Origin: Asterochloris sp. CNOR1
Lineage: Eukaryota > Chlorophyta > Trebouxiophyceae > Trebouxiales > Trebouxiaceae
Assembly: GCA_963969365.1 (NCBI GenBank)
Contig: OZ017752.1
Span: forward strand, 2,046,001-2,110,000
Length of the DNA stretch: 64,000 nucleotides
Reading direction: 5' to 3'
Positions 1 to 64,000 of this stretch are shown here, piece by piece. The position numbers and the translations under genes were made by a program. Each line of letters opens with the position of its first letter. Within the stretch, counting starts at the first letter, position 1. The notes below the pieces were generated by a model. It ran no database searches, had not been told where the DNA came from, and was given only the letters and a program-made list of their open reading frames with translations.

Positions 1-587
1 GGTGCTTTGCAATGGCAGTCTTACCTCCTCGCTGGCAATGTTCTGCAGTGCTACCACTGCAGACATCCTCTGCAGCAGCTCCAGCAGCTGGTCCGGGCTT
101 TGCACTGGACTGCGCTGTAGCAAGAGGCAGAGGCATGCAAGGAAGGCCTCTGCGACTTTGTCTGCGGCTGCGGCGGGAAAGGGAGGCTCTTGATCGGCAG
201 AGTCACGGCCTACAGAGAAAGTGTCAATGTGTCAAGGACCTTAAAGGGGCCTCAGGACAGGTAAAAATCGAGGCAGCAGCAAAGTGCTAGGTGGGTGGCA
301 CAGGCCTGACATGGAAAGTACTTGCCTTGCTTGCGTTTTGCCACAATGGAGTCTGCCCCAAACATCAGCGGGAACAGCACATAGTCCATGCAGCCAGCCA
401 GGCCAACAGGCTCAGCCGCAGCCAGGAGATGCTGCAGCCTTTGCAAGTCTCTTCCAAGGCTTTCGGCATCTGCTCTGTGCCTTAGCAGTTGAGAGCAGAC
501 AGGTTGGAGCTGCTGAAAGACTAGGGCCTTCTCCTTTTCCTGACGACCCTGATCTGACATCTGAGGCTCCATAGCTGAGGTAACCAT
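1..587 (-). CDS. TTI1: TTI1-like protein, TTT-complex subunit (5' part, gene runs off the left edge)
   Basis: N-terminal part of a TELO2-interacting protein 1 homologue. In animals and yeast TTI1 works with TELO2 and TTI2 as an HSP90 co-chaperone that assembles PIKK kinases (mTOR, ATM, ATR, SMG1). Exon 1 is 587-326 and exon 2 is 209-25; a third exon lies beyond the window. Exon 1 carries the family's opening pattern: a QQLQPVCSQLL stretch, then MDYVLFPLMF about 70 residues in, which resembles the 'QQYILFPLRF' region of TTI1. Exon 2 gives VAEAFLACLCLLLQ, then a Leu-rich helix, as expected for HEAT-type repeats. The intron between them needs a GC donor (G|GCAAGT) and a TGTAG acceptor; with these the frame is kept exactly. 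The start at 587 is the first ATG of the frame; ATGs at codons 6 and 10 are alternatives. It lies head-to-head with the SPAG17-like gene. Assignment is by remembered family pattern only. Confidence 0.7.
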
Positions 588-739
588 GGTAACTCACAGA
601 GTTTCGAGAGAGTCATTCGGGAGGGGAGCTCATATACTGCATGGCAGAGCACTGGGCAAAGTACCAGCTGTTGTAGATGCAGCTCCTGTCAGACACAGCC
701 TGACCTAGAGGCTTCCTCCCCCCTTTTGAGAACCGGAAG
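588..739. promoter_or_regulatory. Candidate bidirectional promoter, TTI1-like / SPAG17-like
   Basis: There are 152 bp between the two divergent start codons. I see no clear TATA box. The gap must hold both 5' UTRs and the core promoters unless upstream non-coding exons exist. Confidence 0.35.
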
Positions 740-3700
740 ATGCCTACCTCTCAATCAGAGTCATGGCATGCCATTCTGGTAGCCGTGACTGCCTCTGGGC
801 TCGACATTGGCGCCCTGAAAGCGCATGCCATCAGCCAAGAATTGGTCACGGCCCTGGATATCAGTGCTGTAGTAGCTTCAGTCGAGCCAGCCTCACCTCT
901 GGGTGCTGAGCTGGCAGCTGCAAAGGCGGTGCGCAGCGCCTGCCTGCAATTGCTGCATGCCGGCGCAACCTGTGATGCACGAAGTGGGCAAAAGCCCAAT
1001 CTGGACTTCTGCTGCATTGCAGGCTGGCGCAGCGGATGCTCCCATAGAGCTGAAGGTGAAGGCGGTGCAAGCTCAGCTGCCTGGCTTCAAGGATGCAGCC
1101 CTTGCTGCTGAGCGTGCCAGACGCAGCAAGGCTGCTGAGGATGCTGCAGCAGCTCTGCAGGTATGCTGCTGCGCCTGGACATGCGCACATAAGCAGTTCA
1201 TCACGGATCAACAAGAAAATGCACAATGTGTGACTGGCTACTTGCCAGTCAGTTGGGAGCCATGTTTGGCGATCCTGCAGTGTGATTGAGGCCCCCACCC
1301 AGTGCAGGCTGCATCGGCAGCAGCAACAGAGGCAGCTGATGCCCTGGCAGCCGTCAAGGCAGCTGTGGAGGCAGGGGCACTCCCACCAGCAGCCAGCCCG
1401 GCAATGCCGCCAGCGGAGCCCAAGCCCCCCACCCCCCCTGCAGCTGGCAAGGCTGCAGCTCCCCCTGCTGCTGGAGGCAAGGCAGCCCCAGGCAAGGCTG
1501 CTGAGGCAGGCAAGCCAGCGGCAGGGAAGGACGCAGCTAAGGCTGTAGATGCTGCTGCAGCGGCAGCTGCCGCGGCCAAGGCTGCAGAGGAGGCTGCTGC
1601 TGCACAGGCAGCCCAGGCTGCGGCCGCAGCAGACCCAGTCGGGACTGCTCAGCAGGTCGGGTACTTGTGTTTGTGCAGTTTTGGTGTGGCTATGCGGCAG
1701 CATCTGGGGCAGGGGGAGATGTCTGATCTTCAATTGTGCCTGAGCCTGAGGCAGAAGTCAGGCCTTGACGCCTCGTTTACAGTGGTAGCATGTCAGGACA
1801 ATCACAGCGCCTGAAGTCATTTGAGCTGAGACCCCAGCTTGTTCTGAGCTTTGTTCGGGCATGCCTTCAGAATTGCATGACCAGGTTCTTGTCCCCACCT
1901 GCACCTCTCAAAACGTGACATGCCCTTCAAACAACACCTCCTTGCCTGCAGACTCTTGAGGCTGCCCAGAAGCAGCTGCTGGTAGCCAGGACAGCCCACA
2001 CCTGGCAGACCACAGTGCTTAGCCAGCCCCTTCACATACAACAGGTTAGCTGTGCTGCCTGCCATGTCAGGCCCCTGAGAGGCAGTTTGTGTGTACAGGA
2101 CTGAGAGGCGCAGCTCGTCTGTTCTGCTTGTGCCCCTCAGCATGGCGCAGTGTTGGCACCCGAACATGGTGCAGCTTGTCTGCGCTGGCTCTGCAGGCGG
2201 ATGCATGACTGCCCTCCTGCAGGTGTTCTGGTGCGATGGGCTGGGCTCGGATGCGGCAGCCCTGGCAGGGTTTGCAGATGCTGGGCTGCCCATCAGGGCT
2301 GTGCTGCATGTCCACGAGGACAGGACGGAGGCCTCAGTGCTGCTGACAGGTCTGCTGCTAGTGTGCACATCTGTGTGGTCCCACATAGTGCATGTCTAGA
2401 TTGAGGCGTGCCCTCCGCACCCTATAAATTGCTGTGCTGCTGGTATCACGCACATCCATGCAAACTGTTGCCCCTTGTCCTGCAGAGCTGCGCAGCCTGC
2501 AAGCTGTGGCTGAGCCGGCTGCGGCAGTGCTGGACATTGCAGTGCTGGACATCGCTGCTGGGGCCACGCAGGGGCCCTATGCACCCCCAGCTAGCACTCC
2601 AGCCAGTGACCCCACAGCCTCAACCTCAGCACCTGCAGAGGCAGGTGCTGCAGCTCAGCCAGGTACCAATTGCAATGCTTGCATGTCTCAGCTCTGATCT
2701 GTGAGAGCGTCAAGGACCCCACCACAGCGTGCTCGAGTGAGTCTCCACATGAAGCGCTGCAGACTATACGTCTTCAAGCCCCTTCACCAAGCAGGCATTG
2801 CCTGGTACTCATTGGCAGGATGCACATACCTCACGCTGTGCCTTGCCCCTGCAGCGGCAGTCGCAGGCCCACCTGGGACAGCTGAGCTGGTACGGGCGCT
2901 GCACATGCTGGCGCCCCAGGCTGCCCGCTATGATGCATGGAGGCAGGGAGCCCACGTGGTGGCTGTGGGGGGCTGTGCCTCAGAAGAGGAACAGCTGGGC
3001 TACATGAAAAGCCTGCTGGACAGCATTCCTCAGGTGAGAGTCATTACTACCTAGCACCCTGTGGGGCCCTGCCAACTTTGTGGCACCCTTCAGCCTTCAG
3101 TCTTTACTTGTCTAGCCTCAAGAGGCACGAGCTCGCATGCAGTGCAGCCTCCATGCAAGCTGCAGCTGTCTGCTTGAATCAGGCTGCCGGTTGGCAAGGG
3201 TCACCTGCGCTGCAATCTGCTGCTGTCCACTTAGTAAATCAGTGAAGCAGTGCTGCTGCAAGACAGGTTTACTGCCGCTACTGGTTGTGTGCAAGCTGCA
3301 TCTGCCTGCAGCAGCCCGCCGTTGTCTCTGCTGGCGGCAACATATCTCCCTTGTTGCAGGAGCAAGTCAGCGAGGCGGTTCTCCTGCACGCCATGGTGGC
3401 CCAACTGGAGCAGACCCTCGCCGACCCTGCAGCCCTGGAAGCAGACCTGCAGGCAGGGGCAGAGCAGGCCGCTGCTGCCCTGCTGGGCGTCCAGCTGCAG
3501 GGTGCAGGGGCAGATGGCGCCAGTCTTGAGAGGCCTGTGCACCCAGGGCCTGGGGAGACAGCTGGCGTCATCCAGCCGGAGGTGTTCCCTCTGGGGGACT
3601 CTGCTGCTGCGCGCCTGGCGGGCTTGACAACAGGTGATCATGCTGTAGCCCAGGGATGCACTCTTTCAATGCCAGAGTGTCTCCCACTGCATCCACCTGC

Positions 3701-6700
3701 TTGCAGTAATCTGCCGCCGTCCCCCTGGCACGGTGTGGCAAGCCTCATGTCTGGGTTGCCATCAGTTGAGCCTGCAGACTGGTAAGCTGATGTGTGGATA
3801 CTCCAAAAGGGTTGCCTGAGTGGCTGTTGTGCCCTGCCAGGTGTGTGGGAGGCCAGTGGGATCCAATCGCCCACCAGCGTGTTGGCAGGGCCAGATGCAG
3901 GCGTTGGCCTGGGAGCGGGGCTGGCAGCAGCAGGCATCGACGTGCGTGCAGTGGAGGCTCACATGCAGCAGCTACTGAAGCAGTGGCTGGTGCAGGGCAG
4001 GTGAACCGGCAGGAGCTGCTGCGCTGCTGCCTGCGGACGACTGTCCACAATGCAGTTATGCAGGGGTATCCCTTGAAGGATACTTGAAACATGAGCAGTG
4101 CGACAGATGTATGGACCAAGAGGACTTGGTGGGCCAGAGGATCCTTACGCAGCAATGATGTGCAGGGCACAAATGTGTAGTAGCAGGCTGCACCCATGGT
4201 CATCCTAAGGGCACCATACTGGTACATCAAGTGTAGTCATGCCCTGATTGAGACAGTCCACTTCCTTGCATGCAGCCTTGCATACAACTTGGCAGCAGCT
4301 GGTGCAGCCCGCACTCTTCTGGAGGGCCACTGCGGCACCCTGCCCGTCAGCATGGTGCAGCGCTACAGCCAGCTGAAGCGGGCGCAGACCCTGCTGCCGG
4401 CTGCAGTGCGAGAGGTGCATGGTGCAGCTCTCTTACAACGGCACCATGTGGAGGAGCTGGAGGGGCCTGCCATGCTGCAGGCACTGGCACAGGTGAGGTC
4501 TTGAAGACACTGTGGGCTGTCAAGGCAGTGCAATGCGATGTAATGATGCAAATCTTCCAGGGCTGTTGTATCAATCTGTGAAGGGTTGGCTTTAGCGGTA
4601 GCCCTTTTGCCCAGATGTACAGAGCGTCACCCATCTCCAAGCACACTGGTGTGTTTGGTGAGCGCATGGCGTTAGGGCTGATGAGCATATGGCCAGGGCA
4701 TGTCGCAAATGTTACAGGCGCTGACACATCTGGGCTGCGTTGGAACGATCGGCTCCGTCTGCTGCAAGTGACCAAGGCATGGCTGACAAGGGCTGCATGT
4801 GATCAGGGTAGGCTATAGGCACTGGCTCAGGTGAGCTGCATGCAAGCAGAAAGTGGCTGACACAGGTTGCGCTTGACTGATGTGGTTTGCCTTGAAGCAG
4901 GTCTCAGGCGGGCTGCCTCTGGCCAGACACCCATCAGGTCATACATGTGTGCAGCTTGGGTACCCTCTTGTTTCTTTCAAGGATCAGATGAGCTGAGTTG
5001 CTGACATGAACGGCGTGTCACATCCCAGACGCGGAGACTACATTTTCCCAGGCACTTGACAGGCTGAGCATGTTTCCTTCAGGATGGTGTGTGCGCCTGC
5101 ACTGCCGCGCACCACCTCACAGCTGCCTCCATATTGTGCAGCTGCATGGGCTTGACGGCAGGTTTCTATTGCAGGCCTTCCTGGTCTACCCAGATGTGCA
5201 GGTTGCTGCAGCGAGATCTGAGGAGGGACGACTCATGGCATTTTCAGCAGGCTCTGCCCAGGTTGATGCTGCATCAGCTATGCTGCCGCGCCTCATCCCT
5301 TTTGCAGAGCACTGGGAGCAGCTGCTGTCCCAAGGTGGGCACCTGTCCACAGCCCCTGGCATGCACTGCATGGCATGAGCCCAGCTTGGGATGTGCTCTG
5401 CTGTGTGCAACTTACATTGGGCTTTGCATGGACCTGTCACAACATGGCACATGCACAATGCGATGCGATTCAGTGGCTGCATGGCCTCCAAGAGGAGCTT
5501 GTGTCACTGCAGGGTCATGCCCAGACCCGCCCAGCCAGGTGTTTGCTGTCAGCCGGGCTGCAGCAGGGCAGCTTGAGAGCAGGAAGCTGCTGTACCCTTC
5601 TGACGGGACCATCATGAGCCTGGATGAGGCCAAGCACCTCTGCCTCTTCACAGGTGCGTTGCCAGGTTGCTGAGACAGCAGCCGCAAAATGGCCTTCAGG
5701 AAGGCATGGCAGCTGTGACCTGGTGGCTCGCTGCACTGGCTCCTACGGATAACAATCTGCAGTGATCACGGCTTGATGCAGGGTACGCTCCCTAGTCCAG
5801 GCAGGCGATCCAAGCAAACTGCACACCCCAGCATTACTGCCTGAGCCTGTGTTCATCAAATGGCAAGAGTGCTGCCTCTGACACTCTCTACCCGCATCCT
5901 GACAAGCTGCACTGCTTGGCACAGGCACTACCACCGTCTCCCTGCAGCAGCAGCTGCCTGCCCGTCTGGTGGCTGCCACAGAGGGCGGGTGCTGCGTGTG
6001 CTTGGCCCTGTCAGAGGCCAGCGCTGCTGAGCAGGCCTTGGGGCAAAAGGTGGAGGGCCCGCCCGAGTGCCGCCTGAGCTGCAGTACTCCAGGCGGGCTT
6101 CTGCTGGAGCTCACCAGCCTTGGGCAGGTGCGGGTTGAGCTGCTCTCTCAGTTGCCATCAACTCTCAGCACTGGTGCTTGCAAACATACAGCAAGCAAAG
6201 TGTCTGTTTGTACATGGAAAGATTGCTACTGCCTGCCTGTGCCAGGGGAGACGGCAAGAAACATGCAGCAATATGCCCACTGTCTGTCCACTGAGTTGTA
6301 TCCTGTGTGAGTTCAAGCACATTGTTGCATCAGTCTGGCCATGCTGTCTTCATTGCAGGTCATTGTGAGTCGAGCCCATGACCAGCAGTACAGGGGAGCC
6401 ATGCCATCTGGCCGGGGAGCTGCTGTGCACGGAGCTCCTGTGCCCAGCGCCGACATGGGGGCTGCCCTAGCCCGACATGAGGTGGTCTGGCGGTCAGTGC
6501 TGCCGGGTGGGACATTCATCACGAGCTTCAGGCAGGTGTCGACGGAGCTTGCTCATGCTTTGCCATCACTGCTGTGACCCACAACCCCGAGGTGCAATGC
6601 TGGCTGCATCTGGGTTTGGTGGATGCAAGGCTATGCAGTGGGTGCTAGGCTAGGAGACCAAGCCTATGCTGACTGTGCAAGCCGGGGGACGTTAACATCT

Positions 6701-9700
6701 GTGTTCTGCCTGTAGGTCCGGCCACCTGCGCGTGCTGCAGCCAGACGGTGCCCTGAGTGAATTCACCCCTGTTAGCGGTGGAGGGGCTTCTGGACAGGGG
6801 TCCTGGCTCTACACCACAGCTGCAGGTGATCACTGCTGCATGAAATGCTCTGGACACCATACACCCTCAGGCTGCCTGTTGCTGCCTGCTTCAACCTCAC
6901 CCTGCAGGCAAGCAATGCTCTTACGCTGTCAGTTCCTGTGCAGGCAAGCAGCGCTCTGAGGGTAGCTCCACCTCTGTGTCTGGTGATGATGCAAGCCAGG
7001 TGGGTTTCGTCTGTCCCCATGTACCCCTCACTGTTCTTAGCCGCCCAGACCCTTGGTAGTCACCTTGGTCACCCACTTGCCTCAGGTCGCCAAGCAGGCC
7101 ATAACAGCGCTGGATGTGGTGACGGTGACAGACCCAGACACGGGAGCCACAGTCACGACAAGGAGTGACCTCGTCATGGTGTTCCAGTATCCCATGGACA
7201 TGCACGGCACCCCACCTGAGGGGCAGCAGCCTGTGGCAGGTGTGCCAGTTGCCTGCAGTGCTCTTGCCAGAAATCTGCTTTTGCATGGTGATGTGGAGCA
7301 TGCACAGGGCCTGTCTGACTGGCAGCAGCCTCAGGCAGGTGTGACTGGGCGACCAATGGCATAAGCTTGCTACTGCACTGGCCTGTTGCCTGTGAGGCAT
7401 GCACACACTGGTGTGCAAAGTGCAGCCGCCAGAAGCAGCAGCTCTTGTTAACCATGGCCAGCACATGAGTCGACCTAAGCCAGCTTGACTGCTGCAGGTG
7501 CCAGGGTGGTGCAGGACGCTGATGGTACGCGGGTGACCACCTGGGCTGATGGCGCCTGGCGTGTGGAAGCCCTCGGGATGCCCCCAGTGCTGGGAGACGC
7601 AGCCGGTATTGAGTGCCAGGCTGCGCCAGGTCAGCTTGCCTCAAGCGCTTCCCCACATAACAAGCAGCATGCCTCATGCATGCACCTTGCCAGAGCTGCC
7701 CCTTCAGCGCAAGCTGGCTGCTGTGCAGGTCTGAGTTTGCTGAAGAGCGGCGCTGTGCAGGCTGCAGGCCTGCATCATGGCTTGCAGACCTGCTCACTGT
7801 GCGATCGGTGATGCGCAGGTGTTGAGCTGCAGTGGACCAGCAGCAACGCTGCCCTGCTGGCCGGTCTTCCTGGGGACGTGACGCTGCTGGGTACAGGCAG
7901 CACGGCAGCCCTCCTGCCAGCAAGCCAGGGTCCTGCCTCGGCAGAGGCTGTCGCTGCCATGCTGCTGGCTGCCACCCGCGCAGCCCAGGCCAATGCGGAC
8001 AAGAGGGCCAGGCTGATGGTGGAGGCCCAGAAGGTACCTCACGATGCTGCACACTGTGGCCTGCAGCATGATGACAGTTGGGCTGGCGGTGGTTGACACT
8101 CAGAGTCATCTCTGGACGAGGCGGTGCTAAATGTTCCCCACTTCCTCAAATGACTAGTCTGAAAGCTTGTGAATGACACTGTAGCATGCTGCAGCATTGC
8201 CATTGCCGGGATCCTGCACTGCCTGGACACAAGAGACATCCTCATTCTCCTGAGGTCTTGCGTCCTGCCTGCAGGAGACCAACTGCGCCAATCAGGCAGC
8301 AACAGAGCAGTACGCAGCAGCCTGCGCTGCCTATGATGCGCAGGTCAGTAAGCGTTGGAAGGCAGGCATCTTACAAGACACTATGATCAGGCAGATGACT
8401 GCTTGACTGTAACTATGCAGTTACTTCGCACCAAAACTGCCTCTCATGCTACACAGCCTTACATTAGAGGCTTTTATAACAGAGAGGGCTCCAAGGTACG
8501 GCAAAACTCAGTGCCAGCATAAGAGTGGTGTGGGAAGTGCGGTATGTGTGGTGCGCAGGTGGCCGAGGCGCAGGCTGCCTGGGAGGCTGCGCAGAAGAAG
8601 AAGCCAAAGGCCAAGCAGAAGGAGGAGCCCAACCCCCCCGTGCCCCCGCCGCGGCCTGCAGAGCCGGTGCCTCAGGTGGCCTCTGTGCCACTGGATGCCA
8701 TGGGCGTGGCGCAGGCAACTGCGGTGGCCAGCCCTGGGTGGTGAGTGCAAGCCTTGCTGTAGTGGTTTTACCTGTTTGCACGCGCTGCAGCAACTACCTC
8801 ACGGGGAACATGTCCCTTGCCTGTGCCTGTCAGTGGCTGGTCTCGGGCGGCATGCCGGCATGCCTTCAAGTAGGCAGCAGACGGTGGCCAGTGTGTGAGC
8901 GTCTGCTGCTTGCTTCTCCCCTGATGCCAGTTATTTGGGCTTCCATGGCGTACTGCTGTGCCTGACCAGTCCATGCTTCCTCCATGTCCTAGACTCCAAG
9001 TCCTAGCAACTTTGCAACTGGTTCAACAGGAAGGTTTACCCTGATGAGTACGAATTGTGGATGAAGTAGTGATGCCCACTGAATGGGAACGTGCTGGTGT
9101 TATCAGCCACTGTGCTCCTGCTGTCTTGCCTGTCTTTGAAATTTCAGCCCTGGCTACCTGCAGGTACATTGCAGACCTGGTGGTCGGGGCCTTTGCACTG
9201 CACCAGCGCTCGGGTCCAGCCATTGCGCTGTCCGCTGGCGGCGAGCTTTCAGGGTGGCACCCTGCCCTTGCAGCTGGCTCCTCCAGCCGCCAGGGTGGCC
9301 ACCCCTCCCTCTCCAGCAGCCGCGGCGGCCAGAGCAGTGGACACCTGCAGATGCCACCCTCGGGGGTGCAGCGCGTGGCTCGGGAGGCCATGAGCAGCCA
9401 GGGCAGCATTGGAGGGAGGGGCTCGGCTGCACGCACCGCCTCGGTGGCACCCCCACGAACAGGCACGCCGTCTGGGCGGGCTCCAGGGGCAGTGGGGCCG
9501 ACCCCGCGGCTGCTGCTGCTGCGGCCTGACGGCAGCGGGAGGGAGGTGCTGGACGCGGCAGCCTTTGAGGCCTACAGGCGCCAGCAGGTGGGGTCGCCTG
9601 CAGGGAGGTGGATCAAATTTGGATTGGATGGGTGCCATGAGAACATCTCTCAAGATGAAGGGATGGGATGCCTAATGGCTCCATCTGGGAGAGAACTGCC

Positions 9701-12700
9701 TTCGAGGCCTTCAATGGCAGGGCCTATCGCTCTTTGCAGCAGCCTACGGGCAAGGCAGGATGGAAACCAGCCCGTTTTGCAGCTGACACCCAACCTAGGC
9801 TCCATTTCGAGTGGTGTCGCTGAGGCCACCACATTTGCATGACACTGCTGTGCAGGCCAAGGACCTGGACTGCCATGTCAGCACGTCACAGCTGGCAGGT
9901 GCAGAGGAGCCCGGTGCTCATGTGCACACCTTCCTGACCCTGCAGCGCCTGCGGAGCAACAGCGTGCCTGAGCTGCCAGTGCCCAGCCCAGCACTGGTGC
10001 GGCCGGCCTGCCCTGCGCGGGCTGTGCCGGCCCTGGCTCAGCCCTCCAGGGTGAGGCGGCCAGATGTGTTCTTGTGCGCTGAGTTGCAGAGGTGGTCTGC
10101 TTGGCTGAGCTAACATGCCTTCTCATCAGCCCTGGGAATGAGGCATGTTTGCAGCTGAAAGCAGCGGTTGTGGCGTGAATGGTGGCTGTGCCCTGCAGAT
10201 ACTCTGTGTGAGACTCAGAGGCACCCTGCGACCACTTGACCTGTCCACCTGCCCAAGGGGTGCACCAGGCAGCCCACCGCTGCAGGCAGACTCACACACA
10301 TCTGCGTGCCCCTTACCTGCAGTTTGAGCTGCCCCAGGTTCTGGAGCTTTGCATGCCGCGCGTGGCGGCCCGCATCCCTGCTGAGCAAGGGTGAGCTACA
10401 GGGAACGTGCTGGTCTGCCCTGCTCAAATCCAGCCAGACACCAGCGGCACTTGGCTGTTGCATGGGCTCCCCCCTGCAGTCTTTATCTTTAGTCCCCACC
10501 TTGCCTGTCACTCACTCATTGTGCATACACTGCTGGCAGCCCGCATGAGGCCCAGGCCTTCAAGCTTGCCCTCACTGTGCATGCAGCCTTTAGGAGTCTT
10601 GCCTCCGCGTTTGTATCCGTCCCCCCTGCTCTCATATCGCACGCCTGCTGCTGCAGCCCCCCACCACCGGCTCCTGTGTACACAGTGCGCCAGGTGGTGG
10701 AGTATGCTCCCGTGACTTTTGATCTGGTGGCTACCATGGACTCCGTTCTGCAAGAGAGCACGGCAAGAGAAGTGAGTTGCGGATCTGGGCTGCAATTGAG
10801 TGCTGATGCTGCCTGGCGGTGCTGGAGTGGGGCCTCCTTGTAGACTCTGCACTGCAGACCACACTCCTAGATTTGCGCGGGCGCCTGCCTTGCAGCCCGT
10901 CGCGTGCTTGCACACCAATGGTGCTGCAGTTGGGGAGGTGATACTGGCTTTGTGTCCCGTGCCCAATGGACGTCAGTGCCCTGTGGTGCTGAGGTAGTGG
11001 CACTTCTGACAGGCCACCTTGCCGGCTAGTGCGGTGGGGAAGCTGTGGACGCACCAGACGATGGCCGGGCTTGCTTGCTGCCAGCATCTGGTGGCTCTGC
11101 AAAGCCAGCCTGGACACCAGCAGTGACTGGGCTGCAAGCCGCTGATGAGGGAGCAGTATGTTCATGCTCCACAGCTCCACATCAGCAATGGCTGTGCTGC
11201 CAACCCCTACAGGACCAGTTGAGCAAGCTGCTGCAACAGAACCTGGGTGGCGCCCACACGCAGAGCCCCCAGGATGCCGCAGCTGCTGCAGCCATCTCCC
11301 AGCGTGTGGCAGCCATGCGTCAGCACCGTGCAGCTGCAGCGCAGCAGGCCCTGGCTGCCACGCCAGAGGTGCAGCAGGCAGCGGAGGCAGCTGCCCCTGG
11401 TAGGGCAGGTGACGGCACCGAGCCCAGGGCTGTGAAGGAGAAGAAGAAGTGGTCTAAGAAGGCAAGAGGCAGCAGGGAGCTGCAGCTCTGGCTATTGCAT
11501 GGGGGCCCAGCAGGTGCATCATTCCTGAGCTGAAAAGGGCTTCAGGGTGGCATCTTGCTGTGTAGCATGCGGGTTCTCCCAAGCCTAAGAGGCCAGGTTC
11601 ACGCCCTGCAACATGCAATGCAATATCGCTGCTGGATCATGCTGGTGCTTGCATCAGGGCACTGTACCCTGGAGCAATGCCTCCCGCCTGGCTTACACTG
11701 CTGTACAGAACGTGAGAACGTGGCAGGCTGTGCGTCTGCATGCTGCAGGTGGGGCCCTACGACCACACAGTCAGGCGCCCGGCGACTGGACAGCCCCTGG
11801 CCTACTGGCAGGCAGAGGAAGGGATGCGAGCGCTGGAGGCAGACCCCCTTCTGGCAGCCCGGCAGGTCAGTCCAGCTCATGTTCTCGTGCTGCTTACCTG
11901 GTGGCAACCCATTCTGAGCTGAGGCTGCTGGTGTGGACATTGTGGGCTTGGTGCAGCATGACTGTGATGCTCCTGCAGACCATAGGTAGATGTATTGCCT
12001 GCAGGTGTAATCGAAGGTGTGCCTCAAGTCTGTCAAATGCCGAGCCAAAACTGCTGATGCAGGCTGGCCCTGGGCTGAAGTGCCAGACACGCAGCCTGCC
12101 TAAGCGCCAGGCGGGGGTGTACATCAGCAGCGCTGCTGAGCCAGAGGAGAATGGGCAGCCCAGAGAGGTGGCCACAGCTCCCCAGGTGGGTCCATGCAGT
12201 TCTCTCCCTCTGTATGCAGCACTATTCTGTCTGGGTTAGCAGCCAGGCAGGCTGGGCTGGGCAAAGCAACAGCCTGCTGCGACACTAACTCTCTGCACGG
12301 CACAAGAGCAGGGTTGAATACCGCTTTTGTTGGCAACTGCAGCGGGTTCCCTAGCTGGTGCAAGTGGGGCATGGAGCTGTTGGCTGCTGTATGCTGCAGG
12401 GGCAGCAGCGTCCGCCGGCCTCCCTAGCAACCCGCAGCCCCCGGCAGGCTGTCACAGGCAGGCACGCTGGCAGGCCTGTGCCCACGACGCTGAGGGCGGG
12501 TGGCAGCCGTGGGGCTCGTCCAGGGCTGACCTCTGTCAGGGGAGGAGCCACTGGTGAGCGCCCACCTGACTCTCGGCTTGCACTTTAGCCAACCCAGGGT
12601 GGCACCCCCCTCATGCAAGGCCAGCAGCCCAAGGCTGCAAACCTACATCAGACATGTCTGCATCACCACCTTGGGCCGGCAGCAGCTGGAGTGCAAGTCG

Positions 12701-13831
12701 GGCATCCTCACCCTCCTGTTGGACATGAGGCTGCAAGCCTGGCGTGCAGGGTACACGCCTGAGAGCAGCAGCTCTGCGCAGCCCGCTGGAGGCGAGCTGC
12801 TGCCCATGTCCACTCTGATGAAGACGGCCGCCTTTGATGTGTATGGCAACCCCAGGTAGGAGCAGGCAGCACTGCTGTTGGGCTTGCAGCTGCTCCCCAC
12901 TCCTCCACTCCCTGGCCCACCACAACGCGCTGCTGCTGCCCTGCAGGGCTGTTGCCCCCGCTCTGCCCTCTGCCTACATGCGCCAGGCTGCCCAGATGAC
13001 GGTCAACGACCGCTGGCTGGACGTGAACGAGGACAGCATGCAGCTCAGCCGCACCAGCAGCGCCACGCTGGTGCGCCTGCGCGGCAAGGGGGTCTCCCAG
13101 TTCCAGCTGGCCCCCGCCCACCTGCACTTTGGGGACGTCCCCCTGGCCGAGGTCGCCAGGCAGGCGGCGGTCATCAAGAATGTGTCGACTGAGCGTGCAA
13201 GGTTCACAGTGCTGCACCCCCAGGACAGGGCCCTGCGCGTCGCCTACAAGCCGGGGCCGCTGGCTGCCGGCATGGAGACGCCCATCACCATCGAGTTCCG
13301 TCCACAGGTGGGCAGCGCTTTGTCCGCGTGCCTGCCATGAGCCTGCCGGCTGCCAGCATGGAGGCGCCCACCACCACCACTGACAGCCAGAGCCGGTGAT
13401 GGTGGTGATGGTGGGTGGGCGCTGGGGTTGCCATGGCAAGAGTGTTTGAATGTCAGCCTCAGAGTGGCCGTGGTGCAGGGCTGCCTCCTGCACTGCATCA
13501 GCTGCCAGCCTGCTGGAGGGCAATTGCCTGATAAGGTGCAGCGTGGCTGGTGAGCGATGAGAGGCTCACGTTGGGTGTGTCATGCCTTGCGGCATGATGC
13601 AGAATGGGTGGATCCTGACTTCGAGGTTCATCCGCTCAGCACACCCACGTGATGCTGCAGGAGGAGGGCCCCTTTGTGGGGGAGGTGCACGTGCAGTCAG
13701 AGATCAACTCATTTGTGCTGACGCTGTCTGCTCGCGTGGTGCAGCCCTCCACTAAATCGCTGCAGAGCGCCCCTTCAGAGATGCCGCTGATTGCCTCTTT
13801 GGGGCAGGCACAGGAACCTGAAACAGAGTGA
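740..13831 (+). CDS. SPAG17: SPAG17/PF6-like axonemal central-apparatus protein, many exons
   Basis: Large protein of the C1a projection of the ciliary central pair (PF6 in Chlamydomonas, SPAG17 in animals), needed for beating of 9+2 flagella. The clearest match is the C-terminal domain in the exon at about 12945-13308: LHFGDVPL, then VIKNVSTERARFTV, then VAYKPGPLAAGMETPI, the PapD/ASH-like fold that closes SPAG17. Upstream landmarks in family order are PQAARYDAWRQGA (about 2900), KLLYPSDGTIMS (5590), VVTVTDPDTGATVTTRSDLV (7120), and VVQDADGTRVTTWADGAWRV (7505), which corresponds to the 'DGTRITTF' region. An Ala/Pro/Lys-rich linker lies at 1303-1656. The start ATG is at 740; the last exon ends in TGA at 13829-13831. 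About 25 exons are visible as islands of conserved reading frame between TGCAG-ended introns, but I did not fix every junction. The gene is 13 kb because introns are long. It converges on the ankyrin gene 200 bp downstream. Confidence 0.82.
7182..7347 (+). repeat. Exon echo in SPAG17-like gene: exon 3' edge copied into the next intron
   Basis: The coding exon edge and donor at 7182-7250 (…CAGCAGCCTGTGGCAGGTG…) is followed about 100 bp later, at 7282-7347, by a diverged copy (…CAGCAGCCTCAGGCAGGTG…) that includes the GT donor. The copies also share the ATGGACATGCAC / GTGGAGCATGCAC block. Identity by eye is roughly 70%. Confidence 0.6.
9556..9730 (+). repeat. Possible exon echo in SPAG17-like gene
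   Basis: The exon edge GCAGCCTTTGAGGCCTACAG at 9558 is echoed as CTGCCTTCGAGGCCTTCAAT near 9697, inside the following intron. The encoded peptides AAFEAY and TAFEAF match. This is weaker than the other echoes because the matched tract is short. Confidence 0.4.
13256..13424 (+). repeat. Exon echo plus GGTGGT-type inverted repeat in the last intron of the SPAG17-like gene
   Basis: The exon tract GGCTGCCGGCATGGAGACGC (near 13262) recurs 85 bp later in the intron as GGCTGCCAGCATGGAGGCGC (near 13347), followed by CCATCACCATC versus CCACCACCACC. The second copy then forms the left arm of a hairpin: GCGCCCACCACCACCA at 13365-13380 pairs imperfectly with TGGTGATGGTGGGTGGGCGC at 13403-13422, with a loop of about 22 nt. 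Confidence 0.65.
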
Positions 13832-14032
13832 ACACATGTGACAAGATTCCCTCCCTGCCTGACTGCCTTATCCCTGATGCTGTTCCCAGCACATAATAGC
13901 ACAACAGGCAGTTCAGAGCCTGCAACCAACTTGAAGTTTCGCACAAGATCAATGTTTGCAAAGACTGGCAAAGTGAGCAGCACTGAGTGTTGGAACCGAC
14001 CACACACAATCTCAGGGAGGCATGGTGCCCCT

Positions 14033-17000
14033 TCAGCTGCACTGCATTGGGCGCACTGTGCTGGACGATATGGCTGCAAAGCTGATGAGTGATGCCACAA
14101 CATGATGGCCCCGCCGTTCTGCAAGAGCACACGGCGTCAACCCCCCCCGGTCCTCCACTTCTGTGCCTGCTCTTGCATCCAGCAGCTGCTGCACCACCTC
14201 TGCTGAGCCAATGGCTGCCGCAATGTGTAGAGCGGTCCGCTGATTGGCATTGGCTACGTCCAGCTGCAGTGGGTGGCGCAGCAGCACCTCACACACATCT
14301 GCATCACCTGCACAGCAGCACAAGGCTTCAGCCCATACGTCTGAACATCTGGGAGGGAGTAGAGGTGTGTGCAGCGAAATGCCCTGTCATGAAGGCCTCA
14401 AGCTGGCATGCTAGGCTGCAGCACAAATGCCTGAACAATCGATTGACCAGGGGTGTGCAGCAGGGCTTCATTACCAAGGTCTCAAGCTACAGTTCTGTCA
14501 GCTGTGCTGCAGCTGGCAGTCAAGAGGCTGACCTGAGTATGCTGCCCAGTGCAGCGCAGTGTGGCCGCTGTTGTCTACAGCCCCTGTGTCGGCCCCACGC
14601 TCCAACAGGAACTCCGTACAGTTGGCGTGCCCCTGGCGGACCGCCCACATCAGGGCTGTGAAGCCTGAGCTGTGGCAGGCCTCCAAGTCTGTGCCGTTGT
14701 TGATCAGCTCCTGCAGGCAGAGCACCCTGTCTCAATCAAAAGGGGCCTGAACAGCAGTGGAGCAGTGGGCGGTGCAGTGTCCCCATAGGGATACCATTAC
14801 AGGTGGTCCAGCAGGGTTAGGTGCCTGCCTTCCTGCCAGGCAGCCAGTGCCAACATTCAAGGCTGGCATGCCAGTGCAGCAGCAGGGTCAGGCTGTTACA
14901 GTCACTTGACAGGCTGTTGATCAGCTGATGATGAGCCACAGCAGCCAAAGCTGACGCACACAACCAAGCACCAGGCACACCAAGGGCTGACCAGCAGGAC
15001 ATGGAGGCGGCCCTGGTGTGCGGCCCAGAGCAGCGGCGTCATGGTGCACCCATCTTTTGCGTTCACATCCACTCCTGGCTGCTGAGCCAGCATGCGGACA
15101 ACATCAGCGCAGCCCCGCGCAGCGGCCCAGTGTAGAGGAGTCATGCGTGCAAGGTCCTGTGCAAGAGGATCAGCCTTGCGGTGCATCAGCACGTCTGTTG
15201 CCACGGTGCGCCCATTGGCGGCCGCCCAGTGCAGGGGTGTCAGCCCTGCAGGAGGGAAGGCTGCAGGTGGGTCCAGCTGCAGGAGTACACCTTGGCAGGG
15301 TGCATGGGTGCCAGGCCTGCAGGAGCAGAGGCCGCAGGTGGAGGGCGCCTGCAGCAATGCGGCGCCGGCAGGCTGTTTGCGCTGTCATGCAGCTCAATCC
15401 TCCCCGCAACGCTGTTGCGAGGTTAGCCGAGAGCAGATGGATCTTGTGCCGGAGCTGAGTGCTGCGGGGAGATGTGCCTGGACTCCACCCTGCTGCTAGT
15501 TTGGGCAAGCAGCGCTTCAAATCTACGACTTTGCATAGCTGTAGACGTCAGCACCGCTGCAGGTGATGATTGGTGTGCCTGTCCAGTTCATGACATCAGC
15601 AGGGTACTTGAAGGCATATGAGGCCTTACCGGCCCTGTCTCGCGCATTCAGGGCAGCCCCATAGTTGAGCAGGGAGATGAGGCAGTTGGCATGCCCCTGG
15701 TGAGCTGCCCAGTGCTGTGGGTGGAACCCCCAGGCGTCCAGGGCGCTCACGTCCGCACCATGGCTGAGCAGCAGCTCAACCATCACAGTGTAGCCTGCAG
15801 CGGCGAGGACACTGGATGGCCTGGGTGGATGAGTCATGTGCACCCTTCCTGGAGACTCCAGCAGCAGGTATGGCTCCACAAGTGACGCACAGCAGGAGGT
15901 AGCCCTCAGCTGCACCTCATGCTGGAGTTGGGCCTGGATGAGGCTTCACACGACAAACTGCAGTTGTGCAGGGGAACATTCGCGAGGCAGGCGAGCTTGC
16001 CTTTGGCGGCAGCCCAGTGCAGGGGAGTCAGGCCCGAGGTGTCGGTATTGTCCAGGCTGATGTGGTGCCTGTTCAGCAGCACCTCCACCGCCTTGCCTGC
16101 ATCAGGCAGCTCCCTCGTCAACAACTGTTGGTGATGAAGTCTGAGGCATACAGTACCCCTGGCTGGCAATGTGCCCCCTGTTGCTGTACCGCTTATTGCC
16201 ACTGGACTGCACCCTGCTGCACCCTCCCTCAGGGCTCCTTGGAGCAAGTCTGTTGGGCCTGCTGGTTCTCCCCTGCGGGTGATGGGCTAGAGAAGGATGG
16301 TGTGTTGAATTGTGTGAGCAGCTTGTCCACGTACCACCAGCTCAGCTGGCCGTCGTTATTAGCAGCTGGGCAGTTGGCCCACAATCTCAGTGCAGCTGCT
16401 CTGGCTACGTGCATTCCAGAACATGAGCAGTAAGTCAAGCAAGGAGCCCTCTGTGCTGCAGCACATGAGATTGAGTTTGGTGCCGCACCTGCGATGCTGA
16501 TGTCTCTCCTGGATACGAGCGGCGTGGCCACGTAATATTCCTGCAGGGAGGCTGTCACGTCGATGCGTGCACCCAGCTCCAGAAGCAGCTGAACCACCGC
16601 CAGACGTCCCTGCACAGCATGATGCTGTCTGGGCCATGTCGTGGCATGCAGCTCAAGAGGCCACCTGGACTTTAAGAGCGCTGACTCAATCTGCCACCCG
16701 TGTAGCTGGGGCCAGACTCGAGTCTGCGGCAGCAGCTTGAGCAGCCCGGCTGTTGCAGCAGCTCCAGCTGTGGGCAGCAAGGTAACAAGTACAAAAGGGG
16801 TCACCTGGTGAGCCGCCCACAGCAGAGGCGTGAAGCCATTCTGGTCGCAACCCTCTAGGTCTGCTCCAAGCCTGTGTGCCTCTGCCACCAAAAGTGCATT
16901 GTCTGCGAACATGTCAGACTGGTGCACTGAATGCTGCCTTGCGGCGACCTGCAGGCGCAACAGCAGCACTGTCGGCCTGGGCTACCAAAACGCAGCGCAT

Positions 17001-17230
17001 TGAGCACAGCAGACCATGCGGGGGCAACATGAAGCACTGCATGACGATCACACCTGGCGGGTCTCTGCCTGGCCAGGAAGTGCCTCATCACTGTCAATTG
17101 CCCCTGGGGAAGTGCATTTAATCTGATAGCTGAGCCAGTGCTCCAGGTAAGGGGACTTCCCATAGCTGCCAGATAACTCAGATCTTTCCAGCTGGCCACA
17201 TGAACCTTTGTGCACCGCAGCTGCAGCCAT
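14033..17230 (-). CDS. Ankyrin-repeat protein
   Basis: Multi-exon gene encoding at least seven ankyrin repeats and no other recognised domain. Exon 1 is 17230-17054 (59 codons, no ankyrin motif, contains YLEHWLSYQIKC) and exon 2 is 16948-16805 (VAARQHS… to GFTPLLWAAHQ). Later exons lie near 16609-16500, 16110-15980, 15805-15620, 15240-15005, 14715-14530 and 14308-14033. Signature pieces are GLTPLHWAAANG, MTPLHWAAARGCADVVRML, FTALMWAVRQGHANC, HTALHWAAYSG and RTALHIAAAIGSAEVVQQLL, with the usual 33-residue pitch. Introns tend to fall inside repeats, after G or Q of the A-x-x-G turn. Ankyrin repeats mediate protein binding, so the partner and pathway are unknown. The layout resembles the ankyrin half of TIP1-type S-acyltransferases, but I found no DHHC domain or membrane segments. 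The start at 17230 is the first ATG of an open exon with a phase-0 donor; the stop at 14033 follows IGSAEVVQQLLDARAGTE and a degenerate final repeat. Confidence 0.75.
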
Positions 17231-17542
17231 ATCTGTAGAGCAAGGTCTTAGCCATCACCACTGCCGTTGCCAGGGCGCACAGGGTCACTGAAGCGGCAAA
17301 GCGGCTGTAACGACCCCATCACACCTGAACTGCAGTATATTTGTACCGGGTGCTCTAAACTGAGTGCATTAGATCACGCTAGGAGGCTCTATAGATAGAT
17401 CACAAGCTGTGGAATGTTGAGGCTGACCTATTTGCGCTCCTGAGACCAGAAATCTGAAGGCGTCTCCAGTGTCATGTTCAACACCCCAGAGAAGTGCTGC
17501 AGCAGGTCCCAGCCATATAGCAGCGAACTCTGCCGCTGATGT
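17231..17542. promoter_or_regulatory. Candidate bidirectional promoter, ankyrin gene / B3 gene
   Basis: This is a 312 bp gap between divergent start codons. It is noticeably more AT-rich than the flanking exons near 17340-17420, including GTATATTTGTACC and TATAGATAGATCAC. I found no conserved motif I could name. Confidence 0.35.
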
Positions 17543-19876
17543 ATGTTATCCTTGACTCCAGAATCCTCTAGTAGTGTCATGCAGATGACAGATTATGCTC
17601 CTGCTGCCGGTGCTCATGAAGCAGCAGAGCGCGTGCCACCCAGCCGCGTGGTCATAGCTCCATATCCGCAGAAGGCAGAGCAATACTTCACCAAGGTAGC
17701 CTTGACTGCCAGAACCGCAGCTGGCCACAGGAATCTGTGTGAGACTGTCACACCAACAGACAGAGCTCCGCTGCTGCAGAAGATATGTGCCTCAGCCTGC
17801 CCGCCATACTACAAATTCACCATGCCCTCAGAGTTTGCCCTGCGTGAGATGCCCCACCTGATCAACCAGGAGTTTTTCATGGTCAGCTCTCCGAGGACCA
17901 AGGAGAGGTGGAAGGTGCTGCTGACCCCGCGGCGCAACAAGGGCAAGTTTGAGCACACTATCTGTTCGAAGGGGTGGAAGCGGGTGAGCCCAGCACGCGT
18001 CAAAGCCGCAGCCTTTCTCTCAAGCCCTGCAGCACAGCACATTCCATGTGATTGATGCATGCTGCAACAAGTTGTCAGCCCAGCCACACAGTATTCCCTG
18101 CATGCATAGCAGTCTTTCCCTTCAAGAACTGCAGCGTGTGGGTTTGGCTCTGTCGCAGTCTGCTTTTGTCACCTGAGATTGCCAGTGCATGACACCTGCA
18201 AGTTTCCAGGCAGACAGCGTATTCTCTTGCCTTGTGCCCCACTGCAGTATGTCAGCCAGCTCTCGTTGTGCTGCGTGCTGTGAACTTGCAGCAGGATGCA
18301 TGGCTGCTGCATACTTTGTGCTTCGCCCATGCCAGACTCTGGAATGCAGTGGGTCTGCAGCCACAGGGTCTCAGTCCATAGAAATCGAACATGCTGTGCA
18401 TGGAGCAATGACGCCCCTGCCGACTGCCTGCAGGTGGCAGATGCCCTGAGCTTGAAGGAGGGGGATGTCTGCCGGTTTGAGATGTTGGATCGCGCTATGT
18501 GCAGGCACAAAGCCCCTTCAGAAAACAGGTTTCAGGTCACCATCATCAGGTGGGCACTGCAGTCATCAGGCTCCTGCTCTGCTGGCTGGGGCTCTCATCT
18601 GCTGGCTGGGGCTTTGATCGCAGCTGTCAGGGACTGTGCGCTTTCCTTTGTTTTCGCCTGAGCCTGACCCTGTTGCAGCAAGCAGACACAGGCTGGAGGC
18701 GTATTTTATGATGCCTGTGTCTGCTGCTTTCTGTGCTTTCCAACGCTCTTGGGGTTCATGGCTCAGGTACGCAGTTAGGGCCTAGGTTTGCAAGCTGCTT
18801 TCTGGATTCCACCCGTTTTGTTGTTTCATGGGAGAGAAGCATTGTCACAGCCTTGAAGCTGATGGTGACAGTCCCTCAGGATCATGCAGACTGCTTTCCC
18901 ACGTCTGCACAGGCGTCCACAGTCAAGCACTCTCCTGCAGCGCAAAGTCGCTGTGTAAGGCAAGCAGGCGCACCTCCCTTGCAATTTGCTGAGCTGCTCA
19001 CATGCGCTTGCAGGAGCGGATGCTTGACCAACTGAGCTTGCAGGCGCTCCTGCGGGTGAAACACTCACATGCAGGCCGCCAGTGACTGTTTTCATGCTGC
19101 AGTCGCTCTCAAGGGGGGAACTCGCGCAAGCGGGGCGCTGGGGCCAGGCCCAAAAGCAATCCTATGGCCAAGAAGTTGAAATTGGGCCAGGCACGCAAGG
19201 AACCGTCGATAGGTACGCCAAATCTGGCCTGATATGAGCTCCAGGCAGCAGTACTGTGGCTACCTGTTCCTGCAGTGCCCCGGTAGGTCCTGCCTGAACT
19301 CTGTGCTGTCGTGCAGCGTAGAAATTGTGAGATTGAATACAGCATGCAGCCCAGGCATATGCTGCAAGTGCTGCTTGTGGAACATGATGCAGCGTGCTCC
19401 TGCTGCAGGGTGCGTCCTAACAAATTGACAATTCTGGCTGCAGAGCCAGGACCCTGCAACAGCCATGTGGTACCAAACCATGTACCACAGCACATCCCAA
19501 ATGTGCCACTCATCATTCCACCTTACAAGGTGGGTATCTGCGCTGCATACCGCTGCAGCTTGCAGCTTGGTACTCAATTCCTTGACTGTCATGTGTCTGC
19601 CTTGTAGTGAGACCCCGCATCTCTGGCATGCAGGCTGGTCCCTTGCACCAGCAGGTGCTTGACTTCAAAACTGCTGTTGATGAGGTGGCATGCGATGGTC
19701 TCAAGGTGGCAGCAGGCCTGGTGGATGTGGCAGCCCGCCTTGTGGCGCCAGGCTTGCTGCAGGAAGCAACCTCTGATGGTGCCAAAGAGCTGATTGCGTG
19801 TCATGAGGCTCTCAAGCTGCAGGCAGACCAGCTCTTGGACTCCCTGTGGACATGCAAGCAGCGCTCCAGCACCTGA
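17543..19876 (+). CDS. B3 DNA-binding-domain protein, putative transcription factor
   Basis: Plant-lineage B3 domain split over exons 1 and 2. Exon 1 (17543-17983) holds YYKFTMPSEFALREMP, then WKVLLTPRRNK and CSKGWKR. Exon 2 (18434-18549) holds LSLKEGDVCRFEMLDR and FQVTIIR. These match the B3 order of FxK…LP, GW, LxxGDxCxFEL, and xVxIxR. Exon 3 (19103-19212) adds a basic stretch (SRKRGAGARPKS, AKKLKL) that could be a nuclear localisation signal. A 34-nt exon at 19249-19282 is tentative but gives the required phase. The last exons are 19409-19529 and 19634-19876, ending in an amphipathic Ala/Leu/Val-rich helix and CKQRSST. With these exons the frame closes at 354 residues. There is one B3 domain and no AP2 or auxin-response domain is visible. 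It presumably binds DNA in the nucleus; the target is unknown. It starts head-to-head with the ankyrin gene. Confidence 0.82.
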
Positions 19877-20578
19877 CTCTGAATATGCAGCCTTACTGCC
19901 TCACAATTTCTCAGAATTTCGTTGCATTTCGTTAAACCACAAGGTTTTGATGATTTTCGTCAGGCAGCTGTTGGTGTTGTTGATGAGTTGGGGAGCAGGC
20001 AGCTGTGGTGCCTAATCTCATCCACAACAATATTAGAAGGCACCGTCCTCTGTTGTTGACCATGAGCTGCCCCCTGCATGTGCCACTTTGCATGAAGATT
20101 GTGGGGCAAAGCCCTCTTGCTCCTGCATAGCCAAGCTGCTGCCTTGTGTGGACAGGCTGGGCGCCCAAGGGGGTGCTGATGGCCAGTGACCGTGCCGATT
20201 TCACCTTGGCAGGCTGCCGACTGCACCAAATTTGCTGGATCTCCATGCCTGCCATGCGCTGCTGACACGTGCTGCACTCGAAAGAATGTTGCGCTCGGTT
20301 CACGTCCTCCACTCAAGTAAACTGGCTCTCAAAATCCTCAAGACCGCGGCTGACACGACCCGGCGGCTGCCTGGCTCCCGCAGCTGGCCCGGCTGCTGGG
20401 CCCCTGTGCCTGTCCTTGCCGCGTCCATGGTGACTGTGGCTGTGCTGCACTGCCTGGGGAGGGTCCTGCAGGGTGGCAGGCACAGTCAAGTCAGCACCCC
20501 CAGCTCAATGCCACATTGGCAGCAGCACAGCACCACAAAGCTGTAAGCGCAGCTTTGACGCGCAGCCCACCCGCAGCA
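19877..20578. other. Convergent spacer between B3 and UPF2 genes
   Basis: About 700 bp between the two stop codons, which should hold both 3' UTRs. No reading frame here shows family similarity or clear exon structure. An unrecognised terminal exon of UPF2 on the minus strand cannot be excluded. Confidence 0.5.
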
Positions 20579-23500
20579 TCACGTCGGGCTCCTCGCATAA
20601 CCACACGACATGTCTCCAAAACTATAGACCGCAGCGTGGGCTGCAACATGTGCACTTGAGGTGGTCTCCAGCAGCCCTGCAAAAGCGCCACTCACAACTT
20701 TTTGGGGCACTCCGCCTGGGGGCAGCGTGTTCTGGCGCACATGCATCAGTGGCACAGCCTGCTCGCTGCTGGCCTCCTGCTGGCGGTTGGCCTTGAGCAC
20801 CAGGCGCTTGATCTCTGCCCGCTCCTGCTCCTCAGCCTCAGTCTTGGCCCGCAGGTTGACGGCCATGGCCGAGGAGGCAGGGAGCTGCAGGGCGGCAGCA
20901 AGGGCAGGCTCAAACAGCGTGTTGGGTTTTGCTGGATCAATATGTTGCTGCTGCAGCAGATGCTGGTCAATGCCGGGGCGGGGAATCAGACCTGCTGCAG
21001 CAGACCATCAAAATCGGTGCCGTTGTCTGCCATGCAGTTCTTTCCACAAGGCTTTGAATTGTGCAGCCAGGCACAGTCATGGAACAATGCAGCGCCCTGC
21101 AGGGGGAACATGCAGCAGCCCACCTGCACTGCCTTGGTTTTGTCCTCCCGCCCGCCCCGCCTCAGCATGACCCTGAAGGCAACAGCCTCCTCAGGCTCCA
21201 CCTGCTGCTGCTGCCCGCCAATCTGCCTGAATGGGCCTGCCCCAGCGTGCCTTTGCATGAAGACAGGGACCCCTGTCAGGCCCACGCCTGCACGACAGGT
21301 TGCCCCTGTGAGCAGTGGGCCAACTGCACCATCAGCAAAGCACTTTGCCGTCAGGCTCAGGGCATCGGCATGGCACTGTGCTGTCAGGCTGAGGACATCC
21401 TAAGCGCTGTTCACTAACATTGCAGTGCTCAGCCACATCACAGACCATACACTGTCCACTACCAGGGTCAGGCTAGCACTGCCAGACAGGCGCCAGACAC
21501 ATGCAAAACTGCAGCAGCAAGGTGGCTGCCGCAATCAAGGCGCTCGAGGGTGGCAAGATAACATACCGGCTGCTGCAGCGCTGCGGGGTGCTGAGTCTCC
21601 CACCAGTGCAGCCAGCTCGCGCTCAAAGTCCTCATCCACCTCAGCCTCCTGCAGGCAGCCAGGAGTTCAAGCTCAGAAGAGGACACTGGCAGGCACGGCC
21701 GTACATGTGCCAGGGTTCAGCGTGGTGCAAACACACAGCAGGCTGGCTGTAGTGCCTGTAAGACTGGCACAGGCGAGTCACACCCGTTGAGCGCCAGCGA
21801 GCACAGCGCTGGCATTAGTGCGCCCCAGGACAGCTGCATTGCCCTGTTCAGTGTGGTCTGCTGGCTATGAAGGATCCACCCCACTCAACAAATTTGCAGC
21901 TGCAGGCAGTCAGTCTGCCCGAGCTCCCCGATGTTGGCAGGCTCTGCGAGGCTTGGGACCGCTTATGCAGCCTGCCACAGAGCTCTGCAGCTGGCACAGC
22001 GGGCAGACCACCGCAAGCTGCTCACCTTGACAGGCTCCAGGACGTGCACCGTGTCATCGTCCTCCTGGTCCCCCAGGCTGGAGGCGTCCTGACCTTCCAC
22101 CTCATCCTGATCCACCTCATCCTCTGCTGCAGCAACAACAGCACCAGGTGTGAGCAGAGTAACATGCCTGCTGCATGAGCACCTGAAACAACATGTCTAT
22201 GTCCCCCTGCTGCAGCGATGGGTACATGGTGGCTGCCTCGGTGCACCAGACCCCTCATACCAGCGTGGGTGCAAGGTGGACACCCTAGCAGCAAGATGCA
22301 TATGCGAAGTTGCAACAATGATCGGTTGCCGCCCCCTGGCTGCCTGGCCGCTGCGCTTGCTGATGCCACCGTCGTCTCTGACCCTCTGGGGACTTGGCAG
22401 TGTGTTCCGCAGAACCCAATCACAGGCCACAGTGCCCTCCACCTTCCTGGCCAGCCCCCTCGCTGCTGGCATCCTGGCTGGTGCGCTCCTCATCCTGTTC
22501 CTCCTCAATGGCCCCTAGGGCGAAACCTGCACTGCATGAGCTTGTGTGGGCAGACATGTACCAGAATGCCCAGATGCTGTGAGGCAGGCTGTGCTGTGAG
22601 GCAGGCTGCAGCAATGTTTCTGCTGGCTATGCGCCTCGCCATGCCCAGAGGCCAGGTACAGCAAAAGGTGCCTTGCTTTGCCAGCCAAGACAGCACCAGA
22701 CCAGAGTGCCTTGCAGCTCCTGCAGGGAGGCTGAACAAGGTCCAGAATGTGGGAGACCCGCCTGCTGCCTGCGCCTTTGCCTCAGCGGCCTCCAGGGCGG
22801 CCACAGCCTGCGCTGCCTCATCAAAGCTTTCACAGCGCTTGATTTTCGGCTGCAGGCGTTCAAGCAGGTCCTGCAGGTACACAAGGAGAACAGTGAATAA
22901 GATCTGGGTTCCGCCCATTTGGCTTGAGGTTCACTGGCTGCAATGGGCTGCACTGTCTAGCGGCCATCACACCAGGGACAGGATGCTTGGTTGAGCAACT
23001 CTCACCCCAGCTCATGGACAACCCAGGGAAGGCAGCAGGCCGAGACTCAGTGCCACTGGCCTGCAAAGGCTGCCTGCAATTTACACTTCGTGTCCAGGGA
23101 GAGTGTCGGCCAGCCCAGCAGGTAATCTCGCAAGTAGACCAAAAAGGCATCTCCACAGACAAGCACCAAGCCAAAATGTGCTGCCTCGCCGGCCTTGCCT
23201 GTTGGTCGTGCCCTGCGTGCAGGGTCAGAACCAGCTTGCCCATTATGTAGCGCTGCAGGTGAGCGCAAAAGCAGCTCATAAGCTCCAGAGACAAGCACCC
23301 AACTTGCCTGCAGGTCATACTCCATGTCTAGGGGCAGCGCGGGCTTGCCCAGCACATAGCGCTGCAGGAAGGCCAGGTAGCGCTCCAGGCGCTTCCTGGC
23401 CTGCCCCTTGGCAAAGAAGTGACCGCAAGTGTCTAACAGGGTGCACGCCAGGCGCACGCGGAAATAGCTATCCGGCGGGTCCAGGCGCTCTGCCTCTGCG

Positions 23501-26500
23501 GGGTCGCTGTGCCCAAAGGAGATGAGCAGGTACAGTGTCTCAAAGATGACCCTGCAAGCAGCTTAGACATTGTCAGCATCTCAGACATGACATCATTTTG
23601 AGGGTTTCTGCCGCCTGCCTGCAAGTGCGCCATGGGGTAGCTGAGGGGTGTCTGTAGCACAGAGCTGTTGTGCCAGATCTGGCTGTGCCAGCCATTGGCA
23701 GCATCCACACTTGCCTTCAGCAAGTACATACTGGTACACAGTATCGCCTCATCAACACCGCCAGGCAGCCAGCATATTCTTACAGCAGGCAAGCTGGTTC
23801 CTGGAAGCACAGAAGCCCAAAGCCCCACTCACACGCTGCCCCTTGAATCACTTTGTTGACAGCATGCTGCCGGGGAGGCAAAACTTGTGCATCTTCCCCA
23901 GCCAATGCACAGCTGCTGCCACGGGTGCAGGCAGGCCTCAAAGTCCTTACGGCCTCAAGTCTTGCTGCACACTCTTTTAAGCCAACCAGGCGATTGGATT
24001 TGTGCTGCAACGGGTGCAGACAGGCCTCAGGCTCCCCATAACTAGCCCCCTATGGCCTCAGACCCTGCTGCCTGCTCACTTGGAGTCGACCAGGCGGAAG
24101 TTGTACATCTCCCCCAGCAATCGCATGTGGCCAACGCGGCGCTGGTAGGTCCCTGACTCCGGCACCTCCAGCCCATAGCGCACCTGCTCAGAAGCATCTG
24201 ACAGCAGTGGCAGAGAGAGGCATGCAGATGCCCCAGCAGTGTGTGCCAACTCTGCATATGCAGGCCACAGGAGCCGATGGCAGCTCCAATTGTCTGGGCC
24301 ACAGGAGAGTGGCAGATCTCCAGCGCCTGACGGCAGCACAACAAGCCAGCACACATGTTTGTGATCCTCTGACAGGCTGAACAGCATGGCCAAGTTTTGC
24401 GTAGGGGTCTCATGGCTCAAAATGGCACTTGAGATGGCCAAGTTTGAGCTTGAAGCTGCACAGGAGCAAGACTCACCTCCTCAAGCAGGGCATCCACGAC
24501 TGCCACGCCCAGCGAGGGGTGGTACCGATTCAAATTGGCAGCCAGGGAGGCCACAAGGGGGATGTGGCTGAAGCGTCCCTTGCTGGCCTTGAGCAGCACA
24601 CGCACCAGGTAGGGCTCACTGCTTGCCCAGGGCAGGCGCCGCAGCTTCTTGAGCACCTGCGTTGATGTGGGTAATGAGAGTCTTGATGGGCGGTATCTAG
24701 GCGTAGCTCCTGCCAGCCTTATAGGCAGGTAACAGGCCAAACATATTCTAAAGGAATCAGTCTGTGAACATGAATTCAGAGCATGCTCTGAATACAGGCA
24801 CCAGGGACACACTGTCCAACCACCGCATGGGCACATGGTGGCGCAGAAACAGCAACCACCAGGCATCCCTCTCTGATGGCTCAGCAGGTAGACCCATGCA
24901 GGCTTTACTTGGCTTTATGGAATCTAGCAGGCACACGGAAGAGGCAGGGTGCCGTTCGTGAACCTGTTCAGTAGATCTGCACCCTGCTGAGCAGCTGCGG
25001 CACCAGGTGGCGTCTAAGTTTGGAAGAAGATACGCTGAAGATTAGCAGGGAGCTCACATGCTTGATCTGCTCCTTGCTGAGCTGCTGCAGCACCAGGTGG
25101 CGCATCCACTCCTGCTCCGCGCTGCGCCTCTTGCGGCGAACGGCCTGCTGCTTCTCTGGGCGCTGACACTGCATGAAGGCAATCTCCGCCATCATGCTCT
25201 GCCGTGCGTCCAGGGTGCGCTTTTCCCTGAGCTTCATCAAAGTCTGCATGGTCATGAGGTTGGCATAGTGAGGGTACAGGAGCCAGACTGCATGAAGGCA
25301 GATATCAAGAATGTGCCCTGCAACACTTCCAGGCTGCGCGCGTCCATCAGCAACACCATCGTCAGCAGGGAGGAGGTGTGTAGCCAGTCAATGTTGTTGG
25401 ACCAGGCTGATAACGTTCAAGCTCAACGACACTCTAAAGTTGCGCATTTGCGTCAGGCGGCTGAGCTGCAGCTTTACAGGTTGCACAGTCTACGTTTAAG
25501 TCTCAGTGCAGCCTGTGCTCCACAAAGCAAGAGGCTTGCACACACACTGCCATGGCTATTCAAGAAAGCGCTAGACATGCTTGCAGGGAGCTGGCTGGAG
25601 TGGGAATGCTGCAGCGCATGCTGACAGGCGGCCTCATTCAGGCCTGCCAGAATTCCCATTCCGGCCAGCTCCCAACAGGTAATTCAGAGGTGATTTCTCC
25701 TGTGGAGAGGCAACCCTCCTTCCTTGGACAGTTAGCCTCATGCAGGCCTGCCCGGACAGTCCGAACCAGCCCCCGCCCACCTGTGCCATCTTAGGCAGCT
25801 GTACAAAAGGCGATGAAGGTCAGGTTGCAACTGGATGGCACCAGATGGAAAGAGAAGAGGTGACACCACCAGCCAAGCTGGGCGGTCTTACACCCTAGAC
25901 TGGACATGGCCCACCCTCACCTGTGCCATGTTGCTCATGCGCTCATGCGTCTCTGGCAGCAGGAACAGGAAGCGCCCAGCGGTCTCGATCATGGTGCAGG
26001 CCACATCGATGTTGTGGTGCACAAATTCGTCCAGCACCTTCTGCAGGGGCACCAGGAAAGACGTGCTTACCGGTCTGCTTCAGCATGTGGGGCAGCCATG
26101 CCCTCAGCATACAACAGGCATAGCACAGCACTCACAGCACAGGGGCTGTGAGACATCGTGGTGAACGCCTCTGATGGCCTTGGGCAGGCATCAGGGGCTG
26201 CAGGCATTGCACAGAGAGACATCAGCAAACTAACAACACACCCCTCAGCACCCAGGAGGGCCAGACCGGGCGCACCTTTAGCAGCGTGAAGAACTTGCCA
26301 AAGGGCAGCACCCTGAACTTGACCAGCTCAGCGAGGAAGCGTGCATTGCGCAGACGCGCCTCCAGGGCCCTCTGGGGGTGAGTCACATCCCTCTGGGTCC
26401 CCTGCAGGCCATGAGGTTGCATGTAAGTGCGAGCTTGCCTGGCATTCTTGCAGATCAGATTGCAGTGGCCAGCAGGACTCAGTGCCACCAGCAAAACCCA

Positions 26501-29500
26501 TCAGAGGATGTTGCGGTGCACACCATTTGAAGAGGACATACAGGTGACAAAATTTGGTCATACGTTCTCAGCAGGTCTGGTGGTTGGCAGCTCTTTCATC
26601 TGGCGGGGGAGCCCTGCTTTGCATACGCCGTCTGCATGGTGAAGTTCTGGCACTGGCTGCCTTGAGCACGTCCTGCAGGCAATGCCGCCCGCCTGCACCC
26701 TCAGCGCTGCCCGCTGTGGCAGCTGGCAATGGGACAGACAGGAAACCCACCCTGAGGTGCATGAAATCAGCCTTCTGAGCCTCTGCCACCGCCTCCCCAA
26801 TGTCAGGAAACACCTGATTAAGCGTGGCGGTGACGCGGCAGTAGAAGGGCAGCATCTGGGGGTTGCCATGCTGTGTGTCCAGCAGGGCACGCACCTGCAG
26901 CACGAGGCAGAGCCTCTTCATCTTTGTCGACATAGCACCAATTCTGTCATGGCCTCTATTGAGGCTGCTGATGCTGCACGACCGCCTCCATGACAGCAAA
27001 AGGTGGAAAAGGCAGGGCCTCAGAGGAGCAGCAGCCTGACGCGAAAGAGGCCTGAGCTCAGCTAGGGTGCAGCATCCAGTCTGCTGCAGCTGTGGCTTGC
27101 AACAGCAACTACAATTCCCAGCACTTTCAAGGTGGCTCATAGTAAGTTAGCCAGGACAGAGGAGGCAAAAAACCCCTGCCAGCCTGGTGCATGCCTTCAA
27201 GCTGCATGGTTCCACCTCACCATGCGCTTCCTGGCAGCCTTGTTGTTGGCGTAGCAGAAGGCGACAGCGACAGCATCACACTGATCCTTGCTGACGCACT
27301 GCTGCAGCTGCTCAACAACAGCATCCATGGCTGCCCGTGCCTCAGCGTTGGCTGTGCCGGGGGCAATGGACTCAGCCTCAGCAGCAGCCTGCGCATCCTC
27401 GTCCCCCTCAGTCGCGCCGCCGTCTGGGGTGAGCAGGTCAGCGGCAGCAGCAGCAGCCTCACCATCTACAGGGTGCAGAGACAGACCTTCAGTCGGCCTG
27501 ACCTCTGAAGTAGCTTCCATTGTGTTGGGTGCAATTCTGCACTTGTGAGCGTCAGGACAAGGCTGACACACAGGCAGACCCTGAAGACCAGCATGCTGGA
27601 CAGCAGCAGGTGGTGGCTGGCTAGCAGGCTCCCAAAAAGATTGTTCTGTCAGGCTCACCAGGAAGGTCAGCACCATCTCCGGCATCAGGCTGGTCACTGC
27701 TGTGCCCCTGGCTGCTGCTGGGCTGGTCCCCTTGTGCTGTGTCTCCCAGCAGGGCACTTGGAATGGTGGCCCGCAGGTCTGGGAGGGTCTCATAGAAGAC
27801 GCGAGTCTGTTCGTCTTCAAAGGGCCCTGTGTAGGCCTCGTGGGAGTCCTGCAATGCAGCAACAGGGTAGCTGCAGGTACTGAACGGGATCTGCCACAGA
27901 GCAACTGACGCAAGGCCATCTGAAAGAGCAGTGCAGGGACAGGGTAACTGCAAGTGCTCTGCAGCACTTGCCACAGCGCAGCTGACGGACAGCCAACCAA
28001 AGCAGCAGTGCATCGACAGGATGACTGCAAGGTGCTGTGCAGGACTTGCTGCTGAGCAGCTGACGCCAAGGCATTGAGAGCCACGGCAAATTCTTTCAGT
28101 AATTGTGCAGTGCAAGCTTATATGTGTGTCTGCCATGCTCAGAGAGGGCCCAGGCTGAGGTTCACATCAGGCTGATCAGAGCATCTCTCCAGCGGCAATG
28201 CTCCCATTTGGCAATGCTCCCAAGGGGATGGTGATGCTGCCTACTCTGACAGGATCCAGTGCACACTGCAGCCCAGGACTATACTGCATAAGTCACCAAC
28301 AGGAGCTTGACTGACTTTCAGGCTCAGAGCAGGTAGTCCTGCCAATGGGGTTGGTGACTTTCCCAATATGAGGGTGATGGTGTCTATTTGTGACGCATAC
28401 AGATGCCTGAGGGCCACCTGTGTCTGTGCTCATGGCTGGCTTGCACTGCATGCTGCCGATTGATAGCTTGGCAGAATGATGCCTGCTGCTCACCTTGCCC
28501 AAAAACACGCCGACCACGCTGCCCTCGCCAGCTTTGCCGCTGGCACTTGGCTCTGGCAGATTGGGCATCTGCCTGTCCAGTAGCTCAGCCAATGGCACGA
28601 TGCTGCGCTGCAGCGTGTCAAACAGCTTACGCTTCTGCTCGTACGCGCTTGCCATGTTCTCAGGAAGGTCTCCCCTGCAGACATGTGTGTTCTGGGTGTC
28701 GGCAACAAATTCGTCTGCTGCAGCATGTCATCCAGCTCCTGCATATGCTCATAGGCGCTGGTCATGTTCTCTGGGAGGTCCTGCTTGTGCAGCTGACTTG
28801 CATGGTCTGCTTGTGACAGCAAGCTGACTTCTACTTGACGAGAGTGGTCCTGACATCAGTGGCTGTGACAGCATGCTGCTGTTGGTTCCACGACGTGACT
28901 GCCTGAGCAGGAAGGCAATGTGGGTCATGCAGAACATCCGATGGCCAGACATGGGACAAGCTGCAACAGGCTGATACCAAGAGAGAAGACTTGCATGTGA
29001 CGCTCACCAGAGTGGCCGAACAGTGACATACCTGCTGTTCAGGATGCCCAGGTTGCGTTGGTCCTTGGCCACAACAGCAGTGTGGTCTTGTTCCAGCACC
29101 CTGAAGGCCTTATCGCAGAGCCTGCCTAGGGCCTGGCGCAGCTCCCGTTGAGGCCCCTCTGGCAGCACATAGCGCTGGCGCACTTCTGCATCATGGGCTG
29201 CCTTGGCCTGCTGGTAGTCTGCCAGGGCCTGCTTGGCCTCAGGAGAGTCCTGCAGGAACCACCTGACCTTCATTGGGCGCGGCAGGACGGTCAAAGCGTG
29301 TTTTGCAGAGCTGTTGGTGTGTGCTTTGCTTTTGGGGCAAAGGTACAGCTGCAGTGCCGCTCAAGCAAACAGCCAGGCTGAGGCTGCTCTTTCTGATGCA
29401 CTGCCAGGTCCCCTGCTCGGCATATGTCACCAGCCCAGCAACAACGTCTACCTGGGCTGCTTTTCCCTGCTTTTCCTTCAGCGCGGGACAAGCACATGTG

Positions 29501-31949
29501 CTGGAGCTGCAATGACATGCTAGCAGCCGCACTCAGCAAACCCCTCCCCTTGCCCCAGACTTTCAGAGAGCCCATGGCGACGTGCTGCACCGGCTTCCAC
29601 AGCCATGGCTGTGAGCCCCACCTGTGTGGCAGCCCGCTGCACCAGCGCTGCAGTGATATCTCTGCCAGCCAAGGCCCAGCTGCTCTTTCTGCACATTCAT
29701 GAGAGAGTGCCTTTGCACCACCTGTCAGGATCTACGGCATCATCTATGTGGCGTCCTGCTGCAGCAATGGTGCGGTGACATCAGCTCTTCCAAGCGGCCC
29801 TTCCAGAACGTGAGTAGCAAAGCCCTGCACCTCACCTGTGCAGCAGCCTGCTGCACCAGCGCTGCAGTGGCATCCTTGGCAGCCAGGCCCAGCAGCTCCT
29901 CCCGGCAGCCCTTGGCAAAGTGCCCCAGCAGCAGCAGGACCATCAGCGCCCGGTCCCGATCCCTGGCAAAGTCAGGATCGGCCAGGCTCTTGACAGCGGC
30001 CAGCAGGGCTGCATTGTCGCTGTACAGCCCCACCAGGCGCAGCTCCGCCAGCAGCTTGAACATGGAGCGCCGACGGATGGAGGTTGCCTTGTCGTCCTCT
30101 GCACAGCATCAAAGGTGGTGCTCAGTGTTAAGTTACAAGGGTGAGGAAAGCATCTGCATGGCATGTGTGAGATGCCCCTCTTCCAGGACTTTTCTCAAGC
30201 CAAGTGGCGATGGACATCTCTCTGGAGCTGTACCATAGAAGAGGAGTGCCGCTCAGCGCAAAGAAGAGACCTCATAGACGCCATTGCTCACCAGCCTGAG
30301 GTGTCAGGTTCACCGCGATGGCAGGCACCAACTCCTGAGAGAACTCCGCATAGCGCTGGTGCAGCGCCGAGCAGACCTGCACCAGATTTAGAGGACAGCG
30401 ATCTTGCGATTGAGGCTGTGGCACTGGTGGGCAAACAGCCCCTCTGCAGAGCAGCCCTTGAGGACAGTTGCAAACAGAGGTCCCCATCGCAAATGGCATT
30501 GATCAGATCTCATAGCATCCAATGAGTGCCAATCAGACCTGCACAGCTGCTGCCAAGTTGCCCATGTCCCAGGTGGTGCTAGCAGACCAGATTGTGCCAG
30601 CAAGCGTGCATGGCAGCCCAAGCATGGCATTGCAGTTGTCTAATGGCCCTGGGTGCGTGCCGACCTGCAAAGCTGCTCCCCAGACGGCAATTGTCACGCC
30701 TCCGTACCCTAGATGATTACTCGCGCACCTGCACAGCTGCCGCCACGTCCTTGCTCTTCAGGCTGGCGTCTGCCACAGCAGCCACTGCCTCTGTGACGTA
30801 CTTGCTCTGGTTAGTGCGAGCTATGTCCTGCAGCAGGGCCTCCCGGGTGTCCTCGCTAATCTGTCTTAGGCGCTTTATCAGGGCAGTGTTGCGCTTGACA
30901 CTGGAGTCCAGCTGGCGCAGCTCGGAGTCACCTGCAGGGCAGGTTCAGAGCAGTGTTGCTCCCAGACACAGGCGCTTGACCAGGGGCGTGAGCACTGAGC
31001 CCCAGCCACCGCCAGAGCATAGCAAATTGTTTGCAGGTAGGGTCACAGAGCTGCTTATGCAGACGAGCTGCAAGCAAATATCAGTCAGTTCTGCACTTCA
31101 AGCTGGAGCATAGCTGGCGCACACAGAATGCCTGCAGGGCGGGGTCAGAGCAGTGATGCAATGCTAGACAGACGCGAGGTGGTATGACTCAGGTGCCCCA
31201 GCCAGCTCGCATGATCTGCAGAGCAGGATGAGAGCTGTTCCCATAGATTGATGCAGCCGCTGGATCATGCCATGTTGCGCCTGCTGCGGTCAGCTCAGCA
31301 TCATGTGCAGGGCAGCAGGATCAGAAGTGCCTTGGTAGCCTTGATCGGAAGTCGTTCACGAGTCCAGCAGACGCAGCTTGGCACTGCCACCCAGAAAGGG
31401 GACATGCCGCTGGGGCTGGGCAGCTCATTGTTGCGTGCAGGGTGCCCCTTTGAGGGCAGACAAGGCCAAGGCTATGACTTGCCCATGCTGATGCTTGCTA
31501 TTGCTCATGGAGCAGGACAGAAGCCAAGATGGGCAACATGGGGAGTGGCACATTGGCGCCTGGTAACAGGGCCTGCTAGCCCATGCCGACAGACTGCTGA
31601 CCCCGCCATGCCCTTTAAGTAGGCCTGGCTTGAGGCCTGGGTCTGCAATCACCCCATCCATCTAGGAGGGGGGCATGTAGGCCTCTGTGAGACAGCAGCT
31701 TGGCCCCGTGCAACAAGTTCCTTGCCTGGTCGCTTGGGGGCCAGATTTGCCTCTCGCGTCTCCCGCCGCAGCTGCAGGATTGCAGCGCTCGCCCTAAGCT
31801 GCTTGACTGCATCCTGCAGGCATCAAATGTAAATTATGGAAAATTGTAAGTAACGCTGAGGAGCAGCAACAGCCTGACATGGTGTTCACCTGTAAAGTGC
31901 CACTCGCAAGCTCCACCTCAGCAGACTCCTTGGGCTCGGCAGCCTGCAT
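20579..31949 (-). CDS. UPF2: UPF2, nonsense-mediated mRNA decay factor with three MIF4G domains
   Basis: Scaffold that bridges UPF3/exon-junction complexes to UPF1 in nonsense-mediated decay. Exons run from the ATG at 31949 (MQAAEPKESAEVELASGT): 31949-31890, 31813-31726, 30931-30729, 30376-30292, 30098-29836, 29249-29032, 28674-28494, 27848-27659, 27465-27221, 26894-26751, 26401-26276, 26040-25921, 25243-25058, 24656-24477, 24183-24080, 23551-23308, then 22870 onward. All phases up to 23308 agree. Landmarks are LDSSVKRNTALIKRLRQ (MIF4G-1), FEDEQTRVFYETLPDLR, NNKAARKRMVRALLDTQHG (MIF4G-2 start), FVHHNIDVACTMIETAGRFL, FRVRLACTLLDTCGHFF (MIF4G-3) and RLQPKIKRCESFDEA. Next come acidic stretches (EEEQDEERTS, DEVDQDEVEGQD) and the UPF1-binding-type tail EVDEDFERELAAL, with AEIKRLVLKANRQ near 20800. 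The C-terminal exons below 22770 are only roughly placed. The stop at 20579 is the end of the open frame. Two introns (donors at 31725 and 23307) use GC. Confidence 0.9.
23075..23378 (-). repeat. Three-copy exon echo in UPF2 (3' edge of the MIF4G-3 exon)
   Basis: Minus strand: the real exon edge (about 23375-23308) encodes FLQRYVLGKPALPLDMEYDL. A second copy at about 23265-23198 reads HLQRYIMGKLVLTLHAGHDQ. A third at about 23152-23075 reads YLRDYLLGWPTLSLDTKCKL. The intron segments between them also match (GGTGCTTGTCTCTGGAGC versus GGTGCTTGTCTGTGGAGA), so whole units of about 115 bp were duplicated in tandem, including the splice donor. Copy 3 is in frame with the real exon without an intervening stop; copy 2 is not. 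Confidence 0.85.
23876..24110 (-). repeat. Exon echo in UPF2 (edge of the exon ending RLVDSK)
   Basis: On the plus strand, TGCTGCAACGGGTGCAGACA at 24003 begins a segment running through GGCCTCAG to CCAGGCGG at 24096. It is copied at 23914-23992, beginning TGCTGCCACGGGTGCAGGCA and ending AACCAGGCGA. A third fragment at about 23878-23912 repeats the AGGCGGAAGTTGTACATCTC exon tract as AGGCAAAACTTGTGCATCTT. Spacing is about 95 bp. Confidence 0.8.
24973..25104 (-). repeat. Exon echo in UPF2 (edge of the exon ending LSKEQIKH)
   Basis: The real exon edge at 25060-25104 (plus strand GATCTGCTCCTTGCTGAGCT…) is copied 88 bp away at 24973-25016 (GATCTGCACCCTGCTGAGCA…). The translations are RHLVLQQLSKEQI and RHLVPQLLSRVQI. 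The copy is in frame with the exon across the intron. Confidence 0.8.
25586..25673. repeat. Near-perfect inverted repeat (hairpin) inside a UPF2 intron
   Basis: The left arm is 25586-25607 (GGGAGCTGGCTGGAGTGGGA then AT) and the right arm is 25652-25673 (ATTCCCATTCCGGCCAGCTC then CC). Twenty of 22 positions pair. The loop of about 44 nt contains further short GC-rich complementarity. It could be a small foldback element or hairpin RNA precursor; nothing in the sequence tells which. Confidence 0.7.
27849..28078. repeat. Three-copy degenerate tandem repeat (~77 bp unit) in a UPF2 intron
   Basis: Units begin at about 27849, 27926 and 28000. Shared blocks are GCA(G)TGCAG..ACAGGGTA(G/A)CTGCA, (C)TTGCCACAG(C)GCA(G/A)CTGACG, and GC(C)AA.GC. 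The repeats abut the acceptor of the exon starting at 27848, and each unit carries a CTGCAG-like acceptor, so this is the acceptor-side form of the exon-echo pattern. Confidence 0.75.
28605..28792 (-). repeat. Exon echo in UPF2 (5' part of the exon starting at 28674)
   Basis: Minus strand: the real exon has DLPENMASAYEQKRKLFDTL. About 111 bp upstream, in the preceding intron (28716-28792), a copy encodes DLPENMTSAYEHMQELDDML. The copy lacks the downstream half of the exon. It may be a decaying duplicate or an alternative exon. Confidence 0.82.
29616..29908 (-). repeat. Three-copy exon echo in UPF2 (edge of the exon ending at 29836)
   Basis: Plus-strand block CTGCACCAGCGCTGCAGTGG (about 29850, real exon edge) recurs as CTGCACCAGCGCTGCAGTGA near 29637, with long flanking similarity (CACCTGTG…AGCC…GCCAGGCCCAG). 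A weaker middle copy (CTGCAGCAATGGTGCGGTGA) is near 29758. All three keep the CACCTGT donor context. Confidence 0.82.
30901..31178 (-). repeat. Exon echo in UPF2 (5' edge and acceptor of the exon starting at 30931)
   Basis: Plus strand 30901-30976 (CTGGAGTCCAGCTGGCGCAG … CCTGCAGGGCAGGTTCAGAG) matches 31102-31178 (CTGGAGCATAGCTGGCGCAC … CCTGCAGGGCGGGGTCAGAG) at roughly 80%. The copy includes the CTGCAG acceptor. A third, fainter GCAGGGCAGCAGGATCAGA block lies near 31305. Confidence 0.82.
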
Positions 31950-32279
31950 AGATTTAGCCTGTCAGGCTGGTGGTCTGTCTGGTGTGCAGCCTGCTGCACA
32001 CAAACCTTGAGAGCAGCTGCAGACACCATCAGTCCTCAGCCTTGTCAACACCAAGTGTGAGTCCTGGTCTGAAACGCTGGAGTAGCCGAAGCTTCATCTG
32101 GCATGCTGACCAGACAGGCGGGACGAGGCTCGCTAAGCCTATGCTTGATGTGATGAACCAGTCAAGTTCACCAGTCAAGGACAGCCAGGAGGGCACTGTG
32201 GAACCCTGATTGAGCTGCAGCTTCATTACACGATTGCAATTCTCTGACGTGAGATCAGCTCAGATCTGTAGCAGCCATT
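31950..32279. promoter_or_regulatory. Candidate bidirectional promoter, UPF2 / superoxide dismutase
   Basis: There are 330 bp between divergent start codons. I recognised no TATA box or named element. The segment next to the SOD start (CACGATTGCAATTCTCTGACG) is relatively AT-rich. Confidence 0.35.
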
Positions 32280-34661
32280 ATGGCGTTCACCCTGCCGAAG
32301 CTGCCTTACGAGTACGACTCGCTGGAGCCCTCCATCGATGCCCAGACCATGCAGATCCACTACTCCAAGCACCACAACGTGAGCTGGACCCTTGATCTCC
32401 CCAAAAGACATTGCTTGCATGTGACCCTGCCAAGCTGTGATGTGTGCATGCATTGGCATGTTATAATCTACATGTGCGCTGCGGCCACCTGGTCCAGCAC
32501 CCTGGTGCTTCTCTGCTTGATTTACAGGTGTGCTGTGGAGACCAGGACCTCCTTTCTGATGCACTGGATCTGGCTACTCTGCAGACCTATGTGACCAACG
32601 CAAACAACATCATCGCCAAATATGACGATTTGAAGCAGCTGGACTTGGTAGCGCTCAATCATGCAGTTGGCACTGACAAGCTGCCAAAGGATGCGGCCAC
32701 TGGTCTCAGGTGCCCTTTCTGCTGAAAACTGTGAATATGATGCTGTTGGGTCCCTGTTGGCGCATGCCTTTCAGCTCATCTTGTCCCTCAGGAAGCATGG
32801 AAAATGGAGCCATATTGAGGCTGAACTCGGGCTGCATTAGCTGGCAGGCACCAAGCCATGCACCTATGAGTTTGCCTCCCTGCTCCTGCTGCAGGAACAA
32901 TCTTGGGGGCCACTTCAACCACAGCTTGTTCTGGAAGGTGAACAAGGCTTGCCTTTCTATATGCGGCATAACCTTTGCCTAAAGGAGGGGCCTCAACGAC
33001 GCATGTCACCACTGCCCTGCTTTCAACTTTACAGTCGCGGCACCTCGCTGTGTTCCGCACCGTCCTCCTGGCAGTGTGCAGTGTGCTTTCAGCTCACAGC
33101 ATGTTGTCAGTTGACTGCACACATCTGACCCCTCCTCCATTGTGGCAGACCAGTCACAATAAGGCTGTGCCTGCAGGTGATGACCAACCCCAGCAATAGC
33201 AACGGCCCCTCTTCAGAGCTCAAGGAGGCTATCGACTCTGCCTTCGGGTCCATGGATGAGTTCAAGAGCAAGTTCAATGCAGCTGCAGCGGGGCGCTTTG
33301 GCTCGGGGTGGGCCTGGCTTGTGGCGGACAGCGGTGAGCTGCATGTTTGGGTTGACTGGCAATCTGGGCCGGTGGGATTGCTCTGATCTGCAATGTGGCT
33401 TCGCAGAGCCACAGCAGATTGTTCCAGTTGTGATGGGCCCGGCTGGTGGCAGATGGCAGTGAGTCCATGTTGGCAAAGCCAAGACATCTTAAGGCAGCCT
33501 GTGTCTCGTCTCCAGACTGCCGCTGCTAGCTGTGCCGCTGTCTTGGATTGATTTCAGCAGGGCCTGCTGGGCGGACGAATTGGTCGTGTAGGGCTGCTGG
33601 ACATTAAGCCTGTGCAACACAGCGGCAACAGGGTAATTTGATTCGGGGTGGGCCTAAGCGGTGGCAAGTGGCTTCATATTCGACGAACCCCTGCTGTTTG
33701 TGGGGCTGCGGTCTTTGGTGTACATTGCTGCAGCAGAGTCAGGCAGCTCGAGGTTGTCCTGCCGCTGCAACAGTGGCCACCCTACTGCTAGTCAGGGCTG
33801 CTGTGAGGCCAAGGAAGTGGGGCCATGCTGCCAGCAATGTCACCCTGCCTGCCTGCACTCATTGACCCTGTTTGGCTCTGTTCTGGCCTCCATATGGACT
33901 GCTGCGCGTGCAGGCAAGCTGGCAGTGACCAGCACACCCAACCAGGACAACCCCCTGATGAAGAACGTGGTGGAACAGGCTGGCATCCCCGTGCTGGGCT
34001 TGGACGTCTGGGAGCATGCGTGAGTGCCCTTCCTGCCTTTGAAAGTCCTCACTGCTGCTGCCCACAGCGCTCCTGGCGGTGCACATGAAGGACTAGCTAA
34101 GGCTGGACCTGCCTGGTGCTTCCCTGCACTGAGGCCTTTTGACACTTTGCAACGCCGTCAGTATTAAGTCTGTTCTCTGTTCTGCCACAGCACTGACCCC
34201 TTCTTACAGCTGTGCTTTGAGGCACCGTCAGCAGTGCGCTGTGCCCATGCTGTGTGCTCGGCACTGCCTTAAGCGCTGATGCCTCCCCATGCTGAGTGCA
34301 TGCGGCACTGAGGTGGCTTGATAATGTGCCCTGCCATTGCCTTCCTGTGTGCTTGGCCTGGTTGCCAGCACTGAGCACAGTCACTGCTGCATGCAGGTAC
34401 TACCTCAAGTACCAGAACAAGCGGCCCGAATATGTGGCCGCCTTCTGGAATGTGGTGGGTTTTAAGCTGCCCAGCTCTGCTTAGGCATCCTGTTTTGTCG
34501 TCCATCCTCTGCTGAAGGGGTGCAACTGAGATGCGCTGGCATGGCTGCCATCAGCTCGTGCCATGGTCACAAATGACTGTGTGCTGCTGCAGGTGAATTG
34601 GGAGCAGGTGAACAGCAACTACCAGGCAGCGAAGGGGGGCAAGGTCCCTGAAGTCCTGTAG
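32280..34661 (+). CDS. Superoxide dismutase, Fe/Mn family, Mn-type
   Basis: Converts superoxide to oxygen and hydrogen peroxide. Seven exons close the frame exactly: 32280-32378, 32585-32709, 32895-32937, 33177-33333, 33914-34019, 34397-34454, 34593-34661, giving 218 residues, close to the family's usual length. Predicted metal ligands are H27 ([12 protein letters not shown]), H84 ([10 protein letters not shown]), D172 and H176 (DVWEHAYY). Q152 in the [11 protein letters not shown] motif is the glutamine position that favours Mn over Fe enzymes. The motifs [28 protein letters not shown] and WNVVNWEQV resemble bacterial SodA more than the typical mitochondrial enzyme. The protein starts directly with [13 protein letters not shown], where bacterial SodA starts, so there is no obvious organellar transit peptide; cytosolic or other location is open. 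It starts head-to-head with UPF2. Confidence 0.95.
33309..33679 (+). repeat. Exon echo in the SOD gene (edge of exon 4)
   Basis: The exon-4 edge and donor at 33309-33345 (GGGCCTGGCTTGTGGCGGAC…GGTGAGCTGCATG) is echoed at 33434-33471 (GGGCCCGGCTGGTGGCAGAT…AGTGAGTCCATG). It appears again, more diverged, at 33640-33679 (ATTCGGGGTGGGCCTAAGCG…). Copy 2 keeps a GTGAGT donor-like site. Confidence 0.7.
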
Positions 34662-34707
34662 CAATCAGATCGTGCCAGACTGTGACCGGACTATACAAGT
34701 ATGATCT

Positions 34708-34712
34708 TGTAA
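34708..34712 (+). terminator. Possible poly(A) signal TGTAA for the SOD gene
   Basis: TGTAA, the usual chlorophyte polyadenylation signal, lies 47 bp after the SOD stop codon (CTTGTAACAGG). One pentamer can occur by chance. Confidence 0.35.
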
Positions 34713-35378
34713 CAGGTGGAGGTTATGCGCCACCACGCGGATCCTACTGAGAGCAGCAGACATCATAGTTGGCCTTTGCTTTGCTGCGTGACCAACAATG
34801 CAATGTGTGCTTGGGCTCTGGTGCGCTCAAGCTGCAGCAGAGCGCATGAGTTCCTGTGCTTGAATTTCTATCCAATTTCCAACAGTTGGCCATCCTGGTG
34901 TCGTGTCCAGGCTATCAGGGAGCATCACCTAGAACATGAAAGGTCCAACCCAAGGCTGCATGAGAATCTCAGTTGTGTCGCCTGCCACAGTTCAGCGTCA
35001 GCCAACAGCAGTCACGTGTGTCTTTAGGTGATGCTAATTTCTGCTGCTGCTGCACATACTCACAGCTGTCACTTGGGTACTGCCCTACAGAAAACCAAAG
35101 CTTGCCATTAGGCCTCCAGGCAGTAGCATCAGGACCCTTTGAAGCTCTGTTGCTCTGCAGATTGGGATTCTGGCCCAAATTTCGCTTCAATGCCAGCAAG
35201 CTTCTGGAAAGATTAGATGGCCATTAAGGCTGAATTCAACAGACCATGATGGCTACAGAGGAACTTTCTTCAAGGAAGTAGATGCTTGCCAAAGCCCCAG
35301 AAGGGGTGAGTTGCTTGATGATGTCTGAAGGTCAAGTTGCCAAGCTCCCTCGGAGTCGCCAACAGCCATTGGTGGATG
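34713..35378. other. Convergent spacer between SOD and SDR genes
   Basis: About 670 bp, more AT-rich than the genes around it. The open frame at 34973-35227 on the plus strand (84 codons) has no recognisable motif and no splice support, so I treat it as chance. Nothing else seen. Confidence 0.5.
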
Positions 35379-37214
35379 TCAGGGATTGACTTTGCTTTCC
35401 CAAGGCTTGTCATCATGGTCCAAAAATATGCCCATGATGGAGTATCCACCGTCTATCGCCAGGGTCTGGCCAGTGATGTATGATGCAGCCTTGGAGCATA
35501 GGAAGGCGACTGCTCCTGCAGCAGCAGACCCAGACTGCATGAGCCTGCAGGCCTTCCAACTATACACTTGTCTCAGCAGCTGGAGGCATGAGGAGCCACC
35601 AGATATCTCTTCAGGGTCAGAGACCCGCTTCTGGGGCACCCTCAGCCTCATTTTGCTCATGATGTCCTCATTGTTCAGAATGCCCTCCACCAGCGGCGTG
35701 CGCACATAGCCTGGCGCAACGTCATTCTGGCAGCAGCACAGGAACAATTGGTGAGCCACTTCATAGCAGCTCGAAGTGTCCACAGCAGTGCCAGTCAGTC
35801 ACCACACGAATGCTGTCTCGCGCCCACTCCACAGACAGGTTGCGAGCCAGCTGTTTGATGGCAGCTGCAGCAGGGACCTGTCAGCTGAGTAGCAGGCAGG
35901 CATCCAGGTTGCATGGGAAAGGGAAGAGAAGCGAAAGAGTACCCTTTGTCATGGCATATGGAGCTCCTGCGTGACAACAGCCAGCGATGAGCTGCATGGA
36001 GCAGAAGCTGTACACACACAAGCGCAACACAGCTGCTTACCTGAGAACATGGCTGTTGGGCCACCGCCCACAGAGGAGATGTACACAACAGAGCCGCTTC
36101 CGGAGGCTTTTAGCAGGGGATATGACAGCTGCAGCATGGCAGTGAGCGCATTGGTAAGCTTGTGTGCTGGGTCCTAGTAAAACACACCGCACATTTGCTG
36201 GGTTCTGGCCCATTACAATCGAAGGCTAGCACATTGTGCACCTGTGACAGTCTGAAGCAGGCGTCCAGATTAATGCCCATTACTGTCCTGTATTCCTCCT
36301 CACTGTACTCCACAGCTTTCTTGCGGATGTTGATCCCAGCATTGCAGACTGCAGGGCACAAAGCAGCATCAGAGGTGGCGAAGGCAGCAGCACCCTCTGG
36401 GCCATCCTTACCAAGGATGTCAAGCTTTGAGCCCAGCGTAGCCTCTGCCTACAGCACATGGGCGAGCTTCAGCAAAGACTCAATGCTGCCCAGACCTGGC
36501 TGCAGGTCTTCATCTGGCCGAGCGGTCCAAGGGCCTGATGTGCAGCCCTTCACAAGAGCAGTTGCAGGTGCCTTTTCTGTAGCTGCTCAGGGGAAGTGTG
36601 GCTTGCCTGCTTCATCAGTGTCTGGCAACCTTCAGCAGTGGCCAGGTCTGCTGCACACCCCTGCACATGAGCTGAAGTGTCAGGGTGGCTGCAGAAAGCT
36701 CAGACAAAACTTCCAGATCCCCACCTGCACATTGAGGCCCTGTTGCTGCCATGCCTCTGCTGCAGCTCTGACATCAGCTTCACTCCGGGAGCAGAAGAAG
36801 ACCTGCAGAGCATGCACCAATAGCAATCTAGCAGGCAGCAAAGTCTGTATGTGATCTGGCTGAGCTTTCTGGGCTAAATCTCAGCTGTTAGGGTTTACCT
36901 CAGCACCAAGAGAAGCCAGCTCAAGGACACATGCAGCACCAATGCCTTTCGTGCCACCTGCGCAAGCCAGGGCTCTTTGAGGGCGAGCCGGACCGATCAG
37001 TGCCATGCCACACATGACAGGTCAAACCTGTGACCACAGCCTTCTTTCCAGCAAGTCCAAACCGCTTCTCTGCAAAAGCAGCAGACATGGGGCTCGTTTC
37101 TGGCCCCTTGAGCGTGTGGTCAACGGTTGCTAGCTGCAAATAGGTCATAAATGCCATATGGAAAATAGCCTGTGATCTGCCAGCGTCCCTGGATTGCCAC
37201 AAGGAATCTTGCAT
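35379..37214 (-). CDS. Short-chain dehydrogenase/reductase, tropinone-reductase-like
   Basis: NAD(P)-dependent oxidoreductase of the classical SDR family, closest in pattern to plant tropinone-reductase homologues; the true substrate is unknown. Ten exons close the frame: 37214-37028, 36957-36899, 36802-36725, 36660-36607, 36448-36412, 36348-36242, 36128-36041, 35864-35803, 35726-35600, 35515-35379 (311 residues). Motifs are the cofactor loop [54 protein letters not shown] and [20 protein letters not shown]. The catalytic Tyr-x-x-x-Lys normally sits just before 'AAIxQLARNL'. Here exon 7 ends …TAMFS and exon 8 begins AIKQLARNL, so the usual YAASK segment is missing or lies in a tiny undetected exon. 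The exon at 36660-36607 requires a GC donor. ATG at 37088 ([10 protein letters not shown]) is a more family-like start than 37214. Confidence 0.88.
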
Positions 37215-37320
37215 CCCATCTCTAATCTTCTCGTTTGATGCTTCTTCCGGTATCGCACTTGCCTTGCTGCCTAAACGACATGCAGGGCCTTGAATCTCCT
37301 TGATTCACGCCAAGCACTGA
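37215..37320. promoter_or_regulatory. Candidate bidirectional promoter, SDR / kinase
   Basis: There are only 106 bp between the divergent ATGs (232 bp if the SDR starts at 37088). No motif identified. Confidence 0.35.
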
Positions 37321-40300
37321 ATGGCAGCAAGGGCTGCCCAGACTAAGAAGCAGGAGCAGCGGATGCAGGATGGCAGCAGATCACAGTCTCCCCTGCAGCC
37401 AGCCTTGCGCGCGGGAAGCACCGCCAGCATGGCGTCACGGGGCGGCTCTCTCAGCAAGACCCTTGCAACAAGGTGAGGGTCCGAGGTGCCTGATGAATGT
37501 ATGCTGTGACTGGTGTGATTGAGAAGCATGCAGTTGCAGACGGAGACAGGCACAGCACTCACCAGCCTCATGGAGTGCTCAATTGCTGGTGGTCAGCTAC
37601 CTGCCCGGCAAGCTTGAGAAGGCTTTATGCGTTGCAGCGGCTGGCCATGCACACATGCCAGGGCACCTGGAATGGTTTTGTGCCCGTCCCACACTGCAGG
37701 CTGGACAGTTAGCCAGGCGCACAGCCCTCAGCGGTCCCTGGCAGTCACAGTCATGCCCTGCCCCACGGGCGGTCCAACACTGGCCAGAGCAGCCCTGTGC
37801 AGGCACAGGCATGCCTGGCCTGCCCTGAAGGCGGGCCTTTCCTGGGCACCGCCTTCCACGCTCTGCAGATCCAATTGTCGATCAACAGCTGACCTGCAGG
37901 CGGCGTGGTGCGAGAGCACCAGACAGCCCTTTGTATGTCCTGCGCTGCCCTGCAGCCTGCAAGGGTGCCCCTTATGCAGTTGCTGGCTTGTCTTGTCTAG
38001 CCCACGAAGCCAACGCCAAGTGGCATTCAGGCCACTAGGAGAGACGACACATAAAGTGGTGGCCTCACACTGGGCTTCATTTACTGTCCTGCCCCCCCCG
38101 CTCGATAAGCAACTGAACTTTCCACTGTCCAGCAGGCTGGAGGAGAGCGAGATGCGGCTGGAGACATCCCACCAGGTGAACGCGCATCTGAATGCTGAAG
38201 TGGAGACCCTGACCAAGCAGCTGGACAAGTTGCGGGAGCAGAATGAGTCCTACCAGCGCCACATGCACGACCTCGCTGCCATGTTGGCGCAGCAGCGGCG
38301 CCACCACGCTTCTGGGACCGACCAGGTGACTGCGAGGCCTGGGTGTGGGCTGGGAGGGCTGCAGGAGGTGCCTTGGGGCAGTCTCAGCAGCAACGCCATC
38401 ATGCATCAGGTACCTGCAAGTGCCATGGGATGAGGTGTGGAGCTGCACTCGGGATGGGGCAAGGTGGGACCGTGCAGGCGAGGCTGTGCAACCGTGTCAG
38501 GTGCTGCATGTGCGCAGCAGCGCCTCGCATATGACCTGGTGACCCTGCCGGCCCAGTGCGGCACCTTCATGCTTCAGCGGCTGACCAGGGCTTGCGAGGC
38601 CCCGCTATGTGATAGGCTGGGGAAGGTGTCTTTGAAGGGGCCAGCATGACTTTGGGGCTTGTTTCCGAATGTGGCAGGCGCTGAGGGGTGTTCACCAGGG
38701 CCACATGCCTGACCTGGCCATCCTGCTCCTGCAGAAGTGCCATCACGTCTTGGGGACAGCTTGGGTCAGGGCCTGCTACATGCAGAGGATGGGTGGGAGG
38801 CCACTGGGGCTCTGGCATGGCTCGCAGCACTGTCAAAAGCCAACTGTTCTGTGCAGATGAGCTGTGACAGCCACAACACCTTGTGCACCTCTGCGCAGCT
38901 GCATGATATCTCACAGCAAGGCAGCAGCACAGCATTGTAGGACATCGAGAACAAGCCTTGCATAGGTCCCTGCACTGCTTTGCAACCGTCAGTGCAGAGG
39001 ACAGTCGTGCTCCTGGGCCTTGCTAGTCCTGGTGGGTATTGGTCGCAACAGCCGACAGCTCAGACTTGTTATTTGCCTGCAGGTGCCAGCCGCTGAGATT
39101 GACCAGCTGGCTTCACCCAGCCAGCTGCCAGATTCAACTGCCCAAGGTGACTTCAAGGGTGTCCTTGCTGTCTGTGCTCCAATCAAACCCCAGTGATATG
39201 CCTGACCTGTGCCAGAAACCTGCAGCATCCAGCCTGGAGAGGGCACCCACCTCATCCCTGCACAAACAGCCCCTCTGAGGCTGCACTCCCCTCCTGCAGT
39301 TCCCAACAGCAGGGCGCCCACCAACGGCGCCAGCTTGAGCTGGGCCAGTGACGTGCGGTGGGACGAGCTGCGCAAGCTGGGGAGGGCGGCATGCTGGCTG
39401 GTAGAACCTGATGAGGCGCGTTGTCCTGGTTCAAGTGTCTAGTGTGAAGAGGGCTGCGGTGCCTGTTGTCCACAGCAGCAGCAATCCAAGGCCTGTTGTC
39501 TCACCTGGCAGTCTGAAGCAGCAAGGACACTTCTACTAGCTTCAGAGCTGAAGGTGGGGCTATTTCGGGTTCTGAGAGATTATCATCATGCATGAGGATC
39601 CCAAGCTCTGCTCTTCTGCCTGCAGGTGAAGGTGGGGATGGCTCTGGGAGAGGGCACCTTTGGGACAACCTACCACGGCGTGTGGCGGGGGGGCGATGTG
39701 GCAGTCAAGTGCGTGCGCATCAGCAAGCAGGACGAGGCCGACAGCTTCTTGCGGGAGGTGCAGGTCCTGGCCTGCCTGCGCCACCCCAACATCATGCCCT
39801 TCTATGGTGAGACCTGCTTGCTGGTGCAGTTGGTGTTGACAGGTGAACATGTGGACGGAGCAGATCCTGCCCTGCCTGCAGCACCATGCCCCATTAAGAA
39901 CATGCTGCAGGCAGTGACTGCTCTTCAGCTGCTGGCTCCACAGGCTCCAGCATGGGTGTCTCTTCATACCTGCTGGGTGTTTCAGCCTTGGACCCCAAGC
40001 ATCCCAACCACTGTTCTTTGCTTGCCCAAGCAACTTGTTTTGCTCTGCACTTATTGCGCTTCATTGCTTCGCACGTATCGCAATCCCTGCCTACTTGCCT
40101 CGAAACAGTGTAGCCACCCAGCCTCCAGGCCCTGCAGCAACGTAAGCAAATCCCATGCCAGCCCTGCTGGTCCTGAAGGCATCTGTGCTGTAAGGTGGCT
40201 GTGCTGTGCATCCCGCTGTCTGGCAGGACTGGGCCTGGCTCAGCCAGCGGGGGCGCTGCCTGAGGTCAGACTCCCTGCTTTGCTGTGCAGGTGCATGCCT

Positions 40301-42896
40301 GAAGCCGCCCAAGCACTGCTGGCTGCTGTGTGAGTACCTCCCTGGCGGCACCCTCATGGCCTGGCTGTACGGCGACAAGAATAAGTGAGCACGTCAGGCT
40401 GATGAACCCGTCACTGCAAGCTCGGACCATGTTAGTGGGCAGGCTGCGGTGCAGAATGTGCCTTGCCTACCTCTGTGCACACCAAGGCAGCCCAAGCCCC
40501 TATCACTCTCAGCCGCCCTGGCATTGTGAGTTTGCTTCCTCTGATAGGGCTCAGGCTGGTGCCCCACCTGCTGCTCTGCAGGCCTGCGCCTTGGAACAAA
40601 CACCTGCTACTTTAGTGCGCCTTGGATACACTTGTTGGCTCTAGTCCCGTGAGCAGTGTGCCACTGATGCTGCAGGTCTGCACCTCGGCGATCCCTGGCA
40701 GCGCGCCTGCAGATGGCCCTGGACGTGGCTCGGGGCATGCAGGCGATGGAGGAGGCGGACCCCCCCATCGTGCACCGTGACCTCAAGCCCAGTAACGTCT
40801 TCATCGACGCTGGTGGGTGCTGCACGCTGCATTTGCCCATGTTCAGGCCTGTGTCTCGCCTGTGTCTCCTGGCGCTTGGCCTGCAGCATCGCTGTTCGGT
40901 AGCTTTGCTGATCCCCCCTGCAATGCCCCCTGACCTGTGCCTGCCTGGCCATGGGCAGCAAGAAACGCTCTGAGAGCTATTGTTGCACTTCGTCCTGCAT
41001 GTGTCTTGTTTGTGCGGGTGCACTTGTGGATATCTGCATCTCACCAGGCGGGTGTCCCCTGATCTCACATGTGTCGTACCAAAGCCGAGGACAGCACCGC
41101 TTCGCCCAGGTATATCTGAGTGTGCTGTGGAGTGCCTTGCTGACCAGTCCTCGGCAGGTCACAGGGCTAGCTGCACCGGGTGCAGGCGGGCATGCGCGTG
41201 TGGCAGACATGGGGTTGGCACGGTGGCTGACGGCAGAAAACATGGCCAATCTGACCGGCGAAACTGGTGGGTTGCTGCCCTGTGAGCATCATTGCGCTGG
41301 CAAGCGTGCACAGCAGGCTGCAGCCAGGCAGTCCTGCATGCGACTTGCTGCTGCCAAGTCCTGTGCAGCCCTAAGGGTTGATCATGCCAGGGTGCATCCC
41401 GTGCCATTCAGGGTTGCTGCCCTGAGCAGAGTTCTTATGGAGAGGCTTACAGTGTTCTTCGCCATTGTCGTGCCAGGGCACTTCACACAAAGGCTGGCTG
41501 CAGTTGTGAGGCTGCCACCCTGTCCCAGCAAAAGCCACATGTATATACCTGCTCACACCTGTCACAGTGCGGCCGCAGAGGCTTCACTCATGCCAGTATG
41601 GCTTTGCCATTGGCATGTCTCAGCATGTGGCTGCAGACATCTGCCTGCGCCTGTCGAAATGGTTTGTTCCTGAGCAGCCAGCGAGCTCGTACCTAAAGCA
41701 CAGACCCTGTCGCAGTGTTGCCTCGGGGAATTCAGCTGCATTCAGAAAGAGGGTCTGTGTGCCGAACGCAGTGCATGGGCTGCAGGCACTGGGGGTATGC
41801 TTGAGTGCTCAAACAGCACTGAGCAGCGCGGCTGCTTGGGCACTTAGCTGTCAGAGCCCTTCCAGTGCACAACCTGTACTTACGGCTGCAGGCACCTACC
41901 TGTACATGTCCCCCGAGATGATTCGCCATGAGCTCTACAACAGCCGCACAGACGTCTTCAGCTGGGGCGTCATGTTTGTGGAGCTGCTCACCCAGCAGCG
42001 GCCATACGAACGTCTATACATGACACCCATCCAGGTCAGTCTGAGTACCTGCTGAGAGCTAGCTCAAGCAAGTTGGGAGAAGCAGGTCCACGTGCCATGG
42101 CATCAGTATGATCAGCAGAGGTGACGCCAGCTATCCTGAGCCTGCATGCTGTCAGCATGAAGGGGCTGCATGCTCGTGTCAGCAGTGCTGCCCTCACCCA
42201 AACCAGCTGATTGGCATGCAACGACAATTCCTCCTGGGGCTTGGCAGCACATTCGTAGCAGTGCGCAGCGCGTGGGCGGGCTAGAGTGCACTTTGGACAG
42301 AGGTGCTGTACTGCTTCTGGGAGCTAAGCTTAGGCAGCAGCCAGCCCAGAAGCAATGCTGCACCACTCTCACAGATGCCTAGAGATGTCAGTCTGCCTGC
42401 CTGCTGTACTGAGCCTGCAAGGCAAGCAGCAGACTGCCCCTCACCCTTTGTGCCAGGTTGCATCTGCCTGGTGGGTGCGTACAGCATGCAACAGCTGCCG
42501 CTTCCGCTGCTGTCGACGCCCTGTCTGCTGAAAGCACTGACTGTGTCAAACAGCCAGGAAGTGCACGCTGGCACCCCATCATACCTGATAGCAGTCCCTC
42601 ATGCCATTCGTTTGACATGCTTCCAGATTGCGCTGGCTGTGGGAGACGATCAGCTACGGCCAGACGTGCCAGCTGGCACCCCGCCGGACTTGACCAATCT
42701 GGCCCTCTCCTGCTTTGACGGCGACCCACTGGGGCGCCCCTCCTTCAGCCTCATTGTCAGCCAATTATCAAATGTCATCAGCAAGCTAGACAGTAGGAGC
42801 TCACAGCAGCAGGGTGGCGCCGATGGGACCTTCTCCAGGCTGATCAGGGGGCGGCCAACCTCCCTTTGGAACACCTTCTCTGCTCAGAAAACATGA
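37321..42896 (+). CDS. Protein kinase, TKL-like, with N-terminal coiled coil
   Basis: Predicted Ser/Thr (TKL/Raf-like) kinase of 470 residues. Exons: 37321-37472, 38136-38325, 39083-39146, 39300-39400, 39626-39806, 40291-40384, 40676-40812, 41186-41266, 41892-42034, 42627-42896; all phases agree. Residues 1-51 are basic and Ser-rich. The second exon forms a coiled coil (EMRLETSHQ, EVETLTKQLDKLREQNES). The kinase domain begins near WDELRKLGR, with Gly loop GEGTFGTTYHG, lysine in DVAVKCVRI, catalytic loop IVHRDLKPSN, activation-segment start VADMGLARW, GTYLYMSPEM, and DVFSWGVMFVELLTQQRPY. The canonical DFG is DMG here; the Asp is kept, so metal binding may be intact. The start ATG at 37321 opens a short exon with a clean GTGAGG donor. 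The exon 38133/38136 boundary is ambiguous by three bases. Substrates are unknown. Confidence 0.88.
38257..38776 (+). repeat. Three-copy exon echo in the kinase gene (edge of the coiled-coil exon)
   Basis: The real edge at 38257-38341 encodes RHMHDLAAMLAQQRRHHASG. A copy at 38691-38776 encodes GHMPDLAILLLQKCHHVLGT, starting ACCAGGGCCACATGCCTGAC versus ACCAGCGCCACATGCACGAC. A shorter copy at 38374-38420 (CAGCAGCAACGCCATCATGC) matches CAGCAGCGGCGCCACCACGC with a GT donor-like site after it. These are the same exon edge repeated twice downstream in one intron. Confidence 0.82.
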
Positions 42897-43027
42897 TCCA
42901 TTAGCCTGAACGTGGAAGACAAGGCTTGGCACGCGCATCCATTGCTTCTTGCCCCTGCTCTGCTGCACCCCTGATGCAGACCATTTCAGATTTATGTATA
43001 ACATTTTGTCTCGAGTATCGCAGAGTG

Positions 43028-44880
43028 TCAAGAGCCTGAATGTGTGAGACCCCAGGCGCGCAGTGGGTTGAATGTCAGCCGGTGAATGGGACAGGCGCCG
43101 TGCTGCTTCACCAGAGCCATATGCTCAGCTGTGGGGTAGCCCTTGTGCTTTGCAAAGTTGTAGACCGGCCACTGCTGGTGATAGCCCTCCATCAGCCGAT
43201 CCCTGGTGACCTGCAGCACCCAAAGCTTGATTGAGCTGCACCCAGAAGAGACTGCAGTAAAGGCTGGGCAGAGCCCTCTTCACTGCCTCAAAAGACTGGC
43301 TAGGGTACCCCTCAAGTGACTGCAGAATGGACTCAGGCAGTCCACAGCTGCTGCTTCTAATTATTGTTGGGGCGATGTGCTTGCCCGCATGACAGCAGAG
43401 CAAATCCATGCATGCAGGTTCTTCAGCCACCCACCTTTGCGATGATACTGGCGGCTGCAATTACTGTGGATCTGGCATCCCCCTTGATGACTGCGGTGCA
43501 CCTGCTTCTGTCCATGTCCTGCAGCCAACACAGACACATCATGAAGGCCACTTTTGGGCCTGAGCCTTGACCATGCTGAGGCTCACGCAGGGTGCGGCCC
43601 TGCAGGGTGGTTATGATGTAAGTCCCTAAGAGGCTTGGCAGACCCCCAGCCTCTCAGGTATGTCAGTGTGCATCCTTGCAGCAGCAAACGGCTTGCTCCT
43701 GCGTCCGCACCTTGGGGACCATTGTGCCATCGATGAGACAGTGGTCAGCTGCCCCTCCCGGCAGGGCGCCTGCAGCATCCCGCATGGCCGCCAGAGCTGC
43801 TTGCAGGATGTTGACCCTGTCAATCGTCTTTGCATCCATCACACAGCTGCAGCAGGGGCAGGGCAGGTTGTGTCAGTCCCTTTGCATGCCTCTCATTGAC
43901 AGACGACTCCGACTGCATGGGGCCGCAGCCGCGGGGCTTGAACAGCAAAAGTAATGGCAGCTGCAGCCAGTGACTGCGAGGGCTGTCTCGGGGTATATGC
44001 GGCTGCTTCAGGGCTCAGAAGATGAGGTGGCTGCTGATGTCTTCGCATGCTGGGCAGCCCGGAGGGCAGTGGCAAGAGGGCTCAAGCAGCAGCATTGGTG
44101 GCTGTTAGAGTCGGCTATCTCACAGGCTGTAGAGGCAGCAGCTGCAGGGCTTTATAGAAACGGCATTGGTGACAAGTGCTCACAATCAAGGGTGCAGTCG
44201 CAGCAGCATGGTTGCAGCCATTGCCAACCATCTGGTTGTCCAGCCTCTCACATGGCATGCTCCACCTGAGGATGGGTGGTGAGCATCTCAAAGAGCCGCT
44301 CCCGCTGCTTGGCTGACAGCTTCTTGCTGTCGTCAATGCCATCCAGCTGCATGCCTGGCGCTATGACGCAGGCTGCTGCCACCACTGGTCCAGCCAGGGG
44401 GCCTCTGCCTGCCTCATCAATGCCTGCAGGGAAGTGCCTCATCCAGCCCTTCCACAATTGGAGCATTGCTTGCTGCGGCTCTTATCATACTGCTGCGAAC
44501 ACCGTCGCAATGGTTCCTCTGCAGACGCTCAGTGCACAACCCTGGCGCGGTTGAGCATCATGCACTGCAGCTGGGGAACAACAGCTGCAGGTCTGTGACA
44601 GTGCCTTGCCTGCAACTCGTCTGTATCCCTGAGCATGCAACGCCTCCTCCAATGCCCTGGTTGGGCCAACCTGGCTGGCCTGGCCCTTGCGCCTGCCCGG
44701 CTTTGCACTGGTGCCCCTGACACTTGCACTGTCTGAGTCCTCTTCTGAATGTGCAGGCTCCGGTATACACGAAACATCATGACCAATCTTGCGCTTCCTG
44801 GGCCTGCTGGCTTCAACAGCAGCTGCTGCCGGTAGCTGGGCCCTGCAGAAACGACTACTCTGTAGAGCTGCCAGTGCCAT
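43028..44880 (-). CDS. Ribonuclease HII, organelle-targeted type
   Basis: Cuts RNA in RNA-DNA hybrids and at single embedded ribonucleotides. Exons placed: 44880-44610, 44423-44266, 43846-43711, 43518-43435, 43210-43028. One more small exon between 44266 and 43846 is needed for phase; a candidate is near 43970-43880 (ITFAVQAP). The N terminus [17 protein letters not shown] is Ala/Ser/Arg-rich and looks like a plastid or mitochondrial transit peptide. A basic/acidic linker follows ([18 protein letters not shown]). Catalytic pieces are [17 protein letters not shown] (the DE pair), [37 protein letters not shown] and the C-terminal [13 protein letters not shown]…[11 protein letters not shown]. 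This is bacterial-type RNase HII, as known for plant organ­elle enzymes, not eukaryotic RNase H2A. Intron 1 uses a GC donor (CAG|GCAAGG). Confidence 0.9.
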
Positions 44881-46030
44881 CGAAGCTGTATGAATTCATC
44901 ATAGCAGGTCTTGCGGACCTGTTCCCCAGACGCCCAGAGCGCCGCAGTAGTCCTGCAGAGGTGCTCATTTGCTGGCCTGAGAGTGTGGGGCTCAGAAGGA
45001 GGTTCCTGCTGGGGAGACCAGCAGGTCAGGGGCGCTGAGGTGAGCGTCAAGCTCTGTCAAGTCCTGCAGTGGCACAGCAAGGCCTGGGAGGCGGCAGGTC
45101 TGGGTGGATGTGCAGCATAGCTCACATAGCTGGAGAGGCCCAGTGCCACGCATGCACTGCCATAGCCCATGTCTTCCTCAAAGCGCACCCGACAATTGTT
45201 TCCTGGCCTGTAAGAATGCAGTAAGCTGCAGGGATGCAGGCATCCACATGTGGCAGCTTTTCTGTTGAGGTGTCACCAGTGAACAGTGTATAGGCTGGCA
45301 GACTTGTACAGACAACAGGGGGCAACAGGTCAATCTGCTAGGCTTGCACACCTGCAAGTGTTTAGCCGGGACAATGGCGGTCAACCAACAGGCCAATGTC
45401 ACTGACACATGATGTCAGGTAAGTACAGCAGGTTTCAGATTCATATATGAATGGCAGGCTCGACAGATGAAAATGAAGTATGAATGTGAAAGCTCACAGG
45501 GCTGCAGGCAAGCCATGCCTGGCATTGCAGTGCAGCCAGCTGTCCAGGTGGCCAATTGCACGGCAATCTGCCTTCACCTTGGCTGGCACCTTTGACAAAC
45601 TGCACACGCTGTCCTGGCTGACTTGATGCCAGCATAGCTGCTTTGCCTTCAGCATGCACATAGAGGCTAGCCTTTCAGCTATTTCTCTGCCGTGCGCAGA
45701 TCTCAGCACTCTGACCTGCCATGTCCATGCACCAACTTGCAGCTCTCCAATTAAACTGGAGCTTGTGCACCCCGCAACATGCCCTGGGTTCTTGGATGTG
45801 CACGCTGTTGAAGTCTTCAAAACGCCCGCGATTCCCTGAAATGTAACTGATACTTGTACTCATGCTTACAGATGAATGAAAGGCTTGAATGCCACAGGCA
45901 ATCTCAGAGACTCAGCTGTTCTGTGTGGCATGCCTTGTGCTCCCTCAGGGTCAGTGCAGAGAAGCAGGAAAAAGGAGTGGGGCTGTTCTACAATCAAATG
46001 CATCAAATCCAGTCAGCCTGGTCAACGCTC
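44881..46030. other. Intergenic stretch between L1-domain gene and RNase HII gene
   Basis: About 1.15 kb between two same-strand genes. It should hold the 3' UTR of the L1 gene and the promoter of the RNase HII gene. Several 60-110 codon open frames exist on both strands but none shows a family motif or coherent exon boundaries. Confidence 0.5.
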
Positions 46031-47638
46031 TTACTGCTGGTGGGCTCCAATCTGAACCTGCATTGCTGGGGCACGCTGGTAGATGGGTAGGGCAGCAGAG
46101 TCTGAGGTTTTGAGATGGAGGGCCTGGACATTCGACCACCTTTTAGGGATGTGCTCCACCAGCTTTGTCACCACTGTCAGCACGTTCTCAACACACTGCT
46201 CTGGTGTCATGGAGGTCCGCGCGGCCCTACAAGTTACGGTCTGCCTCAGTCGCAGCAACTTTGAATTCGGCGGGCATCAATTTGTCTGTGGCCAACGCCA
46301 CTCCTGTCTTTCTGTTGCACATGGCCAGCAGTGCGAAGCACGCAAGCTTCAAGGCTAAGGCAACTGTCATGCTGTTGCATGGACCCTGCAGCTGGCACCT
46401 GATGCTGAGTGTGGAGCCCAGGCCCTTGCGCAGGTATGTCCCGCTGACTGCCTTGCCTATCTGGGCAGCCCAGTCCTTGGAGGTCAGGTCCACAGGAATG
46501 GGCGACTTCTTCTTTTTGAAGAAGTGCTTGCCTGCAGGTGCAGCGTGCATGTGAGCGGGGTCGACAGCTCTGCACTGGACTGCTGTCGCAAACTTGACTG
46601 CAAGGGCGCCATGGCAACATGCAGGACAGGGTCCTGGCACAGCAGCTGCTGCCGAGGGCACCAGGACACTGCACAGACAGAGACGCCCACAGCTGGGGGC
46701 AAAAACAGAGCAAAGGGTCTGGGCCTGACCTAGCAGCTTGGGCAGAGAAGGGATGATGCGGTCGTCGGCCACAAAGAGGTCGAAGCTGTTGCACAGGGTG
46801 CGCTTGGCCTCAAAGGGTTCGTATTTTGTGCGCAGCTTCGAGATTCCAATGACCTTGGACACGCCGGCAATCTTTTCCTGCCTGACACGCTTCTTGGCTG
46901 CCTTGTGCCCCTCTCCTGCAGCCACGCATGGGGACTCGCTGAACTTGGGTGCAGCAGACAGCAGCCCAGGAGGGGCGGGCATGACCACGTGGGAGAATCG
47001 CAGGTGTGCACGGATGCCAGCACATTAGACGCTGCCCCTCAGATCTTCTGGCACGCTCTAAGCCAGTGCAGGGAGTGCAGGGGGGTGAGGTGCCACCACA
47101 TTCTGGCATGCTGCAGGTCAGGCTTTGCAGCTGGACATAGCAGCCACCAGCTTGCGCTGGGACAACAGCCCTGAGCAATGCTCCCATGGCACTTTGTAGT
47201 GTTGCTGACCTTTGTGATCCTTGACGAAGAGGCAGACCTCTGCGCCGTCAAATGTGTAGATGGGATTTGGCAGCGCTCTGCAGGTGTGCCACCATGTCAT
47301 GCCAGGCTGCGATGATAAGCAGCTCATGCAGTCCAGGCATTGCAACAATCAGCGGCTCACATTCGGACGGGCTTATCTTTGCGTGGCCCTGTAGGCGTCT
47401 TTGCCAGTGCCACTGTCTGCAGAAGGGGACAGGACACCTGTTAGGGAAATGTCAAGATGCCAGACGTGCCAACATAGCACAGGCAGGCGAGGCGGAGGCA
47501 GCCGCACACCAGATGGATGTAGTCATCCTCGTCCAGCAAATTATTGGACTCCTCCTGTTGGTGTCCCACATACTTGAGCAAGGCCACAACAGCCTTGTCC
47601 AGCTGCTCCCTACTCAGATCTGGGGTCCGGCTGCTCAT
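46031..47638 (-). CDS. Ribosomal L1 domain-containing protein (RSL1D1/Utp30-like)
   Basis: Nucleolar-type protein with a ribosomal L1 fold; homologues associate with pre-ribosomes during rRNA processing. Six exons close the frame at 248 residues: 47638-47510, 47416-47361, 47277-47193, 46877-46730, 46531-46399, 46226-46031. Family landmarks in order are ALPNPIYTFDGAEVCLFVKD, GISKLRTKYEPFEAKR, SFDLFVADDRIIPSLPKLLG, KHFFKKKKSPIPVDLTSKDW, GKAVSGTYLRKG, ENVLTVVTKLVEHIPKRWSN, and LHLKTSDSAALPIYQRA. The start MSSRTPDLSREQLDKAV at 47638 gives an acidic helical N terminus, as is usual in the family. There is no transit peptide. The long basic C-terminal tail of animal RSL1D1 is absent, so the protein is the L1 core only. 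It starts head-to-head with the synergin-like gene. Confidence 0.93.
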
Positions 47639-47946
47639 GTGATGTGAGGCTCTGGCACTGCAGGCTCTTGAGAATGCAAGCTTGCGTGACCACACAGGCA
47701 CAACCGCCGCAGAGCTATCAAACGGGCCTACAATGACCTACGTGACCATCTGACTTTGTAAGCTGGCGCATGCAAGAAGAAACCCGGATATCCACTTGAG
47801 CCAATGCATCATACAACACAGGGTGTTTGCCATGTGAGGTGCATAACGCAGGCCCAATTTCCCCAATGCTGTGGCCACCACTTGGCGCTGACTAAGGACG
47901 CAGAGCAGGAGCGATTGATCAGATAGAGGATTGTTGGGCAGCCAGC
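47639..47946. promoter_or_regulatory. Candidate bidirectional promoter, L1-domain gene / synergin-like gene
   Basis: There are 308 bp between divergent start codons. No recognised core-promoter element. Confidence 0.35.
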
Positions 47947-50900
47947 ATGCCAGGCAGCCCAGACTGGGATGACTTCCATGGCGCCCCTGCCCAAATGCAG
48001 AAAGCGCAGCCCGGCAGGGATCTGAGCCAGGCCCTGCCAGAGGACCTTTTTGCGCCAGCAGGTACCTGCGAGCAGCTTGAGAGTCGTTGCCAGCAGACCA
48101 ATGCACTGCTTGACAGGAAACCCCACACAGGCCAAAATTGAGCCATTTGTGCAGAGTCTGCAGATGTGGAATCCACCTATCAGGGGCAGGAGTTCAGGCG
48201 TGGTCAGTCAGTGTGGTATAGGCAGCGAGATGGCACTTGGGCGCCTGCAGAGGTGGGACGAGCCTGATGGGCTTTCCTCTGCCTGGGGCACTGTGTGCAG
48301 TGATGCACTCATGCTGCACCAGCCTGGCCCTTGAGCCTGACTGAAGTCATTCCCAACTTGAATCCTGGTGAGATGGTGAGCCTCGACAATGGGGCTGCAT
48401 TGCATGCCCGGACCAGATCTGCTGATCCTGAGTCTCAGGGACCATCATTCCTGCTGCAGAATCTAGGACCCAGGGCCTCTGCAGGCATGCAAGCTGTGTT
48501 GTTCAGACAGCCAGAATCCCTTGCTCTGTGCGGCATGCCAGCTGGCACCCTGAAATGACTTGCAGAACGCATGCCTCCATCATGCGCACCTTCATTCACT
48601 CCTTGTTGGGACATGCCGGTGCTGTGCAAGACACTGATGACGGCCTGCCATTCAGTCCTGTCACACACGGCATCACGCTCTGAACTCGTGTTGCAGCTCC
48701 GTGGACCAGACCTGCACCCTGTCATTGTATGGTTTCAATCTCTGCAGCTGTAGTCAGTGGCCCTCTCCATGCAGGTTGTCGCTGTGGATCAGAGCATCAC
48801 CCCGCCCTCATATGGCATAAAGATGGGGGACATCATTCGCGAGACTGAGTCCCCCCGCCTACGCCATCGGGCTGCCAGGGATTTTGAACCCCCAAAGTGG
48901 CTCCAGTTCTCTGGCGGCCAGGAGCCTGCTGCCCACGCGGCTGCCCCCCAGCAGCTGCCTTCCCGCCTTGGCCCAGGTGTGCTGTCTGCAGCTGAGAATC
49001 ACAGCCTTGAGGGAGACTGCAAAGCTTGTTGAACAGCCTGTGACATGTCTATGCGATCTGCCCTCCTCTCCACCACAGCTCTGCCAGAGCTTGCTTGACT
49101 CAGCCGCAAGTTCTCTGTTCTCTTCAAGGTAGATGTGGCCTTGCACTGCATCTACAGCCACCCAGATGGCAATAGTCTTGGGGGCCCTGTCCATGCGTCT
49201 GCCATGCAAGTGCGCGCTGTACCACCTGTAGGCCACCAACCGCCTAGCAGCGCCCAATCTGCACGCAGTGCCTCTGATGCTGCGATTGACTGGGCTGCCT
49301 GGGAAGGGACAGCTGCCACAGAGGCCCACCCAGCGGCGCCGGCCCACTGGCAGCAGCAGCCCGCATGGCACCAGGCGCGGCAGCTGGACTGGCCGGCAGA
49401 GCGCGCATGGCAGCAGGGGCAGCTCGATGCTGCACAGGTGCCCATGCCGCGAGCAGACCCCTTTGCTGGGTCTGCCTTCAATCGGCAGCTGACACAGGGA
49501 GGGGCAGGGGCAGGCAGGCCTGCTGCAGGGGAGGATCCCTTTGCGGGCTCCCCCACAATAATGCTGGGGTTACCAGGGGCAGCACAGCCCACAGTTGCCC
49601 CTGCTGCCACCCAGCAGCGATGGCAGCCAGCAGCGTCACTCCCACAGCCTCAGACCAGCTTTGCTGGAGCATTGCCCAGCTCAGATGGGCAGAAGCAGCC
49701 ATTGCAGGCACACCAGGAGGCTGGCTTCATGGAAGCAGGGCTTGGTGATGCATCTGGGGCAGGGCAGGTGCAGGTTGCAACGCCTCAGCCTCAGGCCGGC
49801 TTTGCTGGAGCATGGGCTGGCAGCAGCATCATGGCAAATGGTGCCCATGCCAATGACAAGGAGGACGACTTTGGGGACTTTGCAGAGGCTGATTGCCAGG
49901 CAGCTGCCCCGCAACAGCATGCTGGCTCCCAGCACAAGGAGGCGGGGCCCAGGTACAGTCTTGTTGCACCCTGTTTTGGGCCACTGCTCTGGCGCTGTTG
50001 CACCTGCTCTGCCCCAATTACTGCTCTGTATGTGGACACCGTAAAGACGCAGGCTGTCCTGCCTGGCTCAAGGTCTGCTGCTGGGTCCTTTACTGTCATT
50101 GTTGCTGCTGGCCCTTCCCTGTGAGGCAGAGCCAATACTTGTGCATATGGACAGGGCAGAACCAGTCTGCGTCAATGCTTCTGCAGGCAGGGGCCCATTG
50201 CTCTGTCCATCTTTGGGGAAGAGGATCTAGAGGATCTGGAGATGCCAGGCCTGCAAGTGGGGCCTGTGTGGGCGCCACCCTGGGAGTCACCTGTGAAGCC
50301 GGGACAAGCGCGGCAGCAAGATGCTGCACCCTCCTCTGGCCTGGGAGGGTCAGGAGCGCTGCCTTTGGGCGTGACAGGCAGGTGGCAGCATGCGCCCGGT
50401 GGCTCGCCTGTGGCGCGAAGTGGCCAGGTGAGGACCATCTGTTGACATGACCTGTGTGTGGCGATTGCTGAAGGCTCATGCACTGGTGGTTCTTTCAATT
50501 GTTGAGTGGTTCTTGTGATGAAGTGCTCGGGGCTGCTGAAGGTTGGGACAGAGGCAGCCCTGCCTGGCTCGGGGGCTCAAGCTCAGATATCAGAGAGCCC
50601 TGCATGGGGTGACTTTGATGCTGCTGGCCCCGCACCGCAGCATGGGTCTGCTGGTCAGGGGCCTGGTGCAGCTCAGCTGAGCTCATGGGGCACATCTGAT
50701 GCCCCTGCCGTCCAGTCGAATGGGGTGGGACCAGACGCACGAGGCACTGATGGGGCTGGCATGCCCCGCCAGCAGGAGCCTGCCTGGGGCGACTTCGGCC
50801 AAGCTGTTGCTAAGCCAGCCAGCAGCACTGGCCACCCTGCTGGGGCTGCGACACCTGCTGCTGGGGCTGCTGGCACACATCCAGAGCTGGACGCAGATGA

Positions 50901-53577
50901 GTGGGGTGACTTTGATGCGCCCGACTCAGAGCTGGCACCCCAGGCAGCTGGGCTGTCGTTCCAGGAGGAGCCTGCTGCAGGCCTGGATTCTCGGCTGCAG
51001 CACACAGGCGCCCCTGCCCCTGCTCTCGACATGGATGAGCAGGGATGGGGCGCCTTTGATGCTGCTGGCCATCCCGGTCCTGCAGCTGTCCCTGACTCTC
51101 AAGCAGCAGCCGCCGCCATAGAGCAGGAGCGGGGCGCGATGGCCAGCGCAGTAGGCGCCGGCCTGGGCCTGGAGTGGCAGCTGAAGGCCTCTGAGCCTGT
51201 CCAATCCTCACAGCGGCAGCTGGAGCTGAACGGGCACAGCAGCTCTGTGGCGGATACTGCAGCAGGGCAGCACGCAGCCCTAGCGGGGGGGCCCCTGCTG
51301 GATGACAACTTTGTGGAGCAGGCCTCTCCCAAGAAGCAGGGAGGCGCAGATTTAGTCGCGCTGGCAGACGACTGGCTGGCAGAGCCTGCTGCAGGCACAG
51401 TTGCAGAGCAGGCAAGTCCTGACAGGGCGGGGCCCACAGGCTCACCTGGCATTGGAGGCAAATCGCCAGCAGATCCTGCTGCTGCTGAGCCTGTTGCGGC
51501 AGCGGGCAGCCCTCCTCAGGCAGGACAGGCCTGTCCTGATGAGCAGGGAGGAGTGGATCCTGTTGCGCTCGCAGCAGACTGGCGTGCAGGGCCTGCTGCT
51601 GAGCCAGCTGAAGGCACAGCTGAGTGTGGCCCCGCAGCAGCCAGTCTCCCCCAGGCACAGGAGTTGGCGCAGTCCTCCGCAGAGATTCGGGAGGCCTATG
51701 TGGAGGCATGGACCCAACTGATGCGGGTGAGACGGCTGGCGCCTTGACATCCCCTGCTGCCTCCCGAGACTTGCTGTCTGTCAACAGCAGCAACCAGTCT
51801 GCAGCCAACTAGTCCCGGCTCATCAGGCATTCAACCTGATGCCGGCACCTCGACAGCAATCTGTGCGCATATGAATGCCAAGAGGCTGTTACCCTGAGGT
51901 GAAGTGCTGTGCTTCAGTGCATTTCACCTGCAATGTCTGCGCGCTTGCCCACCTGAACTGTGCGACGGCGGCGTGCAGAGTATGGTGCTGAGCGGCCTGC
52001 CTACAACACATGTGCTGCAGGCGGCCGCAGAGCTGCTTCATCAAGGCCAGCAGCTGTGGAGCGCTGCAGTGGCAGCCGGATCAGACCAGGAGCTGCTCAG
52101 CAGCAGTGCAGGGATGATGTACTTCAGTGCCCTGCGGCAGGCAAGCGCTCTCTGCGGCATCTCTCTGCTGCTGCGCCTTGGGCCACTCTATGTGTCAACG
52201 GCACAGCCTGCAATGCCCTGGGCAGGCAAGAATGACCTTGCCGTGCATGGCCCTCCTCTTCCATGTGTTCAGCAGATCTGTTATGTTGGCAGCTTCTGTC
52301 GCCCTCAGCACATTGAGTTTCAGGGCAACTGTCTGCAGCAGGTAGCCCAGAGGTCTTTGCTCCAATGTTTTGGTGCATGAGACCTCTCCATCTCAGACAT
52401 GGTGGCCTGTCTTAGCACGGTCTAGGCTTGCATTGCAGCTCACGTAATGCCAAACTGGTGCAGGTCTACTTTGTGGTGCTGCTGCTGCAAGCAGCTGCAG
52501 ACCATTATGGCGCCGGAGAGGCAGAGGACCTGGTGGAAGCCAGCACTCTCTGCACTGCCGGCTGGCGGGGTGAGCTTGCACACTGCAACATGGGTAGAGG
52601 GGCTGCATTTATGCTGCATGGTTAGCCTTGGCAGCTCCCTCCGTAAGTGAAGGCTCCCACCAGTAGCCTTCTGGGAGGTACTGCAAGCAGATTGCAGTGT
52701 CTGAGCAATTTCTGCTTTGCACATGTCCTCTGGGTGCTGCCTCACATAGGAATGTAAGGTTGTGAGACAGAGGTGGATCGCTGCTGCAGGTGATGACCAC
52801 TTCAGCGATGGCGTGCAGGCTGCAGCGATGGCTGCAGGCGTGCACTTTGGGGATGATGACCTGCTCTTTGATGCCAGAGCTGCAGTCCAGGCAAGCCAGG
52901 CTGGCCACTTTCAGGCTGTCAACCAACGCTTTGTGCACATGTAGGCCAGAGGCCGCAGCACAGGCAACTCAGGCTGGTGTTGTCAACATTGGGGGGGAGC
53001 AGCCTTCCTCTGTGGCACACTCCAGCATTGCCCAAGGCGCATGCAGGCTGCAGTCAGGCTTGCAAGCTTTCATGCCGCACATTGCGCAGCAGCTGGTCTG
53101 TAAACCCCACAGGCAAAGTTGAGCATGCCCTGTGCAGTACCTAGTAGGGTCCGTTCCCAGCTCGCCAGTGGTGGGCGGCCAGCCGCCGTCGCCGCCCAGG
53201 GACCATGCAGAGTGCACGTGGGCGCCAGACCTTTGCGCCCTAACGCTGCTTCCCCTGGATGCTCTGCCGACCATAGCACCTGCCAAGTGGGCTCAGCAGC
53301 GGCAATGCCTGGTGAGCAGGGAGGGCTGCCATTGCCGGCTCGGGGCAGCCCAGAAACTCAGTAGATCCAATCTGGGGTGGTGGTGCTGAACTTCCCGGCA
53401 GATGTCACAATTGAGCTTGCACAATCCTTTGTGGGGCGCTTGCATCAACCTATTGCTTTGCATAATAGTGGCACTGCCCCCAGGCAGCATCTCAGTGCTT
53501 TTGTTGCATGCCTGCAGGCGCCTGTAGGCAATCTGTGGCTGCACCATGTCAGTCCTAAGATGTGTGAGCTTCCTTAG
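47947..53577 (+). CDS. Synergin gamma / aftiphilin-like clathrin-adaptor accessory protein
   Basis: Long acidic, low-complexity protein with repeated W-x-x-F-type adaptor-binding motifs: PDWDDF at the start, DDFGDFAEAD, AWGDFDAAG, AWGDFGQA, EWGDFDAPD, GWGAFDAAG, plus DPFAGS repeats. In aftiphilin and synergin such motifs bind adaptor ear domains at the trans-Golgi network and endosomes. Exons: 47947-48061, 49232-49952, 50187-50427, 50542-51726, 51979-52140, 52464-52569, 52790-52890, 53138-53311, 53518-53577. With these the frame closes at 954 residues. An extra exon near 48775-48976 (PPKWLQF) is possible but does not fit phase directly. Plant-synergin features are ALSIFGEED, the helical block SSAGMMYFSALRQ-VYFVVLLLQAAADHY, LCALTLLPL and the final NLWLHHVSP. 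Two introns (donors at 52141 and 52891) use GC. Confidence 0.78.
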
Positions 53578-53896
53578 TATGCACAGAGGAGCAAATCTTC
53601 AAGAGGTTGCGCTCTATAACACCTGAGCATGTCTGACTGTCCCCCATTTTGCTTCCCTCCCCTGTCGTGACCCTTTTGTGTATGTGGCAATTTCTGCCCA
53701 TGCGGTCAAAGGTGTTTGTGTGCTTTCGCTGCGCATGCTTGCTGAATGAAATCAACACACTGCATAACAAGCTTTATGCAGTAGATAGGCTGCTGATAGC
53801 ATCACTCGGCTCGATGAGGTGCAACATGAATGGCTGCGCTCGCTCAGGACAAAAGAAGAGGGATTGGGAGGCAGCTTGCGGACCACCAGGTGATCA
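53578..53896. other. Convergent spacer between synergin-like and ChlM genes
   Basis: 319 bp between the two stop codons. AT-richer than neighbours; nothing beyond expected 3' UTRs. Confidence 0.5.
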
Positions 53897-56400
53897 CTAC
53901 AGCCGCTTGGCCTCCAGCAGCCTTGAGAAGTAAAAGCTTGTGGCAGTCATCTCCCTCTTTGTGACTGTGAAGCCAGCCTCCTTCAGAGCCTTCTCAACAT
54001 CAGCCTCAGCATGGAGATAAGCCCGAGTAGCCTGCAGACCAAGGTATTGATTGTGGGCAGTCTGCATCTGAGGCAGCTCAGCAGAGGGCACCATCAATTG
54101 GTGTGGCATGCTCCCTGCAGGCTGGCATGGGCCTTTCATCTTGGGACACAGCTCACAAGGCCAAATGTAGTGCCAAATGCCGTGTGACAATTGCACAAGC
54201 GCAGCAGTGCATGCAAGCGCACCTTGGATGGCCCTGGGAAGAGCTCGCCGATGCGCTTGAGGATGCTGTAGGCCACTGTCTTGGGGGCAAAGCTGATGAT
54301 GAGACGCTGGTCAGCCAGGCTGGCCAGGTGCTTGACCATGGCATCGGCCTTGGTCTGCAGCAGGGGGAGAGCGCAAGTGAGACTGCCAGCAAGTGTTGGG
54401 GTGATGGGGCAGCAGTAGCACTGCAAGGCTACCTGCAGCAGCCAGTACACCTCACCACCTCACCACCTGTCACCAGCTCCTGCATCTGGAGAAGCGCTCA
54501 CAACTTGCAGCACCAGTCACTGGCCCCCACCTTGGGCAGAAGCGCTTGCCAACTCATGCAGATGGTTGTGCAGATGTAAGGACTGGCCACCATGGTCGCC
54601 CCACACAGGACAGGATATCTCAACAAAGTAGCACAGTCTCCACCACCCAGAAAGCGATTCGTATCCAACCATTGACAAAGAGAAGGATGTCATGCCATCA
54701 ACAGCACAGCCGCAAGCTGGCCCACTTCACACCTGAGGGTAGTGGATCATCACGTCCAGGCAGCACACAGTGTGGAATTTGCCTGACAGGGACTCCAGGT
54801 CTGCAGCTGCAAAACTGGGGGCGGTCTGGGTGCGGGAGGCCCCACCATTGGCCACTGCTGCCTCATACCGCCTCTTAGCCTCATCAGCCATGGCACCTGA
54901 GATGTCGCTGGCGCTCACCTCTGCGCCCTGCAACGACAGCGGCAGCTTCAGACCTTGTGAGAATTGCTGCACGACATGTCCAGGTTTGTGTCGGGCTTGT
55001 GCTACCTAGGGCGCAATGCAAATCTGCTATGCCAATTGCAGACGGCACCACCAGCACTGACAAGGCCAAGGGGGCAGCCTTGCATCCGCAGTGTGCTGGT
55101 GTGCTGCCAGTTGCCTCCTGCCGCTGTGCTGCTGCCCAACACGTCATGCTCCCAGACACTCTGTCCACGCTGCAACGGCTGACAAGCCATGGCACTGCCC
55201 ACCCTCCATCCTGACTGCCCAACAGCTCACCCTGAGGGCGAGAGGCACTGTCAGGCTGCCTGTGCCGCAGCCGGCGTCGCACACAGTGGTCCCCTGCACC
55301 CCGCCCTCCTCGTCCAGCCAGCCCAGCACCTTCTCCACTGTCTGTGCGTGTCCGGTGCGGATGTCCAGCTGCACCTGCAGTACAGGGAGAGGCCAGACCA
55401 TGCTCAATGGTGGGGGTATGCTGGCAGGTCATCTCACAGCTGTAGGCTGGGTGCAGGCATCCATCTTTGGAGGGGGAGTGCACCTGCAGGGAAGTTGTTC
55501 TGGAGGAGTGTAGGCTGTGATGATTCCCCCCCAGCAGGGGGGGTTCTGGGAGGCCCTGCCATGCGGCTGCTGAGCCAGCATGACAGGCATGGGCCTCAGG
55601 CAGAGCCACTGCTGGGACAAAGAGTCATGGATGCTGGGTGCAGACTCAGGAGAGCCACCAGTGGTTACTTGTATGTGCTGTCAGGCTAAGCTGTCTGTGG
55701 CAGGACAGTGCTGCCAGGTAGCGACCCAGCTTGGGCAACAGGTGCTGGCAGGCCGAGCAGTGTGTGGCGCCTGTGCCCCACATTATAGCTACAGCTGGCA
55801 AAGTTATTGGAGGCAGGCTGATCAGTCGCTAGCTGGTGATGGCCAGCCTGATTTTGCCTGTCACCTTGTTGACCTCGTCTGTCTCGCCATAGATCTTCCT
55901 CCATCGCTCAAAGCCTGCTGTGTCGAAATAGGTACGCACAGCGTCCTTCTCGCTGCCGCCAGCAGTGGCAGTCTGGGCCGACCGTCTGCACATCTCCCAC
56001 ATTGGTTGCAAAAGGCATGCAATGCGACAGCTGCCCGGCACCGTTGTACGCTGCACTACAGACAAGATGTGCATGCGGGATGGACGCACCTCTTCTGGGG
56101 GTCTGTTGCTAATAGAGCTGCCGACAGGGCTGCGATGGCAGCACCACCACCAATCGCCAGAGGGAATGCGGTGCTGGCATCCGCAATGTCAACCATTGCA
56201 TTTGCAACTGCGGCTGCTGCTGGCTGAGCTATCATGCATTGCGCTGCCCCTACAGCAGCCACTGAGCCTGCCAGCCTGCATAAACTGGATGCGGGCGGCT
56301 GTGTGCGCAGGCGCTTTGCAGGATGGCTGGCAGATACGGGCCTCTGCACCGCCACACACTCCCTCCCAGCAGGGCACCTGGCAGTGCTGTGACCCTGCAT
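53897..56400 (-). CDS. CHLM: Magnesium-protoporphyrin IX methyltransferase, chloroplast
   Basis: Transfers a methyl group from S-adenosylmethionine to Mg-protoporphyrin IX in chlorophyll synthesis, at plastid membranes. Six exons close the frame at 345 residues: 56400-56090, 55985-55865, 55374-55231, 54927-54733, 54354-54223, 54031-53897. Exon 1 encodes a transit-peptide-like N terminus (MQGHSTARCPAGREC, Arg/Ser/Ala-rich) followed by a hydrophobic Ala-rich stretch ending LLATDPQKR. Conserved pieces are VRTYFDTAGFERWRKIYGET, DEVNKVQLDIRTGHAQTVEK, the SAM-binding loop CDAGCGTGSLTVPLA, GAEVSASDISGAMADEA, VCCLDVMIHYPQ, LIISFAPKTVAYSILKRIG, ELFPGPSKATRAYLHAEADV and the C terminus SFYFSRLLEAKRL. 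All motifs are intact. It is head-to-head with sufS, only 92 bp apart, which would allow shared control. Confidence 0.96.
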
Positions 56401-56492
56401 GTTGCAGATTTGTTGAGTGATCTGCAAGCTCAACCTACTTTCCAGATCTGACATTCTTGGCCCACGTTGCTCAGCTGACAAGCCTTCACAGC
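56401..56492. promoter_or_regulatory. Very short candidate bidirectional promoter, CHLM / SUFS
   Basis: Only 92 bp separate the two ATGs. Transcripts may overlap at their 5' ends, or one gene may start within the other's first exon region. No motif identified. Confidence 0.4.
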
Positions 56493-59859
<3,367 letters not shown>

Positions 59860-59995
59860 TTGACTGCCCAGCCTTGAAATAGTCTCCAACGTGTCATATC
59901 TGTTGATGTGTCATCTGAACACGCAAGGCCCCACTATTCAAAGGCCGACCTTGAGGTGGCAAAGCTGCTGACGCTTGGTGGGCTCAAGGAACGTT

Positions 59996-62900
59996 TCACA
60001 CTGCTTTAAGGGCTGTATATACTGCAAGTGAGGGTGGAGCATCTGAGTGGGCCCCTCCAGCAGGCTGTGGTTGTGCAGCTGCATCAGGCTGCACGGCTGC
60101 AACAACCTCTGACACTGTGACCGCCTGGTTGGGCTGTGGTCTGGGGCCTCTGATGCAGGTCGGGGGTGGGGCAGAAGGCTGCAGGAGGTCACCACATTCG
60201 GCCCGCAGATCATGCATTCCACTTAGGTGGACATGCAGATTGCAGCCATCGTCTGCAGAGTCCAGGCTGTCACTGCTGGACTCCTCTGCCAGGCCTGCCG
60301 CATCTGCTGCTGAGCCAATGATGTTCAGCGGGAGGACCCTGCGGTACTCGATGGGCTGGTTGCAGCCGCGCCAGCCCCCAGCAGGGCCCACCATAAACAT
60401 CAACGCCTCCCGTGCCTGCCGCCTGCAGCAGGGGGCGTCAAGAACGGCTGCTTGACACTGGCTGGGGCCTGCTCAAGCCTGCCCATGCATGCCAACTTGA
60501 TTTGGCAAGCGATTTTGATCAGATGCTGGCCAGTTCAGGCCTGTTGGCTGCAACAGTGGGCGCCCAAACCCGCAGGACTGAAGGAAGCCTGGCTGGACCT
60601 AGAGTGTCTCGCAAACATTCTCGATTAGCTGTGTTGGGATTGCCACTTTGCTATGCAGAGAGTGCTTGAACAAGGAGGTTTGGCACTCAGCGATGGGAAT
60701 GTTGTGCTGCGTTCCCCAGCAGGCTGCTGGTGTGCTGGCCAAGTGGAGCCTTAGGACAGCACTTGTAGCTGCGAAATGCAGCATCACAGCCAGACTGCCC
60801 TTTGTGCATCGCCGCACCAGCCGATGTAACATTGGTAGGTATGCTGTCTCACCTGGCAGCAACAACTTCTTGCAGGGCTGCACGAGCCTCAGCCATCTCA
60901 GCACGAACATCTGCAGTCATGCCTGCTGCAGCCAGCTCAGCAGCCAGAGTCCTGTTGGTGGCGGTCTTGTCATGCAGGCGCTCAATATTGGCCTGCCTGT
61001 TTTGCTCCTCGCACCGCTGCTGCATGACTGTGTCAGCTGCTGCAGCCCTCAGCAGCTGATTCCTGCAGTGGTGGGAGCTTTCGGGAGGCGGGCCCTGCTG
61101 TGTGTGAGCAGCAACCCCTCTGAGGTGCTGAGCTTGGCAGCGGCCCAAGGAACAGCTCATGTCAGTTTGCTGCAAGCGCGCACACAAAGAAGTAAGCTGA
61201 GGATAGAGCCTCCCAGCCACAGGCACTTGAGCAAGAGGTGCATGAGCCCAGCTGCAGTTTCTGGACCAGCAGGTCTCAACTGTGGCAGGTACTTGCCTGT
61301 GCTGCATCTCAGTGACACGGATCTGCTTGCGAAGCAAGTTGACGCCCTGGTGGAATGCCAGCTGGCCTCCTTGCAGCTGGTGCCGCTGCGAAGTTCGCTG
61401 AGCCTCACTCTCCTGCAGCAACCAGCTCGGTCGTGATATGGCAGGCCAGTTGCAGGGCCTGGGGAGCTGGTCAACCTGGGTGTTTCAGTCAGGGAATGAT
61501 CCCTCTGGAATGAGCAACAATCTCGTACGCCTGAACATTGGCGGGTGAGCCTTGTTTACAGTCAAACAGCAGGCATGGGCAAGCATACTGGCGCCCAACC
61601 ACTCGGCGTGACCATCATGCAGCACCCCTCAAACCTAAAGGTCTGCTGCTTGTCAGGCTAGGCTGTGGCACCAAGAGGCCTGATCGGCCGACCTTTGGTG
61701 CTGCCTACCTGTGCCTGGCTGTGTCCCTGCTGCGCCCCAGAGCATGTCTTCCTGAGCAACTCCGCATAGGCTCACGCAGAAGTCCCCACCTTCAGCACTG
61801 CCGCCTGCCTGTGCCTGGCAGCATCTTGGCAGCCTGCAGCCAAACGCCGTCGCCCCATGCGCTGCCTACCCTCCAGGCGCATGCTGGTGGCATGGCGGTC
61901 GGTGCGCGAGGTCTGCAGCTTGCGAGAAGCCTCCAGCGCAGCTTTGCGGGCCTTGCGCACCTTGGCCAGCACCTGCACAGATGTCAGGGCAGCAGTATTG
62001 GTCAACCAAATCGAAAGATCCACCAAGGGCAGGGGGGCTGACTGTCAGCAGGAGCCATGCTTGCCTTCATCAGCAGCTGCATGAGTACCAGGGAGGCGGG
62101 CTGTGCTGTGGCCCGCAGCAGTGCAACACGCAGGCACATGATGTGGAAACTATGGTGCAGCTCAGCAACAAAGTGGCGGCTGCCTATCTTGACTTCACGT
62201 GGCTTAGCCTGCTGACTTTGCCCCTTGCAAAGGTAGAACAAAGAACGGTACAGGGCCAGCCTTGGGCCGCAGCACAAAGCATCAACATGGCAGCAGGAGG
62301 GCATCTCTGGACATCTCTGCTGCAGGCAGGTGCTCCCAGTGCTGTAATGCCTCGCCTCTGCCTGATCAAGTGAAGCAAACAATTTGACGTGGTGGGTGGT
62401 GCTGATGGCTTCTGCCACAGTCAGGAGCTTGGCTGTGGGCGCGAAGTTGTGGCCAGTTGCTGCAGACCTGTGCACGCTGAAGCCACGCAGCCATGCCTTA
62501 GATGCCGCCACCTGCAGGACAAGGCAGCTGCTTACTGGCTGCAGCTGGCTCTTTGGTGACAGTGCTTCCCTGCACACCCAGAGCTGCCCAGAGGACATCA
62601 GGCCAGGCCTATGATCAGCAAGTCACAACAGGGCTGCCAGTCATGCAAACTGCAACTAGTAAAAGCTGGCGCCCACTGGCACCAGCAGCAGGCATCAGAT
62701 TCTGCAGTGAGCGCCGCTCTCACCGCATCCTGCTTTTGCTGCAGATGCTGCTCCTGCAGGTGCGCAGCAACCTGCCCATACAGCTGCGACTCAGCCCGCG
62801 ACAGCTCTGCCAGCTCCTGGAATGACATTGAGTCAGCTTCAGCCATGACAGGTATGCAAAGGCTTCAGCTGCACTGGTGGTGCCACAGCGTCAGGCATCA

Positions 62901-63819
62901 GCTTGGCATGCCCTCACCTCAGGAGGCCCCTCAAAACGAGCACTTCCTGGGGTGTACTGGCTTCAAACCACCTGAGAGCCGGAGTCTGCCTTGCAGCAGT
63001 TGCATGACACATTGAGGGCTCAATGGGCTCAAGCCTCTGCCCCCACTTGCCATGAGTCACAACTCTCCCACTTGCCGTGGATCAGGTGCTGTGCACCCTT
63101 CTTGGAAAGGGTGCGCAGCAGGCAAAACAGGCAAGCACGATGTGTGCCACATGACAGCCGCCAGGACAGCCCACCTGCACCAAGCGGGCATGCTCCTCCT
63201 TCGGATCCACTGGGAACGCCCCGCCCAGCCGGCTGGTGCAGGTGACTTGCGGCCCATTGCCCTCGAAAGCTGCACCGCCACCCAGCCCTGACGCGTGTCT
63301 CTTCAAGCCTGCCTGAGTTGGTGAGGGGCTGGGGCCCTGGATGGGCGTGGCTGCTCCAGAGGCTGTGTGCTCTGCCAAACCCTCCAGGTTGCAAGGGAAC
63401 CCAGACGTGCCGCTGCACAGCAGGATGGGGCATTGTTGCTGGCAGCACAAGAGAGCCATGACAACTTCAGCTGTCGTTCAGATCAGACACATTGCAGGGG
63501 GCTAAGCTGGTTGCGTCTGCTGCAGCAGGCTGTCTGTACATGCTGCAGAACTGAGTCTGACACTGCTGAGACACGAATATCGCCGAAGCAGCTGCTGCGA
63601 GGATGTGAAACACCTGCGGGGGCTGGCATCTGAGATGTATGACATGCTGAGGGCATCAGCTGTGGACGGCGTGGTGGATGGCCTGGGCAGCACTGCCTGC
63701 CTTTTTGTGAAGGCCTGCAGCAGCGAAGGCTGTGCCGGCTGCCTCTGCTGCAGGGCTGTCTTGGGAGGGGACAGTGACTGTGGGGGTGAGCCTGCAGGTG
63801 CAGCATACAGCTGGGGCAT
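59996..63819 (-). CDS. Coiled-coil protein of unknown function (exon set tentative)
   Basis: Not recognised. Minus-strand exon-like islands are: 63819-63614 (ATG start, MPQLYAAPAG…, ending YISDASPR with a GT donor); about 63350-63175 (GGGAAFEGNGPQVTCTSRLG, FPVDPKEEHARLVQ); about 62846-62700 (SFQELAELSRAESQLYGQVA); about 62515-62390 (FSVHRSAATGHNF); about 62000-61865 (KVRKARKAALEASRKLQ); about 61425-61295 (ESEAQRTSQRHQLQGGQLAF); about 61070-60850 (RCEEQNRQANIERLHDK, AEMAEARAALQEVV); and about 60400-59996 (YRRVLPLNIIGSA, then acidic Ser-rich and Pro/Gln-rich tail). Gln, Glu, Arg and Ala content and heptad spacing suggest several coiled coils. I could not confirm all phases. It converges on sufS, with 136 bp between stops. 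A cytoskeletal or ciliary role is a guess only. Confidence 0.5.
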
Positions 63820-64000
63820 AAGCAGCTGCAAATGCCAGTTCCCAGGAGGCCATGCAGGAGGGGAGATCACAGCAAAGCTTGGGACGTGAGCTGCTGCAGC
63901 TAGCAGCTCTCACTGAGTCATGCGCACGAAGCAAAGATGGGCAGGGTGAACGTCATGGAAACATGGCACGCAAGACCTGAGGCAGAAGAAGTGAACCATG

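Follow-up and report, generated by a model that had tools for sequence, protein, structure and literature searches.

Introns of the green alga Asterochloris sp. CNOR1 carry diverged copies of their own exon edges, probably left by short tandem duplications

Introns of Asterochloris sp. CNOR1 recurrently contain a diverged, direct copy of the edge of an exon that flanks them. These copies, or ‘exon echoes’, are probably the trace of head-to-tail duplications, each spanning some 60–150 bp (mode near 100), that hit genes at many places and crossed exon edges. Several parts of this reading are directly supported: the copies are local and direct, they belong to a single locus where tested, the unit is bounded, arrays occur, and donors and acceptors are affected symmetrically. 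The sample consisted of the 64-kb window (the whole stretch of DNA analysed here) and 18 spaced stretches (numbered with an L) of 10 kb each, drawn from 18 chromosomes, on which genes were modelled by a self-trained gene finder run without RNA, which permits GT donors only and probably over-calls introns (61% intron, 7% intergenic).

After exclusion of the 101 of 464 introns that are shorter than 130 bp, a copy of the intron's own exon edge was detected at a score of at least 20 in 50 of 363 introns (13.8%), whereas comparable random edges attain that score in 0.3% of introns; the 18 spaced stretches alone gave 37 of 250. Donor and acceptor edges were struck equally (26 and 25, respectively). 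A first-pass annotation of the window had reported such echoes from the interval 23075–38776 and proposed that they recur throughout the genome, and both are borne out, the second across the genome sample. Within the interval, the gene finder predicts 29 introns that reach 130 bp, and seven of them carry an own-edge echo with a score of at least 20 (23552–24079, 24657–25057, 25244–25780, 28675–29007, 29637–29835, 30932–31124 and 33334–33913), against a false rate of 0.3% per intron, and across the sample short-range repeat segments at offsets of 60–149 bp are present in 14 of the 18 stretches as well as in the window. The same annotation had named chance similarity arising from TGCAG/GCAG-rich composition as what would overturn it. 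This explanation, to which the shared splice consensus can be added, has some basis: acceptors are very uniform (CTGCAG|G), so short edge-to-edge matches are common, and random edges score at least 14 in 15% of introns. However, when introns were compared with their own flanking exons (introns with a flanking exon of less than 30 bp being excluded), 32 of 344 matched at a score of at least 30, compared with 6 of 3,440 trials with random exons and 0 of 344 once their own exons were reverse-complemented. Own-exon similarity lies far above random-exon similarity, and TGCAG-rich composition therefore does not account for the echoes; together with the empty distant offsets described below, the random-edge and reverse-complement controls refute chance likeness, which we regard as extremely improbable.

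Pfam recognised domains of the MIF4G (UPF2 type), SOD and kinase families in fragments of the proteins that the gene models encode. In the UPF2 region (23–31 kb, where all features given are on the minus strand), the 5’ edge (28607–28670) of the exon at 28494–28674, which is placed by gene model, MIF4G domain and alignment, is echoed in the preceding intron at 28717–28780 (78%, offset 110); the AG is lost at the aligned place and another lies a few bases off. The exon end at 25064–25102 is repeated at 24974–25012 (90%, offset 90) with its donor GT retained. The true exon end and donor at 29836–29898 (exon 29836–30098; alignment and gene model) is accompanied by a middle copy at 29738–29798, which shares 59% identity with the real edge and 61% with the distal copy, and by a distal echo of 70 bp at 29616–29685 (82–84% to the real edge, offset 214), giving three copies at 29616, 29738 and 29830; the gene finder misread part of the distal echo (29622–29636) as an exon. 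On the acceptor side, the true edge at 30876–30974, placed by alignment, is copied as intron tail, acceptor and exon head at 31079–31176 (74%, offset 203), and the intron at 25244–25780 holds an acceptor-edge echo of exon 25058–25243 (offset 117, 69%), while a donor-side echo lies in the intron at 23552–24079 (offset 214, 78% over 58 bp). A further copy at 23194–23259 (71%, offset 109) repeats an exon end that, judged by UPF2 sequence, lies at 23303–23368; this copy is probably intronic, behind a GC donor, and falls outside the seven introns counted because the GT-only gene finder read through that donor. The region also contains a decayed, intron-only array at 27851–28072, with two to three copies at a period of about 77 and one match place in the genome in a search that skips common words.

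The first-pass annotation had extended the pattern to unrelated genes, which holds for UPF2, SOD and a gene with the putative label SPAG17-like and is weak for the kinase. The SOD exon end at 33267–33315 (plus strand; alignment and Pfam) is copied within the intron at 33607–33655 (73%, offset 340; own-edge score 23). In the kinase gene region, also on the plus strand, an upstream intron inside the interval (38326–38520) has a sub-threshold donor echo (score 19.4), and a kinase intron outside it (39807–40290) has a weak donor-side echo at offset 100 (score 20.0); the SOD and kinase genes are merged in the gene-finder model. The SPAG17-like gene shows echoes at offsets 86, 99, 136 and 338, among them the exon end at 13259–13290 (plus strand), copied at 13345–13376 (87.5%, offset 86). 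Also in the window, the exon end at 7195–7244 (plus strand) is copied at 7294–7343 (offset 99), and the exon edge with acceptor at 15229–15282 (minus strand) at 15300–15354 (offset 71–72), with the AG retained. An echo at 1866–1912 of stretch L017 is 91% identical with its acceptor retained, and near 1884 the gene finder also made a mini-exon from part of an echo.

The duplication unit is bounded at about 60–150 bp, with a mode near 100, and this bounded size is the novel element of the finding. Across the window and the 18 stretches, imperfect direct repeats at offsets of 60–149 bp form 66 segments (62 when merged), compared with 14 at 10–39, 2 at 40–59 and 3 at 150–189 bp and with 0 at 200 control offsets of 3–8 kb; minisatellite or slippage arrays, which have short units and homogeneous copies, were rejected on this distribution and on copy identities of mostly 70–90%. 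In simulations, detection relative to 100 bp was at most about 1.8-fold poorer at 50 bp and no poorer at 160–180 bp. A 150-kb segment of E. coli yielded 1 segment at 60–149 bp and 6 across all offsets of 10–519 bp, a weak control because that genome lacks introns. Direct HSPs of at least 38 bits numbered 19 at 60–99 bp, 18 at 100–149, 1 at 150–199, 15 at 200–299, 7 at 300–499, 4 at 500–999, 5 at 1–2 kb and 0 farther, against 2 inverted HSPs; dinucleotide-shuffled DNA gave, within loci, 0 direct and 1 inverted. Most of the longer offsets reflect arrays in which a further copy lies between the two: such a middle copy was found (p < 0.05) in 18 of 26 pairs with an offset of 160–320, or at 14 of 22 separate sites. 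As in short tandem duplications, the copies are direct and local, and they are adjacent in the best preserved cases: abutting copies occur at L008 6918–7038/7037–7157 (unit 119, 88%), L005 5648–5735/5754–5849 (unit 106) and L003 7127–7186/7192–7253 (unit 65).

Among 72 pairs (two HSPs of an array at L013 545–748 were excluded from the pair classes and from the placement, codon-position and offset–identity tests), 37 join an exon or exon edge to an intron and 19 are intron–intron, with both copies at least 80% intronic. Echoes at exon edges are thus real, as first described, but the duplications are not restricted to them. Edge-versus-intron pairs exceed random placement 1.9-fold (20 observed, 10.5 expected, p 0.001), an excess that could also arise if the exon copy decayed more slowly; since intron-only pairs occur, the exon edge is not established as a special target. 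Exon-only pairs (5, against 7.5 by random placement) are not significantly rarer (p 0.22), and therefore do not demonstrate that exon-internal duplications get lost.

The copies diverge in an ordinary manner. Identities are mostly 70–90%, ts/tv is 0.96 between exon and intron copies and 0.89 between intron copies, and 105 of 182 gaps are 1 bp, so that substitutions and small gaps of the usual kind make up the differences; repeat-induced and adenine-specific mutation were ruled out, the substitution spectrum being unlike either. Identity is near flat over codon positions (0.80, 0.80 and 0.79), as expected of a non-coding echo. Two of 68 realigned pairs (window 27878 and L010 691) collapsed onto one stretch and were left out of the substitution and identity-contrast tests; they still count in the pooled codon-position identities. 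The decay of copies with distance that had been proposed finds no support: offset and identity are uncorrelated (rho -0.07, p 0.54, 72 pairs), and at 29616–29890 the far copy retains 82% and the near copy 59%.

Introns with an echo are longer than those without (medians of 450 bp, n = 50, and 281 bp, n = 313), which agrees with the suggestion that echoes explain the long introns, although longer introns also leave more room for matches. A histogram of intron lengths hinted at a 75–125-bp periodicity that was not significant on a scan (p 0.08). Tandem duplication across splice junctions, which the first-pass annotation had offered as a route to both intron gain and growth, stands as such; as a route to gain it finds little in these data. 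If AGGT-bearing exon segments had been duplicated in tandem (Rogers/Hellsten), the introns would be new and built of exon copies, and likeness of donor and acceptor blocks (score of at least 20) is indeed seen in 17 of 464 introns, where random pairs reach it in 0.01% of cases. Yet among the 14 introns listed only one is in register within 2 nt of both splice sites, the others being shifted by 5–45 nt, the echo introns are long, and echoes also occur purely within introns. In-register similarity being nearly absent, the data therefore speak for growth of introns and not for gain, which is very unlikely as the general explanation, and they suggest that introns lengthened in steps of roughly 100 bp.

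A source in dispersed elements, introners or transposons inserted into introns, was also considered. Introners supply intron sequence genome-wide in some algae and form dispersed families, and this genome does carry dispersed repeats: L002, L007 and L013 are involved in such matches, and one of them is the first member in all 12 between-stretch matches of at least 42 bits. Against this, the copies hold the gene's own exon sequence, and the five stretches checked (four with exon edges, one intron-only) each matched a single locus in the 56.4-Mb genome, in contrast to introners; the search passes over very common words, so that one match place does not prove rarity. Within that limit dispersed elements are rejected for the five stretches and are, overall, an extremely remote prospect. 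Tandem exon duplication kept for mutually exclusive splicing, which sets diverged exon copies side by side, would make the echoes functional alternative edges, and some are well preserved together with their splice site (the L017 acceptor and the UPF2 donor at 24974–25012 described above). In the alignments, however, an echo carries a single exon edge rather than an entire exon flanked by two sites. GT or AG is retained in 22 of 35 edge-spanning echoes, about the level given by an overall identity near 76%; decoy splice sites thus exist, as had been predicted, with no sign of being maintained. Codon positions show no clear bias and 18 of the 51 listed echo offsets are multiples of three (by hand count), close to one third. 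No selection is apparent, and we consider alternative splicing quite unlikely as the origin. The copies might instead have been error-rich at birth or mutated at once, with most divergence in one copy. Pairs of at least 88% identity are in deficit both without the L013 array (5 of 40, 14.2 expected, p 0.005) and with it (7 of 42, 14.9 expected, p 0.02); a steady process would have left more of them, so the process must have slowed, come in a burst, or produced imperfect copies. In addition, exon–echo identity minus intron–intron identity in the same 22 pairs was -0.012 (sem 0.019), compared with a simulated excess of +0.05 if exons evolve at 0.3 of the neutral rate and +0.07 at 0.1. This sign weakens once the 20 nt beside splice sites are removed: the difference becomes +0.020 (95% interval -0.026 to 0.061), in no clear conflict with the simulation any more. 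No substitution type is unusual and a past burst covers the deficit of young pairs, which leaves mutagenic duplication very improbable.

Under the preferred reading, local head-to-tail duplication, an event confined to an intron would merely lengthen it, whereas one spanning a donor or acceptor would create two junctions; were the spliceosome to keep the outer one, the other copy and its piece of exon would turn intronic and become an echo, free to drift without visible constraint. Duplications inside exons would as a rule alter the protein and be lost, and repeated events at one site would build up arrays with at least three copies and so could account for most of the longer offsets. The duplications probably originate from staggered breaks whose overhangs of about 60–150 nt are filled in before end joining. 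A Ku domain is present in the genome; a search for Stn1 gave no match anywhere, and its controls likewise gave none. Junctions between copies are too diverged for microhomology to be read reliably.

Fill-in by CST/Pol alpha-primase at induced staggered breaks gives small tandem duplications in mouse and human cells, and according to that report it requires no repeat or homology, operates with induced overhangs down to 43 bp, and is proposed by its authors to explain a mutational signature in many genomes (PMC8355091). The products here are likewise head-to-tail; unlike those induced products, they are old and decayed, have units of 60–149 bp and are known from sequence. In potato RdRp (PMC4974935) and Drosophila (PMC2891723), tandem duplication within a gene is reported to have produced a new intron, and the potato duplication spans an intron–exon boundary, as here; in Asterochloris, by contrast, existing introns appear longer (50 of 363) and in-register gain is nearly absent. 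Recurrent internal gene duplication, including intron-containing segments, has been described by Gao and Lynch 2009 (as cited in PMC3443670 and PMC4974935); the units found here differ in being sub-exon and near 100 bp, and mostly one copy or both lie in introns. In open-licence PMC listings and the beginnings of abstracts, no account of exon-edge echoes recurring across a genome was found.

The echoes are decoy splice sites of known origin, and they call for caution in gene annotation, parts of at least two having been called as mini-exons (window 29622–29636 and L017 near 1884). Intron growth is usually ascribed to transposons and many small indels; here one visible class of mutation, with a narrow unit size, adds to introns throughout the sampled genome. 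Each event that crosses an edge leaves a readable copy of the exon, so that intron growth becomes measurable in rate, age and unit size, and the bounded unit is a pointer to mechanism. Tentatively, and as a possibility we would not yet favour, a distinct duplication process whose inherent length scale is about 60–150 nt may operate, or have operated, in this lineage, perhaps in a burst or with errors at birth; its introns would then be decayed stacks of tandem copies, each of roughly 100 bp, of themselves and of their exon edges, and much of their length would come from that process.

Introns of Asterochloris sp. CNOR1 recurrently carry diverged, same-orientation copies of their own exon edges (here called echoes), as the first-pass annotation had claimed. 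When each edge (up to 80 exonic and 40 intronic nt) was matched against the remainder of the intron it borders, a score of at least 20, our cut-off, was reached in 50 of 363 introns, compared with 0.3% for edges taken from other introns, and at lower scores the excess climbs to about 20% of introns. Donor and acceptor edges are echoed equally often (26 and 25 cases). The genome comprises 56.4 Mb in 21 contigs, and "genome-wide" here means a 180-kb spaced sample (an independent 10 kb from position 500001 on each of 18 chromosomes, L002-L019) plus the 64-kb window (G000:C7:2046001-2110000); echoes passed the cut-off in 37 of 250 introns of the former and 13 of 113 of the latter. Exons were predicted by a gene finder trained on these sequences, which converged on the donor CAG/GTGAG and the acceptor CTGCAG/G and returned 511 exons and 482 introns (median 256 bp), with predicted proteins including UPF2 (MIF4G, three stretches), an Fe/Mn SOD and a kinase; it fused the SOD and kinase genes, assigned just 7% of the DNA to intergenic regions and called some echoes exons.

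The copies belong to a bounded class of direct repeats. Self-comparison with blastn (at least 38 bits) found 69 direct repeats, 37 of them at an offset (the distance between two copies) of 60-149 bp and none beyond 2 kb, together with two inverted repeats, while dinucleotide-shuffled DNA gave no direct and one inverted repeat within loci. An ungapped scan of each offset from 10 to 519 bp across the window and the 18 stretches revealed a clear hump of 66 segments at 60-149 bp (62 with near-identical offsets merged), flanked by troughs at 40-59 bp (2 segments) and 150-189 bp (3 segments), with 14 ordinary short-unit segments at 10-39 bp, a second group of 13 at 190-219 bp and none over 200 control offsets at 3-8 kb. 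The spaced sample without the window gave 53, 2 and 3 segments for the hump and the two troughs, 150 kb of E. coli yielded 6 segments over all offsets (1 at 60-149 bp), and simulated duplications indicated that the trough below 60 bp exceeds a mere detection limit. A significant third copy lies in between in 18 of 26 pairs at offsets of 160-320 bp (14 of 22 by site), so the longer offsets are mostly arrays of one unit. The best preserved cases are abutting copies, with units of 119 bp (L008), 106 bp (L005) and 65 bp (L003).

Several other repeats were observed in the sample. A young-looking array lies at L013 545-748 (three 68-bp units, 93-96% identity); no other HSP family with a 60-149-bp offset exceeds 90% over 50 bp or more. 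L012 6184-6987 holds a 404-bp tandem duplication (81% identity), well beyond the usual unit size, with predicted exon and intron sequence in each copy. A perfect inverted repeat with 1,208-bp arms occupies L007 7057-10000, its second arm reaching the stretch end; long segments of L002, L007 and L013 also resemble other sampled loci and are dispersed repeats, probably mobile.

Among 72 repeat pairs at offsets below 600 bp, 20 were edge-intron (10.5 by random placement), 17 exon-intron and 19 intron-intron (25.8 by random placement); 15 had exon or edge in both copies and 1 was intergenic. Exon-exon pairs numbered 5 against 7.5 by random placement. In the aligned cases the unit runs from intron into exon or from exon into intron, the copy off the predicted junction being intronic. 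For five stretches, four with exon edges, the sole genome match was their own place, in a search that skips very common words. At window 23254-23310, a probable GC-AG intron of UPF2 (CAG/GCAAG), through which the GT-only gene model reads, has its donor region copied 109 bp away; the exon end there is presumed from UPF2 protein sequence. Within an exon, window 51319-51392 recurs at 51526-51599 (76%, offset 207 bp, middle copy present). The protein encoded there is long and of low complexity, WG(D/A)FD-like motifs recur in it, and the repeat is perhaps a duplication of this kind retained in coding sequence.

The copies differ by ordinary substitutions and small gaps, with divergence between exon copy and echo about equal across codon positions, and GT or AG is retained in 22 of 35 edge-spanning echoes, near expectation from identity. 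The proposed decay with distance was not borne out: identity does not fall with offset, and at the UPF2 site 29616-29890 (minus strand) identity to the real edge is 82% for the far copy and 59% for the near one. This pattern fits unconstrained echoes. Pairs of at least 88% identity are too few (5 of 40 against 14.2 expected; 7 of 42 when the L013 array is included, with 14.9 expected), and exon-echo identity is not above intron-intron identity (22 pairs), though this second result fades once splice-proximal columns are separated. Both are at odds with plain steady decay, and on these two results we read the duplication process as formerly stronger; a bolder reading is that copies may have been made with errors at birth.

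We infer that the duplications come from fill-in and joining of staggered breaks: a pair of opposite-strand nicks, spaced about 60-150 nt, would leave overhangs that, both filled in and the ends joined, would duplicate the stretch between. A Ku domain is present in the Asterochloris genome. PMC8355091 shows that CST and Pol alpha-primase, together with NHEJ, produce such duplications in mammalian cells, the majority of them covering nearly the whole overhang and the smallest induced overhangs being 43 bp. The proposal would leave the rarity of units below 60 bp unaccounted for. Tandem duplications within genes are already known, as is the gain of introns through them (PMC3443670, PMC4974935, PMC2891723); we found no account in searches of open-licence papers of exon-edge echoes as a common genome feature or of the 60-149-bp unit limit.

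An intron born by duplication of an AGGT-bearing exon segment would have two ends that match in register. Donor and acceptor blocks were alike at the score cut-off in 17 of 464 introns, and only 1 of the best 14 of these 17 was in register within 2 nt, which speaks against the suggested route to intron gain. Quantal intron lengths were tested for and were not significant. Introns with an echo have a median length of 450 bp, versus 281 bp for those without, and we read the echoes as a sign of the growth of introns, not of their gain.
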